A stretch of DNA of 64,000 nt from Bremia lactucae (lineage: Eukaryota; Oomycota; Peronosporomycetes; Peronosporales; Peronosporaceae): NCBI RefSeq assembly GCF_004359215.1, contig NW_027152196.1, positions 1,041,537 to 1,105,536 of the forward strand. Reading direction: 5' to 3'. Positions 1 through 64,000 of the stretch are shown one piece after another. A program made the position numbers and the translations under genes. Below the pieces are notes generated by a model. That model saw nothing but the letters and a program-made list of their open reading frames with translations. It was not told the DNA's origin and ran no database searches. The number at the start of each line of letters is the position of its first letter. Position 1 is the first letter of the stretch.

Positions 1-106
1 GGGGGGGTGGACTCGCAGGAGCAAAACCAATTCTGGCTCATGCTCATCACGCGTCGAAAATATCAACGACGCGAGTGATGTCAATGTCGAAGAAAACGAC
101 ATCGAA

Positions 107-214
107 AATGAGAGTGATCTCATGGCAGTACGCACTAAGCGTACTGAAAATGACAAAACAAATGAGAGTGATCTCATGGCAGTACGCACTAAGCGTACTG
201 AAAATGACAAAACA
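107..214 (+). repeat. Two exact tandem 54-bp units in the integrase linker
   Basis: Two identical 54-bp units lie head to tail at 107-160 and 161-214. They are in the pol frame (same frame as the integrase C-terminus at 407) and each encodes 18 residues beginning NESDLMAVR. Each unit contains two small hairpins: ATGAGA with TCTCAT, and AGTACGC with GCGTACT. The homologous linker in other copies is rich in Asn and Asp (27794-28060 and 37717-37989). Confidence 0.9.
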
Positions 215-229
215 AATGAGTTAGCAGAA

Positions 230-880
230 GAGTTTCTGCTAACTCGAGAATCAGTTATCCGTTTCGTTCAAGATTCCATTGCTAACGCAGTGGACCGATA
301 GATACGGCATGCTGACAAACATGAAAGAGCAAATGTTCATTCATTTAAAGTTAATGATCTAGTGCTACTCTCTACGGTAAACTTTCCTATGTGATTAGTC
401 ACTAATGTGGGTAGCAGTAAACTACTACCTAAGTTCGTTGGGCCTTTCTGTGTACTGCATCGCAGAGGCAATGCGTACACAATAGAATTGCCACAAAGGA
501 TGCGAACGCATCCTACGTTTTACGTTGATCGGCTCCGCCCGTACAATCAGTACGCGGCTTCTTCCGAGGACGGATTTGACCACCCTTATCAAGACCCCCT
601 GAACGATTCTTGTGATCGTGAACCAGGTTCTCATGTTGAACCTGAAGTTTCTCATGCCGGTTCCAAATTCCTCGAAACTACGATGAGCCGACGACAGCTC
701 ATCGCGAACAGCATGATACTTCCGTTCGTACTTCAACATGGATTACGCACTCTTCGAACGGTCTTCCAACCGCTCGATATGGTGAGCCAACGAGCGACGC
801 TTGCCGCGCTCGTGCTCAAGTCCCTCCTCCAAATCATGGAGGAAGAGATCAATTTTGTCGATCCTCGACATTAGATCCGA
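230..880 (+). pseudogene. Gypsy pol, integrase C-terminal domain (GyA-1)
   Basis: The open stretch 407-874 includes the motif PTFYVDRLRPY, typical of the integrase C-terminus just before the chromodomain of oomycete and fungal chromoviruses. Homologous text occurs at 49969-50100 and 15311-15420 in other elements. In-frame stops at 299-301 and near 391 separate it from the linker, so this is a decayed pol. The part after about residue 60 is not conserved and its reading frame is uncertain. Confidence 0.75.
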
Positions 881-927
881 CATACGGCTCGGATCTAATT
901 TTCCCTCCTCCACCACAACCATTGGTG

Positions 928-1140
928 GATTCCCACGGTGGTTAGCGTATCCTTGTGGAACGTATCCAGGACCACCGTGATGTGAAGAAGCAGCGAAAGA
1001 GTTATCTTGTTCGCTGGCGTGGTTATCCACCTTCACATGACAGATGGGAGTCTCGTTCCCAGCTGGTTGCTGACGTTGAGGGCCTCGTCCGTCAGTATGA
1101 CATGACCCATCCGATGGATCAGAAGGCCCATCGGAAATAA
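928..1140 (+). pseudogene. Chromodomain at the pol C-terminus (GyA-1)
   Basis: The translation contains SYLVRWRGYPPSHDRWE followed by GLVRQYD, the classic chromodomain core with its aromatic cage residues. In chromoviruses this domain follows integrase and is thought to direct integration by binding histone marks. It ends in a stop at 1138-1140. Upstream frame continuity with the integrase C-terminus is broken. The antisense open frame on the other strand overlaps it. Confidence 0.88.
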
Positions 1141-2201
1141 CGCGCCCCTGGCGCCTGTACATCGATTGCAAAACGTCAATCGCGTCACGCATCTCAATAG
1201 AGATGCGAGCCCTTCCCCAGGGCGAAGAAATAAATAGACATCCCCTTTTACCCTCTTCGAGTTGTCTACACAACACGGACAGGAATCAATCCACGTGAGG
1301 CATGGAAGCCCAGCCTCACGTGACAGCCGATGCAATTGATACTTTGCATTGGTTGGAGTTCTTTTAAAGCGATTCGCGTTAAGTTTTTGAAGCCAGGCTT
1401 CGCGCTCAATGTCTTTGACATTGCAAACGAACGCGCTCCAGGCTTGCATAAGCGAGACTTTATCTCGCTTATTATTGCCACTAAACCATCGATGCTTAAG
1501 AAAAGCATCGAGATAGAAATCTTCCCCAGCGCGAAAGTTCTTCGCGCTGGGATCAAGGCCATGTAGCTTTGTCACAATGAATAAGGGATGTTTATTGTGA
1601 GGAGTAGTTTCTCCAGACAAGCTATTGATAAACCGTTCTGGCAAAAGCCACGGCTTCTTTCAGGGGCGAGATGAGACATTTTACTGTCTTCACTCCCCTG
1701 AGTGGTACCCACTGAAGCAGGGTTACCGCAAGAACGTTTCTTACGATGGCTTACGCCATCGTCGTCACCTTGCACAGAAACACGTGCAGGTAACCGTATG
1801 GGAGATCGTACGGGCGATGAGGGATCATACTCATCGTCGGATCCAAATAGACTGGTTACTCGTCTATCAGAATGAGCCCTCTAATTCGAAGGCTCATAGT
1901 CAGCCGCCTGACGTATATCAGGCGACTGTTCCATTCTCCCCGAGTCAGCCATTTCATCCGACTCGCATTCGTAGTCGACCTCCAAAGAAGGGTCGTATTC
2001 ACGTGGTGAATCACCATGTGCACTCGCAACATCTAGTGTTGTGCGAGTGGAAGACACTACGGCAGACGTTCCGTCTGCCGCAAGAGATAGCAGTGCGGCA
2101 CCCGCGGCTGCACGAACCGCAGCCGAAGGCGCAGCGCTATCGTCACCCCGCATGAGTTGATTCTTCATGCAATGAAAATTTGAAATGATGGTTCTGACCA
2201 A
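1033..2201 (-). CDS. Conserved antisense ORF between chromodomain and 3' LTR (copy 1)
   Basis: On the strand opposite to pol, a frame starting at the ATG at 2201 runs toward the chromodomain. It has a Ala-rich start, an acidic stretch (EVDYECESDEM), one TAG near 1880, a Ser/Pro/Asp-rich part (FGSDDE), then after a frame change a 203-residue open frame (1644-1033) with LDPSAKNF, FLKHRWF, SLMQAWSAF, YQLHRLSREAG and SCPCC. A further frame (1276-743) continues with IEMRDAIDVLQSMYRR. The same protein is legible at 10346-10990 on the plus strand and at 51857-50660 on the minus strand, with mainly conservative changes. I do not recognise a domain. Antisense ORFs before the 3' LTR are known in some plant Gypsy lineages; no homology to those is claimed. 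The region is also hairpin-rich, which makes the two strands non-independent. Confidence 0.6.
1163..2125. repeat. Chain of short perfect hairpins through the antisense ORF
   Basis: Consecutive perfect inverted repeats with loops of 3-11 nt were read directly. Stems of 7 bp or more lie at 1188-1207 (8 bp), 1292-1322 (10), 1407-1423 (7), 1451-1469 (7), 1490-1510 (8), 1525-1551 (11, arm CCCAGCGCGAA), 1743-1762 (8), 1815-1836 (7), 1905-1924 (7), 2060-2080 (9, arm CGGCAGACG) and 2105-2125 (7). About half of one such stem would be expected by chance in this length at equal base composition. Shorter stems fill several of the gaps. Confidence 0.88.
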
Positions 2202-2275
2202 TCAACATCGTTTTAAAATTTAAGTGGTCATATAGCGACCACTCCATCCAATGGCAGTCAGAGTGATTGTCGTTT

Positions 2276-2288
2276 AAGGGAGGGGTGA
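2276..2288 (+). promoter_or_regulatory. Polypurine tract of GyA-1
   Basis: The run AAGGGAGGGGTGA sits directly before the LTR start, where the plus-strand primer of reverse transcription is expected. A matching GGGGAGGGTGA precedes the LTR at 9657, and AAGGGGGGA precedes the one at 51970. Confidence 0.75.
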
Positions 2289-2721
2289 TGTAACGGGGTG
2301 TATCGTCACATGAAATTTCCACTTAAAGGTTGTTAATTAATATTTTATCTAAAAGGTAGATAATATTTGGACGATGTTATTTTATATAGTAATATCCAGA
2401 ATAGACCATTTATACCTATTTATTCCGCAGACTAATCAAGTGTAGGAGTAATCAAAGAGAGAGTTATAGATAAGATAGAGATAAGAATTCATTTACATGT
2501 TTAGTATTAGATTATAATTAAGTTAGCACAAGCATAAAACAAGAGACACTTAATTATATTTAATACAGTTTTCATTTTACCCTCTTTAAGTCACTTGTCT
2601 TAAAGAGAAGTCTTCCTCTGCACGTACAGTGTACGTGAAAAAACGTAGGGCACCACTCGCAACTGAAGCAGTGCGAAGTGGACTTGTACTGAAACAGTAC
2701 TAGTCATAGTGCCCCGTTACA
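2289..2721 (+). repeat. LTR, family A (433 bp)
   Basis: The repeat begins TGTAACGGGG and ends GCCCCGTTACA, with TG...CA termini. It matches the solo LTR at 23364-23802 (opposite strand) closely, including the CACGTAC hairpin and the GTACTG/CAGTAC hairpin near the 3' end. The first 22 bp of the LTR form an imperfect inverted repeat of their own. Flanking 5-mers do not show a clear target duplication. Confidence 0.85.
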
Positions 2722-2732
2722 ACATAGAATAT

Positions 2733-3060
2733 TCGAAAAGCTTATCCATTAATAGATACAGGCCATTATATCATCTTGCTCCGCGGTCCAGTCAGCACTG
2801 GACGCGCGCACAGAGAGAGACAGATAAAACTTTAGTACATATTTTGAATTTGTAGATAATTAAGAGAGTAATAAATAGATAGAAGCAAAAAAACTTATTT
2901 ATATAAAATAAAGTTTACTTTTAACCCTCTCTTAAGCAAGTGTTTTAAAGAGAGTATTTCTCTGCACGTACTAGTGTACATGGAGTGACTATATAGCTTA
3001 CATGGAGTGACGTGATGCACCAGTCGCACTGAAGCAGTACAAGTACGCAATTTCCGTCAC
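2733..3060 (+). repeat. 5'-truncated family-A LTR
   Basis: The sequence resembles the 3' two thirds of the LTR at 9657-10046, sharing the CCAGTCAGCACTGG stretch, the GAGAGAGACAGAT run and the CTCTGCACGTAC segment. It lacks the TGTAAC start. It is followed directly by a primer binding site and gag, so it is the 5' LTR of GyA-2. Confidence 0.65.
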
Positions 3061-3063
3061 ACG

Positions 3064-3072
3064 TGGTATCAC
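3064..3072 (+). promoter_or_regulatory. Primer binding site of GyA-2
   Basis: TGGTATCAC follows the LTR remnant. TGGTATCA or TGGTAGCA is the start of the usual initiator-Met tRNA-complementary site, and similar TGGTAGC sequences follow the LTRs ending at 33465 and 53178. The tRNA identity is inferred from this short match. Confidence 0.55.
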
Positions 3073-3111
3073 TTTGTCGTCTGTCCAAGGATCACAGTTC
3101 TATCATCTAAT

Positions 3112-3432
3112 ATGGGCATGTCTGATGATATGAAAAATACGCATCACGTTTCGCGGAAAAGCTACTCCTTTCTAAGTGACATAGAAAGGAGTGCGGTCGA
3201 ACGAATGAGCTCGACCGTAGGGAATGATGCCATCCTGGCCATGCTGTCCGGCTTGGACAGAGATGCCCTACATATCGCCATCATCAAGTTCATACAACAT
3301 AAATTTGACGAGGCGAAGGAAAAGGTAGCCTTGCTTAATCAGCAAGGCTCTCAACAGGCAGAACTGTTGAGGTCACAACAGGTACAGACCCCTGTACCTG
3401 GGATGACGCACACGCGTCGCCCGGAACCATAA
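3112..3432 (+). pseudogene. Gag N-terminal fragment (GyA-2)
   Basis: A 106-residue frame starts at the first ATG after the primer binding site. The motif AMLSGLDRDALHIAI aligns with AMLSTLSRDEQHEAI, readable on the minus strand near 32150 in GyA-5, which places it as the gag N-terminal region. The frame stops at 3432, before the capsid-like and zinc-knuckle parts, and the protease follows within 160 bp, so the centre of gag is deleted. Five hairpins with stems of 7-11 bp lie in 3164-3400. Confidence 0.65.
3164..3400. repeat. Five consecutive perfect hairpins inside gag
   Basis: Stems were checked base by base: 3164-3192 (11 bp, loop 7, arm ACTCCTTTCTA), 3194-3217 (7 bp, loop 10), 3328-3348 (8 bp, loop 5, arm GCCTTGCT), 3350-3371 (8 bp, loop 6, arm CTCAACAG) and 3379-3400 (9 bp, loop 4, arm CAGGTACAG). 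Three of them follow one another with gaps of one and seven bases. Confidence 0.9.
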
Positions 3433-3590
3433 AGATATACCTCTCTTAGTATAGGGTAGTCGAAGAGGACTCTCTTTTAAGGTGACTTGTCGATTTAGAC
3501 GATGCCAGAAAGGCTCGTCAAATCGTCAACTGGTCGCGGGTCCGACGTTGTTGCAAAATCGCAACAATTAGGCGGACCTTAAAAAAACGG

Positions 3591-3809
3591 GTGGGGTCAC
3601 TCGGGGTGCAACGCCCTACTGATCTAGCAACCTCAAGAAAATTTACAAATTTCCTGACGAAAGTTGCTCCAGACACACAGTCATTATGTGTCTCTGCACC
3701 TGACGGTGAGGCATCCCTCATCACCTTGAAGTTAAAAGTGACTAATGATTTGTCACCTAGAGCCCTAGTAGACTGTGGGGCGTCGAATAACTTTATTCGT
3801 CGCCAGTAA
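3591..3809 (+). pseudogene. Retropepsin-like protease fragment (GyA-2)
   Basis: The frame ends with ALVDCGASNNFIRRQ, the aspartic protease active-site block of oomycete Gypsy elements (Asp-Cys-Gly-Ala in place of the usual Asp-Thr/Ser-Gly). The same block is at 30785-31045 (-) and about 34331 (+). A TAA follows shortly after, then the flap region (DVIFGLPWLQK near 3970) continues in broken frames. Confidence 0.75.
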
Positions 3810-3949
3810 CTAGAGGTCGTATGTTTAAATATGCTGAGCGCGGCATCCCTTTAACAAGGATGACGGTGCGATTGGATCGGTAACAGTCAGAAACCCATAG
3901 TAAGATATCACTACACGATAAAAGATTTACAGTACGATGATAATTTCAT

Positions 3950-4410
3950 TGTACTGGATTTGGATGACCAATTTGATGTCATCTTCGGTTTACCGTGGCT
4001 TCAGAAAGTATGAGCCAAGAATCAGCTGGTAGCATCGACCCGTAAAGACGCCTGCCACTTGTACATCAGATGGCCATCTGATGAACGTTTTGGAGCATCC
4101 ACAAGCGTGTGAGTGTACTACGAGTGAGTGTGATGGCCTCACTTGTGTTACGGTCGTTAGTACGACTGCACAAGATCACAGTGTGATGACTAATGACACT
4201 GTGGAGTCAGCTGCCGGCGGCTGGGCAAATGCACAGACAGCGCCGAAGGTCCACCACTCGGATAAGTTGAGTGGATTGAGACATGAATGTACGCCTAGCG
4301 GGCGACATTCAAGGAATATACCGGTTGTCCAAAAAAGTCAACACGATGATGCTAGGTCGAGGAGAGAGTCGACCATTGTGGACCCGACTGTGATAGTCGG
4401 AAGACGTTAA
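3950..4410 (+). pseudogene. Protease end and pro-RT linker (GyA-2)
   Basis: The block FGLPWL near 3985 is the protease C-terminus. It is followed by a Cys- and Ala-rich linker (GLTCVTVVSTTAQD, then NAQTAPKVHHSDKLSG) that is homologous to 30345-30704 (-) and 34599-34808 (+). The linker function is unknown. A stop at 4408-4410 ends the readable part. Confidence 0.6.
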
Positions 4411-4549
4411 GGGAATAAGTCCCCACGTACTTGAGGAGAAAGCTCCTCAAATAGTTAATGCTAGAGTGATTAGACTTCAGCATCACGAGAACTTAATCTC
4501 TCGGGATCCTAGGGATCCCAAGAAGAAATCGAGACATTTAATGTCTTGG

Positions 4550-4774
4550 TTAATGACGGATGAATAACGTTGCGAAGATCTGCGCCAGACGGCACAAACA
4601 GACGCCGATGAGCGTCGGCATCGGGCTCGCAGCATGAGCCGAGGGTTTGACCCGTTGGCAAGTTCGAATGTGCGAACGTATTTCCTTACCCAATTGTAAA
4701 AGGACGTGGCTATGTGACCTGTTCTGCAACGGATATTGCTTCTTCAAGCTTATCCATTTCCAAGCAGAACACAT
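4550..4774 (-). pseudogene. Integrase zinc-finger fragment, inverted
   Basis: Minus-strand translation gives IRTCQRVKPSAHAASP, which matches the CC half of the integrase HHCC zinc-binding domain at 14420-14510 (RTCETCQRAKPSAHAAAP) of the family-B element. It is therefore a family-B-like piece set on the opposite strand inside GyA-2. Confidence 0.6.
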
Positions 4775-4872
4775 TTTCCACTACTTTGCTCTAAGAACCC
4801 CTGTTCCCTTGAACTAGGATTCATTAAGCTTCAATTGCCTGTACGACTCCGCGTTTTGCTCGATACCTCGCC
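4775..4872 (+). repeat. Family-B LTR fragment
   Basis: A short stretch containing GAACTAGGATTCATTAAGCT and TGTACGACT resembles the central part of the family-B LTRs at 16588-17065 and 28445-28926. It directly abuts Copia sequence on its right. Confidence 0.5.
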
Positions 4873-5023
4873 GCTTACAGAACTTGGCCATTTCACCTGC
4901 TATGAAGACACCACTTCGTACCTCTGGCACCTTCGACTTGGACACATTAGACATGGTGTTCTAGACACCATCATCAAGAAGAACTATGGCATCGGCATTG
5001 ATCTTGGGGCCAACTGCGTTTAG
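4873..5023 (+). pseudogene. Copia GAG_pre-integrase fragment
   Basis: The translation YLWHLRLGHIRHGVLDTIIK has the WHxRLGH signature of the pre-integrase zinc-finger region in Copia polyproteins. Only about 50 codons remain, ending in a stop at 5023. The Copia pol at 6815-9414 lacks exactly this region, so the two could be parts of one broken element, though they lie on opposite strands. Confidence 0.7.
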
Positions 5024-5179
5024 TTGGGAACCTCTTGCCATTCTGCTGTGGAACTGTGGACGTCCGGAAAATGCTTCTGGTCCGGGTTCTCCTCTAAGGA
5101 GGCGCTTATACTCTTGATCTGTATGCGCCTCCGAAGTTAACTTCGGAGATAACTCAATTATTAACCCAATAACCTAAAT

Positions 5180-6082
5180 GGTCCTTGAGAGAGCTGTATT
5201 GTGACAAAATCATGCGTACTCGTCATCGCGGACGAATACGTGACCGATATTTGGTCAGCGGTAATTTTTGCAGAGAACGAACGGTTTCTCAGCGGCTCAT
5301 CGATGGACGAAAGTGTCCTCAACGTGAAGACTCGGATAGAGAGATATGCTACTCAACCCTGGAAGTCACATAAGACAAATCTTTTTTTACAAAATTTAGA
5401 TTGAATTCAAGGGTTTGTTTCCTGAAGTATCTCCATGCGAGTTGCCTAATGACAAAGGCATTCGACATGAGATGGAGCTCGAACCGGGCTAGAAGTACTG
5501 TGTCATGAAGCAGTGGCCACTGCCACGTAAACAAGTACTTGAGATCGATAAATTCTTTATTGATCGATTCAAAGCGGTCTATGCAAGGGAGTTATCTTTC
5601 TCTCCGACCTTCTGTGTGCGAAAGGCCACAGGAGGGTGGCCGACAGTGCACACATCAATAAACTGAATGCTGCACAGGTAAGGGCTCAAACTTTGATACC
5701 ACGAAAAGACGTAACCATAGATGGCATGTCTAAAAGCGCCATCTTTTCATCTATGGTTCTGATAGATGGATTTTATCAGACCCTTATGTGTGAACGAGAC
5801 ATCCCGTACACAGAAGTTAGCACTCCCAAGGGGATGATCTGGGAATGGCTAGTAATGCCACAAGGGCTAAGTATCGCCCCCTGCAACATTCAACGGATGC
5901 GTAACGGATCTGTTGAGACCGGTGCGAGAGGCACACCGAGTTATTTCGACGATATATTCGTCCATAGCCGGGCTATGGACGTAAAGACGGACGTGGAAGC
6001 TCATAAAACTCACGTTCGTCAAGGTTTTTACTTAAAAAAAGGTATATGCTTGCAGAGTTGTTACTTGTGGCCGAGACTGTAA
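5180..6082 (+). pseudogene. Reverse transcriptase (GyA-2)
   Basis: The pre-RT segment (5200-5400) leads into LPNDKGIRHEMELEPG, the conserved block before the fingers, then FFIDRFKAVYARELSFSPTF, GWPTVH, the palm block EWLVMPQGLS and the catalytic YFDDIFVHS at about 5942. The catalytic Asp pair is intact. A TAG lies after MELEPG, and the frame is lost after 6082 before the thumb. It polymerised cDNA in the ancestral element. Confidence 0.82.
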
Positions 6083-6312
6083 AACCGAAAGTAAGTATAT
6101 TAATTGAGTGTGTTATTTGTGAGTAAATTGATTCACGTCCGTTCATTCCTACAAAACGTTGCAGCCATCCGTTTCTCGCGACCATTAGCTTGTAACAGCG
6201 TTCCTTTACTTATCTTGTAAGTCACAACACAAAAACGGGAGTCGTCACTATCTGAAAAGATACCACTGATGAACCCCAAACATCAGTTCCCCAAAGGCTT
6301 AAACTTCACAAA
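6083..6312. other. No recognisable feature
   Basis: This AT-rich stretch after the truncated RT has no motif I can recognise. Confidence 0.5.
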
Positions 6313-6381
6313 ATTGGCGGGGCTCGAACCCACGACCTATTGGCTAATACTGCCACATCTTACCGACTGAGCTACAACGTG
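6313..6381 (-). pseudogene. tRNA-like sequence (degenerate tRNA or SINE head)
   Basis: On the minus strand, TAGCTCAGTCGGTAAGA resembles a pol III A box/D arm and GTGGGTTCGAGCCCCGC forms a T arm with five pairs and a standard TTCGAGC loop. The anticodon-like stem TGGC/GCCA encloses a seven-base loop lacking U33. The acceptor ends do not pair and the D stem is broken. I therefore read it as a tRNA pseudogene or tRNA-derived SINE. Confidence 0.55.
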
Positions 6382-6456
6382 AGGTGGTCCCACCCTGTGT
6401 GGTTAAGTATTGAGTTGGTGACCCAAAGGACACGGGTTCGATTCCCGCACCAACCA
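6382..6456 (+). pseudogene. Second tRNA-like sequence, opposite strand
   Basis: CGGGTTCGATTCCCG is a strong T arm/B box and is followed by CACCAACCAC, which could pair imperfectly with GGTGGT at the 5' side. The A-box region (GTGTGGTTAAGTATTGAG) is weak and the anticodon arm does not close with a seven-base loop. Two tRNA-like units in opposite orientation touch each other here. Confidence 0.5.
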
Positions 6457-6814
6457 CAAAAAATGAAACAAAACAGACTTTCCGATACCCATAGGACCCC
6501 GGGTATCGTTAAGCACAGATAAGCCCTCGGGCTAGAATATAAAATCAGAATTAAGAAATTGAAAAGAAAGATTAGATTAAAAAGGATGAGTTGTAGAATT
6601 TTTTTTTAGCCAAAGCCGAGTAGGTTTAGGTTGTGTTAACGATAAATATACAATCAACTTTCAACTGAGCTACAACGTGATTAGATCCTATCCTAACTCT
6701 TGCTCTACTTAAACCATACAGATTGCATACAAACATTCAATCAAACTATGCAAAGAAAGCTGTACATATGTAATTACAGAGTTGCAACATCACATTCAAT
6801 ACTCTTCCTTGATG
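6457..6814. other. Unassigned; possibly Copia 3' LTR
   Basis: No coding motif is visible. A second copy of CAACTGAGCTACAACGTG (the minus-strand A-box segment) lies at about 6663-6680. The position after the Copia RNase H end would suit a Copia 3' LTR, but no matching 5' LTR is in the window. Confidence 0.35.
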
Positions 6815-9414
6815 TTTGCACTAGGTTTTTGATTAAGAAAGCATCTTGAGACTCGCAACAACTTGCTGTGTTTGTCCTATGCAAGCGCCTTTGTCAGTCC
6901 ATTGGCCACCATGTCTTCCGTGACTCCAACTCGATGACCTTGCGTTCGACTTTTTCACTTAAGAAGTGAAACCTGATATCGATGTGCTTCGTTCTTGAAT
7001 GGTAGACGGGATTCTTTGCTAAAGCAACAACCTTGGTTATCTTGGTAGATTATTTTGGCTCCATTTTGAGAAAATTTCATGTCTTTTAGCAACAATCGAA
7101 GCCAGACCGCTTCTTGGACTGCGTTGTATAGACTCATGTACTCAGCCTATAAGCTCGAAGTCGCGACCGTTGGCTGCCGCTTCGACTTTCACGAAATAAC
7201 ACTACCATTCAGGAAGAAGACGTATACAGCTTTCAAGCGTCGTGTATCTAAATCACGAGCCCAGTTTGCATCAGCAAAACCAATGAGCTCTTCCTTGCTC
7301 GCTCCGTTAAATACGATTCCAATGTCTTTCGTTGTCTTCAGATATTTAAGAATCCTTTTGGCTGGCGGCTATCCAGTGTGGCTTCTCACAGCGTTCGCAG
7401 AACTTGGCCACCTCACCAACAGCATGTGTAATATGCGGGCGAGTGCATGTTGCTACATACATGAGCGCTCTCACAAATTGGAGATACAAAAATTTGGTTA
7501 CAATCGCTTCCTCGTCCGTTAGTTTCACAAGCTTTGAGTTACTGTCTGCTGGAGTGTGTACTTCCTTGCAGTTCTCGATGCCAAGCTTCTCGCTTGGTGT
7601 ATACGCGCTGGTTAATCGTGATCATCTTTTGGCTTCTGTCGCGATGGATCTCGATTCGTAAACAGTACTTGAGCTCCCCAAGTTATATGATGCTGAATAC
7701 TTTCTTCAATGCGCTCTTGATCATTTCGATGTGCTCTGCCTTTTTTGCTGAAAATCATCAAGTCGTCGATATATATCACAACAATGCTGTATTCCACCGT
7801 AGACTTTCGGACATACACGCATGGGTCTGCCGCAGATAGTTCAAATTATTAGTCCCCCAAGTGCTAATTTCGCTGTTTATCCCATAGACTGGCAGCTTGC
7901 TTGGTTCCATACAATGCCTTTCTAATAAGACATTTTTGGGCTGACCTGTCCGAGGTTTCGAAGCCACCCGGCTGGTCCATGAAAATCTCTTCTTCGACTT
8001 CACCGTAAAGAAATGCTGTATCCACATCCACATTCTCCGCTTCGTGATCCTCAGTTGCGGCAATTGCTAGTGCAGTATTTATGGACTCCTTCCGAGCCAC
8101 TGGAGCGAATGTGTCTATGTAATCAGTGCCGGGTCGTTGTGATAATCCCTTGGCCACGAGCCGTGCCTTAAATTTGATAATGGATCCAATTAGGTTGCGG
8201 TTAATCCAAAAAACCTACTTGCTTCCGATAGCCTTCTGGCCTTGCGGTATATCAACGAGCTCCCATGACTTGTGCTTCTTCAACGATTTCATTTCGCTCT
8301 TCATCGCTCTAAGCCACTAATTCTTGTATTTGCTAGCCATTACCTCACGGTACGACGTCGCTTGCTCGCCGTCATTGTCCTCGACGTTGAGGCAGTATAG
8401 CGCGCTGTAGTCGTCCTCCTCATCCTCGACGATGGTTGGATACTCGTGTAGTAGCGCACTATGCCTCGCTTCTTGCGTACCGGACGCACCATCCATTCTT
8501 CTTCACCATCTCTACCTGTAGCACTGAAGCCTTGAAGGTACGTGGTCTGTTGGCCCTTCTTCCCTTTCATGTGTCTGGTTTGAGAGTAGCGGCGGTGTCC
8601 GAGGTTTCTGCTGGCGACGTTTTACCGTTTAGGTATTTGCTCTCCACTGCATCAATAACGCCTAGGATTTCTTCGGTCTGGCTTGTTTCGTAAGTCCTTG
8701 CAGCTTGCTCATCGAAAGTCACATTTCGAAAAATGATGGTTGATCCATCGCTCGCATTAAGAAGTCGGTATGCCTTGTGCTCCTCGGCGTATCGGAGAAG
8801 GTAGCACTTGACGCCAAAATTGTCCAGCTTCTTGCGCATCTCCTTTGTTATATGCGCATAGCATAAGGTACACCGAACACGCGCATTTGCTCCATAATAG
8901 AGCACATGCGCGTGTTTGGTGACGCGACTTCTTCTTAAACAACATCTCAAAAGGACTTGACTTTTTGTTAGACGAATTCGGCAAAATGTTTCTGATTTCA
9001 GCTGCCATCATCATTGTCTCGCACTAACAGCTCTTGTCCGGACCACTGTCTTCGCATGCAACTTGTCATCTCGATCAGGGTCCTGTTCATACCTCTGCCA
9101 TGTCATTTAGCTGTAGATTATACGGCACGGTATATTCCTGCTTGATTCATTGCCTGCCACAAATTGCTTTCATGTGAGTGTTTTGATATTCATTACCATT
9201 GTCGCTGCGCAGCACCTTGATTTTCGTGTCTGCTGCGCTGTCACTTTCTTGCAGAATTTATAAAGCGTTCCACCACTTCACTCTTCATGCGCATGGGATG
9301 ATTCGTAACGAATCGGCTCTTCATCGTGAAAAGTCACGATATACTTGAAGCCAGACTTCGATGCTCGATTTTACTCGGTCCAATCACGTCTGAGCACACG
9401 ATGCTATCCGAGCG
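6815..9414 (-). pseudogene. Copia pol: integrase, RT, RNase H, 5'-truncated
   Basis: Reading from right to left: integrase core pieces (9414-9060; SDVIGPSKIEHRS, then a SDNGNEY-like site), integrase C-terminal part with KKLDNFGVKCYLLRYAEEHKAYRLL (8950-8757), a low-complexity linker, Copia-type RT (8157-7864; DTFAPVARKESI, DVDTAFLYGE, DQPGGFE), the catalytic YIDDLMIFSK (7818-7612), ALMYVATCTRPHI (7528-7346) and RNase H with EAVWLRLLL and YQDNQGC (7137-6955). Order and motifs are those of Ty1/Copia. Several frameshifts break it. The 5' part (gag, protease, pre-integrase) is missing and its right edge is fused to Gypsy family-A sequence at about 9415. Confidence 0.85.
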
Positions 9415-9415
9415 T

Positions 9416-9540
9416 GCACTCTCCCTTAATACGGCAGACGCCCTGTCTGCCGCAAGAGACAATAATGCGTCGCCCGGGGCTGCATGTCTCGCTGCCGAAG
9501 GCGCCACACTATTCGCACACCGCATGGACTCATTAACCAT
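9416..9540 (-). pseudogene. Antisense-ORF N-terminus fragment (copy 2)
   Basis: Minus-strand translation from the ATG at 9540 gives SVAPSAARHAAPGDALLSLAAD, matching SAAPSAAVRAAAGAALLSLAAD at the start of the antisense ORF of GyA-1. It is cut at about 9415 by the junction with Copia integrase. The LTR follows 116 bp to the right, as in GyA-1. Confidence 0.65.
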
Positions 9541-9656
9541 GCGATAAAATTGAAAGTGATTGTTCTAACCAATCACCATCGTTTTCACTTAAGTGGTCTC
9601 GTAGCGACTACTCTATTCAATGACATTCAGAGTGATTGTCGTTTGGGGAGGGTGAT

Positions 9657-10046
9657 TTAACAGGGCGTATCGTTACATTAATATTTACAAGTTGTTAATA
9701 AACATATTATCGTAACATTACATAAAACTTATTCATAGACAAATATAGGCCTTAATATCAACTTTTTCCGCAGTCCAGTCAACGCTGGACGCGCGCAAAG
9801 AGAGAGACAGATCAGATTTCAAAATATGTTTTGTATTAGTATATAATTAAGTTAGTATGTAATATATAGAAACAGGAGGCTTAATTATATCAACTACAGT
9901 TTACTCTTTAATCCTCTTTAAAGCAAGTTCTTAAAGAGAGTCTTTCTCTGTACTAACGAGTGTACGTGAAGTGACGTGTGGCACCGCTTGTACTGAAGCA
10001 GTGCGAAGTGGATTTGTACTGAAGCAGTACAAGTCGACAGTGCCCC
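9657..10046 (+). repeat. LTR, family A (degenerate ends)
   Basis: It follows the purine tract GGGGAGGGTGA, begins TTTAACAGGG and ends GTGCCCCGGTTTA, both mutated versions of TGTAAC...GTTACA. Internal matches to the LTR remnant at 2733-3060 include CCAGTCAACGCTGG and GAGAGAGACAGAT. Confidence 0.75.
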
Positions 10047-10047
10047 G

Positions 10048-10345
10048 GTTTACCTCGGCAACAGTCTAAATTAAATGAAGCTTGCGCATTACGTAGTTTG
10101 CCGTGTACATGTCAATGCAAGTTACGGACCAGGCCGTAACTTGCACATAAGTCTTACGAATGGGGTATTCATTATTGTCCCAGCGCTGCGTTGCAAACTT
10201 TATCACATCCTTCTGACGTATGCACACCTTATAACATTGCTTCCAAGCTTCGTCAAAAAAATTGAGATTTATTCTTTTTTCAACGTACCCAATGGAGCAC
10301 CAAGAGCTTGCATTGTGATCCAGTAGTAACTGCTTCACTAAAAAA
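10048..10345 (-). other. Family-A derived stretch with a 12-bp hairpin
   Basis: No domain is recognisable. A perfect hairpin with 12-bp arms (TGCAAGTTACGG and its complement) and a 6-nt loop lies at 10116-10145. The hairpin style and the adjoining antisense ORF suggest it is the 3' end region of a minus-strand family-A element. Confidence 0.45.
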
Positions 10346-10990
10346 GCATTCATCTTCTCCCGCAACACTAACTGTTGCGGGTGCACGTGGTGAGTCTCCA
10401 CGTGGACCCGACCCTCTTCGGAGGTCGACTATGAATGCGAGTCAGACGAGATGACCGACTCGGAAGAGTGGAACAGCCACCCGAATGTCGTCAGGCGACT
10501 GACTATGAGCCGTCGAATGAGGGTCTCAATTGGATAGTCGTGCTTATAGCGTTCGCTATAGCATGTTTGGTTCGGACGATGAGGATGATTCCCCATCGCC
10601 AGCACCGTCTCCCGTCCGTCACCCGCACTCATCCATGCGCGTTGTGATGACGATGGCGTAAACCATGGTGATAAAAGTTCTCATGGTATTCCTGCTTCAG
10701 TAGGTACCACTCAGGGGAGTGCAGACAATAAAATGTCTCGGCTTGCCCCTAAGAAGAAGCCGTCGCGGCTTTTGCCCGAACGGCTACCCAGTAGCTTGTC
10801 TTGAGAGACTGCTCCTCACAACAAATATCCTTTAATTATTGCGACAAGGCTACTTGGTCTTGATCCCAGCGCGAAGAACTTTCCCGCTGATTCGGATTCT
10901 TATCTCGATAATTTTCTGAAACATCGATGGTATAAGGGCAACAACAAGCGAGGTAAAAGCTCGTTGATACAAGCCTGAGACGCGTTCATT
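10346..10990 (+). pseudogene. Antisense ORF fragment (copy 3), on the plus strand
   Basis: This stretch reads, in plus-strand frames, EVDYECESDEM, DYEPSNEG, FGSDDEDDSPSP, then LGLDPSAKNF and FLKHRWYKGNNKRGKSSLIQA. It aligns with the minus-strand ORF of GyA-1 over its first two thirds. The internal TAG of copy 1 is a sense codon here (GAG), so that stop is not ancestral. The host element would be on the minus strand. Two stops and frameshifts break it, and it ends at about 10990 where unrelated sequence begins. Confidence 0.62.
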
Positions 10991-11301
10991 CGCTCCTTTT
11001 ACAGCAATTTATTGTTTTTCTTGCTGGCACTCATTTCGCAAAAAAACAATGACCAAGCTCTTATACAGCAGACATTTCCCCTTAATGACACATTTTTCCA
11101 AAAACGAATTAACGGTGGCGGAGGATGCTGAAGAAAAATTGGAGAATGGTATTGAGGAATTTTAAAGGATTGTGCAGCAATTAATGACAACTTACCGAAG
11201 CATGATCTATAGTGAACGAAAGAAAATGATAGCTCAACTCATGGAGATGGTAACCTAGAGATCAAGACCACAAAACTCTCTTAGTACCCTAGTTAGGCAG
11301 C

Positions 11302-11493
11302 GAGAAGACTAATAGATCAAAGCAGCTACTCAAGAATGACGTTTCGATGAAACGATATTTGTCAGCAGTTAAGCATCAGACGCCGCGAAAGTCCAGGTGC
11401 AGTAGTTGCGGGAAAATTGGCCATAACAAGCAGTCATGCAAAATTCTAGTATCAGGTGCCAGTCAGTTTGTAACGTATAAATGCAAAGATCAC
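11302..11493 (+). pseudogene. CCHC zinc-knuckle fragment (MULE-like or gag-like)
   Basis: An open stretch carries SRCSSCGKIGHNKQSCK at 11392-11442, a CX2CX4HX4C knuckle. The basic run before it and the GHNK spacing resemble the C-terminal knuckle of MULE transposases, but a retroviral-type nucleocapsid knuckle has the same spacing. A stop lies just upstream of 11293, and no transposase core is found next to it; the MULE core fragment at 24424 is far away. Confidence 0.5.
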
Positions 11494-13149
11494 TGATGTT
11501 TCTTCAGACGGAATTTGTGTTTATCAGGCAATTGCTCACCTGCTAAACTTGGTGTTTTTGCTCTTGCAGTTACCCTTCAAGCCGGTGCTCTGTACGCTTT
11601 GACCCCCTGTCAATTTACCGCAAGCGCAAAGTGTTTTACGAACGGATTTCTCATAACGAATTTGATGAGATGGATACCGGCTGAGTTGAGAAAGAAATGA
11701 TTTGATACCAGTAACCAGCTGGTTTGCTTTTCCTGAGTGTGCAACTCTTGCAGCTACCTGTTTTTGAAGGCCAATCCTAGAGATGGATCCAGAACTTCTT
11801 TTATACCATAAACCACAGTAGCAAAAAGAAATGTGATAAAACTCTTGCATGTTAATAGTAATCGCTGGCAAGCTATTCAACTGCAGACTGGTGCAAAGTT
11901 ACCTCGGGTTGATGCAATTTTGGCAGTACCACTCCACCAGTGAGCAACGCGACTTTTGGCTAGCTCAGATCCAGGTGAAGCTTGAGTCATCGACCAGATA
12001 TATTTCCTTTATAGATTTTTCATCATAATATCTTTCTTTTTAATATTTACATTGATATATGGTTCATTATACATTATAAGGTCTTGTGGTACATCAGTTC
12101 GAGCCACAGCATCCTTCACATTATTATGCAATGTCACCTGCAATTCTTCTGTGCCACTACTTTAAATGTCAAAATTCTGTCCTCCGCAAGGTACATCTTC
12201 CCAACGATTGGCCCGAAGATACCCAATTCGGTTTGAAGCGTCTTCAAGTACGCTTCTAGTAGAGTTCCCACATATGGCTTCAAATCGATAGACCAAGAAA
12301 GCACCAGGAAATATGCTGATGAAGCCAAAACAGCTTTCCATTGATTATCTAAGAATATTGAAAATCTTTTTCTTAAATTCTGAGCAAATTATGATCCAAT
12401 TGCCTAAACTCACAAAGGGATTCTCTACCGCAGTTTGTCCGCTAACTCCTCCAATCTGGCGCTCAAATGCCGAAAGCACCCGATAGATTGCTGACTTGTT
12501 AAGCATCGTGCCTACATCCATCAGTGCAGTGAACTTCGGCTGAATCTGTTCTGCAAAATGCATTCAAGAATTATAAATTCGAGTCATGTTTACTACCCTT
12601 ACTATCCTTCAAATTAAAAATCGTTTCGATAGGGTGTGAGTAGTTTCCTTTGTAGAAAGCTGCAGTGTGCTCTGGGCACCAATACCGGCACTATTGATCG
12701 TAAGCAAATCCTTGTTGTGCTGTCGGATGGCTTTCAAATACGTAAGCATCTCATCGTGCGACTGTCACCTTGAACGTTTTGCCAGGCGTTTTCACCTGCG
12801 TAGAATTTCCTCGTATCTTTAATATATTGGTCCAGGATGCAGGCCAAATTCTCGGCAAGCTTTGTGAGCGTCGGCGTCGCCTGAAGCTCTTGAAGCCGTC
12901 ATTGATGCGTCAATGATGCAGATCGCTCTAAGACACGGTGTGCATATATATTGCTATGCATTATGATTGGCTATAATTCGGGGGGGGGGGTACAAATAGC
13001 AAGGGGGGGTAAATATAGCAGTAACCTTATTTCTCAAAGCATTATCTATAATGAATCTAAATAAACCGCTCCTACTTAAATTAGTAGCCCCACAACTTGT
13101 TTTCAAAATTATAGGAAAAAAATAATTTCGAATTCACGAACATAAATTG
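11494..13149. other. Unidentified remnants, with two minus-strand ORFs and G runs
   Basis: Minus-strand frames at 12563-12345 (FTALMDVGTMLNKSAIYRVL) and 12328-12134 look like decayed coding sequence of one gene, possibly extending to about 12900 (KLAENLACILDQYIKDTRKF), but I cannot name the family. Two poly-G runs lie at about 12979-12990 and 13003-13009. The rest shows nothing recognisable. Confidence 0.35.
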
Positions 13150-13690
13150 GAATTCCCAAACTTCGCCGAAGACGGAACTGGGTAGTTCTTTTCCGCAGCT
13201 TTAAGCTGTCTAGACTCGAACGCAATAACATGTTCATGCCAATGGCAAAATCTGATGCGTCACAGACGACACTGAAAGGCCAATTTGGGTCTGGCAGTGC
13301 CAGAATCGGGGCATTGATAGGACTATCCTTAACTGCTCAAAAAGCATTATTTTCGGTGCTAGTCCAGCACCATTCTGTATCCTTTTTAAGGAGATTGGAT
13401 GATGGCCTTGCCATATCAGCGTAATATTCGCTATATTTGTGTAAATAATAGGCAAGGCCCAACCACTTACGCAAATCCTTTTGGTTTTTAGGAACCGACC
13501 AAAATACTATGGCTTTTACCTTAGCGGGATCCGCTCTAAGGCCTCGCTTTCCAATAATTCATCCTAAAAAAGGAATTTCGTTTGCGCCAAAAATGCATTT
13601 AGATGCATTGGCATACAATGCATTTGTGCGCATACAGTCGAGCGCTGCTCGCAAACGAGTAAGGCTCTTGACACGCGTAGGTGTTGAGAG
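13150..13690 (-). pseudogene. Gypsy RT thumb to RNase H start, inverted segment (GyB-1)
   Basis: Minus-strand translation gives NALYANASKCIFGANEIPFLG, KRGLRADPAKVKAIV, PKNQKDLRKWLGLAYYLHKY and then the start of RNase H (CDASDFAIGMNMLL), the usual order in Ty3/Gypsy pol. The plus strand immediately to the right begins with the next part of RNase H (TDGAERVVCY). The segment therefore sits in reverse between where it belongs and its own continuation. Frameshifts occur. Confidence 0.75.
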
Positions 13691-13691
13691 G

Positions 13692-14161
13692 ACAGGATGC
13701 TCGACAACTGTGCGTTTGTACAATGTGACACAGACGGTGCAGAGCGCGTCGTCTGCTATATGTCACTTCAGCTTCAACCAGCTGAACGCAATTATTCAGT
13801 GAATGAAGTGAACTCCTTGCCATGAAATATGCACTGGCTACATGACAAAGAGTTACTTGCTATGAAGTATGCTCTCGTCAAATTAAGAGTTCATCTGCTC
13901 AGCTCTAAGCCGTTTGTGATATACACAGATCACGCGTCATTACGCACGGCGACTAAGTCGCCCCATCTCTCACAGAAAAAATGGCCCGATGGCTATTCTT
14001 TTTTTGCGGAATACAGCTTAGAGGTGAAGTATAAACCCGACAAGCAAAATGCTTTAGCCGATGCGTTATCACGCAGGCCGGATTATGAGATTTCTCATAT
14101 AACGACTATCGCGTCACCTATTCCTGTATTAATCCGTTCAGCTTACGCCAAGGATGAATAG
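13692..14161 (+). pseudogene. RNase H, C-terminal two thirds (GyB-1)
   Basis: The frame reads TDGAERVVCYMS, LQPAERNYSVNE, HDKELLAMKYALVKLRVHLL, VIYTDHASLRTATKSPHLSQ and NALADALSRRPDYE, the conserved Ty3/Gypsy RNase H ending. The TDHASL aspartate is present. A duplicated or shifted stretch and a stop near 13822 break the frame. It degraded RNA in RNA-DNA hybrids in the ancestral element. Confidence 0.85.
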
Positions 14162-14229
14162 TGTGTAGCTCTGCTACGAGCTTTAAACATTTTCAATTTA
14201 GGTATAAATTGCCGGCACGTTTGCGTGCA

Positions 14230-15119
14230 AGGTTACATTAATTTTCTATGATAGCGACCTGTTGCTTTATTGCACGGACACTGCGGACTCCCCGCGTGCC
14301 GTTGTTCCTCATGACGAGGATTTGAAGTTCCAATATTCTATGAGGCACATGATACTGTCCTTGGTGGTCATCTCGGTAGAGAAAAGACCTACGGCTCTGT
14401 AAGCCAGCGTTATTGGTGGCCCAAACTTTATAAATGGGTCAGCATACATGTTCGCACATGCGAAACTTGCCAGCGGGCTAAACCCTCGGCGCATGCTGCT
14501 GCGCCACAGGCGAACCTTCCCGTCCCCATAGGTTGCTCGGAGTTCATTAGTTTGGATTTTGTTTTCGGTCTACCGAAAGATTCAGCCGGTAGTGATCTTT
14601 GTTGACCGATTGAGCAAAATGGCTCACTTAGCGGCCGTACCGGATTCCATTGATGGTGAAGGTACAGCTAAGCTGTTTATTGGTCGCGTGTTCCGACAAC
14701 ATGGTTTGCCAGCGGCAATTGTCTCTGATCGGGATACCCGTTTCAAGGGTAAATTCTAAAAATCAATTTTCCGAGTGCTTGGTATGTCCACTGCGGACCA
14801 TCCGCAGACCGATGGTCAAACTGAACGTGTCAATCGCATCATTAAAGACGTTTAACGCAGCGTGTGTGCTCAGACACCAAAGCGCTGGAGCTCAATGCTC
14901 CCAGTGGTGGAGTTCGCGTCAAATAACGCTGTACATGCCTTTACAGGCTTTACTCCGTTCCGTGTCAACGGTCTCACCCGCCCACGCATTCTATTAACGA
15001 AACCACTGCGTGGGCTTGGAGGGGGAGAATTAGCCGATAAACTTGCTGATATCAGCCCTGTTACCGTTCGGGAACAAGTAAGCGAGGAGTTTCTTGCGAC
15101 GCGATTTAGTGTCTTTTAA
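14230..15119 (+). pseudogene. Integrase zinc finger and catalytic core (GyB-1)
   Basis: The HHCC finger is visible as GGHLGREKTYGS, YWWPKLYKWV and RTCETCQRAKP. The core follows with the first Asp in ISLDFVFGLPKD, the second in VSDRDTRFKGKF and the Glu in STADHPQTDGQTERVNR. All three catalytic residues of the D,D-35-E set are legible, but frameshifts near 14570 and 14760 and a stop after IIKDV break the gene. It is the strand-transfer enzyme of the element. Confidence 0.85.
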
Positions 15120-15310
15120 GACATCTAAGGGATACGATGGCTGATAGCCAAGACAAAAACAAGAATAATCAGATGCCAAAGGCAGAATCTGTATTAATTC
15201 TTATATGGTCGGAGACCGAGTTTTACTAAACGCCAAGAACCTATCTACCAACTTGGTTTCCATGGTCTTCAAGACCAAATGTGCCCGCTCTATATTAGAC
15301 CATTACGGTC

Positions 15311-15829
15311 GTGGCCAAGAAGGGCCTAGCTTATACGCGAAACCTTCCTAGTAAGCTGCGTACACACCCAGTGTTTTACGTTGGCTTGATTAAGCCATAT
15401 CGGGACCCTTCCCACGTGAACTTGAAGGCGCTTGCGCCGAGACAGGCGGTCGTGCCGCAGATTGCTGCATCCTCACCAGGATATCCAACTGGCTCTTTAA
15501 ATGAGGCTGCTGACGCTTTAGCGTCGAAAGACGGTCCCGAATCGCTACAAAAGAGCTCTCAACCCGAGCAAGGACCTCACGAAGAAGTTGCACCTCGTGC
15601 CGTATAGCATCAAATGCTTCCGTCGAAATTTCGGCCCCCTCCCGCGCTGCTTGATGCGCGGGGAATCCTTCAGTCTCATGTGGAGAAACTCTTAAAGCGA
15701 CGTCGTCGTAAGGGTCAATACCAGTATCAGGTGAAGTGGCTTGGGTACCCCTCTTCTGAACACTCTTGGGAGTTCGAAGTACCTCTTCGGCACCACCGCG
15801 TGACAACATTCGCTTCATTCCCTCTTTGA
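15311..15829 (+). pseudogene. Integrase C-terminus and chromodomain (GyB-1)
   Basis: The part PSKLRTHPVFYVGLIKPYRDP is the integrase C-terminal block. After a spacer of about 90 residues and a stop at 15605-15607, QYQYQVKWLGYPSSEHSWEF is a chromodomain core. The chromodomain is a different subtype from the RWRGYPP type in family A, which helps define families A and B. Confidence 0.82.
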
Positions 15830-15882
15830 GGTTGGAACCTAAACAGCAAACCGCTCGGTTGTGTTTTTCATTCCTTTGTCTC

Positions 15883-16587
15883 ATGACAATCAAGCGTGAG
15901 TCACAGACTCTTAGCACCTTCCTCGACGATGAGGAAATGGTGGACTTTGAAAGTCACTCTACATCAGAGGAGGAGGAGAAAGAGCGTCGTTCTCTCACGC
16001 CTTCTCCTCCGGATGAACGTCGGCGGCCCCAAATCCGTTCCCAGAACGTGCTACCGCTGATGTCTAAACTGCATTGAGCAGGACACGGAACCCTGAGTCC
16101 AACATCATTACGAATCCTCTTAATGAAGAGCAAGAGCGGATAATCCTCATAGAGGAAAGAGCTCGTCGTTGAGCTGCCGACCTAGCGAAAACTAAAGCTC
16201 GTAGTGAATATAGATTCACTCCGCTTAGTGCGGACGAGCGTCTCAAAGAGATAGCGGGTCATAACTTGGCCATCAGGATCTCCGGTGACCCGGCGAGGAC
16301 GCCGGAGGAGATCGCTGCCCGCGACGCTCTTCATGAGCAATACCTTACGCCAAAGGTAACGACGCGAAGTCAGTATCTGACGCGTTTACGTGATCAATAC
16401 CGTGGGGCTTCGGTGACCTCCATGAGGGAAATTCCGATCATATTGTTTCCAAACGAAACAAGGAGTGAAAACGAAGTTTCATTTGAGAGCTGGGTCCACC
16501 GGGTTCGCCGACTTCGTAATATTTGGAATATTAGAGAGTCTGCGGAAGAGGTGATGTTCGTTTGGATCGGAAGCTTCGCTTTGACGG
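15883..16587 (+). pseudogene. Sense ORF downstream of the chromodomain, gag-like, unassigned
   Basis: Starting at the ATG at 15883, about 235 codons are readable with one frameshift (near 16075) and one TGA. The first part is acidic and Ser/Pro rich (STSEEEEKERRSLTPSPP); the second is charged and helical (NEEQERIILIEERARR, RFTPLSADERLKEIAGHNLA, GDPARTPEEIAARDAL, SENEVSFESWVHRVRRLRNI). The second part looks like the N-terminal half of a Gypsy gag, which would not normally follow pol. It is cut by an LTR at 16588. Either a second element starts here or this family carries an extra gene. Confidence 0.5.
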
Positions 16588-17065
16588 TGTAATGGGGCAA
16601 ACATCGTTTGGAGAACCGTTGTTGTGGTAAATTGACTTAATGGGTAAAATACCCTTTTATCTAATTTTATAATACTTAGCTACTTAAATTCCATTTATTA
16701 TGGGTAACAAATGTGGTCGCCGCCAGATATAAATCCGGCGGCCAGAATCTATTTTAAATTAGCTAGAGCAAGGTTTTAGATTTAAGAAATTAAATAAAGT
16801 ACAGACCTCCTTTTGATCTTAAAGCGTTAAGTGCCTTTCTATATGCTTGCGCATTAATCTGTAAGAGATATAAGCCTTTCTAAGATATTTCCTCTTGGGA
16901 ACTAGTTGCCACTTGGTTTTACGAATCCCTTAGACTAGGATTTTTTAATCGTCAATAGCTTGTACGACCCCCTGAGTTGATAAACCCATTAGTTCAATAG
17001 AACTAAGTGACTCTCTGAGTCTGAAAGTCTTCCTTTGGCTTTAGAAGCGAGGTAGCTCCGCTATA
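16588..17065 (+). repeat. LTR, family B (about 478 bp)
   Basis: It begins TGTAATGGGGC and ends GCTCCGCTATA. It matches 28445-28926 along its length, including GTGGTCGCCGCCAG, the GGCGGCCA box, TTGATCTTAAAGCGTTAAG and the closing GAGCGAGGTAGCTCCGC. No polypurine tract precedes it, so it may be a solo insertion into the ORF at its left rather than the 3' LTR of GyB-1. Confidence 0.8.
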
Positions 17066-17070
17066 ATATA

Positions 17071-17091
17071 TGTAACGGACGTTCCGTTACA
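17071..17091. repeat. LTR-tip hairpin, 9-bp arms
   Basis: Arms TGTAACGGA and TCCGTTACA are separated by three bases. Family-A LTRs in this window all start with a similar 21-22 bp inverted repeat, so this is either an LTR reduced to its tip or the beginning of a truncated LTR. Confidence 0.6.
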
Positions 17092-17490
17092 AGTTCCTCC
17101 ATATTGCTATCTTCTTTTGAATAACTTGATAAGTTAATCTAACTATGTATCACGACTCATTGCTTGCCTATTCGCACGTCTAGCTGCGATTGGCAGGATT
17201 GATTTAAAAACAGAACTGTCACATTGCCACCACAATTATTCCGTGAATGTTAATATTGGCGATTCTAAGAAAGAGAAATAGTCTTAATTTTCCTCTATTT
17301 TCCTCTTATAGGTAATAATACTTATAACTAGATGCTGCTTAAATTTCCTAGAATTCATGTGTTGAATGTAGGCTGTATGAGAATGCAGCACTCTAAGAAG
17401 GAATATAGAGTCGCAAAAAATCATCAGTAACCACGACGATTATCACAACACATAACGCTACCAATTATGTAATTTTAACAATACATTACA
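17092..17490. other. No gene seen; small LTR-like segment
   Basis: The stretch around 17175-17215 (CGCACGTCTAGCTGCGATTGG) resembles 58785-58810 and may be a common LTR remnant. Nothing else is recognisable. Confidence 0.35.
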
Positions 17491-19023
17491 TTACACCTCT
17501 TTGACAATCCGCGTTCTTTCTGTCTCAAGCGCTTTAATTTGCAACACCAACATTCGATTCACCGGAGTAGGAATGCCGTGGCGCTCGCCCTTTGCAACTA
17601 TATGCCCATTTAGTGCGTCAATTTCAGTCCTGGAAACGCACGAACGAAAATGAATACGCCGTATGTTCTTAGCAATCCACAAGATCGAAGATCTACCTTG
17701 AACCATGACGCAAATCTGCCAGCATGGAGCAAACATTTGAGCCGGTGCTTCGAGCTACGTCAAAGATCTCGTCCACAAGTTCCTAACCATGCAATACAAA
17801 AGTGTCGGTCTTAAGAAGCAGTGCTCTAAGAAATCATATTATTACGTCTTGCGAGCAATCCAGCGATATGTTCACACTCTTTGCAACTGCATAAGCCTCG
17901 TGCACCACCATGTAAACGCATTGCCTACAGCTTTCATTGACAGCAACACTCTGAGCAATTTAAACGAGTCACGGATGTCAATACGATGTTAAAATGAGTT
18001 TGTTAATGGTACTCAAGTCATTACACTATTGGATGCATTCAATATGGATGCAAGCGGATTAATGGCGGCATTTATAATAAGCTTTCGCCAAAGCATTCCT
18101 TTCATTTCAGTTTTCTCTAATATTTTGCACCGTAAACCTAGAAATATTCATATCTGTCAGACAATTCGTCGAACATTCCGCGCATATTCCGTACCTGCCG
18201 CAATAAATAATTGCGCTAGCTTCTCTATCGAGGCATTGCATTTATTTTGGAATAGACGATATTCGTAAAAATCATTGAACGCTTTGATTTTAAAATTTTG
18301 GAATGGAGCGAGGTACGTCATCCCTCCTTCCAACCCACTCGTTAATACTGTCCCAAACTCCACGACTCGTCCCCCTACATATGTCACTCCATTTGCAAAG
18401 TGCCATTTTTGAGTGTCAACTCTTTTGGAGTCCTCGTCACCTATTTCTGGCACTTCACCCGGTCCATTCTGAAGCAGCACACATAGTGCGTCGTTTTTTA
18501 ACATGTGTCGGTTGTTCTTGTAAAGTTCTCGAATAACTTCAGTACTATCATATGCCTTCACGGTCAATAACAACACGTCGAGCTTGTTCATTGGTTCGAT
18601 CTTTGCACTTTGCAAAGTCCGAATATGAACATTTGAACCACCCACGACCGTTGCCACTCTCTCGTCCGAAGTCATTTGAAATCTTAGTGTCTCCTTCTTT
18701 TGTTGCCTTTCAAGACTCAATTGGAACTGGCCCTTCTTCATCCAATTCTCGAGTTGCTGAGGCCTAACAAAGGCGTCAACTGTGAATTGTGGCAACTCTC
18801 TTTTTGTTTTATAATTGGTAGCCAAGAGCCCTAATTTCGTGAAAAATATCGTCCCGATAGCTCCCAATCCCAGCACCCCCACGTGCAATGTATTGAATTG
18901 AGAACTTGTTTCTACCTTCAATACATTTTCCAAACGTGAAAGCGAGCAAATTGAACGCACTTTAGATCGGAATACGCTGCAATTTCTCATTGCAAAAATG
19001 ATGGGGATCATCAAATAGTCCAC
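17491..19023 (-). CDS. 2-dehydropantoate 2-reductase (ketopantoate reductase), five exons
   Basis: This enzyme reduces ketopantoate to pantoate with NADPH on the route to pantothenate and CoA. Exon 1 has the Rossmann motif GVLGLGAIG (glycines at about 52, 54, 57), the catalytic Lys in LLTVKAYDS (about 156) and LQNGPGE. Four short introns complete it: 18138-18194 (57 nt), 17951-18024 (74), 17783-17845 (63) and 17630-17696 (67), each starting GTA and ending AG. Exons are 18195-19023, 18025-18137, 17846-17950, 17697-17782 and 17491-17629, 1272 nt in all, giving 423 residues in frame. Later exons supply LWRKLIINAAINPL, VVHEAYAVAKS, NVCSMLADLRHGSRTEIDALNG and GIPTPVN, all family hallmarks. About 45 residues precede the Rossmann fold and might be a targeting sequence, or the start may be further in. 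The splice sites are inferred, not tested. Confidence 0.9.
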
Positions 19024-19191
19024 GTATGATGAAAATCGCTTGGGATTCTTTATCTTAAGAAATTAAATTTAGTATTTATCATAAGCAGAAATAAAATTGA
19101 AACGAGCCGCATCCGATTGGCTATAATACTATCGGAAAGCAATCTTGTAATTGATGCACCATTGTAATATTCCCATTTTCAATTCTCAGCG
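19024..19191. promoter_or_regulatory. Divergent promoter region with oomycete-like initiator
   Basis: The 168 bp between the start codons of ketopantoate reductase (-) and the lumazine-synthase-like gene (+) must hold both promoters. CCCATTTTCAATTC at 19172-19185 resembles the oomycete initiator plus flanking region (TCATTYY then CAWTTT), just before the plus-strand ATG. CGATTGGCTA at about 19113 contains a CCAAT box in reverse. Confidence 0.5.
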
Positions 19192-19845
19192 ATGTCGACT
19201 TTAACAAGCACCGACATGGGCGAGCTCAAGCGCCCTACCACGCGTGTCCACGCGCCCCCCGGCGGTGGCTCTAGCTGGAGCTTCGGTAGTGATCCAATAC
19301 CCGTATCCGCCGGTCGCAAACGTATTAATGAACCACAAATACAGGCCCACAACGACACCAAGATGGAGTCCCCACGTGCCGCTCCGGCCCCTGTCGTGGC
19401 CCAAGCCCCTAGGATGCCTTCTACGAGCGGAGTTATTCGCATTGCACTACTTAAAACAAGCAGCGATGCGGAATTAGTGGACCGCATTGTGCAGAATTGC
19501 TTTGCCAAACTAGAAAGTCAAATCGTGAGCACCGAGACTTTCACCGTCGCATCGTTAGAGCAGCTCCCTTACGCGGCCAACAAACTAACGAGTTTTGGTG
19601 GATTCGATGCTGTCATCTGCTGTGGGTTTCTTAATACACAGGAAGCCCATTTCTCAGCATTAAGTACGTCATTGACGCAAAGTTTCATTGATATCAGTAT
19701 CAAGAACGTTCGCCCCGTGGTACGTGCTGTGTTTATGGGCGAGCCCCGCGTGGCGTCAGTCAAGATCAAGGGAGGATGGGGCACCGAGTGTGCTGACAAC
19801 ATAGTACCACTCGTCCAGCTTGGCGGGTGTATTGGATCCCAGTAA
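19192..19845 (+). CDS. Lumazine-synthase-like protein with HN1-type N-terminal motif, short paralogue
   Basis: The 217-residue product starts with a TTRVHAPPGGGS motif followed by FGSD, like the repeat of HN1/Jupiter microtubule-associated proteins. From about residue 80 it has a 6,7-dimethyl-8-ribityllumazine-synthase-like fold: IRIALLKTSSDAELV, then FDAVICCGFLNTQEAHF, where His153 aligns with the catalytic histidine region of that enzyme. It then stops at the point where the neighbour at 20017-21591 goes on into EF-hands. The two genes are convergent, 171 bp apart, and share the N-terminal half, so they look like an inverted duplication. It may be a shortened copy or a single-domain paralogue. 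Riboflavin-pathway activity is not established by the sequence. Confidence 0.8.
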   Translation: MSTLTSTDMGELKRPTTRVHAPPGGGSSWSFGSDPIPVSAGRKRINEPQIQAHNDTKMESPRAAPAPVVAQAPRMPSTSGVIRIALLKTSSDAELVDRIVQNCFAKLESQIVSTETFTVASLEQLPYAANKLTSFGGFDAVICCGFLNTQEAHFSALSTSLTQSFIDISIKNVRPVVRAVFMGEPRVASVKIKGGWGTECADNIVPLVQLGGCIGSQ

Positions 19846-20016
19846 GACAGCAGCAACCAAGCATCCGATCACAGCACGCCTTAAGTCCACCTTATTTTTT
19901 TTATCCCAAATTAAAAAATAATAATTCTTAAGAAAAACAAAATCTAAAAAAAAACGATTCATTCAAACAAAACTAGAACCAATCATAAGCCTCGTATCCA
20001 GCATATTACTGTCGAG

Positions 20017-21591
20017 TTAGCCAAAAATGATGGAGCTCGCCCCGGCACCATGCTGTAGTTTCTTCCGTGCCATCTGAGGATACGTACTTGCACGCTTATT
20101 CGCTTCCGTCTGAATCGTATCCTTCATACTCACTGACTGAATATCCTGAATCCCCTGTGCCTGAAGATTCGTTCGAATGGCTTCGACATTTCCAGCTGCA
20201 ATCCCCATATCGTTTTTTACTTCCTCAATCGTATGCGAGCCATCGTCATGTTCCACAAGAACACGGCGACACGTCGTGTTCGCACACGCGCCTTCTCCAC
20301 CACTAAGATGCCACGCATTACGAATCATAAGCTCAAAGTAATCATCGTCATCAATCGACGCACTAATGTTGGCATAATACCGCACAAATTCATTCGGATG
20401 AACCTTATTATCCTTTGCACCACCATCAAACGTATCTAGAAATTCCAGCAGCACTTCGTCTTCCGTCTTTCGTCCTTCAAGTACTTGAGGATGCTTCGTC
20501 ACATTGTATTTTCCCTTCAGATCATTGAGATCCACGACATGATTTCCATCGGTATCGAGACTTTGAAACGCCATTAAAACAAGTTGCATTCGACGATCAT
20601 TCAACTCGCCACGCACGGCCAATAGAAACTCATCGTAATTGATACTTCCCGAGTGATTCGTATCAATAAAATGAAACAATTCGTCTTGGTCGGATTCACG
20701 TAATGCCATTGCATGTTCTCGCAACGCTTTTCGAAACTCTTCGAGACTTAACAAACGATTGCCATCGTCGTCAATAATACGAAATTTACGACCCAATGTT
20801 CGAATGCCTGTGGCACCGTGTTCAAAGAGCGACGTTCGCAATCTCTCGAGGGATTGCTGCACGGTGGTCGATCCCCGCAAAAGTTTGGCAGGCAAGAGAT
20901 TGCCACGACTGATTTCAAAAGGTTTGTTTTCAAGTGCGCCGGATGCCGGGTACATACTGGGCTTGTTATAACCACCTACATGAATCAACGCCATGATGTC
21001 GTCGGCAAATGCAGTGCCCCAACCACTACGAACTTTTACAAGAGCGACTCGAGATTCGGTCATTAACAAAGCTTGGACGATTGGACGCACGTTTTGGACA
21101 CTAATTTTCATGAAACTTTGTGTCAATGCAGCGCTGAATGTGGCAAATTGCGGATCCTGTGTTGCAAGATAACCAAAACAAATGGCGCCGTCAAACGCAC
21201 CACTTTTCGTTACTTTGTTCGCAGCGTACGGCAACTGCTCGATTGTCCCGACTTGAAAGATTTCAAAGTCCAGAGATTGAGTTTGTAGCTTTGTCTGGCA
21301 ATTCTGTACTGCCGCATTTATTAGTTCAGCGTCGGAGGTCGTCTGGATGAGGGCTACACGCACGCGAGTGCTTGTTTTGAAGGCGACAACGTCCATAGGA
21401 GACTGTAGGGGTGTAGGGGGGGGTAGTTCTGTCTTGGTGTCGAAATGGGGCGGATTTCGAGAATTTGTACCCAGAGAAGCGGACGTAGAATCATCTCCAA
21501 AGACAAAAGTTGAGCCACCTCCTGGAGGTGCGTGCACTCGCGTGGTGGGTCGCTTGAGTTCCCCCATATCCGTGCTGATACGTGTCGACAT
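20017..21591 (-). CDS. HN1 motif + lumazine-synthase-like + calcyphosin-type EF-hand fusion protein
   Basis: The 524-residue product has three parts. Residues 16-31 carry TTRVHAPPGGGS and FGDD, an HN1/Jupiter-like motif. Residues 75-210 are a lumazine-synthase-like domain (VRVALIQTTSDAEL, FDGAICFGYLATQDPQF) with Gln where the paralogue has His. Residues 255-430 resemble calcyphosin: EF-hand loops at 274-285 (DDDGNRLLSLEE), 310-321 (DTNHSGSINYDE), 346-357 (DTDGNHVVDLND) and a degenerate one near 389-401. The first three keep good calcium ligands. The last 90 residues have no known domain. Calcyphosin-like proteins occur in flagellated eukaryotes, so a zoospore or flagellar role is plausible but inferred. 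The ATG is followed at once by the motif shared with the paralogue, which supports this start. No intron is needed. Confidence 0.85.
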   Translation of the reverse strand: MSTRISTDMGELKRPTTRVHAPPGGGSTFVFGDDSTSASLGTNSRNPPHFDTKTELPPPTPLQSPMDVVAFKTSTRVRVALIQTTSDAELINAAVQNCQTKLQTQSLDFEIFQVGTIEQLPYAANKVTKSGAFDGAICFGYLATQDPQFATFSAALTQSFMKISVQNVRPIVQALLMTESRVALVKVRSGWGTAFADDIMALIHVGGYNKPSMYPASGALENKPFEISRGNLLPAKLLRGSTTVQQSLERLRTSLFEHGATGIRTLGRKFRIIDDDGNRLLSLEEFRKALREHAMALRESDQDELFHFIDTNHSGSINYDEFLLAVRGELNDRRMQLVLMAFQSLDTDGNHVVDLNDLKGKYNVTKHPQVLEGRKTEDEVLLEFLDTFDGGAKDNKVHPNEFVRYYANISASIDDDDYFELMIRNAWHLSGGEGACANTTCRRVLVEHDDGSHTIEEVKNDMGIAAGNVEAIRTNLQAQGIQDIQSVSMKDTIQTEANKRASTYPQMARKKLQHGAGASSIIFG

Positions 21592-22423
21592 GTCTTGACT
21601 TTTGGGGTTGAAAACGATCGATAGAAGCGGTGGATTGGCTTAAAAGAAGGAAATTATTGCAATGACTTCCTGGTAGTGCATATCAGAGACAATACACTAA
21701 TGTGTGCACCTGAAACGAGAAGAAATAAAGAAAAAATATAATTTTGGGAAATGTGATATTCACACCCTTTTCACACACCCTGGATGCTAACGCGACAAAC
21801 GCAGGTGGAGACGGTGCCCATCGCGGCGTACCGGCGGACCACCCAATTACGGCAACTCTAGACTCAATTGGAATCCTTACTATAACCGCCTCAGTTTAGA
21901 TCGGGAGTAGTGGTGATCCAAGTTCAGACGGAGAAAGGATGTTATAAACTCCGGTGGGCTACCAGTATATATTAGAGGTGCTGCCGGGAATTAATGTGAA
22001 TACGAGTGGCATCATGGACGCATCAGGAGCGTGCATATACCAAAATGGCAGATATGCTTGCCAATAAGGCAATAAACGACAAAAGCAATTATAATCTCAG
22101 ATTGAAGATTACAGCGCAAGCAGGACTGGTGGACTTTTCTGGCAGCACATGAAAAAGGGGACGTTGGGAACTGAATATTTAAACCAAAGGAAGGGATCAT
22201 TACGGAGACCAGAAACGACGTGCTTTAAAGGACGGCGTAGGCGTCGTTCGACTATCATTAGGTAGTGGGAGATGCGAAGCTGTGAGGTTATATGGAGGCG
22301 CCTTGCAGGACGGACATTAGGAAGTCGTTAGCGAATAGAGTTAAGGGACATCAATGTGCCTCACTGAAAACTGAACTGTCACCCCAAATTAGTCCCTATT
22401 GTAACTAATGGTTACGGAAGTGA
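21592..22423. other. Upstream region, no gene recognised
   Basis: The first 150 bp upstream of the EF-hand gene include a CCAAT box (minus strand AGCCAATCC, about 21630) and must contain its promoter. Beyond that no coding motif or known repeat is visible. Confidence 0.4.
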
Positions 22424-22880
22424 TGTAATGGGTGTATTGTTACATACGTATTATTTCCTAAAAGCAATAATTGATATTATGTTTTAGGTAATTGTTCCAA
22501 TATTACCAAATTTAGTAAAATTGATGCAAGAAGATATTAGTTTTGGTGATTAGTTGATTTAACTATAAATTAACCGAGTCTATTGCTATAAGACACGATT
22601 GTGCGGTGCGCAAGGAGGCGCCATACATAGTTGTTTCCAATTCAAATAAATTAGAGGTAGATAGAAGATCTTTACTGTAGGAGCTCAATATATTAATAAA
22701 GTCTTACTATTTCTCTATTCTAAAGCCTTAGCCTAGACCTTTAAGCTCAAGACCCTTGGCTTCATAGAAACCTTCCTATGTACTTTTGCGTACGTGAAGT
22801 TTCGAGGCACCTCACCTACACTGTAATCAGTGTAAAGTTAACTAGTACTGATCAGTACTATTTAAAGTTGCCCCGTTATA
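22424..22880 (+). repeat. Solo LTR, family A/C variant (457 bp)
   Basis: It begins TGTAATGGGTG and ends GCCCCGTTATA. The internal block AGACACGATTGTGCGGTGCG with AAGGAGGCGCC matches the LTRs at 27505-27715, 32343-32824 (-) and 51970-52415. No gag, pol or primer site flanks it. Confidence 0.78.
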
Positions 22881-23169
22881 CTTGACCAACAGGCATGCCT
22901 CAAAACCAGAGCAGTATGCGCCACAAGACGCTGGCAGCGAGAAAGTGGCGTCGTGCTGGACAGAGATAAAATACTTAGCGGAAACGGGGCGAGGCGACAG
23001 TCGCAATTGGTGCAAATGAATTGGTAGTCATTTTTTGCACCATTGTAATTTGCTGCACCACTGCAATAAAGTGTACTCGTTCTCAGACAAGGGCGGTTGT
23101 GGTCGCGTTGATAATGTTCAATGGTGATTCTTGACTCTGTGCAAGGTGCAATGACTAGTAACCTTTGGG
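22881..23169. other. No recognisable feature
   Basis: Short unassigned stretch between the solo LTR and the tandem repeat. Confidence 0.4.
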
Positions 23170-24017
23170 ATCAGCACGCCGATAAAGCTTTGTTGCTCGT
23201 TTACTAAAGCATTGTGGGGCTATTAAAATATTTGGAATTTATGTAAGCCACAGCACGCCGATAAACGATTTGTTGCAATAAGCGGAATTGCAGTAAGCCT
23301 CCAAGCACTCAGCACGCCGATTAACGCTTTGTTGCTCGTTTACTTAAGCATTCTTGGGCTAATTGTAACGGGGCACTACGACTTGTACTGCTTCAGTACA
23401 AGTCCACTTCGCACTGCTTCAGTTGCGAGTGGTGCCTTACGTTATTTCACGTACACTAGTACGTGCAGAAAAAGACTTCTCTTTATGGCAACTAGCTTTA
23501 AGAGGGTAAAATGAAAACTGTATTAATATAATTAAGTGTCTGTTGTTCTATCTTTGTAAATGCTAACTTAATTATAATTTAATACGAAACATGTAAATGA
23601 ATTCTTATCTCTATCTTATCTGCCTCTCTCTTTTGTTTATCTCTACAGCTGATTAGCCTGCGGAATATAAACATATAATGGTCGATACCTATTTATGGAG
23701 AAGAATTCTGAACATTACTATATAAAGTAATATTTTCCAAATAGTATCTACCTTTTAGATACCTTTAAGTGTTAATTTCATCTAACGATACACCCCGTTA
23801 CACTAATAAAGTGATTGGAAGTGTTGTAAGCTTCCAGGCGCTCAGCACGCCGACAAAAGCTTTGTTGCTTGTTTACTTAAGCATTGTGGGCAATTAAAAT
23901 AGTTGGAATTGTTGTAAGCCTCCAAGCGCTCAGCACGCCGGCGGACGCTTTGTTTTTTCAAGTATCCTGGGGCTATTGAAATAATTGAAATTGTTTGTAA
24001 GCCTCCAAGCGCTCTCT
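23170..24017 (+). repeat. Degenerate tandem repeat of about 90 bp, about five units
   Basis: Units start with CTCAGCACGCCGATAAACGC, continue with TTTGTTGCTCGTTTAC and AGCATTGTGGGGCTATTAAA and end with TTGTAAGCCTCCAAGCG. Starts are at about 23170, 23250 (internally deleted), 23308, 23841 and 23929. The third unit is split by the LTR at 23364-23802. No coding potential is evident. Confidence 0.8.
23364..23802 (-). repeat. Solo LTR, family A, with 5-bp target duplication
   Basis: On the plus strand it starts TGTAACGGGGCAC and ends CACCCCGTTACA, the reverse complement of the LTR at 2289-2721. It is flanked on both sides by CTAAT, a perfect 5-bp target site duplication, and splits one unit of the tandem repeat. 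This fits insertion followed by LTR-LTR recombination. Confidence 0.9.
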
Positions 24018-24423
24018 AATATTAGTCCAAATGTCTTCTTTTAGCTTTGCTAAGCAGCACTTGTTGTCGAATGTCACTGGGGCGACGTCTTTGTGTTCAC
24101 TCATAGCGGGCTCTGGCTCCTTGTGATTTGGAACATCAGCAAGCCAGGAGTCTCGTCAATTCAGCACACCACGGTACATCTCTGTACTTGATCAAGAGTG
24201 TGACCATATTGTTAATTAAACGAAACATAACATCATATATTTTATAGGAAATTGATATCCCACATCTAAAGTTGATATCTCCACAACTACTTTTGAGAAT
24301 ATATTTTTCCAAATTTAAGCAAACCGCTCCTTCCTTATTATTGCTCTCCCACAACTATTTAAAAAAGGAAAAAGTAATTTTAAATTCGTAAGCTTAATTT
24401 GTTATTCCCACAACTTCTGTAAT
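24018..24423. other. No recognisable feature
   Basis: AT-rich sequence; small open frames with no recognisable motif. Confidence 0.4.
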
Positions 24424-24760
24424 TTGAGGTTACAATCCAAAATGTCTGCAATAATTCTGCGTATATCACATTGGTGCGACTTAGGAGGGGAGCATGAGGA
24501 ATGCAGCAATGAAAACAATCTGACTCGCCTATTTTTTGCCAATCCAAAGTCTAACAAATTGGCACGGCGCTTTCCTTCTGCTTTGCTCTTGGACTGCACA
24601 ACTAGACAAACAAGTATAAAATGCCCTTACTCCATGCTGTTGGATTTACTTGCCTTAATTCAATATTGTGTTTATACCTTAATGTCCTTACAGCAGTTGT
24701 CAGAATAACAATTTTAGGTTGCAAACTTCAAACTGTAAGAAAAAGTCGATTTAAGTAGGA
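24424..24760 (+). pseudogene. MULE transposase fragment
   Basis: The frame reads RLFFANPKSNKLARRFPSALLLDCT and, after one frameshift near 24600, NKYKMPLLHAVGFTCLNS. This is the start of the MULE DDE domain: the first catalytic Asp lies in LLLDCT and the following KMPLL block is diagnostic. Only about 90 codons remain; the other acidic residues and the C-terminus are absent. Confidence 0.7.
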
Positions 24761-24971
24761 GCGGTTCATTTAAATTAAAAATAATAAATTGATTAAAAAT
24801 AAGTAGTTGTGGTTGCCAAAACGTATGTGGCAATAGTCGCATATGGCGCTTTTTTTTTCTTGCCCCATCCAATAGTGCAATCTTTGCCACAAGAAACAAT
24901 ACTTTTAGAATTTAAGAAAAATAAGTCATAGTGTAACATTTATATTAATTAGTGCTGCCCTCTTGCAACCC

Positions 24972-26479
24972 CTAAAATTCGCGAGCCAAGACGGAATTTT
25001 GCAGCGTAGTCTGGTCAAAATTTGCCGTGTGGAAGGAATTAAGACTCAGTGCTCGCATGCGTCGGGGCGTCTCGTGCTCATTGTCGTGGTATTCCACGTG
25101 AAGCTTCGCAGAGAACGGCCGATGCCTCAGCCCCGTGCTTTCCTCGTTATGAACGTTATCAGGGAGCGCGCTACGATTGATTGCAAGCGAGCACAGACTA
25201 CAGATCGTGAGCTTCATTTTTCCCACAACCGGAATATCCGCATTAATTGTTAATTTACAACGTGCACAAACGACCTTCATTTTGACCAAAACGAATAGAA
25301 ACAAAAAAAAACGTTACCGTGCATGACCAAACACAACGCCCCATATTTCTATCGTACCTCGCCACACTTTTGACAATTATACCGCCTAGAAAACGTACCA
25401 ATGTCGTCGACACACACAAAGCACGTCTTGACTTTCCCGGGAGCCATTAATTCGCTCCGACGTACAAAAGTTTGATTCGCTACACGTTTCATATTGACGT
25501 ATTTCTTTAAATGTTCAAGACTTAAAAGGCGTTGTCGCAGTCCTTTAATCGCCACCCATTGAGGCACATTACCTTTCAAGTCCGTATAGAAGGCCTGAAT
25601 AATATCTAATGTCTTGCGATCGCGCTTGCTCTCGATACACACAAGACCTGAACGATAGATACTCCCACGCACAAAACCGTGGGATTTCTCCATATCTGGA
25701 CAGCTCTTTATCTTAACCGAGTGAAGACAGCGCACAAACCCCCGTCGTCCGTCCGGGAGACAAAAGCGGCGTTGGATCTCCAAGTAACAAAAGTCACGAT
25801 TCCGTACGAGGACGTACGGCGACCGGAGCGCTAGCCATCGAATCCCAATGAAAACCGTGCTCTCGTCGACGCGGTAGGGCTTAATCTCATAGAGCACGAC
25901 GGAGTGGAGAATGTCGGGCGAGAGCTTTTTGTCAAGCTGAATATGGGGGTGCGCCATGTCGACGTTATAAAGTTCCATGATTTCCTCAATACTGGCCTCT
26001 GCGTCGGTAATCCCTCGAAAGTAATAAACGCTTTTTTTCGTCCCGGATGTAATTTTAAGTTTCTCAATGCGAATGCTTTCTAATTGTTCGGTATACTCCC
26101 ACTGGAGATTGTCTTCGTCACTATCAAGACTCGAGTCGGTGCTACGAAATGTGTCGCTTGCCGAGAAACGCAAGAGCTCATTGCACGCATGATTGGCTTC
26201 GCGAATGATCTGTTCCTTGCGTGAACCGGATAGCGGTGGACAGTGAAAATTCTTCCACTTGGGCTGCTTGGACTTCATCGCGACGGATGTGAGTTTTTTA
26301 AATATCCACGCTTGATAAAATACATGAGGTTTTTTGAAAATGAATTGATGGCCTTTTTTCGAAATAGAGCCAGATGCCGAGATAATTCCATATCTTAAGA
26401 AAGGGTTTCGATATGGATACGCCATATGAGAAGATAGTAGTGTAGCAATTATGGCTATGGCGCGACAATGGTGCTGCAC
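24972..26479 (-). CDS. START domain / FYVE-type zinc finger protein, two exons
   Basis: Exon 1 (26479-25358) holds a lipid-binding START-like domain over roughly residues 110-320 and the first half of a FYVE-type finger (CFVCVDDIGTFSRRYNCQKCGE). Read through, a stop follows at once, but an 83-nt intron at 25275-25357 (GTACGA...AAG) joins it in frame to exon 2 (25274-24972), which begins VVCARCKLTINADIPVVGK and supplies MKLTICSLC, the missing Cys ligands. The spliced product is 474 residues from the first ATG. An internal Met at 26278 (before KSKQPKWKNFHCPPLS) fits oomycete relatives better, giving about 407 residues. The classic RR/KHHCR is altered to RRYNCQKC, so PI3P binding is uncertain. 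Probable role: membrane-lipid sensing or transfer at endomembranes, by family inference. Confidence 0.85.
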
Positions 26480-26888
26480 CGTCCAATAAATGTGCTAGTA
26501 AGCTTTGACACGGAATATCTTACATGTTAAGAGACGCCCACGGCATTGAGTATAAGATTAATTTGAGTAAGGGCCAAAACATACTAAAATTAACTAAAGG
26601 TGCGCCAGCCATGGGCACAACCCCTTTTTTTAATTTTCTAATGGAATTTACACAAACACAAATGGAGGCAGTACTTGCCAAGCGCGTAATTTGTCGATAC
26701 TTTAAAGTAAAGTCTTAATTTATTCCCAGCGATATGCAGCCAACCTTATCGATGAATTTCTTTAGCTCAAAATTTTCGAATATACATTAAAAAGCTTCAC
26801 CATGTTTTTTCTTAAGAAAAACACTTTTGCAAGCATTCGTATCACGCGTGATAGCAGTTTGTAGTGCTATCAAGCGTTATGCACTCAA
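26480..26888. other. Upstream region, no gene recognised
   Basis: It presumably contains the promoter of the START/FYVE gene. A 64-codon frame at 26524 has no recognisable motif. Confidence 0.35.
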
Positions 26889-27504
26889 TGATCTCCAACA
26901 GAAAGAGTAGCAATTACCTTCCGTGTTGTAACGCGGAGCGAGAAATGGCTGTGCGGGCAACTCCAGGAAGAATGACTCAAATCGCCTTTGCAGAAATATG
27001 ATTTCAAGGCCGTACTAACTCATTAGCTTAATGCACATCTTGCTTTCTTGCGGATAAAAAAGTTGTGAGCTTACAGCGTGCACACCAAGATTACTTAAGC
27101 TTTTCGAGTAGGTGTTGGCAATTATTGGCTTGCTTGAAAAAAGATTTAAACCAACAATATTATTAAAGATCTGACCGTATCCTCTCGTTATTTTTTGGTC
27201 TTGTGCGACCAAATTGACTTCTGAAGGAGCCTCGGACTCATCTCCGAAGGGAAGGCCCCGTAACGATCTATTTGAGCCCCTACTGTTGGCGATCTCACAT
27301 GGGTGGTCACTCGATTGGATGTCACAGCTGCGAATTTCGCTTTTGTGAAATAGTTACATCACACTGATTTTGGTGTAGACTACCGACAATTCAAAAGCGG
27401 TAAAATTGATGAACACCTGTTACTCGTCATGGTTCAACTTAAAGCAGATTTGTTTGCATCTAACAAACAATCGTTCTACAATTTTCTGTTTTAGGCTGAA
27501 ATAG

Positions 27505-27720
27505 TCCGCCAATTTTTCAAGACACGATTGCGCGGTCGACAAGGAGGCGCCATACTTAGTCAGACATTATTATATAATAAACTCAGTAGTAGATAGAAGA
27601 TCGTTACGTAGGAGACTAATTATTTATACTGATTTACTTTTCTCTAATTCTAATCCATTGAATTACCTTTCGTAGCATAAGGCCCTCAGCCTACATTCGT
27701 CACTACGTGCTTCTGTAGGT
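27505..27720 (+). repeat. LTR fragment, plus orientation
   Basis: AAGACACGATTGCGCGGT followed by GACAAGGAGGCGCC and AGATAGAAGATCGTTACG match the R/U5 side of the LTR at 22424-22880. It is oriented opposite to GyA-5, so it is not that element's 3' LTR. The region 26889-27504 to its left has no recognisable content. Confidence 0.6.
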
Positions 27721-27793
27721 TTACCGTAGACAGTAGGACTAGATCATTAATATTCAATGAAATAAATGAAAGTATATTTGCTCTTCCATTTTC

Positions 27794-28444
27794 TTAAAAG
27801 TTCCGTTTCTTTCGGCTCACCGCATCAGCGAAAGAATCCTCTACAAGACGGACCACTAATTCTCTAGCCAGCAGGAAATCACCTGCTGACTCAGATTTAT
27901 TTTTGCTTTCAGTACGACCGGCTGCCACTGCGGAGATATTAATCTCTCCATTATTGAGAGTAGTATCATTACCATTAGTAGTATTGTTATCGATGCTGAG
28001 TCTTTCAGCATCGTTGTCTAAGTCAGTAATAGCATTATTGTTATAACTGGTTTTGACCACTTAAATGTTAACTAGCTCAACATTGATATCCTTCGCATTG
28101 CCTTAGGGCTATTGCGTGATGAGCAAGAGCTATAAGGTTATTTGCTCGAGCAATTCTCCCCTTAAAGAAAGAGTTACTCTCAAACAGGATAGGTATATGT
28201 GGGTGGCGTAAGCCATCCACAAAACGGCGTTTACTTTGTGGAAGCATGCACTGAATTGTTGATGGCAAATTCTACCATCGGCAAGAACTCGCTCCAACTC
28301 TTAAAGAGTAGACGTACCCGCGAAGTATCTCTTTGAGAAGACTAATTGCTTGCTCCGTCTCACCGTCTGTTTCAGGATGATCAGAAGTTGACGTTTTCAA
28401 GTGGGTTATAAGTGATTTAAGCACTTTTTGCCAAAGTTCCGCCG
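27794..28444 (-). pseudogene. Integrase core end and C-terminal linker (GyA-5)
   Basis: YTAELWQKVLKSL and STSDHPETDGETEQ hold the third catalytic residue (Glu) of integrase. Then come VDGLRHPHIPILFESNS and an Asn/Asp-rich linker (ERLSIDNNTTNGNDTT, then RTESKNKSESAGDFLLARE), homologous to 37448-37989 on the plus strand. Frames change at 28268 and 28060. The frame actually continues a few bases into the LTR insertion border. Confidence 0.78.
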
Positions 28445-28926
28445 TGTAATAGGGCACACATCGGATGGAGAGCCGTTATTGTGTACATTTACTTTATGAG
28501 TAAATTACCCTTTATTCTAATTTAAAATAGTGAATTACTTAAATCCCATTTATTATGGGTAATAATGTGGTCGCCGCCAGGTATAAATCTGGCGGCCAAA
28601 ATATTTTTTTAATTTGCTAGGATAAGGTTTTTAGACTTAAATAATTAAATAAAGTTCAGTTCCCCTTTTGATCTTAAAGCGTTAAGTGCCTTCCTAAGGC
28701 TGGCGCATTGATCTGTAAGAGATAGAAGCCTTTCTAAGGTATATCCTCGTGGGCACTAGGTGCGACTTGGTTCTACGAGCCCCTGAATCCTTGTACCAGG
28801 ATTCCTTAAGCTTTGATAGCTTGTACGACACCCTGGGTTGTTAAACCCGTTAGTTTAATAGAACTAAGTGACTCTCTGAGACTGGAAGTCTTCCTCTAAT
28901 TTTAGGAGCGAGGTAGCTCCGCTACA
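28445..28926 (+). repeat. Solo LTR, family B (482 bp), inserted in integrase
   Basis: It runs from TGTAATAGGGC to GCTCCGCTACA and matches 16588-17065. It interrupts the GyA-5 integrase just after the second catalytic Asp block, with the core resuming on its other side. An exact target duplication is not evident. It is younger than GyA-5. Confidence 0.85.
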
Positions 28927-29240
28927 GTGAATCTAGGGTCTTAATCTGAGACAAGTTCACCGGGTGGCCCATGGAATAAAAATACGTGTAAATAAATACA
29001 CGAGCACAGCTTTTGGCTGTGATCGACTCCGGGACGGCGGCGAGATGACCCATCCTGCCTAAACGGTAAAATAAACAAGAATGCCATTATTCGTGTGATT
29101 GTCTTCGGGTTCCCCGAGGACGAAGTCCATCAGTACGGACTGCTGACACTTTGTCTAAACAGGCAGATGTTGTAACGGAGCACGGGACGAAGTATTGGGC
29201 TTCACCCATTGACAACCTTCGCAAGCACGTATGTACTTGC
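28927..29240 (-). pseudogene. Integrase zinc finger and core, first part (GyA-5)
   Basis: Minus-strand text reads RKYIRACEGCQWVKP (CC half of the zinc finger), then a core with VLMDFVLGEPED (first Asp) and a frameshifted copy of the FSKMGHL and LVSDRDP blocks near the LTR insertion. Stops occur. A hairpin overlaps the codons for RKY and ACE (arms CGCAAG and CTTGCG). Confidence 0.65.
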
Positions 29241-29455
29241 GGAACACATACTGGCGTGGCAAGTAAAAGTCGCGCCTTATCGCGAGATAAGTCTTCTCAT
29301 GTCCACAATGACCACTCATTGGTGCTTCGCTGTATAAAACACTAAATCATTACGTGTCGTATATCGATCTGTTTAGGATCGATCCAATTTCGATAATTCT
29401 CTTAAGGATTGTTGGTGTTGGATATTATAGGTGATCCATCAACCCTTTAAGAGCA

Positions 29456-29721
29456 TTATTTACTTGCTCTTCTAACGTCATCGAGTAATGTTGACGACGA
29501 AACAATTATTGTTGCAACAGTGGCCTTATGCACACTATTGATTTGCGCAGCCGGCTCAAAATTGGGCCGACGCGAAAGGGCATCAACGACATCGCTAAGT
29601 CGTCCTGATTTATACTCCACGGCAAAGTTACACACCGCGAAGGAAGACAACCATCTCGCCATTTGCGAGAGGTGTGGAATGTTTGCGGCCGTGCGTGATG
29701 ACGCATGGTCCGTAAATACAA
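29456..29721 (-). pseudogene. RNase H C-terminal part (GyA-5)
   Basis: MARWLSSFAVCNFAVEYKSG and VVDALSRRPNFE are the conserved end of Ty3/Gypsy RNase H. The upstream TDH block is present only as YTDHASSRTAA-like text in another frame. Confidence 0.8.
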
Positions 29722-29772
29722 TGTACTGTCAATATCCTAAGAGACAAACCCTAAGCTTTGCCAGTGCGTATT

Positions 29773-30240
29773 TCATGGTAAGATGTTCCTTGTCATGCAC
29801 TCGATCGGTGCGAAATCTCGCACCGAACTTAACAGATTGCTTACACATCGGTTAAAAGTTTTACCGGCATTAGTTAGTCCCTGTGGTATGACTAGCCACT
29901 CCCATGGCACTCTGCTTGGGGTGATTACTGCTGTGAATGACATTTTCCTGTTCACGCATAAGGATCGAATGGAATTCGTCCATTAGATCCATTGGCGAAG
30001 AGATAGTACTCTTTGACTTACCATCAATGATTACGTCTTTTCGTGGTATCGGCGTTTGAGCCGGTACCGTTGCAGCGTTAAAATTATTAAATGCATGCAC
30101 TATCAGCATCCTCCTATCGCTTTACACTCACAGAAGGTCGGAGAGCTATGCGGGGAAGTTGATTTCCTTACATGGCCCGCTGCTAAGCGTTCGGCATAGA
30201 ATTTGTCGATTACAATTACTTGTTCACGAGGCAATGGACA
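29773..30240 (-). pseudogene. Reverse transcriptase fingers and palm (GyA-5)
   Basis: CPLPREQVIVIDKFYAERL, FNNFNAATVPAQTPIPRKDV, SPMDLMDEFHSILMRE and PWEWLVIPQGLTNAGKTFN are RT blocks 1-4. The segment with the YxDD catalytic pair is missing, since the sequence jumps to RNase H. It is non-functional. Confidence 0.8.
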
Positions 30241-30344
30241 TGTCTCTAGCTGTTGTTGCGCTATCACAGCGAGACCCTCTACGATCGACTCTCGAGTCGA
30301 TTTAAATCTTTCGCACTGTCTCTTATAGACGGGCGTCTCAAATT

Positions 30345-30704
30345 TTATTGAATGTTTCTTTCCAAACAAGATCCTTGTTTCGTACCACTCAACGTATTTG
30401 AGCGGTCGAACTTCGGCGCTGCCTGTGCTTGTGCACAACCGTCGGTAACTATGTCCACGTCACAATGGTGGACCTTCGACACTGCCTGTGCTTGTGCACA
30501 GCCATCGGGACCTAACTCTACAATAAGTTGGGTACTCACACCAAGGTCTTGTGCAGTCATGCTAACGACCGATCTACAAGTGAGGCCATCGCACATCACG
30601 TAAGACATACACACGATTATGGACGCTCCAAGACGTTCAACGGTTGGCCATCTGATGAACAAGAGACAGCCATCGTCACGGCTTGATGCTGCCGATTTAT
30701 ACAT
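30345..30704 (-). pseudogene. Protease-RT linker with internal tandem duplication (GyA-5)
   Basis: The frame contains DGLTCRSVVSMTAQDLGVS and two copies of DGCAQAQA (imperfect tandem units at about 30414-30510) separated by a short linker. Its homologues at 4081-4410 and 34599-34808 have one unit. Function unknown. Confidence 0.65.
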
Positions 30705-30784
30705 GGCTCGTACGTTCTGAGCTAAGGTAATTCAAGGATGACATCAAATCTGTCATCTAAATCTGGTACGATGAAATCATCTTC

Positions 30785-31045
30785 TTACTGTTTACCCTTT
30801 AAAGTGTATTGGGTGCCAACTACACGTTCTCTTACTGTTACAGATGCGCCTGTTGCTACGTGCACTATCATCCTCGTAAGAGGGATATCATGCTCATTAT
30901 ACTTGAGTCTGCGATCTTCTAGCGATTGGCGTCGAATAAAATTGTTCAATGCCCCACAATCAACAAGGGACTTAAGTGGCAAGTTGTTTGACAGTTCTAT
31001 TTCTAGGGTTATGAGGTAAACCTCATCCCTGGGGCAGTTACGCAC
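30785..31045 (-). pseudogene. Retropepsin-like protease (GyA-5)
   Basis: SLVDCGALNNFIRRQSL is the active-site block, with Asp preserved and the usual Ser after Ala replaced by Leu. ERDIPLTRM-type text (NEHDIPLTRM) and the ATGASVTV strand follow. An ATG-led frame of 86 residues is intact. Confidence 0.78.
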
Positions 31046-31199
31046 TATGTTTGTGTCTTAGGAGCATCTTTCGTCAAAAGTCCTGCAAATTCTTTTGGCG
31101 TTGCTGGATCAGTAGGGCGCTTCGCACCTACTGACCCCGACCATATTTTTTAAGATCCGCCTCGCCGTTGCGCATTTACAACAGCGTCGGATCCGCACC

Positions 31200-32300
31200 C
31201 TCCGCTTTTTCTAGCGAGAGGTCGGTCTTTGTGCTCAGTGCTTTTAGGCACTGGGCCGTGGGGCACTACACTCATAGGCGAAGTGATCCATTTTCTTACA
31301 ACGATAACCATTCTGTAATCGTTTGTAACTTGAAGAGCGAGATTTCTCGCTCTCTACATACGAAAGATCCATATGTGCCGGCTCCGTTTTCTTGTCGCCT
31401 TGGAGGACGATAAGCTATAGAGTGGACGAAAGCCCTTTTCAGGCTAAAGTTCTCCTGTTCCGCTATAGAGATCACTCGGTACAGCGACTCTTACTCTAGC
31501 TGGAACACGTGGGTCTTATCAGGTCCGTCTGCAAGACCTTTGATAAACACAGTTACCTGTGTTTGCTCATCAATTGGATGAAGTACGAAGCTATCGTTTA
31601 TGTTGGGCATAAGCGTGAATGTCATGCTTGCCCTGCTGTAAATCCAGGAGCTCGGCTCGAGCCCTAGATTTGGCACGTGGCGGCTCAAATGCTTGTCTGA
31701 CCTGGGTCTTAAAGACCTTATACAACCCAAAGACAAATGAGTCGTGAAGCTTGAGCCCCAAGGCCCGAGATTTGGCACGTCCGGTTTAGTTAGACATGCC
31801 AAATTTTACTTTTTCGCATCATCACTGATACGACGAGCTTCTATGACATCGTCTAGTTCGACGAACCATCTGAAAAGGGAGTCGTCTTCGACTACCTTAA
31901 AGCTTAAATATTTCTATCTTTATGCTTTCTAATGGGTCGACACTTCCGTGTCGACCCATTAGCAGCACATACACGCTAGTGTCTCAATATTTTAACTGTT
32001 AAGCACCTTGTTTTTAAAACACCTCTGTATGTTGAGAGCCTTGCTGATGAAGCAAGCTTACTTTTCTTCGACCTTGTCGTTTTCGAATTGTATGGACTCG
32101 GCTATGGCCTCATGCTGTTCATCTCTGCTCAGAGTGGACAGCATTGCGCCAACCGCTAGCCCGCCTACGACCGAACTCATTCGTTCGGTCGCTCTCCGTT
32201 CGAGGTCACTCAATTGCGGATACCTCTCACGCGTTGCGTGATACCTTCCTGAGGGACTTGGAAGCTCCCTCCTTCTTCATCCAACATGCCCATTGAATGG
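31200..32300 (-). pseudogene. Gag with degenerate zinc knuckle (GyA-5)
   Basis: Near 32150 AMLSTLSRDEQHEAI marks the N-terminal part. Around 31802-31491 the capsid-like region has LRTSSN and VYQRS in broken frames, aligned with 33500-33700 of GyA-6. MDLSYVESEKSRSSS and YRCKKMDHFAYECSAP follow near 31340-31270; the knuckle keeps CX4HX4C but its first Cys is Gly. A 15-bp hairpin lies at 31929-31962. Confidence 0.65.
31929..31962. repeat. Perfect 15-bp hairpin inside GyA-5 gag region
   Basis: Arms CTAATGGGTCGACAC (31929-31943) and its exact complement (31948-31962) flank the loop TTCC. It lies between two homologous gag blocks. Confidence 0.9.
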
Positions 32301-32330
32301 AACTTGCGTGGGTCGTTGTGAGGACTACAA

Positions 32331-32340
32331 AGTTCTTCCA
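32331..32340 (-). promoter_or_regulatory. Primer binding site of GyA-5
   Basis: Two bases inside the LTR end the minus strand reads TGGAAGAACT. The position is that of a primer site; the sequence departs from the TGGTAGC type seen in other elements. Confidence 0.45.
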
Positions 32341-32342
32341 GG

Positions 32343-32824
32343 TGTAACAAGGCTCCTTTCACTAGCACTGATCAGTACTAGTTAACCTTACACTGATTAC
32401 AGTGAAGTTTATGTGCCTCTAAATTTCACGTACTTATGAGCGAGTACAGAGGAAGGTTTCTAGGTAGCTAAGGGTCTTTAGCTGCCAAAAGTTAATTCAA
32501 TAGATTACAATTAGGAAAAAGTAAAGCTGTATTATCAATTAGTTTTTTACGTAACGATCATCTATCTATTACTGAACTTATTCTATTAATATCCAACTAA
32601 GTGTGGCATCTCCTTGTGCACCGCACAATCGTGTCTCGAAACGATTGGCGGGGTTGAGTTAGACTTAAATGAACCAATCAATAGAGCTAATGTCTTATTG
32701 CGTCAATAATATCATTTTGATATTATTTTGAGCTATCTAAGCCAAAATTAATAAGGATATTTTTTTTTATTTGCTTATTTACTCTTATAAGAAATACTAC
32801 CTATGTAACGGGACACCCGTTACA
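32343..32824 (-). repeat. 5' LTR of GyA-5 (482 bp)
   Basis: On the plus strand it starts TGTAACAAGG and ends CACCCGTTACA. The minus-strand text includes GACACGATTGTGCGGTGCAC and the family-A/C ending. Its first 21 bp (minus sense) are a hairpin with 9-bp arms TGTAACGGG and CCCGTTACA and a 3-nt loop. Confidence 0.82.
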
Positions 32825-33039
32825 CCGAGGGGGCGTAAAATAACAATTTACATTAGCGTTGGTTCCAGCAGATGATTATAAGAAAACCTTTGGTGCCGAT
32901 AACGATCCGCAACCATTCGTGGACGGGGTTGTTGGCGTCATCATTATAAAGGGGTGTCCAGTGACATAAACAATTTTTCTTATTAGAGGAATGTTAAATA
33001 TTATTCCTATGAGAGAAAATGAATAAATAAATACAAAAT

Positions 33040-33465
33040 TTTTATGTTTAATTAATTTTGACTGAATAGTTCCAAAACTACCAAATTTAGTAATATTGAC
33101 GCAATAAGCTGTCAGTACATTAAAATTTCTAAAATCCACCAAAAAAGATTCGATAAATCGTATGCAGATATGAGTTCTGTTAATTTGTAGATTTAAATTT
33201 TAATCAACCCCGCCGATCGTTACAAGACACAATCAGGCGTTGCAAAAAACACATTAAATAGTTGATTATAAATATATAAAAATCAGTAGATGGAAGATCG
33301 TTACGAAAGAACTTAATATCTTAGTATATAAGATTTCTTAGCTGCTTTAAACTTTTTCTCTGCACGTCGTGTACGTAAGTGGTCGAGGCAATCCCTCCCC
33401 TTTACTGTAATCAGTGTAGGTTGACTAGTACTGTTATCAGTATTAGCAAAAGGTGCCCTTTTACA
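33040..33465 (+). repeat. 5' LTR of GyA-6, left end uncertain
   Basis: The 3' half is clear: CTCTGCACGTCGTGTACG, GGTCGAGGCA, CAGTGTAGGTTGACTAGTAC and the end GTGCCCTTTTACA. It matches the 3' LTR at 51970-52415. The exact left end is not visible. Confidence 0.68.
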
Positions 33466-33467
33466 CC

Positions 33468-33480
33468 TGGTAGCGCTTCG
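33468..33480 (+). promoter_or_regulatory. Primer binding site of GyA-6
   Basis: TGGTAGCGCTTCG lies two bases after the LTR. It resembles the TGGTAGCACTAG site of GyB-2 at 53181. Confidence 0.6.
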
Positions 33481-34185
33481 TATGATGATGCGACGAAAGT
33501 GAAAATTGGCATGTCCGTCTTCGCCAGACGTTTCAGGTCTAAGAGCTCAGGCCTCAAGCTCCACGGCCTATTAATGGTTAGGTTTTATGAGGTCTTTAAG
33601 ACCCGGCTCGAGCGACCATATGAGTTGCTCCGTGCCGAATTCGGGTTTTGAGTTAAGCTCCAGGTTTTGAAGCAGGGCAAGCGTGGTCTTTTTCGCTTAT
33701 GTCCAATATACACGATACCTTGTATGTTGCATGGTGAGTCATAATAGATGAATAAACACAGGCAACTTTGCTTAATAAAAGTCGTGCGGATGTTCCTGTC
33801 AACACTCACATGTTCCGGCTCGACCTAGAGACGCTATGCTAAGCGATCACTGTAGCGGAGCAGGAAATTCAGTCTGAAACTTGCTTTTGTCCACTTTGAA
33901 GCTTATCGTTCTTCGAGACGACAAGAAAACGGAGGTCCGAACCTATGATCCTCTCGTATATAGAGAGCGAGAAATCTCGCTCTTCAATTTACGAACGATT
34001 GCAAAAATGCAATCGTTGCCAAAAGACGGAGTGCCTCAAGCTGTGAGCCTAGAAACACTTAGCAAAACGACCGCCCCCCCCACTAGGAACACGGAGGACG
34101 CGGATTTGACGCTGTTGCGAAATTGTAACGGCGAAGCGGATCGTCAAAAAAAGGTCGGAGTCAGTAGATGCGAAGAGCCCTACTG
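33481..34185 (+). pseudogene. Gag remnant (GyA-6)
   Basis: RSKSSGLKLHGLL, FYEVFKTRLERPYELLRAEFG and LKQGKRGLFRL align with the capsid-like region of GyA-5 gag. After 33881, YVESEKSRSS-type codons recur as the hairpin at 33964-33983. The gag N-terminus is missing and stops interrupt it. Confidence 0.6.
33964..34017. repeat. Two adjacent hairpins conserved between GyA-5 and GyA-6
   Basis: The first pairs GAGCGAGA (33965-33972) with TCTCGCTC (33975-33982), one more pair outside. The second has 10-bp arms AACGATTGCA (33994-34003) and its complement (34008-34017), loop AAAA. In GyA-5 the first is identical and the second has diverged in sequence but still pairs over most of its length (AACGAT with ATCGTT). 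Confidence 0.82.
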
Positions 34186-34430
34186 ATCCAGCAACGTCAA
34201 AAGAGTTTGCAGGTCTTTTGACAAAATTTGCTCCTAAGACACACTCGTTGTGTTTAGCTGCCCCAGTTGATGCGGTAAACCTCATCACCTCAAAAATATA
34301 GTTGCAAATAAATTTTCTCAAAAGTCTTTTGTCGATTGTGGGGCGTCGATCGACGTCAATCTCTCGATGATCGTAGACTCACAGTTTCTGAGCGCGATAT
34401 CCATCTAACGAGAATGACAGTCGCCTAGCA
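34186..34430 (+). pseudogene. Protease fragment (GyA-6)
   Basis: LTKFAPKTHSLCLAAP leads to FVDCGAS at about 34331-34351, the active-site block with intact Asp. Stops and a frameshift follow at once. Confidence 0.68.
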
Positions 34431-34598
34431 ACAGGCGCATCTGTAACAGTAAAGAAGCGTACAGATACACGTTGAAGGGTTAACAGTACGTTGATGATCT
34501 CACGTACTGGATTTGGATAACAAATTGATTCCATTCTTGGATAACCATGACTCAGTAAGTATGAGCCATGCATAAACTGGCAGCATCAAGCGGTAACG

Positions 34599-35055
34599 AT
34601 GCCTACCTCTCGTCCATCAGGTGGTCATCTGATGAACGTCTTGGAGCGTCTACAAACGCTTGGATATCCTAAAAGTGAGTTCGATTGCCTCACATGTGGT
34701 TCGGTCGTTTGCACGACTACGCGAGACCTCAGTGTGACAATCCATCCCACTGTGGAGTTAGGTCCGTCCCGACGGCTGTGCCCAAGCACAGGCAGCGTCG
34801 AAGATTGATTACTCGAATTGGTTGAGATGTACGAATCACGAATGTTTATTTAAAGGCAACATCCAAGAACATTTGAAACAGCTGTCTATAAGAGATAGTG
34901 CGAAAGTTCTCGATTGACTGGAGAGAGGATTTCGCTGTGGTAGCGCAACCACAGCTAACGACAGTTGGGGAGAATACTCCCCAAATGAAAGTTGAGGGCT
35001 CAAGTCCTTAAGATTTTGCGGAAATAAGTCGTTAGAAACCTCTAATAAATGGTTT
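34599..35055 (+). pseudogene. Protease-RT linker (GyA-6)
   Basis: DCLTCGSVVCTTTRDLSV and the Ala/Gln-rich unit (in a shifted frame) align with the linker of GyA-2 and GyA-5. Two clean 8-bp hairpins lie at 34934-34955 (arm GCTGTGGT) and 34965-34984 (arm TTGGGGAG). Confidence 0.6.
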
Positions 35056-36095
35056 CCAGGTTCCTTTAAGAACAAGTTTGAGAGTGGAAACTAGAATTGG
35101 TATTTTGCTTGCAGCGGATATCCATTTCCCGTGATTTGCATACAACTTGTGCTTACGCAGAAGTGTAAGAACCTTTCGGACGTGGATGCGATGTACTTCA
35201 ACGTCCAACTAACCTTTCATGGCTCTGCTATGAACGAAGACGTCATCAAAATAGCTCGGTGCAAAATCTCGCACCGCTCTCAACAGATTAGTTTCACATC
35301 TGTTTTAATTTAGCAGGGGCAGTGCTAAGTACGTGTGGCATGACTAGCCACTCCCACATCATACCGCTTGGGGTGCTTACTGCTGTGAACGGATTATCTT
35401 CATCACGCATAAGGATCTGATAAAATACGTCTATCAGATCATTGATGAAAAAATGGGACTATTTGACATACCATTAATGAATTCGTCTTTTCGTGGTATC
35501 GGCGTTTGAGCCGGTAGCGTTGCAGCGTTTAATCAATTGAACGCATGCCCAATCCGCCACTCTCCTGTTCGTTTACGCACACAGGAGGTCGCAGAGTTAT
35601 GTGGGGATGTTGGCTCCCTCACTTGACCCGCCGCTAAGCAATCGGCAAAGAATTTGTCGATCGCTAATACTTGTTCACGAGTCAGTGACCATTGCTTCGT
35701 GATAAAGTTTTTTTTAAGCTGGCATCAGATCGATTTCGTATAGAGTGCCTTCATCATTTGGCAACTTGGAGTACGGATTGTAAAAGAAACATCCTTGAAT
35801 TCGATCAAATCTTTATATAAAGGACTTGTCTTATAGTTTCCCAGGACTGGGATGTGAAGCGTTAGATCCGAATTTTTTTATTGAGGCCATCGTTGAGCTG
35901 CTGAGAACCCTTCCATTCTCAGGAAATACTTTTGCCGGCCAAATGTCGGCCACAAACTTTTTCATCTATGACAAGTAGGTAGATCTGATTATCATTGCCA
36001 CTACGCATATTACCCAATAATCGAAACGATTCTTGCGTTAGGAATTGAATTTTCTCCAAGTTGACTTCGGAAGCGCTAATTAATCAAGTGTATAA
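35056..36095 (-). pseudogene. Inverted pre-RT and RT segment inside GyA-6
   Basis: Between the plus-strand linker and plus-strand thumb, about 1 kb reads on the minus strand: ASQSWETIRQ (pre-RT), EQVLAIDKFF-type text, PAQTPIPRKDEF, the palm and SYFDDVFVHSRAMKG, then LRKHKLYANHGKW. That is exactly the segment missing from the plus strand, in correct internal order but reversed. The catalytic Asp pair is intact. Stops are present. Confidence 0.75.
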
Positions 36096-36104
36096 GCGCC
36101 TACA

Positions 36105-36335
36105 CTTACTTTGTTGTTTCCAAAGACATTTAACGTCTCTGGGTGCGTTGTGGATAAACACGGTGTAAGCCCAGATCCAGATAAGATCAAGGCGATCACC
36201 GACCGGCTTGTGCCAGTCGATATAAAGAGACTTAGAAAGCTCCTCGCTTTAGAGGCGCACCGGCACAAGCACTCACGCAATTATGCCGAAATGACAGTAC
36301 ATATTTCTACTTTGTTGAAGAAAACTTAAAGTAAT
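36105..36335 (+). pseudogene. RT thumb (GyA-6)
   Basis: VVDKHGVSPDPDKIKAITD, LVPVDIKRLRKLLAL and SRNYAEMTVHISTLLKK are the thumb/connection of Ty3/Gypsy RT, resuming on the plus strand right after the inverted block. Confidence 0.8.
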
Positions 36336-36387
36336 CATGGAACGCTGATTGTCATCGTTCCTTCGAGAATATAAAGCAAGGCTTGAT

Positions 36388-36700
36388 GCAATCGCCAATT
36401 CTAGCGATTGCTGACCAAGATAGACCATTTCATGTGGTCTGTGAGGCCAGCGATTTTGCAATCGACGGCCGTGAACAGTCTACATCTCGCAAATGGCGAG
36501 ATGGTTGTCTTTCTTCGCGGTGTATAACTTCACCGTGAAGTCTAAAACAGGACGACTAAATCTCGTCGTTGATGCCCTTTCGCGCCGGCCCAATTTTAGG
36601 CCGGCTGCGCAAATCAACAGTGTGCATATGGCCACTGTTGCAACAATAATTGTTTCGTCGTCAACATTACTCGATGACGTTAAAAGAGCAAAAAAATGAG
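36388..36700 (+). pseudogene. RNase H (GyA-6)
   Basis: PILAIADQDRPFHVVCEASDFAI-like text leads to ARWLSFFAVYNFTVKSKTG and VVDALSRRPNF. Hairpins lie at 36388-36411 (8 bp, arm GCAATCGC), 36584-36605 (7 bp) and 36615-36640 (8 bp). The middle of RNase H, including the TDHASL block, is deleted. Confidence 0.75.
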
Positions 36701-36889
36701 GCTCTTACAGGGTTGATGGATCACCTAAAATATTCATCCCAACAATCTTTAATAGGATTTGTCAAAATTGCATCGACCTCAATAGATCGATACAAAAAAC
36801 AAAACGCAATGGTGTACTGTACTATACAGCCATTGCTGGTGACACGCTTCGTATCGTCATCCCTGTGTCGTCATCCCCATCAATAATGA

Positions 36890-37685
36890 TTTGCGTTTAG
36901 ACATCATGTATGGGTGCCACGATGAACCAAAAAGCGGACATCGTGAAAGTAAGAAAAATTATCTCACGATAAGCCACGATTTCTACTGGCCACGCCAGTA
37001 AAGCACTGGGTTCTCTCGTTGACATACTACCTACGAAGTATGTCAACGAGAGAACGCAGCGCTTGATCCCGTGTCCGTTACAATTTCTGCCTGTTCCGGC
37101 AGAAAATTGGCAGTACGTATCAATGGACCTCGTCTTCGATTTTCCTGAAGCCGATCACAAGAATACTGGCATTCTTGTGTTTGTTTATCGTTTTAGCAAG
37201 ATGGCATATCTTGCTTAAGTCCCGGAATCGACCACAGCCGGAGGCTGTGCTCGTATCTGTATCGACACGATATTTCGACTTCACGAATTATTCGTTGAGC
37301 TGGGCTTAGTTTGATGCCCCAGATTCACGCGGTGTTTTGGCAATCTGTGTTCAAATTACTAGTAACGCAGTTGAAAATGTCAACTTTTGATCATCCTGGA
37401 ACAGATGGTCAGACGGGACGTGCAAACCGTATTCTCGAAGAGATACTTTGCGGATATGTCTAAAGAGTTGGAGCGAGTTCTTGCCGATGGTAGAATTTGC
37501 CATCAACAATTCAGTGCATGCTTCCACAAAGCATACACCTTATTTCGTGAATGGCTTACGCCACCCACGTATACCCATCCTGTTTGAGAGTAACTCTTAC
37601 TTAAAGGGGGGCTCGCTCGAGCGAACAACCTTATAGCTCTTGCTCATCACGCATTAGCCCTAAGGTCAATGCGAAGGATACCGAA
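36890..37685 (+). pseudogene. Integrase zinc finger and core (GyA-6)
   Basis: GCHDEPKSGHRESKKNYL and ISHDFYWPRQ give the HH half of the zinc finger, and EVCQREN the CC half. The core has VSMDLVFDFPEADH (first Asp), NTGILVFVYRFSKMAYLA and, after a broken stretch, a FDHPGTDGQTGRANR block where the catalytic Glu position reads Gly (TGRAN for TER). The second Asp block is damaged. FVNGLRHPRIPILFESNS ends it. Frameshifts and stops are present. Confidence 0.72.
37010..37249. repeat. Five hairpins in 240 bp of integrase, including a perfect 19-bp stem
   Basis: 37010-37055 has arms GTTCTCTCGTTGACATACT and its exact complement with an 8-nt loop; the right arm encodes the conserved EVCQRE. Then 37085-37104 (7 bp, arm TTCTGCC), 37156-37179 (9 bp, arm CACAAGAAT), 37195-37215 (8 bp, arm AGCAAGAT, within the SKMAYLA codons) and 37233-37249 (7 bp, arm CACAGCC). 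Copy 2 has them at plus 11,845. Confidence 0.92.
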
Positions 37686-38123
37686 ATTGAGTTTAGAATC
37701 ATTTAAGTGGACAAATTCAGTAATAACATAATGCTACTGCTGATCTAGATAACGATGCTGAAAGACTCAGCATCGATAACAATACTAATAATGATAATGA
37801 TAATACTCTCAATAATGAAAAGATTAATATCTGTGCAGTAGCAGCCGGTCGTACTGAAAGCAAAAATAAATTCGAGTCAGCAGGAGTTTTCCTGCTGGCT
37901 AGAGAATCAGTAGTCCGTGTCGTATAGGATTCTTTCGCTGATGCGGTGAACCGAAAGAAACGGAACTCTGAAAAAAAATGGAAGAGCAATCATACTTTCA
38001 TTTATTTCATTGAATGCTAATGATTTAGTCCTATTGTCGACGGTAAACTTACCAAAAACACGTAGTGACGAATGTAGGCAGTTATAAATTACTGCCCAGA
38101 TATATCGGCCTGTTTCGTGTACT
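37686..38123 (+). pseudogene. Integrase linker and C-terminus start (GyA-6)
   Basis: An Asn/Asp-rich low-complexity linker (ERLSIDNNTNNDNDNTLNN) is followed by AGVFLLARESVVRVV, and then INYCPDI. Frames are broken; the C-terminal block GLFRV runs into the gap, and continues in copy 2 at 49969. Confidence 0.68.
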
Positions 38124-38733
38124 NNNNNNNNNNNNNNNNNNNNNNNNNNNNNNNNNNNNNNNNNNNNNNNNNNNNNNNNNNNNNNNNNNNNNNNNNNNNN
38201 NNNNNNNNNNNNNNNNNNNNNNNNNNNNNNNNNNNNNNNNNNNNNNNNNNNNNNNNNNNNNNNNNNNNNNNNNNNNNNNNNNNNNNNNNNNNNNNNNNNN
38301 NNNNNNNNNNNNNNNNNNNNNNNNNNNNNNNNNNNNNNNNNNNNNNNNNNNNNNNNNNNNNNNNNNNNNNNNNNNNNNNNNNNNNNNNNNNNNNNNNNNN
38401 NNNNNNNNNNNNNNNNNNNNNNNNNNNNNNNNNNNNNNNNNNNNNNNNNNNNNNNNNNNNNNNNNNNNNNNNNNNNNNNNNNNNNNNNNNNNNNNNNNNN
38501 NNNNNNNNNNNNNNNNNNNNNNNNNNNNNNNNNNNNNNNNNNNNNNNNNNNNNNNNNNNNNNNNNNNNNNNNNNNNNNNNNNNNNNNNNNNNNNNNNNNN
38601 NNNNNNNNNNNNNNNNNNNNNNNNNNNNNNNNNNNNNNNNNNNNNNNNNNNNNNNNNNNNNNNNNNNNNNNNNNNNNNNNNNNNNNNNNNNNNNNNNNNN
38701 NNNNNNNNNNNNNNNNNNNNNNNNNNNNNNNNN
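38124..38733. other. Assembly gap, 610 N
   Basis: Run of N. Both edges coincide with the ends of the duplicated 11,235-bp block, so this gap probably has no real counterpart. Long open frames across it are artefacts. Confidence 1.
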
Positions 38734-41700
38734 TGATCTCCAACAGAAAGAGTAGCAATTACCTTCCGTGTTGTAACGCGGAGCGAGAAATGGCTGTGCG
38801 GGCAACTCCAGGAAGAATGACTCAAATCGCCTTTGCAGAAATATGATTTCAAGGCCGTACTAACTCATTAGCTTAATGCACATCTTGCTTTCTTGCGGAT
38901 AAAAAAGTTGTGAGCTTACAGCGTGCACACCAAGATTACTTAAGCTTTTCGAGTAGGTGTTGGCAATTATTGGCTTGCTTGAAAAAAGATTTAAACCAAC
39001 AATATTATTAAAGATCTGACCGTATCCTCTCGTTATTTTTTGGTCTTGTGCGACCAAATTGACTTCTGAAGGAGCCTCGGACTCATCTCCGAAGGGAAGG
39101 CCCCGTAACGATCTATTTGAGCCCCTACTGTTGGCGATCTCACATGGGTGGTCACTCGATTGGATGTCACAGCTGCGAATTTCGCTTTTGTGAAATAGTT
39201 ACATCACACTGATTTTGGTGTAGACTACCGACAATTCAAAAGCGGTAAAATTGATGAACACCTGTTACTCGTCATGGTTCAACTTAAAGCAGATTTGTTT
39301 GCATCTAACAAACAATCGTTCTACAATTTTCTGTTTTAGGCTGAAATAGTCCGCCAATTTTTCAAGACACGATTGCGCGGTCGACAAGGAGGCGCCATAC
39401 TTAGTCAGACATTATTATATAATAAACTCAGTAGTAGATAGAAGATCGTTACGTAGGAGACTAATTATTTATACTGATTTACTTTTCTCTAATTCTAATC
39501 CATTGAATTACCTTTCGTAGCATAAGGCCCTCAGCCTACATTCGTCACTACGTGCTTCTGTAGGTTTACCGTAGACAGTAGGACTAGATCATTAATATTC
39601 AATGAAATAAATGAAAGTATATTTGCTCTTCCATTTTCTTAAAAGTTCCGTTTCTTTCGGCTCACCGCATCAGCGAAAGAATCCTCTACAAGACGGACCA
39701 CTAATTCTCTAGCCAGCAGGAAATCACCTGCTGACTCAGATTTATTTTTGCTTTCAGTACGACCGGCTGCCACTGCGGAGATATTAATCTCTCCATTATT
39801 GAGAGTAGTATCATTACCATTAGTAGTATTGTTATCGATGCTGAGTCTTTCAGCATCGTTGTCTAAGTCAGTAATAGCATTATTGTTATAACTGGTTTTG
39901 ACCACTTAAATGTTAACTAGCTCAACATTGATATCCTTCGCATTGCCTTAGGGCTATTGCGTGATGAGCAAGAGCTATAAGGTTATTTGCTCGAGCAATT
40001 CTCCCCTTAAAGAAAGAGTTACTCTCAAACAGGATAGGTATATGTGGGTGGCGTAAGCCATCCACAAAACGGCGTTTACTTTGTGGAAGCATGCACTGAA
40101 TTGTTGATGGCAAATTCTACCATCGGCAAGAACTCGCTCCAACTCTTAAAGAGTAGACGTACCCGCGAAGTATCTCTTTGAGAAGACTAATTGCTTGCTC
40201 CGTCTCACCGTCTGTTTCAGGATGATCAGAAGTTGACGTTTTCAAGTGGGTTATAAGTGATTTAAGCACTTTTTGCCAAAGTTCCGCCGTGTAATAGGGC
40301 ACACATCGGATGGAGAGCCGTTATTGTGTACATTTACTTTATGAGTAAATTACCCTTTATTCTAATTTAAAATAGTGAATTACTTAAATCCCATTTATTA
40401 TGGGTAATAATGTGGTCGCCGCCAGGTATAAATCTGGCGGCCAAAATATTTTTTTAATTTGCTAGGATAAGGTTTTTAGACTTAAATAATTAAATAAAGT
40501 TCAGTTCCCCTTTTGATCTTAAAGCGTTAAGTGCCTTCCTAAGGCTGGCGCATTGATCTGTAAGAGATAGAAGCCTTTCTAAGGTATATCCTCGTGGGCA
40601 CTAGGTGCGACTTGGTTCTACGAGCCCCTGAATCCTTGTACCAGGATTCCTTAAGCTTTGATAGCTTGTACGACACCCTGGGTTGTTAAACCCGTTAGTT
40701 TAATAGAACTAAGTGACTCTCTGAGACTGGAAGTCTTCCTCTAATTTTAGGAGCGAGGTAGCTCCGCTACAGTGAATCTAGGGTCTTAATCTGAGACAAG
40801 TTCACCGGGTGGCCCATGGAATAAAAATACGTGTAAATAAATACACGAGCACAGCTTTTGGCTGTGATCGACTCCGGGACGGCGGCGAGATGACCCATCC
40901 TGCCTAAACGGTAAAATAAACAAGAATGCCATTATTCGTGTGATTGTCTTCGGGTTCCCCGAGGACGAAGTCCATCAGTACGGACTGCTGACACTTTGTC
41001 TAAACAGGCAGATGTTGTAACGGAGCACGGGACGAAGTATTGGGCTTCACCCATTGACAACCTTCGCAAGCACGTATGTACTTGCGGAACACATACTGGC
41101 GTGGCAAGTAAAAGTCGCGCCTTATCGCGAGATAAGTCTTCTCATGTCCACAATGACCACTCATTGGTGCTTCGCTGTATAAAACACTAAATCATTACGT
41201 GTCGTATATCGATCTGTTTAGGATCGATCCAATTTCGATAATTCTCTTAAGGATTGTTGGTGTTGGATATTATAGGTGATCCATCAACCCTTTAAGAGCA
41301 TTATTTACTTGCTCTTCTAACGTCATCGAGTAATGTTGACGACGAAACAATTATTGTTGCAACAGTGGCCTTATGCACACTATTGATTTGCGCAGCCGGC
41401 TCAAAATTGGGCCGACGCGAAAGGGCATCAACGACATCGCTAAGTCGTCCTGATTTATACTCCACGGCAAAGTTACACACCGCGAAGGAAGACAACCATC
41501 TCGCCATTTGCGAGAGGTGTGGAATGTTTGCGGCCGTGCGTGATGACGCATGGTCCGTAAATACAATGTACTGTCAATATCCTAAGAGACAAACCCTAAG
41601 CTTTGCCAGTGCGTATTTCATGGTAAGATGTTCCTTGTCATGCACTCGATCGGTGCGAAATCTCGCACCGAACTTAACAGATTGCTTACACATCGGTTAA

Positions 41701-44700
41701 AAGTTTTACCGGCATTAGTTAGTCCCTGTGGTATGACTAGCCACTCCCATGGCACTCTGCTTGGGGTGATTACTGCTGTGAATGACATTTTCCTGTTCAC
41801 GCATAAGGATCGAATGGAATTCGTCCATTAGATCCATTGGCGAAGAGATAGTACTCTTTGACTTACCATCAATGATTACGTCTTTTCGTGGTATCGGCGT
41901 TTGAGCCGGTACCGTTGCAGCGTTAAAATTATTAAATGCATGCACTATCAGCATCCTCCTATCGCTTTACACTCACAGAAGGTCGGAGAGCTATGCGGGG
42001 AAGTTGATTTCCTTACATGGCCCGCTGCTAAGCGTTCGGCATAGAATTTGTCGATTACAATTACTTGTTCACGAGGCAATGGACATGTCTCTAGCTGTTG
42101 TTGCGCTATCACAGCGAGACCCTCTACGATCGACTCTCGAGTCGATTTAAATCTTTCGCACTGTCTCTTATAGACGGGCGTCTCAAATTTTATTGAATGT
42201 TTCTTTCCAAACAAGATCCTTGTTTCGTACCACTCAACGTATTTGAGCGGTCGAACTTCGGCGCTGCCTGTGCTTGTGCACAACCGTCGGTAACTATGTC
42301 CACGTCACAATGGTGGACCTTCGACACTGCCTGTGCTTGTGCACAGCCATCGGGACCTAACTCTACAATAAGTTGGGTACTCACACCAAGGTCTTGTGCA
42401 GTCATGCTAACGACCGATCTACAAGTGAGGCCATCGCACATCACGTAAGACATACACACGATTATGGACGCTCCAAGACGTTCAACGGTTGGCCATCTGA
42501 TGAACAAGAGACAGCCATCGTCACGGCTTGATGCTGCCGATTTATACATGGCTCGTACGTTCTGAGCTAAGGTAATTCAAGGATGACATCAAATCTGTCA
42601 TCTAAATCTGGTACGATGAAATCATCTTCTTACTGTTTACCCTTTAAAGTGTATTGGGTGCCAACTACACGTTCTCTTACTGTTACAGATGCGCCTGTTG
42701 CTACGTGCACTATCATCCTCGTAAGAGGGATATCATGCTCATTATACTTGAGTCTGCGATCTTCTAGCGATTGGCGTCGAATAAAATTGTTCAATGCCCC
42801 ACAATCAACAAGGGACTTAAGTGGCAAGTTGTTTGACAGTTCTATTTCTAGGGTTATGAGGTAAACCTCATCCCTGGGGCAGTTACGCACTATGTTTGTG
42901 TCTTAGGAGCATCTTTCGTCAAAAGTCCTGCAAATTCTTTTGGCGTTGCTGGATCAGTAGGGCGCTTCGCACCTACTGACCCCGACCATATTTTTTAAGA
43001 TCCGCCTCGCCGTTGCGCATTTACAACAGCGTCGGATCCGCACCCTCCGCTTTTTCTAGCGAGAGGTCGGTCTTTGTGCTCAGTGCTTTTAGGCACTGGG
43101 CCGTGGGGCACTACACTCATAGGCGAAGTGATCCATTTTCTTACAACGATAACCATTCTGTAATCGTTTGTAACTTGAAGAGCGAGATTTCTCGCTCTCT
43201 ACATACGAAAGATCCATATGTGCCGGCTCCGTTTTCTTGTCGCCTTGGAGGACGATAAGCTATAGAGTGGACGAAAGCCCTTTTCAGGCTAAAGTTCTCC
43301 TGTTCCGCTATAGAGATCACTCGGTACAGCGACTCTTACTCTAGCTGGAACACGTGGGTCTTATCAGGTCCGTCTGCAAGACCTTTGATAAACACAGTTA
43401 CCTGTGTTTGCTCATCAATTGGATGAAGTACGAAGCTATCGTTTATGTTGGGCATAAGCGTGAATGTCATGCTTGCCCTGCTGTAAATCCAGGAGCTCGG
43501 CTCGAGCCCTAGATTTGGCACGTGGCGGCTCAAATGCTTGTCTGACCTGGGTCTTAAAGACCTTATACAACCCAAAGACAAATGAGTCGTGAAGCTTGAG
43601 CCCCAAGGCCCGAGATTTGGCACGTCCGGTTTAGTTAGACATGCCAAATTTTACTTTTTCGCATCATCACTGATACGACGAGCTTCTATGACATCGTCTA
43701 GTTCGACGAACCATCTGAAAAGGGAGTCGTCTTCGACTACCTTAAAGCTTAAATATTTCTATCTTTATGCTTTCTAATGGGTCGACACTTCCGTGTCGAC
43801 CCATTAGCAGCACATACACGCTAGTGTCTCAATATTTTAACTGTTAAGCACCTTGTTTTTAAAACACCTCTGTATGTTGAGAGCCTTGCTGATGAAGCAA
43901 GCTTACTTTTCTTCGACCTTGTCGTTTTCGAATTGTATGGACTCGGCTATGGCCTCATGCTGTTCATCTCTGCTCAGAGTGGACAGCATTGCGCCAACCG
44001 CTAGCCCGCCTACGACCGAACTCATTCGTTCGGTCGCTCTCCGTTCGAGGTCACTCAATTGCGGATACCTCTCACGCGTTGCGTGATACCTTCCTGAGGG
44101 ACTTGGAAGCTCCCTCCTTCTTCATCCAACATGCCCATTGAATGGAACTTGCGTGGGTCGTTGTGAGGACTACAAAGTTCTTCCAGGTGTAACAAGGCTC
44201 CTTTCACTAGCACTGATCAGTACTAGTTAACCTTACACTGATTACAGTGAAGTTTATGTGCCTCTAAATTTCACGTACTTATGAGCGAGTACAGAGGAAG
44301 GTTTCTAGGTAGCTAAGGGTCTTTAGCTGCCAAAAGTTAATTCAATAGATTACAATTAGGAAAAAGTAAAGCTGTATTATCAATTAGTTTTTTACGTAAC
44401 GATCATCTATCTATTACTGAACTTATTCTATTAATATCCAACTAAGTGTGGCATCTCCTTGTGCACCGCACAATCGTGTCTCGAAACGATTGGCGGGGTT
44501 GAGTTAGACTTAAATGAACCAATCAATAGAGCTAATGTCTTATTGCGTCAATAATATCATTTTGATATTATTTTGAGCTATCTAAGCCAAAATTAATAAG
44601 GATATTTTTTTTTATTTGCTTATTTACTCTTATAAGAAATACTACCTATGTAACGGGACACCCGTTACACCGAGGGGGCGTAAAATAACAATTTACATTA

Positions 44701-47700
44701 GCGTTGGTTCCAGCAGATGATTATAAGAAAACCTTTGGTGCCGATAACGATCCGCAACCATTCGTGGACGGGGTTGTTGGCGTCATCATTATAAAGGGGT
44801 GTCCAGTGACATAAACAATTTTTCTTATTAGAGGAATGTTAAATATTATTCCTATGAGAGAAAATGAATAAATAAATACAAAATTTTTATGTTTAATTAA
44901 TTTTGACTGAATAGTTCCAAAACTACCAAATTTAGTAATATTGACGCAATAAGCTGTCAGTACATTAAAATTTCTAAAATCCACCAAAAAAGATTCGATA
45001 AATCGTATGCAGATATGAGTTCTGTTAATTTGTAGATTTAAATTTTAATCAACCCCGCCGATCGTTACAAGACACAATCAGGCGTTGCAAAAAACACATT
45101 AAATAGTTGATTATAAATATATAAAAATCAGTAGATGGAAGATCGTTACGAAAGAACTTAATATCTTAGTATATAAGATTTCTTAGCTGCTTTAAACTTT
45201 TTCTCTGCACGTCGTGTACGTAAGTGGTCGAGGCAATCCCTCCCCTTTACTGTAATCAGTGTAGGTTGACTAGTACTGTTATCAGTATTAGCAAAAGGTG
45301 CCCTTTTACACCTGGTAGCGCTTCGTATGATGATGCGACGAAAGTGAAAATTGGCATGTCCGTCTTCGCCAGACGTTTCAGGTCTAAGAGCTCAGGCCTC
45401 AAGCTCCACGGCCTATTAATGGTTAGGTTTTATGAGGTCTTTAAGACCCGGCTCGAGCGACCATATGAGTTGCTCCGTGCCGAATTCGGGTTTTGAGTTA
45501 AGCTCCAGGTTTTGAAGCAGGGCAAGCGTGGTCTTTTTCGCTTATGTCCAATATACACGATACCTTGTATGTTGCATGGTGAGTCATAATAGATGAATAA
45601 ACACAGGCAACTTTGCTTAATAAAAGTCGTGCGGATGTTCCTGTCAACACTCACATGTTCCGGCTCGACCTAGAGACGCTATGCTAAGCGATCACTGTAG
45701 CGGAGCAGGAAATTCAGTCTGAAACTTGCTTTTGTCCACTTTGAAGCTTATCGTTCTTCGAGACGACAAGAAAACGGAGGTCCGAACCTATGATCCTCTC
45801 GTATATAGAGAGCGAGAAATCTCGCTCTTCAATTTACGAACGATTGCAAAAATGCAATCGTTGCCAAAAGACGGAGTGCCTCAAGCTGTGAGCCTAGAAA
45901 CACTTAGCAAAACGACCGCCCCCCCCACTAGGAACACGGAGGACGCGGATTTGACGCTGTTGCGAAATTGTAACGGCGAAGCGGATCGTCAAAAAAAGGT
46001 CGGAGTCAGTAGATGCGAAGAGCCCTACTGATCCAGCAACGTCAAAAGAGTTTGCAGGTCTTTTGACAAAATTTGCTCCTAAGACACACTCGTTGTGTTT
46101 AGCTGCCCCAGTTGATGCGGTAAACCTCATCACCTCAAAAATATAGTTGCAAATAAATTTTCTCAAAAGTCTTTTGTCGATTGTGGGGCGTCGATCGACG
46201 TCAATCTCTCGATGATCGTAGACTCACAGTTTCTGAGCGCGATATCCATCTAACGAGAATGACAGTCGCCTAGCAACAGGCGCATCTGTAACAGTAAAGA
46301 AGCGTACAGATACACGTTGAAGGGTTAACAGTACGTTGATGATCTCACGTACTGGATTTGGATAACAAATTGATTCCATTCTTGGATAACCATGACTCAG
46401 TAAGTATGAGCCATGCATAAACTGGCAGCATCAAGCGGTAACGATGCCTACCTCTCGTCCATCAGGTGGTCATCTGATGAACGTCTTGGAGCGTCTACAA
46501 ACGCTTGGATATCCTAAAAGTGAGTTCGATTGCCTCACATGTGGTTCGGTCGTTTGCACGACTACGCGAGACCTCAGTGTGACAATCCATCCCACTGTGG
46601 AGTTAGGTCCGTCCCGACGGCTGTGCCCAAGCACAGGCAGCGTCGAAGATTGATTACTCGAATTGGTTGAGATGTACGAATCACGAATGTTTATTTAAAG
46701 GCAACATCCAAGAACATTTGAAACAGCTGTCTATAAGAGATAGTGCGAAAGTTCTCGATTGACTGGAGAGAGGATTTCGCTGTGGTAGCGCAACCACAGC
46801 TAACGACAGTTGGGGAGAATACTCCCCAAATGAAAGTTGAGGGCTCAAGTCCTTAAGATTTTGCGGAAATAAGTCGTTAGAAACCTCTAATAAATGGTTT
46901 CCAGGTTCCTTTAAGAACAAGTTTGAGAGTGGAAACTAGAATTGGTATTTTGCTTGCAGCGGATATCCATTTCCCGTGATTTGCATACAACTTGTGCTTA
47001 CGCAGAAGTGTAAGAACCTTTCGGACGTGGATGCGATGTACTTCAACGTCCAACTAACCTTTCATGGCTCTGCTATGAACGAAGACGTCATCAAAATAGC
47101 TCGGTGCAAAATCTCGCACCGCTCTCAACAGATTAGTTTCACATCTGTTTTAATTTAGCAGGGGCAGTGCTAAGTACGTGTGGCATGACTAGCCACTCCC
47201 ACATCATACCGCTTGGGGTGCTTACTGCTGTGAACGGATTATCTTCATCACGCATAAGGATCTGATAAAATACGTCTATCAGATCATTGATGAAAAAATG
47301 GGACTATTTGACATACCATTAATGAATTCGTCTTTTCGTGGTATCGGCGTTTGAGCCGGTAGCGTTGCAGCGTTTAATCAATTGAACGCATGCCCAATCC
47401 GCCACTCTCCTGTTCGTTTACGCACACAGGAGGTCGCAGAGTTATGTGGGGATGTTGGCTCCCTCACTTGACCCGCCGCTAAGCAATCGGCAAAGAATTT
47501 GTCGATCGCTAATACTTGTTCACGAGTCAGTGACCATTGCTTCGTGATAAAGTTTTTTTTAAGCTGGCATCAGATCGATTTCGTATAGAGTGCCTTCATC
47601 ATTTGGCAACTTGGAGTACGGATTGTAAAAGAAACATCCTTGAATTCGATCAAATCTTTATATAAAGGACTTGTCTTATAGTTTCCCAGGACTGGGATGT

Positions 47701-49968
47701 GAAGCGTTAGATCCGAATTTTTTTATTGAGGCCATCGTTGAGCTGCTGAGAACCCTTCCATTCTCAGGAAATACTTTTGCCGGCCAAATGTCGGCCACAA
47801 ACTTTTTCATCTATGACAAGTAGGTAGATCTGATTATCATTGCCACTACGCATATTACCCAATAATCGAAACGATTCTTGCGTTAGGAATTGAATTTTCT
47901 CCAAGTTGACTTCGGAAGCGCTAATTAATCAAGTGTATAAGCGCCTACACTTACTTTGTTGTTTCCAAAGACATTTAACGTCTCTGGGTGCGTTGTGGAT
48001 AAACACGGTGTAAGCCCAGATCCAGATAAGATCAAGGCGATCACCGACCGGCTTGTGCCAGTCGATATAAAGAGACTTAGAAAGCTCCTCGCTTTAGAGG
48101 CGCACCGGCACAAGCACTCACGCAATTATGCCGAAATGACAGTACATATTTCTACTTTGTTGAAGAAAACTTAAAGTAATCATGGAACGCTGATTGTCAT
48201 CGTTCCTTCGAGAATATAAAGCAAGGCTTGATGCAATCGCCAATTCTAGCGATTGCTGACCAAGATAGACCATTTCATGTGGTCTGTGAGGCCAGCGATT
48301 TTGCAATCGACGGCCGTGAACAGTCTACATCTCGCAAATGGCGAGATGGTTGTCTTTCTTCGCGGTGTATAACTTCACCGTGAAGTCTAAAACAGGACGA
48401 CTAAATCTCGTCGTTGATGCCCTTTCGCGCCGGCCCAATTTTAGGCCGGCTGCGCAAATCAACAGTGTGCATATGGCCACTGTTGCAACAATAATTGTTT
48501 CGTCGTCAACATTACTCGATGACGTTAAAAGAGCAAAAAAATGAGGCTCTTACAGGGTTGATGGATCACCTAAAATATTCATCCCAACAATCTTTAATAG
48601 GATTTGTCAAAATTGCATCGACCTCAATAGATCGATACAAAAAACAAAACGCAATGGTGTACTGTACTATACAGCCATTGCTGGTGACACGCTTCGTATC
48701 GTCATCCCTGTGTCGTCATCCCCATCAATAATGATTTGCGTTTAGACATCATGTATGGGTGCCACGATGAACCAAAAAGCGGACATCGTGAAAGTAAGAA
48801 AAATTATCTCACGATAAGCCACGATTTCTACTGGCCACGCCAGTAAAGCACTGGGTTCTCTCGTTGACATACTACCTACGAAGTATGTCAACGAGAGAAC
48901 GCAGCGCTTGATCCCGTGTCCGTTACAATTTCTGCCTGTTCCGGCAGAAAATTGGCAGTACGTATCAATGGACCTCGTCTTCGATTTTCCTGAAGCCGAT
49001 CACAAGAATACTGGCATTCTTGTGTTTGTTTATCGTTTTAGCAAGATGGCATATCTTGCTTAAGTCCCGGAATCGACCACAGCCGGAGGCTGTGCTCGTA
49101 TCTGTATCGACACGATATTTCGACTTCACGAATTATTCGTTGAGCTGGGCTTAGTTTGATGCCCCAGATTCACGCGGTGTTTTGGCAATCTGTGTTCAAA
49201 TTACTAGTAACGCAGTTGAAAATGTCAACTTTTGATCATCCTGGAACAGATGGTCAGACGGGACGTGCAAACCGTATTCTCGAAGAGATACTTTGCGGAT
49301 ATGTCTAAAGAGTTGGAGCGAGTTCTTGCCGATGGTAGAATTTGCCATCAACAATTCAGTGCATGCTTCCACAAAGCATACACCTTATTTCGTGAATGGC
49401 TTACGCCACCCACGTATACCCATCCTGTTTGAGAGTAACTCTTACTTAAAGGGGGGCTCGCTCGAGCGAACAACCTTATAGCTCTTGCTCATCACGCATT
49501 AGCCCTAAGGTCAATGCGAAGGATACCGAAATTGAGTTTAGAATCATTTAAGTGGACAAATTCAGTAATAACATAATGCTACTGCTGATCTAGATAACGA
49601 TGCTGAAAGACTCAGCATCGATAACAATACTAATAATGATAATGATAATACTCTCAATAATGAAAAGATTAATATCTGTGCAGTAGCAGCCGGTCGTACT
49701 GAAAGCAAAAATAAATTCGAGTCAGCAGGAGTTTTCCTGCTGGCTAGAGAATCAGTAGTCCGTGTCGTATAGGATTCTTTCGCTGATGCGGTGAACCGAA
49801 AGAAACGGAACTCTGAAAAAAAATGGAAGAGCAATCATACTTTCATTTATTTCATTGAATGCTAATGATTTAGTCCTATTGTCGACGGTAAACTTACCAA
49901 AAACACGTAGTGACGAATGTAGGCAGTTATAAATTACTGCCCAGATATATCGGCCTGTTTCGTGTACT
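38734..49968 (+). repeat. 11,235-bp duplicated block, copy 2
   Basis: Identical, as far as I could compare, to 26889-38123; add 11,845 to any copy-1 coordinate. It therefore holds the same LTR fragment (39350-39565), the solo family-B LTR (40290-40771), every pol and gag piece, and the hairpins at 43774-43807 and 48855-48900. Confidence 0.95.
39635..44669 (-). mobile_element. GyA-5, copy 2
   Basis: Same element as 27790-32824. Integrase end 39639-40289, family-B LTR 40290-40771, integrase first part 40772-41085, RNase H 41301-41566, RT 41618-42085, linker 42190-42549, protease 42630-42890, gag 43045-44145, 5' LTR 44188-44669. Confidence 0.85.
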
Positions 49969-50340
49969 ACCCCGCCATGAAAATGTTTACACGATCGAGC
50001 TGCCTCGTAGTAGGCATTCTACGTTTTATATTAGGCGTCTCCGCTTGTACCATCAGCACGTGGCTTATTCCGATTCCTGATGACACCGAAACCGTCAAGG
50101 GCATCAGCCAAAGCCTGATGGTTCCAAGCCTGAGACTTATTGCCTCGGAAAAGGGTCTGATTCTCTTGAACAAGACGATCCACTCTTTCCTCGAAGGAAG
50201 AGAATTCCTGACGAGCTGTCTCCAGCTCGTTTTTAAGGGACTGATCTGTCCTTTCGTTCGCCAGTTAATTAGCCGCAACCTGCGCACAATTTATCATCTG
50301 GTCACGAGATACATTATCGACCGTCACCGCTAACTCAAGC
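49969..50340 (+). pseudogene. Integrase C-terminus (GyA-6)
   Basis: Continues from INYCPDISACF-type text with NVYTIELPRS and, in a shifted frame, FYIRRLRLYHQHVAYSDS, matching NAYTIELPQR and FYVDRLRPYNQYAASSED of GyA-1. The remaining 200 bp up to the chromodomain are not conserved. A further stretch to 50609 shows nothing recognisable. Confidence 0.72.
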
Positions 50341-50609
50341 GTCGGGATCGCCCGTGATAAAAACTCTCATTTAAATACATTGCGCTTTCAAAAGTTAAAG
50401 AAATTCCAAAAGAAATTGTAAAAGGCCATGGACTTGGATCTACTAGGCATCAGCGTTTCTACTTGACTCATAAACTTCAACCCTAAACCCTTAAATAATA
50501 AAAGTTTGATCCAAATCGCGATGTTGATTCGGGCTCGTCAAACGAGGCGAGCCCGATCTTTCCTCCCCCTCTACATCCATAAATGGATTTAGGTGGTGAG
50601 AAGCGCTTC

Positions 50610-50760
50610 TTGTCGAAAGCTACTTGGACCATCGTGAGGCAAAGGGCGTTTATATGAGTTATCTCGCTCGTTGGCGAGGGTGTTCACCCTCGCATGATGA
50701 AGTTGGACGTTCAGGGTCGCGTCTTACAGTACGACGAGACCTATCCTCCTCGGCAGAACG
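50610..50760 (+). pseudogene. Chromodomain (GyA-6)
   Basis: YLDHREAKG, then SYLARWRGCSPSHD, and in another frame VQGRVLQYDETYPP, match the family-A chromodomain of GyA-1 (VRWRGYPPSHD, GLVRQYD). The frame is broken in the middle. Confidence 0.72.
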
Positions 50761-51857
50761 TTCATCGAAGAACGAGCGCTTCCCGCGCTCGTAAACAGAT
50801 TCGAGATTCTCAATCCCTTGACGCATCACGTAAGAGATGAGAGTTCTGCAATGAAAATATTTGAGGGAATATGCTTCCTTAGGGGCGTGACCTGCAGCAT
50901 AAACAGCATGGACATGAGTCCCCCCCCGACGAGAGGCAAGAAATCTCTGCCTCTCGAGACAAACGGCGCAACTTATAGCGTGCACCGACTACGGTCCGTT
51001 TCGTGAACCGTTCACGAAAAGCATCAAGTTTGTCAAGCCAGATCGCATGGCCTATATTTTGTATATTCTGTAGAAAGACTGTCCAAGCTTGGACCAAAGG
51101 TTTGACATCCTTCGCCCGTGTTTAAGAGTGTACCACCGGTACCAATAAAAAGCATCAATGAAGGATTTTGTTTCATTTTTATCAGACTTGTGAAGGAACA
51201 TGATAGTGATCGTTGGTCATACATGACCAATGAATGGGGATTCTCCTAGAGGGCAATTAAGGCCTCTTTTTAGGAGCGAACCGCAACGTATTGCGGTCCC
51301 TCTTCTGTTGGCTCATGTAAGCGTTAACGTTAACTTGGCAATAGGAGCGATCCCTCTATTCAATTCTTTTCCGATGATGCAAACTAGCACCACCACCAGC
51401 ACGCTTCTCTTTGTGTCCTGGCGATGCATACTAACGTCACCAGAATCATCATCACCCACGGAGTCATCACAGTTGACTCCCCTACAGAGACGTCCGACAA
51501 ATTTAAAAATCTCGTCATAACCTCTCTGATTGTCACGTTAAAACTCAAGAGTTTAATGGACTCAGCCTCGGATAAAATGGTGGCCTTGACACTAGGCACT
51601 GAGTCGGGCGATGCCGGTGACTTGGTCCAGTCACCTACAATTGTTGTTGCAGGTGACTTGTCATCGTCACCTGCAATATCATCAACAGATGACATGTTCC
51701 AGTCACCTCTAATGGGAGTTGGAGGGGACGTATTCTCCGCAGTAGACGCATTTGCGTCTACTGAAACATTTGCATCGCTGACACCTGCACTGATCCGTGC
51801 GGCTGCCAGCTTTGCTGCCTCACAGGCGACGCACACAGGTTGCGATACCATGCGCAA
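50660..51857 (-). pseudogene. Conserved antisense ORF (copy 4)
   Basis: The start is an Ala-rich, acidic 157-residue frame (51857-51384; CVACEAAKLAAARISAG, two repeats of GDWNMSS/GDWTKSP type). Further along, DAFYWYRWYTLKH, then VQAWTVFLQNIQNIGHAIWL with YKLRRLSREAEISC and DSCPCC (51097-50879), then ISYVMRQGIENLESVYERG (50985-50740) align with the GyA-1 antisense ORF (FLKHRWF; MQAWSAFVCNVKDI; YQLHRLSREAG; DSCPCC; IEMRDAIDVLQSMYRR). DNA here has diverged far more than the protein pattern. At least two frameshifts break it. Confidence 0.6.
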
Positions 51858-51957
51858 TCAAAAGTTATAATCAAAATAAATTCAACAAGTGCTAATTTAT
51901 AGAGACTTAAAAAGTACTCTATGTCACTTTACATGAGTCACTTAAGCTTTTTTTTGC

Positions 51958-51968
51958 AAGGGGGGATG
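51958..51968 (+). promoter_or_regulatory. Polypurine tract of GyA-6
   Basis: AAGGGGGGATG directly precedes the 3' LTR, as in GyA-1. Confidence 0.7.
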
Positions 51969-51969
51969 A

Positions 51970-52415
51970 TATAACGTACGGTCCTGTTACATATAATAAA
52001 GCAGTACTGAATTATTTTTTCAATTAATTTTGATCAAATAGCTCAAATATTACCAAATTTGGTAATATCGACGCAATAAGACATTAGTTCGATTAATTGG
52101 TTGTTTTTATTTTAAAACAACCCCGCTAATCGTTAAAATACACGATTAGGCGTCGCGCAAGGAGGCGCAGATAAATCTCGATATGTCAGCTAGTAGATTG
52201 GAAATTGGTGAGAAAAACTTAATTTATTAATACAGTGTTCCGATTTTTCTATCTTAAAGCCTTAGAATTAGCCCTGAAAGCTAAGACTTCTTAGCTACTT
52301 AGAACCTTCCTCTGCATGTCGTGTATGTGAAGCAGTCGAGGCACTTCACCTCCACTCGAATCAGTGTAGGCTGACTAGTACTGCTATAAGTTTTAGCAAA
52401 AGGTGCCCCGTTACA
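51970..52415 (+). repeat. 3' LTR of GyA-6 (446 bp)
   Basis: It starts TATAACGTACGG (one base off TGTAAC) and ends GTGCCCCGTTACA. It shares AATTAATTTTGA, ACCAAATTTGGTAATAT, GACGCAATAAG, AGGCGT and CAGTGTAGGCTGACTAGTAC with the 5' LTR at 33040-33465. The divergence between the two LTRs is visible, so the insertion is not recent. Confidence 0.8.
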
Positions 52416-52849
52416 GTCATACTTATAACAAATAGGATCTTAGTAATAATACCTATTTTGAATAGAAAAAGAAGGATGTGACCCAGAATATAAAATGTAC
52501 AACATAAGCAGTTTACCAACCGAAGTATACCTCATTACACTATTTGTTAATTGCTTAAAACTCTTAGCAACGTAAGAATATGTCTCTGCACGTCGTGTAA
52601 GTGAAGAACTCGGAGGTGCCTTTCCTACACTATTCTAATTGTCGGCACAGTTGTACAGAAGCCTTGCAAGCGAAAAGGTTATTCGTTACTGTACCCCGCA
52701 AGTATACAATAAAGTCCGTTTTGTACCTTTTTCTGACATTGCAGCGCTCGTTAATCGTCGTTCAAAATGGTGCATCAGAGTCAATTCCTTCGCGAATTTG
52801 GATGCAAAGCTGAAAAGTACGCATTCGAGACCACGCACCAGTAATACGA
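52416..52849. other. LTR fragments, no gene
   Basis: Around 52540-52640, TCTCTGCACGTCGTGTAAGTG and GGAGGTGCCTTTCCTACAC resemble the 3' end of family-A/C LTRs. Nothing else is recognisable. Confidence 0.45.
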
Positions 52850-53178
52850 GTGGCTGCCACCCCGAAATCTATCTGGTGGCCGAAACCTATTTTAGCAATG
52901 TAATTAGGGTAAGTTTATATCTTACAACTTAATTAAATGTTGTTTCCCGTTTTGATCTTAAAAACGTCTAGTGCCTTCCTAAGGCTTGCGCTGCGATCGG
53001 TGCTAGTAATCAGGCTTCCTTAAGTTACATACTCTCGAACATTAGGTGTCATTTTGTTCAACGAGCCTCTAAGCCCTTCAACTAGGATTTATTAAGCTCT
53101 ATGAGATTTGTACGACTTACTTAACTGCTGTACTTTTAGTTCGATAAAAATCAGTGGCTCCTAGGTAGCTCCGCTACA
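52850..53178 (+). repeat. 5' LTR of GyB-2, left end uncertain
   Basis: GGCTGCCACCCCGAAATCTATCT-type text, TTTTGATCTTAAAAACG, CTAGTGCCTTCCTAAGGCTTG and the end GGTAGCTCCGCTACA match other family-B LTRs. It probably begins a few tens of bases to the left. Confidence 0.72.
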
Positions 53179-53180
53179 CC

Positions 53181-53192
53181 TGGTAGCACTAG
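53181..53192 (+). promoter_or_regulatory. Primer binding site of GyB-2
   Basis: TGGTAGCACTAG lies two bases after the 5' LTR, the expected position and sequence type. Confidence 0.65.
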
Positions 53193-53369
53193 TAGTAAAT
53201 CAACGCTTGAGTTTTACAAGACAAAGCCTCTGTTGGAATCGATACTTTCCCGAGTATTAAGAGCGAAATGTGCAGCGTTTGAGAAGCTCAAAACTTTGTT
53301 TATGCTAGAGCACATTGGGTCAACATGTTCCATGGATACAAGGCATGAATCCTTTATGAACCACAATCC

Positions 53370-54340
53370 TAACTTATCGGATAGGTCCAGGACCACTTAG
53401 CGGAATCTATGCCAACTAGGTACGTTTCTGTACCTGATGCAGAGCCTAAGGCTCGCCCGCTTGTTGTGCATTTGAGGGTACGGATGAAGAAAAAAAACCT
53501 TTTCTGGATCAAGCAGATGGAGATGTCCATAGACGCTGTCATGTTTTTTTTCCTAACAGAACGACAAAAGGTGGCCATCGCCATTTCTGAGCTCGATAAT
53601 AGAGCTATCAACGGCGCTTTTACCACGTGGGAATTGCTGAACCAGCAAATGAGTGTCATGTTTGCACCGCCTGATCTTGATTTTCGTATGCAATCAGGAC
53701 TCAGAACGACTCGTCAGGGTAAATGAGCCCTAGGGGACTATGTCCGAGAGATGAGTACTCTAATCGCCGCTATGCACCAAGGCCCAGTGCAAGAAGCAAT
53801 TATGGTACCCATACTCTTAGGGGGTCTTAATGACTGCGAAGCCTGGATGAAAATAAACCGATTCCATTCCGTTACTTTTAAAAAGTCTAAATTCGCCTTT
53901 AAGTCCGGTCGTGCCAGCATGCCTGTTTATTATTAAGCTCTTCGCACATCGCGGTCGTCTTATAGACCGGAACCATTTATATTGGACCTAAGCTCGTTGA
54001 GTAGGGAGAAGAAGAACTTCAAGCTGCGGGACAGCACTTATATGTGGGGGAGCACGAAATATTTATTCCCGACTTGTCCCTTACGCAGCGCGCGCAAAGC
54101 TCGCAAAAAAATCCGCCCCATACTAGAAATCTGGTACGGTGCGGGAAAACGCAGATTCCCAGCAGAGGCGGGGCAGCCTACTGAGTTAGAACTCAGCTCT
54201 GTGGAACCGCAAGGAAAGAGCCAACAGAGCCTAGCCTCGAAGGGCTGTGGGCTTAATGGCACGAAGCGTGAATATAAGCTCGGCTTGTTAGTCGTGAGGG
54301 CGAATGTTAAGGGCTTTGATAAGCCATGGTCAATTTAAAT
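53370..54340 (+). pseudogene. Gag with retrotransposon-gag domain (GyB-2)
   Basis: FWIKQMEMSIDAVM, KVAIAISELDNRA, FTTWELLNQQMSVMFAPPD, YVREMSTLIAAM and VPILLGGLND form a recognisable Ty3/Gypsy gag core. A TGA after RTTRQGK splits it and further stops follow. MDLSSL near 53982 and GSTKYLFPTCPL near 54050 are the gag C-terminus and a zinc knuckle whose second Cys is Trp. Confidence 0.82.
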
Positions 54341-54660
54341 TAGCTCAGGAGCGTCCTGCAATTATGCTCGACGTCGCTCCCTTGGGGAGAATCGGCGATA
54401 TGCGGAGGCGCTTTAAGTGCATGAATGTGATTGGCGCTTAGCGACTGGGAGTCGTGTCACCGTACCTAAAGCTTCTTTGAACTTGGGTATTATATTTCTG
54501 GATTTTTAAAGTATGGAACGCTGTCGTGTCCTTTTTTGAGTTTGAGATATGATCTAATCCTTGGTATGGCTTAGCCTAAACGTCATGAACCATGTATTGA
54601 TATGAGGTCTAAGACCTTAGGCGCCACGTGCACTGTTCCTAGCGATGCTTTGGAGAGTCA
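54290..54660 (+). pseudogene. Protease with lost catalytic Asp (GyB-2)
   Basis: VVRANVKGFDKPWSI leads to ISSGASCNYARRRSL, where the catalytic Asp of the (Asp-Ser-Gly) triad reads Ser. VTVPKASLNLGI and ERCRVLF follow. The region 54661-55130 up to the RT shows only scattered linker-like sequence. Confidence 0.72.
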
Positions 54661-55139
54661 TGTATCCATCCTCGCTAGGCAAGAAAAGCATTAATGGCGT
54701 GATCACCTACAGAATCTGTCAGTGTGTTAGACATTGGAGTGTCTGATCGAATCAGCTTCGATGTTGATAATCCAGATCAGTTGGCGTGGCTCATTATTTG
54801 TTGGTGAAGTAACATGTACTTTGTTGAGTGATACTCGTTGCGAATGATTGACAGAATGCTGAAAGTATTGTGGGCCTAGAGCCGAGTCATCATGGGTGTT
54901 CAATTCCCCAGATGCACGTGAAGTAACACGTAAATGTTCACTGGGTGACGAGTTTGAGTTTAGTAACTCCTCATCGGATGTTGTCAAGAGCAAGCTGTGG
55001 TGGGATATCATATAAACATAAGACTATTAATTCCGGCCTCTATGGGGTGTATTGTCTCGCCATCAAGACAATACAAGTCGGACCGATATGGCGCGACGTG
55101 CAAATCATTTTACACAGTGACAATAGCGCCCAGCGATAC

Positions 55140-56220
55140 ACACTTGTTAATAATATGACCAGAGTGATTTGAGCCTTGAGGCTATCCCCTCGCTACAAGC
55201 TCTTTTGGAGCTAGCCGCAATGTCTGTCAATCAATTGAATCAAGCCAAAAAGGCGGATGATGAATCCGAAATGGTGGTCATTCGACCAGACACTGAGTTA
55301 AACTCATTGTCGCTTCCAGACAAAGCTGTTCTTTAAGATACGTAGGCGGCACATCCTGCAAGGAGTGGATTAGGGATCTTTAAAGATTCCTCGGATCCCT
55401 TCTTTTCCTTGATTAAGGATAATAAATACTTAGTGTGTCAGAATGCACCGTCTGTGCTACCTCCGAAATAAGGTAACGTCCTAAAATTGAATTAATTTTC
55501 GTAGCAAAATTTAGTGTTTCACGGCAGTGGCCTTACCCAAAGAAACAGTTTTAATTTACTGACGAAGTCTTCCGCGCTAAGCACGAGAATATCTCCCAAT
55601 TCGACATTGACATTTTGTGTCAAATGGTAAATAACGCATTGTGCATGCTTATAACAAGCTAAATGCTGCTACCATACCAGCACATACTCCCATTCTAGAA
55701 AGGTCGTTCCAGAATAACGTAGTGACATGTACAATGCACCAGTGTGGCAGACTTAGTCGATGGCTATTATCAGATGCTCATGCGAGCTAGTGACATCCCG
55801 CCAGAGCGGTTAGCACCCTAAGCGGCATGCTATGGGGGTAATTGGTAATGCGTCAAGGGCTTTCCAATGCCTCAAGGAATTTCCAATGATCCGGCCACTA
55901 TTAATCGTCTAGCGACGCAACTGTTCCATCTTCATTGAAGTGATGCACAGATTTACTTTAGCTCCATTTTTGTATATATTCTTGCAGAACAGGGCCGGTC
56001 GGATGTGGAAACCCACATCGCTAATTTGCAAGTCATTCTCGAGTGGATGCGCCCGAATATGTTGTCTGTCAACGCTTCTTAATGCATATTCGAAGCAGAA
56101 GAAATTCGCTTCTTATGATGCTTCATTGGAAAGCGAGGCCTTAGAGCAGATGGCTAAGGTAAAATCTATAGTTGATTGGTTGTTTCCTAAAAATAATATT
56201 ATTTGCGTAAGCGGCTAGGT
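55140..56220 (+). pseudogene. Reverse transcriptase with YFSS in place of YFDD (GyB-2)
   Basis: The pre-RT part reads AMSVNQLNQAKKADDESEM and VIRPDTELNSLSLPDKAVL. The palm is seen as LVDGYYQMLMRASDIPPE, and after MPQGISNDPATINRL comes IYFSSIFVY near 55950: both catalytic Asp residues read Ser. A plus-strand frame (55940-56218) continues through the thumb with broken sense. It is catalytically dead. Confidence 0.7.
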
Positions 56221-56469
56221 CTAGCCAATTACTTGCACAAGTACAGCGAAAATTACGCTGATATGGCTCGGCCATCTTACTTCACAAGTAGGATACGAAT
56301 TAGTGGTGGACAAACACTTAAGGTAATACTTGTTAAATCGTAATAGACAGTCTCATCATAACCCTGATTTTGGCTTCTGCCAAATCCTAATCGACCTTTC
56401 AGTGTCGTATGTGATGCATCATATTTCGCCATAGGCCGTGTTTGTTACAAACAGAAGAAGACGGACTAG

Positions 56470-56830
56470 AAATCGTAATTGCGTTCGGGTCTAGACAGCT
56501 TAAAGCTGCAGGAAAGAACTATCCTGTTCATGACTAAAAGAGCTACTTGCATTGAAGCATGCTCTTGTCAAAGAGTACAGCTGCTTAGCTGTAAGCCTTT
56601 TGCGATCTATTCAGATCATGCGTCATTACGCTCCGCTACTAATTCACCTCATCTTACACAGAGAGTGGCTCGATGATTTTTTTTCTTTGCCGAATACAGC
56701 TTTGAAGCAGAGCATAAGCTGAGAAAGCAAACTGCTTTGGCTGATGCGTTATCAGATAAATCAGACTATGAGCTGGGACAAGAGACAACTGTGACGTCGA
56801 AATGCGACGATCATTGATCAAATCCATTCA
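56470..56830 (+). pseudogene. RNase H (GyB-2)
   Basis: SRQLKAAGKNYPVHD, ELLALKHALVK and, in other frames, DHASLRSATNSPHLTQR and ALADALSDKSDYE mark the domain. Several frameshifts break it. Confidence 0.7.
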
Positions 56831-56999
56831 AAATATGCCACGGAACAGCACTGTGTGGCTTCGCTTTGCGCTCTTCGTGCAAAAAGTTTCAATTTCGGAC
56901 ATTGAATTGTCGATTTGATTTAGTGCAAGCTTTCATAGATATCATGTCGATAAGGGGGTTTGTTCTATTCGATTGATTCCGCGGGCGCATTGTAGTTTT

Positions 57000-57430
57000 T
57001 CAAGGTGAGGACCTTGACTATATGAGGCAGATGATTGGTCATCTTGGTCGAGAAAATATCTACGGCTCCATAAGCAAAATTATTGATGGCCAAATTTTAT
57101 AAACGGGTAACACCTATGTTTGCACATGCGAATTTGGCCAATGGGTTAACCGTTCGCCGGTTTGCCCGTACCCACGGGGTGTTCGGAGTCGATCGGTATG
57201 AATTTAGTGTTTGGCTAACTGGTAAACTCGGCCGGTCACACGTGCATCGTGATTTATGCCAACCGCTTGAGCAAAAAGAACTCATTACGCGGCTGTGCCT
57301 AATAACACTGAATGTGAAGGTACGGCATGGTTGTTGTTGACCGTGTGTTTCGACGACACGGGTTGCCAGTGGCAATTGTCTCCTATCGAGACCCCCGTTT
57401 CACGAAAACGTTCTGAAAGTCGATCTTTCG
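57000..57430 (+). pseudogene. Integrase zinc finger and part of the core (GyB-2)
   Basis: MIGHLGRENIYGSISK and the RTCEFGQWV-like CC half align with the finger of GyB-1. Remnants of the core (DRLSKK-like QPLEQKELITRLC, and VFRRHGLPVAIVS in frame 3) follow. The third catalytic block is deleted before the chromodomain. Confidence 0.65.
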
Positions 57431-57559
57431 AGTGCTTGGCACCTAGAACGAGGCTGATAACGCTCGAACATCAACAGACGATCTTAAAATCCCAACAAGG
57501 ACACGCTCCGTTCGAGTCATTCTCACGGAGAAGTTGCACTTCGTGCCTTAATGCCAACA

Positions 57560-57792
57560 CAGACGCCGCTGATATTCCGGCCTCCTCTGCGCTGCTCGAC
57601 AAGCAGGAGACTCTCCAGTTTCTCGTCGAGAGACTTCCGAAGCGACGTTTTGTAACGGACAATACCACTATGTGGTGGAGTAGTTTGTGTCCCCGTCGTA
57701 AAACTCGTGAGTGCGAGATTCCTCTTCCGCAAGATTGCCCGTACGCCGTTGACGTTTTGAGCGCCACGCTCAGGGTAGCCTGCGTCAATTAA
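57560..57792 (+). pseudogene. Chromodomain remnant (GyB-2)
   Basis: ALLDKQETLQFLVERLPKRRF, CPRRKTRECEIPL and PQDCPYAVDVL align with the family-B chromodomain of GyB-1 (HVEKLLKRR, WLGYPSSEHSWEFEVPLR). The core VKWLGYP is damaged. Confidence 0.6.
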
Positions 57793-58334
57793 CGCTTCCC
57801 ACCAGCAGAGGTTGAGAAGAATAAGTCATCAGTCTAAAAAGTGCTTGGAGCTACGGTTGCGTGAGCAACAGAAGCATCAGAGGGCTGGCTGGGTCGTAAA
57901 TCGTATTGCGGTCGATACGCCGCGCTTATTGGCCTTTGACTTTAATCTTGGCAAAATCAAAATGGATTTTAGTTATGAACAAACGTCGACCACTTATATG
58001 ACAGAGTTTTAAGAGAAATTTATACGTAAGTAGACGGGCGGGCGCGGTGTACCCAATTAACAAACGATTCCTCGATTTCGGGCTACAACGCGTTTGAATA
58101 TAAACAGGTGAAATCCCCCTCATAGATGACACAGAGGCATCATGTGCTTGACTTCGCAAACGTGCTGATAACTAACATGGCATCATAATCACGGAATTAA
58201 GGTATCGCTCGTTTTAAGTAGCACGCTCAGCGAGGTCTTCCGGTGTAGTCGCCTTGGGTCCACGAGCACAGGTTCATATCTTGCGACCCAAATTCTCTTG
58301 GAGGTGCTCTTCCACACTTAGTGGGCGTGAAAAA
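57793..58334. other. Region between pol and 3' LTR of GyB-2
   Basis: A 66-codon frame at 57812-58012 has no recognisable domain and does not match the ORF after the GyB-1 chromodomain. Nothing else stands out. Confidence 0.4.
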
Positions 58335-58662
58335 ATATCTGTAGACCACCTGATATTAATAATGTAATCAGGGTATGGTTTGTATTACAATTGAAGCAAA
58401 TATCAGTTCCTCTTAGTAACTAGTGCCTTTCTAAGGCTTGCACTGCTATCAATGATAGTAATAAGCTTTTCTAAGGTGCATTCTCTCGGACATTTGTTGT
58501 CACTTGGTTCTGCGAGCCACTGAGCCCTTTAAACTAGGATTCATTTAGCTCTACGAGCTTGTAAGATTTACCTATTTGTAAGAGTTCTATGTTCCTTAGA
58601 ACTAAGTAACTCTTTGAGTTTGAAGTCTTCTTCTGACTTTAGGAGCGAAATAGTCCCGTACA
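58335..58662 (+). repeat. 3' LTR of GyB-2
   Basis: CACCTGATATTAATAATGTAATCAG-type text, TAGTGCCTTTCTAAGGCTTGC, ACTAGGATTCATTTAGCTC and the end AGTCCCGTACA match the 5' LTR at 52850-53178. Confidence 0.72.
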
Positions 58663-58804
58663 GCTTTTAGTAAGGAGCACTGAGAATAGGGGAAAGTAAA
58701 TGTGTATTTGGTATTTTCTTCTTACAGATATCACCTTATAAGTCTGACTTAATGTATAAATATTAATTTGTATAGTGACTGCCCATTCGCGCGTCTAGAA
58801 GCGA

Positions 58805-59146
58805 TTGGTGGCGCAACCCTCGAGACGCGAAATTACTGTGCAAATTATGCGTGAGAAAAGGAGGAAACATGACTCACTAAAGCTCTTTCACGAGAGGTTT
58901 ATGACTACCACTCACGGAACAGCTTCGCAATTATCATTCTTAATGAAGCGGGACATTCCAGGTTTTACTGAATCGAACTCTTGGAATTTGATAAATCAAT
59001 GGTACTGTAGCGAAACCTTACGAGGCGATACGATTGACCATATGTGTAGGCGGGCACGTCGTAATGCGGCCACGCTCTACTTAAGCACACACCCTAGCAC
59101 AGCGAGGAAGCGGTTAAATCTGCTTCTCTTGCGTGCAGTGAGGTAG
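58805..59146 (+). CDS. Unidentified 113-residue ORF left of the family-D LTR
   Basis: The frame ends CRRARRNAATLYLSTHPSTARKR, a basic stretch. The reverse-strand copy at 60545-60391 reads the same CRRARRNAATLYLSTHPSTARKR-type text, so this part is inside an inverted repeat. No domain is recognised, and it may be non-coding. Confidence 0.3.
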   Translation: MVAQPSRREITVQIMREKRRKHDSLKLFHERFMTTTHGTASQLSFLMKRDIPGFTESNSWNLINQWYCSETLRGDTIDHMCRRARRNAATLYLSTHPSTARKRLNLLLLRAVR

Positions 59147-59199
59147 TTGTGGTGGGCGGGCAAGCGACCTCACCCAACTCACTAAGAACTCTGGTGAAG
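59045..59199 (+). repeat. Flank shared by the inverted family-D LTR pair, left arm
   Basis: About 155 bp before the LTR recur in reverse at 60391-60545 with scattered substitutions (for example TTAAATCTG against TTTACACCTG). The repeat unit is thus larger than the LTR alone. Confidence 0.8.
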
Positions 59200-59575
59200 T
59201 GACGTCACGGGAGTGGTAATCCGTCTCCTCGTGCGCACTTACCAAGTAGGTAGTAATTTTCAGACTGATTTATATTTAAAAGAATTAAATATAAATACCT
59301 GTTTTTACTAATTCAAATGATGTCTATATAGATATCATTTAATATGTATTGCGAGCGTATCTTTGTAGATACCTCGCGTAACTGATGACGCTAGCCGTCA
59401 TCCCTCCTTATGTGAATGCACCCATGTGCATCACATCCACAAGGGTTGGTCACAAATGTGCACCACACCCGAGTGTTGGGTCTAATTACTATTATTTAGT
59501 AATTGACCATCCCCTTAAGTACCAAATGTACTTAACGGAGACTGTGTGACATAAGGGCAACTTTAGCCCGTAACA
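59200..59575 (+). repeat. LTR, family D (376 bp)
   Basis: It begins TGACGTCACGGGAG and ends TTTAGCCCGTAACA. It contains the hairpin GATGACG/CGTCATC region (59388-59402). The first 250 bp recur in reverse at 60132-60390. Gag follows it on the right. Confidence 0.72.
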
Positions 59576-59689
59576 CCAATCCCCTCTTTAAGAACGAATT
59601 TACAGTTTTAAATTCGTCAAAGAGGAGAGAGGAACTGTGAGCAGCTTTACGCGCCGCTACTTCACTCGATCACTCTAGCGCACATGTTC

Positions 59690-60031
59690 CATACACGGCG
59701 CCCAAGATGCCACCTTAAAGGGGCCACGTTGATGGGTCGTCTGCGAAGACGCCCACTCAACCTCGCACTAAGCGCACGCGCCGCGTTAATTCGCCGGCCG
59801 CGTCTAATGCCTTAGTCGGAACGCCAACAGCCACTGCGGCTGTCGCGTTAACAGGACTAAAGGATCTATCCCACTATAACAGTGAGGATGTTGATTCGTC
59901 GCTCATTGTCGACTACAATGAGTCGACACCGTTGCCGTCACCTCGTAGTAGTGATGCGGACAACGAGCTCATGAGGAGTGATGATGCTGCATTATTGCCC
60001 ATCCAAACATCTTTCATGACTCACAACATGG
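59690..60031 (+). pseudogene. Gag N-terminus of a family-D element, cut by gap
   Basis: After the LTR the plus frame reads TKRTRRVNSPAASNALVG, TATAAVALTGLKDLSHYNSE and an acidic Ser-rich part (DDAALLPIQTSF) until the gap. Composition and position suit a gag N-terminus; there is one early stop. Confidence 0.5.
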
Positions 60032-60131
60032 NNNNNNNNNNNNNNNNNNNNNNNNNNNNNNNNNNNNNNNNNNNNNNNNNNNNNNNNNNNNNNNNNNNNN
60101 NNNNNNNNNNNNNNNNNNNNNNNNNNNNNNN
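60032..60131. other. Assembly gap, 100 N
   Basis: A run of exactly 100 N, the usual marker of a gap of unknown size. It lies between the inverted LTR arms. Confidence 1.
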
Positions 60132-60390
60132 ATGTGATGCACATGGGTGCATTCACATTAGGAGGGATGACGCCCAGCGTCATCCATGATGACGGCTAGC
60201 GTCATCAGTTACGCGAGGTATCTATAAAGATACGCTCGCAATACATATTAAATGATATCTATAGAGACATCATTTTAATTGGTAAAAATAGGTATTTATA
60301 TTTAATTCTATTAAATATAAATCAGTCTGAAAATTACTACCTACTTGGTAAGTGCGCACGAGGAGACGGATTACCACTCCCGTGACGTCA
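60132..60390 (-). repeat. Family-D LTR in inverted orientation, cut by gap
   Basis: The reverse complement of 59200-59450, ending on the right with the LTR tip (CCCGTGACGTCA). It carries an extra hairpin unit: stems at 60166-60184 (8 bp, arm GATGACGC) and 60188-60206 (7 bp) where the left arm has one. Confidence 0.82.
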
Positions 60391-60545
60391 CTTCACCAGA
60401 GTTCTTAGTGAGTTGGGTGAGGTCGCTTGCGCGCCCACCACAACTACCTCACTGCACGCTAGAGAAGCAGGTGTAAACCGCTTCCTCGCTGTGCTAGGGT
60501 GTGTGCTTAAGTAGAGCGTGGCCGCATTACGACGCGCCCGTCTAC
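60391..60545 (-). repeat. Flank shared by the inverted family-D LTR pair, right arm
   Basis: Reverse complement of 59045-59199 with several substitutions. Similarity fades near 60545. Confidence 0.8.
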
Positions 60546-61116
60546 ATCTCCAGTAACGCGATGTGCATCGTCTCATTGAAAAATCGGTGGTTGTCGACAG
60601 AAGAGTTCCCTACGAGTAGGTCAACCTTGGACAAATCCATGTGAATAGTGACTTTCACTTCTTCGAAACACGCCGCCAATGACAGCCTCCTAGTTTCTCA
60701 ACTCTATGACAAAGTCCCTCAAAGATCGCCTGCCTTGCTTACTCAGCAAGAACAGGGATAACAATAAGCCACGTTGGCAAGCAGGAAAATTTGACACACT
60801 TTGTCATATACTCCCACGAAGTGAAGATATGTATAGTTGTATACCAACGTCGTACTGCAAACTTAATACACTAAACACGTGTGCGCATACAAGTTGACAG
60901 AGCGCAAAGCGTCGGTCGCGATTGGTTTGTAGAGTAAGTTCATCTGTGCATTGTGTGACGTGACCCTGTTACACCTGGCAGCACTTGTAGTCAAACCCGC
61001 GGCGAAGGAATGTACCAATTTGATATCATTAAGAATGGATGACTCGAAAAGTGAAATACCTCTTCGGCAGATTCCTCCATCTTTCGCATGCCTAGTGGGC
61101 TATATTGGAGAAGGAG
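60546..61116. other. LTR end and primer-site remnant, otherwise unassigned
   Basis: CCCTGTTACACC followed by TGGCAGCACTTGTAG at 60967-60990 looks like an LTR end with a primer binding site. A short frame after it (MDDSKSEIPL) could be gag. No other content is recognisable in 60546-60960. Confidence 0.45.
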
Positions 61117-61182
61117 GCAATTGTGTTAGGCGTAGAAGCTTTTAAAGTTCTCTTTAAAAGCTTCTACGCCTAACACAATTGC
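61117..61182. repeat. Perfect 30-bp hairpin with 6-nt loop
   Basis: The arm at 61117-61146 (starting GCAATTGTGTTAGG, ending CTTTTAAA) is the exact reverse complement of 61153-61182; the loop is GTTCTC. The next outer bases (GAGAAG on the left, CTTCTC on the right) would also pair after skipping three bases (GAG) on the left. Confidence 0.95.
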
Positions 61183-62001
61183 CTTCTCGCAAAGCAACAG
61201 CGGAATCGAGTGAGCGTTTTTCCCGCTAGTCGTCGAAAGTCGGAAAAGGTACATATCCCCATGTTGATAAAATAATGCGAATAGCCTGATTTTCTGGATC
61301 AAATAAATCAAAATTGCACTAAGCGCAGGCCAGATTCGCGGAGCGAGGTCTCAAGTGGTCACCACAAGCATAATCATAGCCCACGCATTTTCCATTTACA
61401 ACCTGGAAAATGGGGCAAGGGCGTGGTATGGCCAAAAAGACGGCTACTTCTGGATGTTAGCGAAATCTTTTAACGTCCTTAGTACCGTGATATATCTATC
61501 CTAATGTTTTTACTACTCACATTTTAAGGAGACGTCATTCGAATTTAGCTAAAGTCCTGACGGTACTACCCAGCGTCCCCGTTACACGCTGGATTGTTAC
61601 CCCGTGTGCATAAACTAAAAACGCCCCCTTCCGACGCGATCGTTGACATATGCAGCGTTTGTGCAGCTTCCAATGCCATGTGAATTAAAAATTACCGACG
61701 CGATTGTAGATATATACAGCGTGTAACCGGGTCACGCGTGACAATGTTACGTGTTTACGGTACCTGGATTAACCACGGCAATTAAAGCTAAAACGTGAAT
61801 GTGGCGCGCAATTTGAACGCTTTAGAGTGGGTGAAAACGTACTGCTGAATAACATAGTGCGTTATTGATACTTTCCAATTTGCGTGTACCACTCCAAAAG
61901 GCTTGAACTTCAACTGAACCTGACCCTGTATATCTAATCTAATTGGTAGAAATCACCTACAACAGACCTCTGACTCACGTCGTCGATCACACCTCAAATC
62001 T
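61183..62001. other. Intergenic region upstream of glutamate dehydrogenase
   Basis: A degenerate direct repeat lies at about 61634-61665 and 61695-61725 (CCGACGCGAT...CATATGCAGCG and a variant). No gene is recognised. The promoter of the downstream gene must lie at its right end. Confidence 0.4.
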
Positions 62002-62022
62002 TCTCATTCCTCCTCCTTTTCC
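62002..62022 (+). promoter_or_regulatory. Oomycete-like initiator before glutamate dehydrogenase
   Basis: TCTCATTCCTCCTCCTTTTC contains TCATTCC, a match to the oomycete initiator TCATTYY, within a pyrimidine-rich stretch 17-25 bp before the ATG. A very short 5' leader is common in oomycetes. Confidence 0.55.
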
Positions 62023-62026
62023 TCCC

Positions 62027-64000
62027 ATGCTGCACGTCACTCCATCGCACGCGCTTCGTCGCGCGTCCCCCGCATCCATCTCATCCAATCGTCATCGTTT
62101 ATTCTTAGCGCGTTTGTTTGCAGCCCATTCGGGCGATTCATGCATCTCGGAACAGGACATGTTGCACGCCCTCGACAAGTTTCAAAAGGAATCGGCCCGC
62201 AAGACTGTGCCATGGTTCTTAGCCAACATGCCCCCATCGTACTTTCGATCGATCCATGAAGCCGATCGTCTTCAGCATTTAAACGCGATTACAGCGCTGG
62301 TAAATGCACAGCAACCAGAAGTCATGCTTCGCTCGTCAAACCATCGTGTGTTCTCACACTTTCGTTCGGGAAAGAACTTTCCGGGTCGATTAGCCAATGT
62401 CCTCGAGCAACTTCCGCAAACTGTCAACAACGCAACGTTAGCACGTGTCAAGATCTTTACGGCAATTGACGATTCACTTGGTCTCGATATCTTTCGCTTT
62501 GGCCAGCAAGCTCCATTTCGAAATGCCACCCCCGATGAAAAGCTCGCACGAGACAAAATTCAAGACTTTTGTGCCGCAATTCAAGCAAACGAGTATGCAA
62601 ACGATACAAGTTGTCCACCTCCCGGATCTTACTTGGATGCCAATGCCGTCGACCGATTTTTACACCAGAGCAATACCATGTATGTCCAATATAGCAATCC
62701 TCGTCGTCTTGCGTGGCAAATGAAGCTTTACGCGGAAGTGTCAGGCACCGAAGGCGTGGCTGTGGATGTTGAACATCAATGGGAGACTCGAAGTGATGAA
62801 AACAAGCTTGGAGGAGGAAGTGTTCCTCAAACGATGCTCACAATTGCCGCGTCGAATGTTCTTCCCAAGAGTTTTATGCAAAAAGCTGCCACGTACCTTG
62901 GTTTGTGCAATCTCAATGTCGTTCGAGCCCACTTGGACGTGGTCAAAGACACGAGTAATCGAAAAGGACACGTCGCCATGATTCGAATCCTCGTCCAGCC
63001 AAGTGCCGATGCAATCACGCAAGAATTTCAATTTGAATGGTCGAAAATCTCGGGAAATCTCAAGTATCTTAAATGGATTGACGATCGACCTGTGCACTTG
63101 ACGTTGCAGCATCCGGAGCTTGGATTGTCCCGTGCAGAGCTCATTTTTGCATACGGGAATATGCTGCACGGTGTCTTGGCGAAAAAAGATCCGTTTGCGT
63201 ACTCGTTGACGCGTATTATGGAGACGTTAGAACATGCGCAGAATTTGCCACTGGCATCGCGAATTGCTGACTTTTTCTTGGATAAATTTGATCCTCAACG
63301 ACCGAGTCCAATGACCGAAGCCCAGCAGAATACCATGGTGGAGGAGCTACAAAAGGAGATTCGACGGAATGTCGAGCATGAAGATGCCATTTTGTTGCTT
63401 AATCGAATGGCGGAAGCCGTGCGGGGTACGTTACGAACAAATAAGTTCGTACGGGATCGTTATGCTTTGGCCTTGCGGATGGACCCAGAAGTAATGGGGT
63501 ACGGCACCGTGGGGAAGGATACACCCTTTGGGGTGTTTTTCATCTATGGTCGTCGTTTTAAAGGTTTCCACGTGCGATTTCGTGACATTGCTCGAGGAGG
63601 GTTACGCATGGTGTACCCCAGCTCCACCGATGCGTACGCTCTCGAGAGTGCTCGTCAGTATAACGAGGCGTATAACCTTGCATTTGCGCAGCAACTAAAG
63701 AATAAAGACATTCCAGAAGGAGGGTCAAAGGCTGTGGTCTTGTGTGATCCAATTGTGGGACCTATTGGGGACGTCGCTCCTCGTGATTTCATTCTTCGGA
63801 AGAGTGTCAAGGCATTCTCGGATGCGTTATTGGATTTAAATACAATGGACGAAGAGGTCAAGTCGAAGATTGTGGATTATTACGGCAAAGACGAGCTCAT
63901 TTACTTGGGTCCGGATGAAAACATTATTCCAGATGACATTGTCTGGATGACCAAGCGCGCCGCGTACCGTGGGTATCCAATTCCTCGTGCTTTCATTAGC
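62027..64000 (+). CDS. NAD-dependent glutamate dehydrogenase, large type, N-terminal 658 codons
   Basis: It oxidises glutamate to 2-oxoglutarate and ammonium with NAD, linking amino-acid catabolism to the TCA cycle. A single open frame runs from the ATG at 62027 to the window edge. The first 36 residues (LRRASP, SSNRHRLFLARLF) are rich in Arg, Ser and Ala with no acidic residue, as in a mitochondrial presequence. Near the right end are VRFRDIARGGLRM (about 517-529), NKDIPEGGSKAVVL (about 560-572, with the catalytic Lys region) and LGPDENIIPDDIVWM followed by RGYPIPRAFIS, the hallmark of the large (over 1000-residue) NAD-GDH class rather than the 450-residue hexamers. No intron is needed in this part. 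Its C-terminal half is outside. Confidence 0.93.
   Translation, partial: MLHVTPSHALRRASPASISSNRHRLFLARLFAAHSGDSCISEQDMLHALDKFQKESARKTVPWFLANMPPSYFRSIHEADRLQHLNAITALVNAQQPEVMLRSSNHRVFSHFRSGKNFPGRLANVLEQLPQTVNNATLARVKIFTAIDDSLGLDIFRFGQQAPFRNATPDEKLARDKIQDFCAAIQANEYANDTSCPPPGSYLDANAVDRFLHQSNTMYVQYSNPRRLAWQMKLYAEVSGTEGVAVDVEHQWETRSDENKLGGGSVPQTMLTIAASNVLPKSFMQKAATYLGLCNLNVVRAHLDVVKDTSNRKGHVAMIRILVQPSADAITQEFQFEWSKISGNLKYLKWIDDRPVHLTLQHPELGLSRAELIFAYGNMLHGVLAKKDPFAYSLTRIMETLEHAQNLPLASRIADFFLDKFDPQRPSPMTEAQQNTMVEELQKEIRRNVEHEDAILLLNRMAEAVRGTLRTNKFVRDRYALALRMDPEVMGYGTVGKDTPFGVFFIYGRRFKGFHVRFRDIARGGLRMVYPSSTDAYALESARQYNEAYNLAFAQQLKNKDIPEGGSKAVVLCDPIVGPIGDVAPRDFILRKSVKAFSDALLDLNTMDEEVKSKIVDYYGKDELIYLGPDENIIPDDIVWMTKRAAYRGYPIPRAFIS

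Follow-up and report, generated by a model that had tools for sequence, protein, structure and literature searches.

Chains of short perfect hairpins mark one lineage of Gypsy elements in Bremia lactucae and may be kept by selection for folding on both strands

A high density of short perfect hairpins marks one lineage of Gypsy elements in the genome of Bremia lactucae, i.e. family A and its relative A', with a weaker form in elements of the L037 type and a slight one in family B. We tentatively propose, at a little under an even chance, that A/A' elements are under selection for local fold-back on both strands, a maintenance that we infer from sequence comparison; templated correction of one hairpin arm from the other is a serious main rival, or a contributor. 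The window, i.e. the whole stretch of DNA analysed, spans 64 000 nt (positions 1 041 537 to 1 105 536 of contig NW_027152196.1). The genome search covered 115.9 Mb in 220 contigs and gave 2650 candidates at first look, of which 40 were scored; 39 of these 40 matched positions 1163-2125 of the window at 87-95 %, some only in part. The genome report describes a 115 Mb assembly with 24 Mb of gaps, in which Gypsy elements make up 58.6 % of the contig sequence (PMC6570648).

Counting perfect stems of at least 7 bp with loops of 3-11 nt, we found 12 stems of 7-11 bp within the 963 bp of positions 1163-2125, for which a preliminary description of this DNA had counted eleven, whereas 2000 dinucleotide shuffles averaged 0.44 and never held more than 4 (mean 0.55 and maximum 3 in an earlier set of 60). 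The density is therefore not reproduced by the shuffle control which that description had called for, and its argument that the hairpins go beyond base composition holds, since the dinucleotide shuffles fail to reach the observed counts. Its coordinates for further hairpin-rich stretches were likewise exact (Table 1), and one of these, in A' (37010-37249), includes a 19-bp stem (37010-37055). The density is not confined to these spots: the excess in the window tracks retroelement sequence, with 6.06 stems per kb in the parts attributed by similarity to family A (12.2 kb), 4.64 in those attributed to A' (17.2 kb, duplicate in part) and 1.77 in the unlabelled remainder (33.3 kb), which includes the hairpin-rich 59-62 kb. 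Positions 1-6000 are the richest part, their successive 2-kb segments holding 21, 15 and 9 stems where about one would be expected. Positions 26889-38123 and 38734-49968 are identical over 11 235 bp with 610 N between them, representing either a tandem duplication or an assembly artefact; the stems there are thus counted twice and are not independent. A search of the whole window against Rfam at gathering scores gave no match.

Positions 59001-62000 appear LTR-like by eye and carry 14 stems in 3 kb, and they are dissimilar to the A/A' pieces; within them, a 100-N gap separates 59045-59436 from its inverted copy at 60132-60546 (91 %). At 61116-61183, an isolated and perfect inverted repeat of 32 bp (arms by eye), with a loop of 4 nt, may stem from a fold-back event private to one copy, because the dispersed relatives listed match either side of it and not across it.

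Family A resembles the Ty3/Gypsy LTR retrotransposons in its gag, protease (PR), reverse transcriptase (RT), RNase H and integrase (IN) domains and in its LTRs. Pfam searches of family-A pieces identified Retrotrans_gag, RVP_2, RVT_1, RT_RNaseH, Integrase_H2C2 and SH3_Tf2-1, and the Gypsy order, i.e. gag followed by PR-RT-RNaseH-IN, was found from the coordinates of the longer A copy L031 and of the window; L031 also has paired LTRs (686-957 vs 8232-8500, 84.6 %). To our knowledge, neither a chain of hairpins nor a long antisense frame is a defining feature of this group. The hairpins had been placed in the coding sequence of gag, RNase H, integrase and an antisense ORF. While the antisense ORF does overlie the flagged 963 bp, these lie after the pol stop (~1138, with a chromodomain-like end at ~940-1130 by eye), and the stems that do fall in gag, PR and RT are in other parts of the elements. 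At ~107-214, a hairpin-bearing 54-bp unit is tandemly repeated in this copy (stems 126-146 and 180-200). Parts of pol read N in L006 (900-1457) and in other fetched copies.

Table 1. Positions of element parts and hairpin stems in the window
Feature	Position	Strand	Remarks
3' end of family-A Gypsy pol	1..1140	+	12 stems of at least 7 bp; SH3_Tf2-1 in frame 395-871
Flagged stretch, pol stop to probable 3' LTR	1163..2125		12 stems
Flagged stems 1-6	1188-1207, 1292-1322, 1407-1423, 1448-1472, 1489-1511, 1525-1551		
Flagged stems 7-12	1743-1762, 1815-1836, 1905-1924, 2060-2080, 2076-2100, 2105-2125		
Antisense open frame	1036..2201	-	Broken here: pieces 2201-1884, 1880-1575, 1659-1036
Probable 3' LTR	2288..2726	+	TG...CA ends and polypurine tract by eye; 3 stems
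Second family-A element, 5' coding part	3164..3400	+	gag by position, no Pfam match; five stems
Second element, protease region	3500..4560	+	Six stems; homologous to L031 frame 2363-3412, which matches RVP_2 (Pfam)
Second element, reverse transcriptase region	5097..6031	+	Four stems
Older family-A fragments, stems decayed	9427..10993		9427-10055 +, 10350-10993 inverted
A'/A element pieces, rich in hairpins	27752..32210		
A'/A pieces	33778..38123		With 33964-34017 (two stems), 34934-34984 (two), 36388-36640 (four), 37010-37249 (five)
Identical second copy of 26889-38123 (to 49968) and further A' sequence	38734..51838		

For stem counts, 16 pieces were fetched around RT matches. Among these, the number of stems per 2 kb is 23 in the A-type piece L048 (0.73 in shuffles) and nine in L037 (1.1), with 0-3 in each of the other 14 (0.57-1.27). 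L031 holds 58 stems in 8.5 kb (3.9 in shuffles), and four longer A' pieces, one of them a window copy, hold 24-37 (2.35-3.8). An RT tree was built from 49 of 56 candidate pieces, the rest having no usable match or less than 500 nt after removal of N; on this tree, core A copies carry 2-9 stems within 0.6-0.8 kb, the A' pieces L066 and L078 three and one, four L037-type pieces three each, seven B pieces 0-1, and the four sister pieces L070-L072 and L076 none. Family B had been described as not showing the hairpins by eye, and the trait is indeed family-specific, but stems of at least 6 bp are about 2-3-fold above shuffles in four B pieces (6-8 vs 2.7-3.5). Considering this mild excess of 5-6 bp stems in B together with the folding of the B piece L041 (see below), a weaker form of the trait extends wider than family A.

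Two A' elements, L093 (C12:925500-932000) and L094 (C6:501500-508000), have internally inverted and reordered segments and mostly broken frames, with several genome copies scoring equally against the query. They are possibly non-autonomous and mobilised in trans.

Codon choice had been suspected of being bent so that arms pair, and codon-preserving shuffles of open frames, in which the stems are lost, bear this out. Under synonymous-codon shuffling, the observed and shuffled counts were 10 vs 0.63 in L048 RT, 12 vs 1.03 in L048 PR and 9 vs 1.28 in L037, with none of 1000 shuffles reaching the observed number in any of the three. Seven control pieces had 1-2 stems of at least 7 bp, within the range of their shuffles; the three B pieces among them were mildly rich in stems of at least 6 bp (2, 13 and 4 of 300 shuffles reached the observed number).

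The geometry of the repeats was counted as inverted 7-mers pooled over five partly homologous pieces. Their excess is concentrated at loops of up to ~12-15 nt, with observed vs expected numbers of 29 vs 3.2 for loops of 0-2 nt, 110 vs 7.3 for 3-10, 19 vs 5.7 for 11-15 and 18 vs 12.9 for 16-30. At a distance of 31-50, the excess is about twofold for inverted (33 vs 17.7) as well as for direct repeats (34 vs 17.3), and farther away the numbers are near chance; direct repeats at short distance show small excesses only (7 vs 2.5 at 0-2). In family A, a weaker excess persists for loops of 12-30 nt (6 vs 1.6, 13 vs 2.3 and 19 vs 7.7). The longest pooled stem is 12 among the listed lengths of 5-15. 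Inner positions are complementary about as often as by chance (4 of 22 in 3-nt loops, 16 of 50 in 4-nt loops); being paired no more often than by chance, they indicate that the unit behaves as a physical hairpin. Copying through the centre, considered in view of the enrichment at loops of 0-2 nt, was set aside, as loops of 3-4 nt show no such enrichment of their inner pairs.

Evidence on maintenance is given by the substitutions between A and A'. When stems of L031 were compared with four A' copies, 31-39 pairs per comparison had changed on both sides, and the Watson-Crick share of these was 0.46-0.61, compared with 0.37-0.39 in the control, i.e. isolated complementary pairs at the same distances, which replaced slid pairs as an unfair control, these not being complementary initially. 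Both-sided change was 1.6-1.8 times that under independence in stems and 1.03-1.10 times in the control; by our arithmetic, 17-19 compensated pairs stand against 7-9 expected, a two- to threefold excess in four comparisons that are related and, sharing L031, not independent. Of 68 mapped stems (at least 6 bp), 38 retain at least k-1 pairs in one or other A' copy across ~28 % divergence; at least one double-changed Watson-Crick pair is present in 32 of the 68, several of these 32 being otherwise not kept. Examples are TGTCATCAA/TTGATGACA vs CGTCGTCAA/TTGACGACG, TGAGGCA/TGCCTCA vs AGAGGCA/TGCCTCT, and ATGAGCTG/CAGCTCAT vs ACGAGCTG/CAGCTCGT.

The reverse mapping of A' stems onto L031 is weaker, with Watson-Crick shares of 0.43, 0.50, 0.43 and 0.58, the last without both-sided excess (1.08). 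Both-changed pairs are Watson-Crick in 5 of 11 cases for L048 mapped onto L094 and in 2 of 9 and 0 of 1 for the two closest A' copies, and A stems mapped onto L037 gave 2 of 7 and 3 of 6, numbers too small to use. At the A/A' scale, stem sites change nearly as fast as the control (0.22-0.23 vs 0.28-0.31), a gap which is partly due to the stems having been chosen as perfect in one copy. That many hairpins are retained between related families through paired changes suggests that folding itself matters to the element. The compensation that the preliminary description had proposed to look for thus exists as paired substitutions, most changes in single copies being uncompensated.

In 30 copies of the 963 bp, stems have changed mostly by uncompensated singletons, as expected of dead insertions. 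In RT, pairs changed on both sides include C-G/T-A in 22 vs 8 copies and T-A/C-G in 17 vs 13, and all three double changes shared by at least three copies are Watson-Crick; of the rare double changes, 5 of 10 in the 3' region and 3 of 7 in RT are Watson-Crick, not clearly above the control share. Mean diversity over the 30 copies of the 3' region is 0.048 in stems, 0.091 in loops and 0.072 elsewhere, and when the stem mask was shifted circularly, 1 of 1000 shifts gave a stem diversity as low. If a stem is counted wherever any one copy has it, minor alleles found in at least four copies occupy 9 of 441 stem, 10 of 131 loop and 15 of 402 other sites in the 3' region, and 25 of 342, 15 of 107 and 20 of 346, respectively, in RT. 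The lower stem diversity in RT is not significant (91 of 1000 circular shifts) and reverses with the any-copy definition (0.092 vs 0.083); lower stem diversity with stems taken from one reference was set aside as largely an ascertainment effect. Loops are the most variable hairpin part in the RT coding sequence, too (0.119 vs 0.090 elsewhere). In all four comparisons, stem codons differ in amino acid a little more often than the other codons do (0.28 vs 0.26, 0.33 vs 0.27, 0.47 vs 0.35 and 0.22 vs 0.20), and in our reading some of the compensations are non-synonymous.

Folding was compared between strands in 150-nt segments. Five family-A pieces (12, 15, 19, 24 and 5 segments) have mean fold z values of -2.8 to -6, with sense and antisense alike, e.g. 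-4.11/-4.05 for positions 1-2287. L041, the sole B piece folded, gave -3.5/-2.9 on the two strands; values were milder for the sister piece L070 (-2.0/-1.6, five segments), L037 (-1.1/-1.8), L038 (-1.5/-1.0) and window positions 13-16 kb (-1.3/-1.4), and near zero for L034, L036 and window positions 20.0-21.6 kb. One-mismatch stems contain 19 GU, 17 AC and 18 other mismatches, some sites being counted once in L031 and again in L048. On the loop side, the first broken pair is AC in 48 cases vs GU in 22, and on the outer side it is GU in 46 vs AC in 54. Shared alternative states are AC 18 and GU 7 in RT and AC 4 and GU 3 in the 3' region, with rare states at AC 36 and GU 35, and AC 61 and GU 51. 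The surplus of shared AC over GU may be mutational, since outside stems, too, G to A is more frequent than C to T (0.066 vs 0.057). Read on the sense strand, loops contain more A (0.359) than T (0.274), a hint at sense-strand folding.

The main rival holds that arms are copied from arms, time and again, by fold-back template switching of this lineage's RT, or later in DNA, so that quasi-palindromes arising by chance become perfect hairpins and mismatches are repaired, with no benefit to the element needed; we regard this as a real possibility, if well short of an even one. Quasi-palindrome correction, or short template-switch mutation, produces perfect Watson-Crick arms, short loops and loop inversions, and A/A' elements are alike in all three respects. 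The exact reverse complement of a loop in near-identical flanks of the same orientation was found as ACAAA/TTTGT in L005 and L015, TTC/GAA in L017 and GAAC/GTTC in L022, counted without a chance control, and 83 of 1702 homologous loop pairs with at least two differences are nearer to the reverse complement, mostly from three inverted loops and again without a chance control. These inversions point to hairpin formation and hairpin-mediated switching, but they are possibly a by-product of existing hairpins. The strictly Watson-Crick stems, whose mismatch types resemble the decay of perfect stems, the strand symmetry of folding and the concerted two-arm changes even where non-synonymous (in our reading) point in the same direction, and lineage specificity would follow from the type of RT.

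On the other hand, arm asymmetry in RT compared with the sister lineage is 0.12, with 0.22 under random placement, and three other comparisons are also below random (RT region vs L070, L037, L039 and L066 in all). Both arms are equally diverged, which argues against the copying of whole arms, and the one-arm clustered change typical of quasi-palindromes was not found in these four comparisons. Arm copying, one of the causes offered at the outset, thus gains from the three loop inversions and loses from the missing one-arm divergence. Moreover, in contrast to quasi-palindrome correction, the hairpins run over the whole length of the elements in one lineage and show long-term paired one-base changes. 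The stem density of L048 RT (9 in 799 bp) is as high as that of the 3' region, which argues against mutation filtered by protein selection, as this would, we infer, leave fewer stems in RT; stem diversity in the 3' region is also lower.

Selection on the sense genomic RNA only, through packaging signals, RNA compaction or genome-scale ordered RNA structure, would agree with the negative fold z of the five family-A pieces and with the A-rich loops of the sense strand. Such selection should, however, tolerate G:U over A:C, and GU is not above AC; as the antisense strand also folds equally well, the original proposal of selection on the genomic RNA, understood as sense RNA alone, was not supported, and we consider it improbable. 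Base composition, codon usage or chance has next to no probability as an explanation, because dinucleotide and codon shuffles lose the stems, other families have little of the trait or none, and direct repeats show no comparable excess, and no point in favour of this reading was found.

If A/A' elements are under selection for fold-back on both strands, this would keep much of their sequence, whether coding or non-coding, foldable into short and strictly Watson-Crick hairpins, mostly of 7-12 bp and with loops of ~3-12 nt. Pairing would seemingly be needed in the sense RNA and in its complement, i.e. an antisense transcript and/or the minus-strand cDNA, since Watson-Crick stems fold in both and show no wobble preference on either strand. 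The benefit might be hindered annealing of complementary strands, leading to less dsRNA and less RNA silencing, or alternatively compaction of the genome for packaging.

Within the flagged region, an antisense frame is open over 317-327 aa in 9 of 30 copies, while 500 shuffles of one copy gave a maximum of 218 aa, and in L008 (754-2574, antisense) an N-free frame of up to 607 aa extends into pol antisense. Codon-preserving shuffles of the antisense frame in three copies left 1.2-1.6 stems vs 16-22 observed. Pfam searches of six antisense pieces gave no match above the cut-off. Compared with the copy at 9.4-11 kb, changes were most frequent at third codon positions in each of the three antisense pieces that this copy covers; they were not so compared with L031, which leaves an antisense coding constraint unproven. 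An antisense gene opposite pol would give both strands a reason to stay folded. It is conceivable, although rather unlikely, that hairpins filling both strands keep the sense RNA and the transcript of the antisense ORF from annealing, so that silencing would be escaped with both strands coding.

Genome-scale ordered RNA structure is a property of the genomic strand in which wobble pairs are tolerated. Among the literature consulted, this structure of RNA viruses is the closest known phenomenon (PMC9784701): like it, the folding of A/A' spans the genome including coding sequence, with folding energy well below that of shuffles (in predicted folds), but A/A' are retrotransposons with short perfect hairpins, with both strands equal, no wobble preference and no wobble tolerance of the viral kind. 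A limited literature search found no title on hairpin-rich Gypsy elements, and we make no claim that they are unpublished. The genomes of Q-beta-type RNA phages and the RNA of satellite tobacco mosaic virus are chains of local stem-loops, in entities that use RNA for replication or package it into small capsids; A/A' elements share the local stem-loop genome with both, and the involvement of both strands with the phages.

If paired substitutions do maintain about ten perfect hairpins in every kb, A/A' would be an extreme example of structure imposed on coding sequence, and they share the genome with a sister lineage without hairpins in the RT pieces seen. The old question of why some RNA genomes fold globally would thereby become directly testable, with silencing escape, packaging and replication as the alternatives. 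If arms are instead copied by template switching, the same elements would be a natural system for template-switch mutation.
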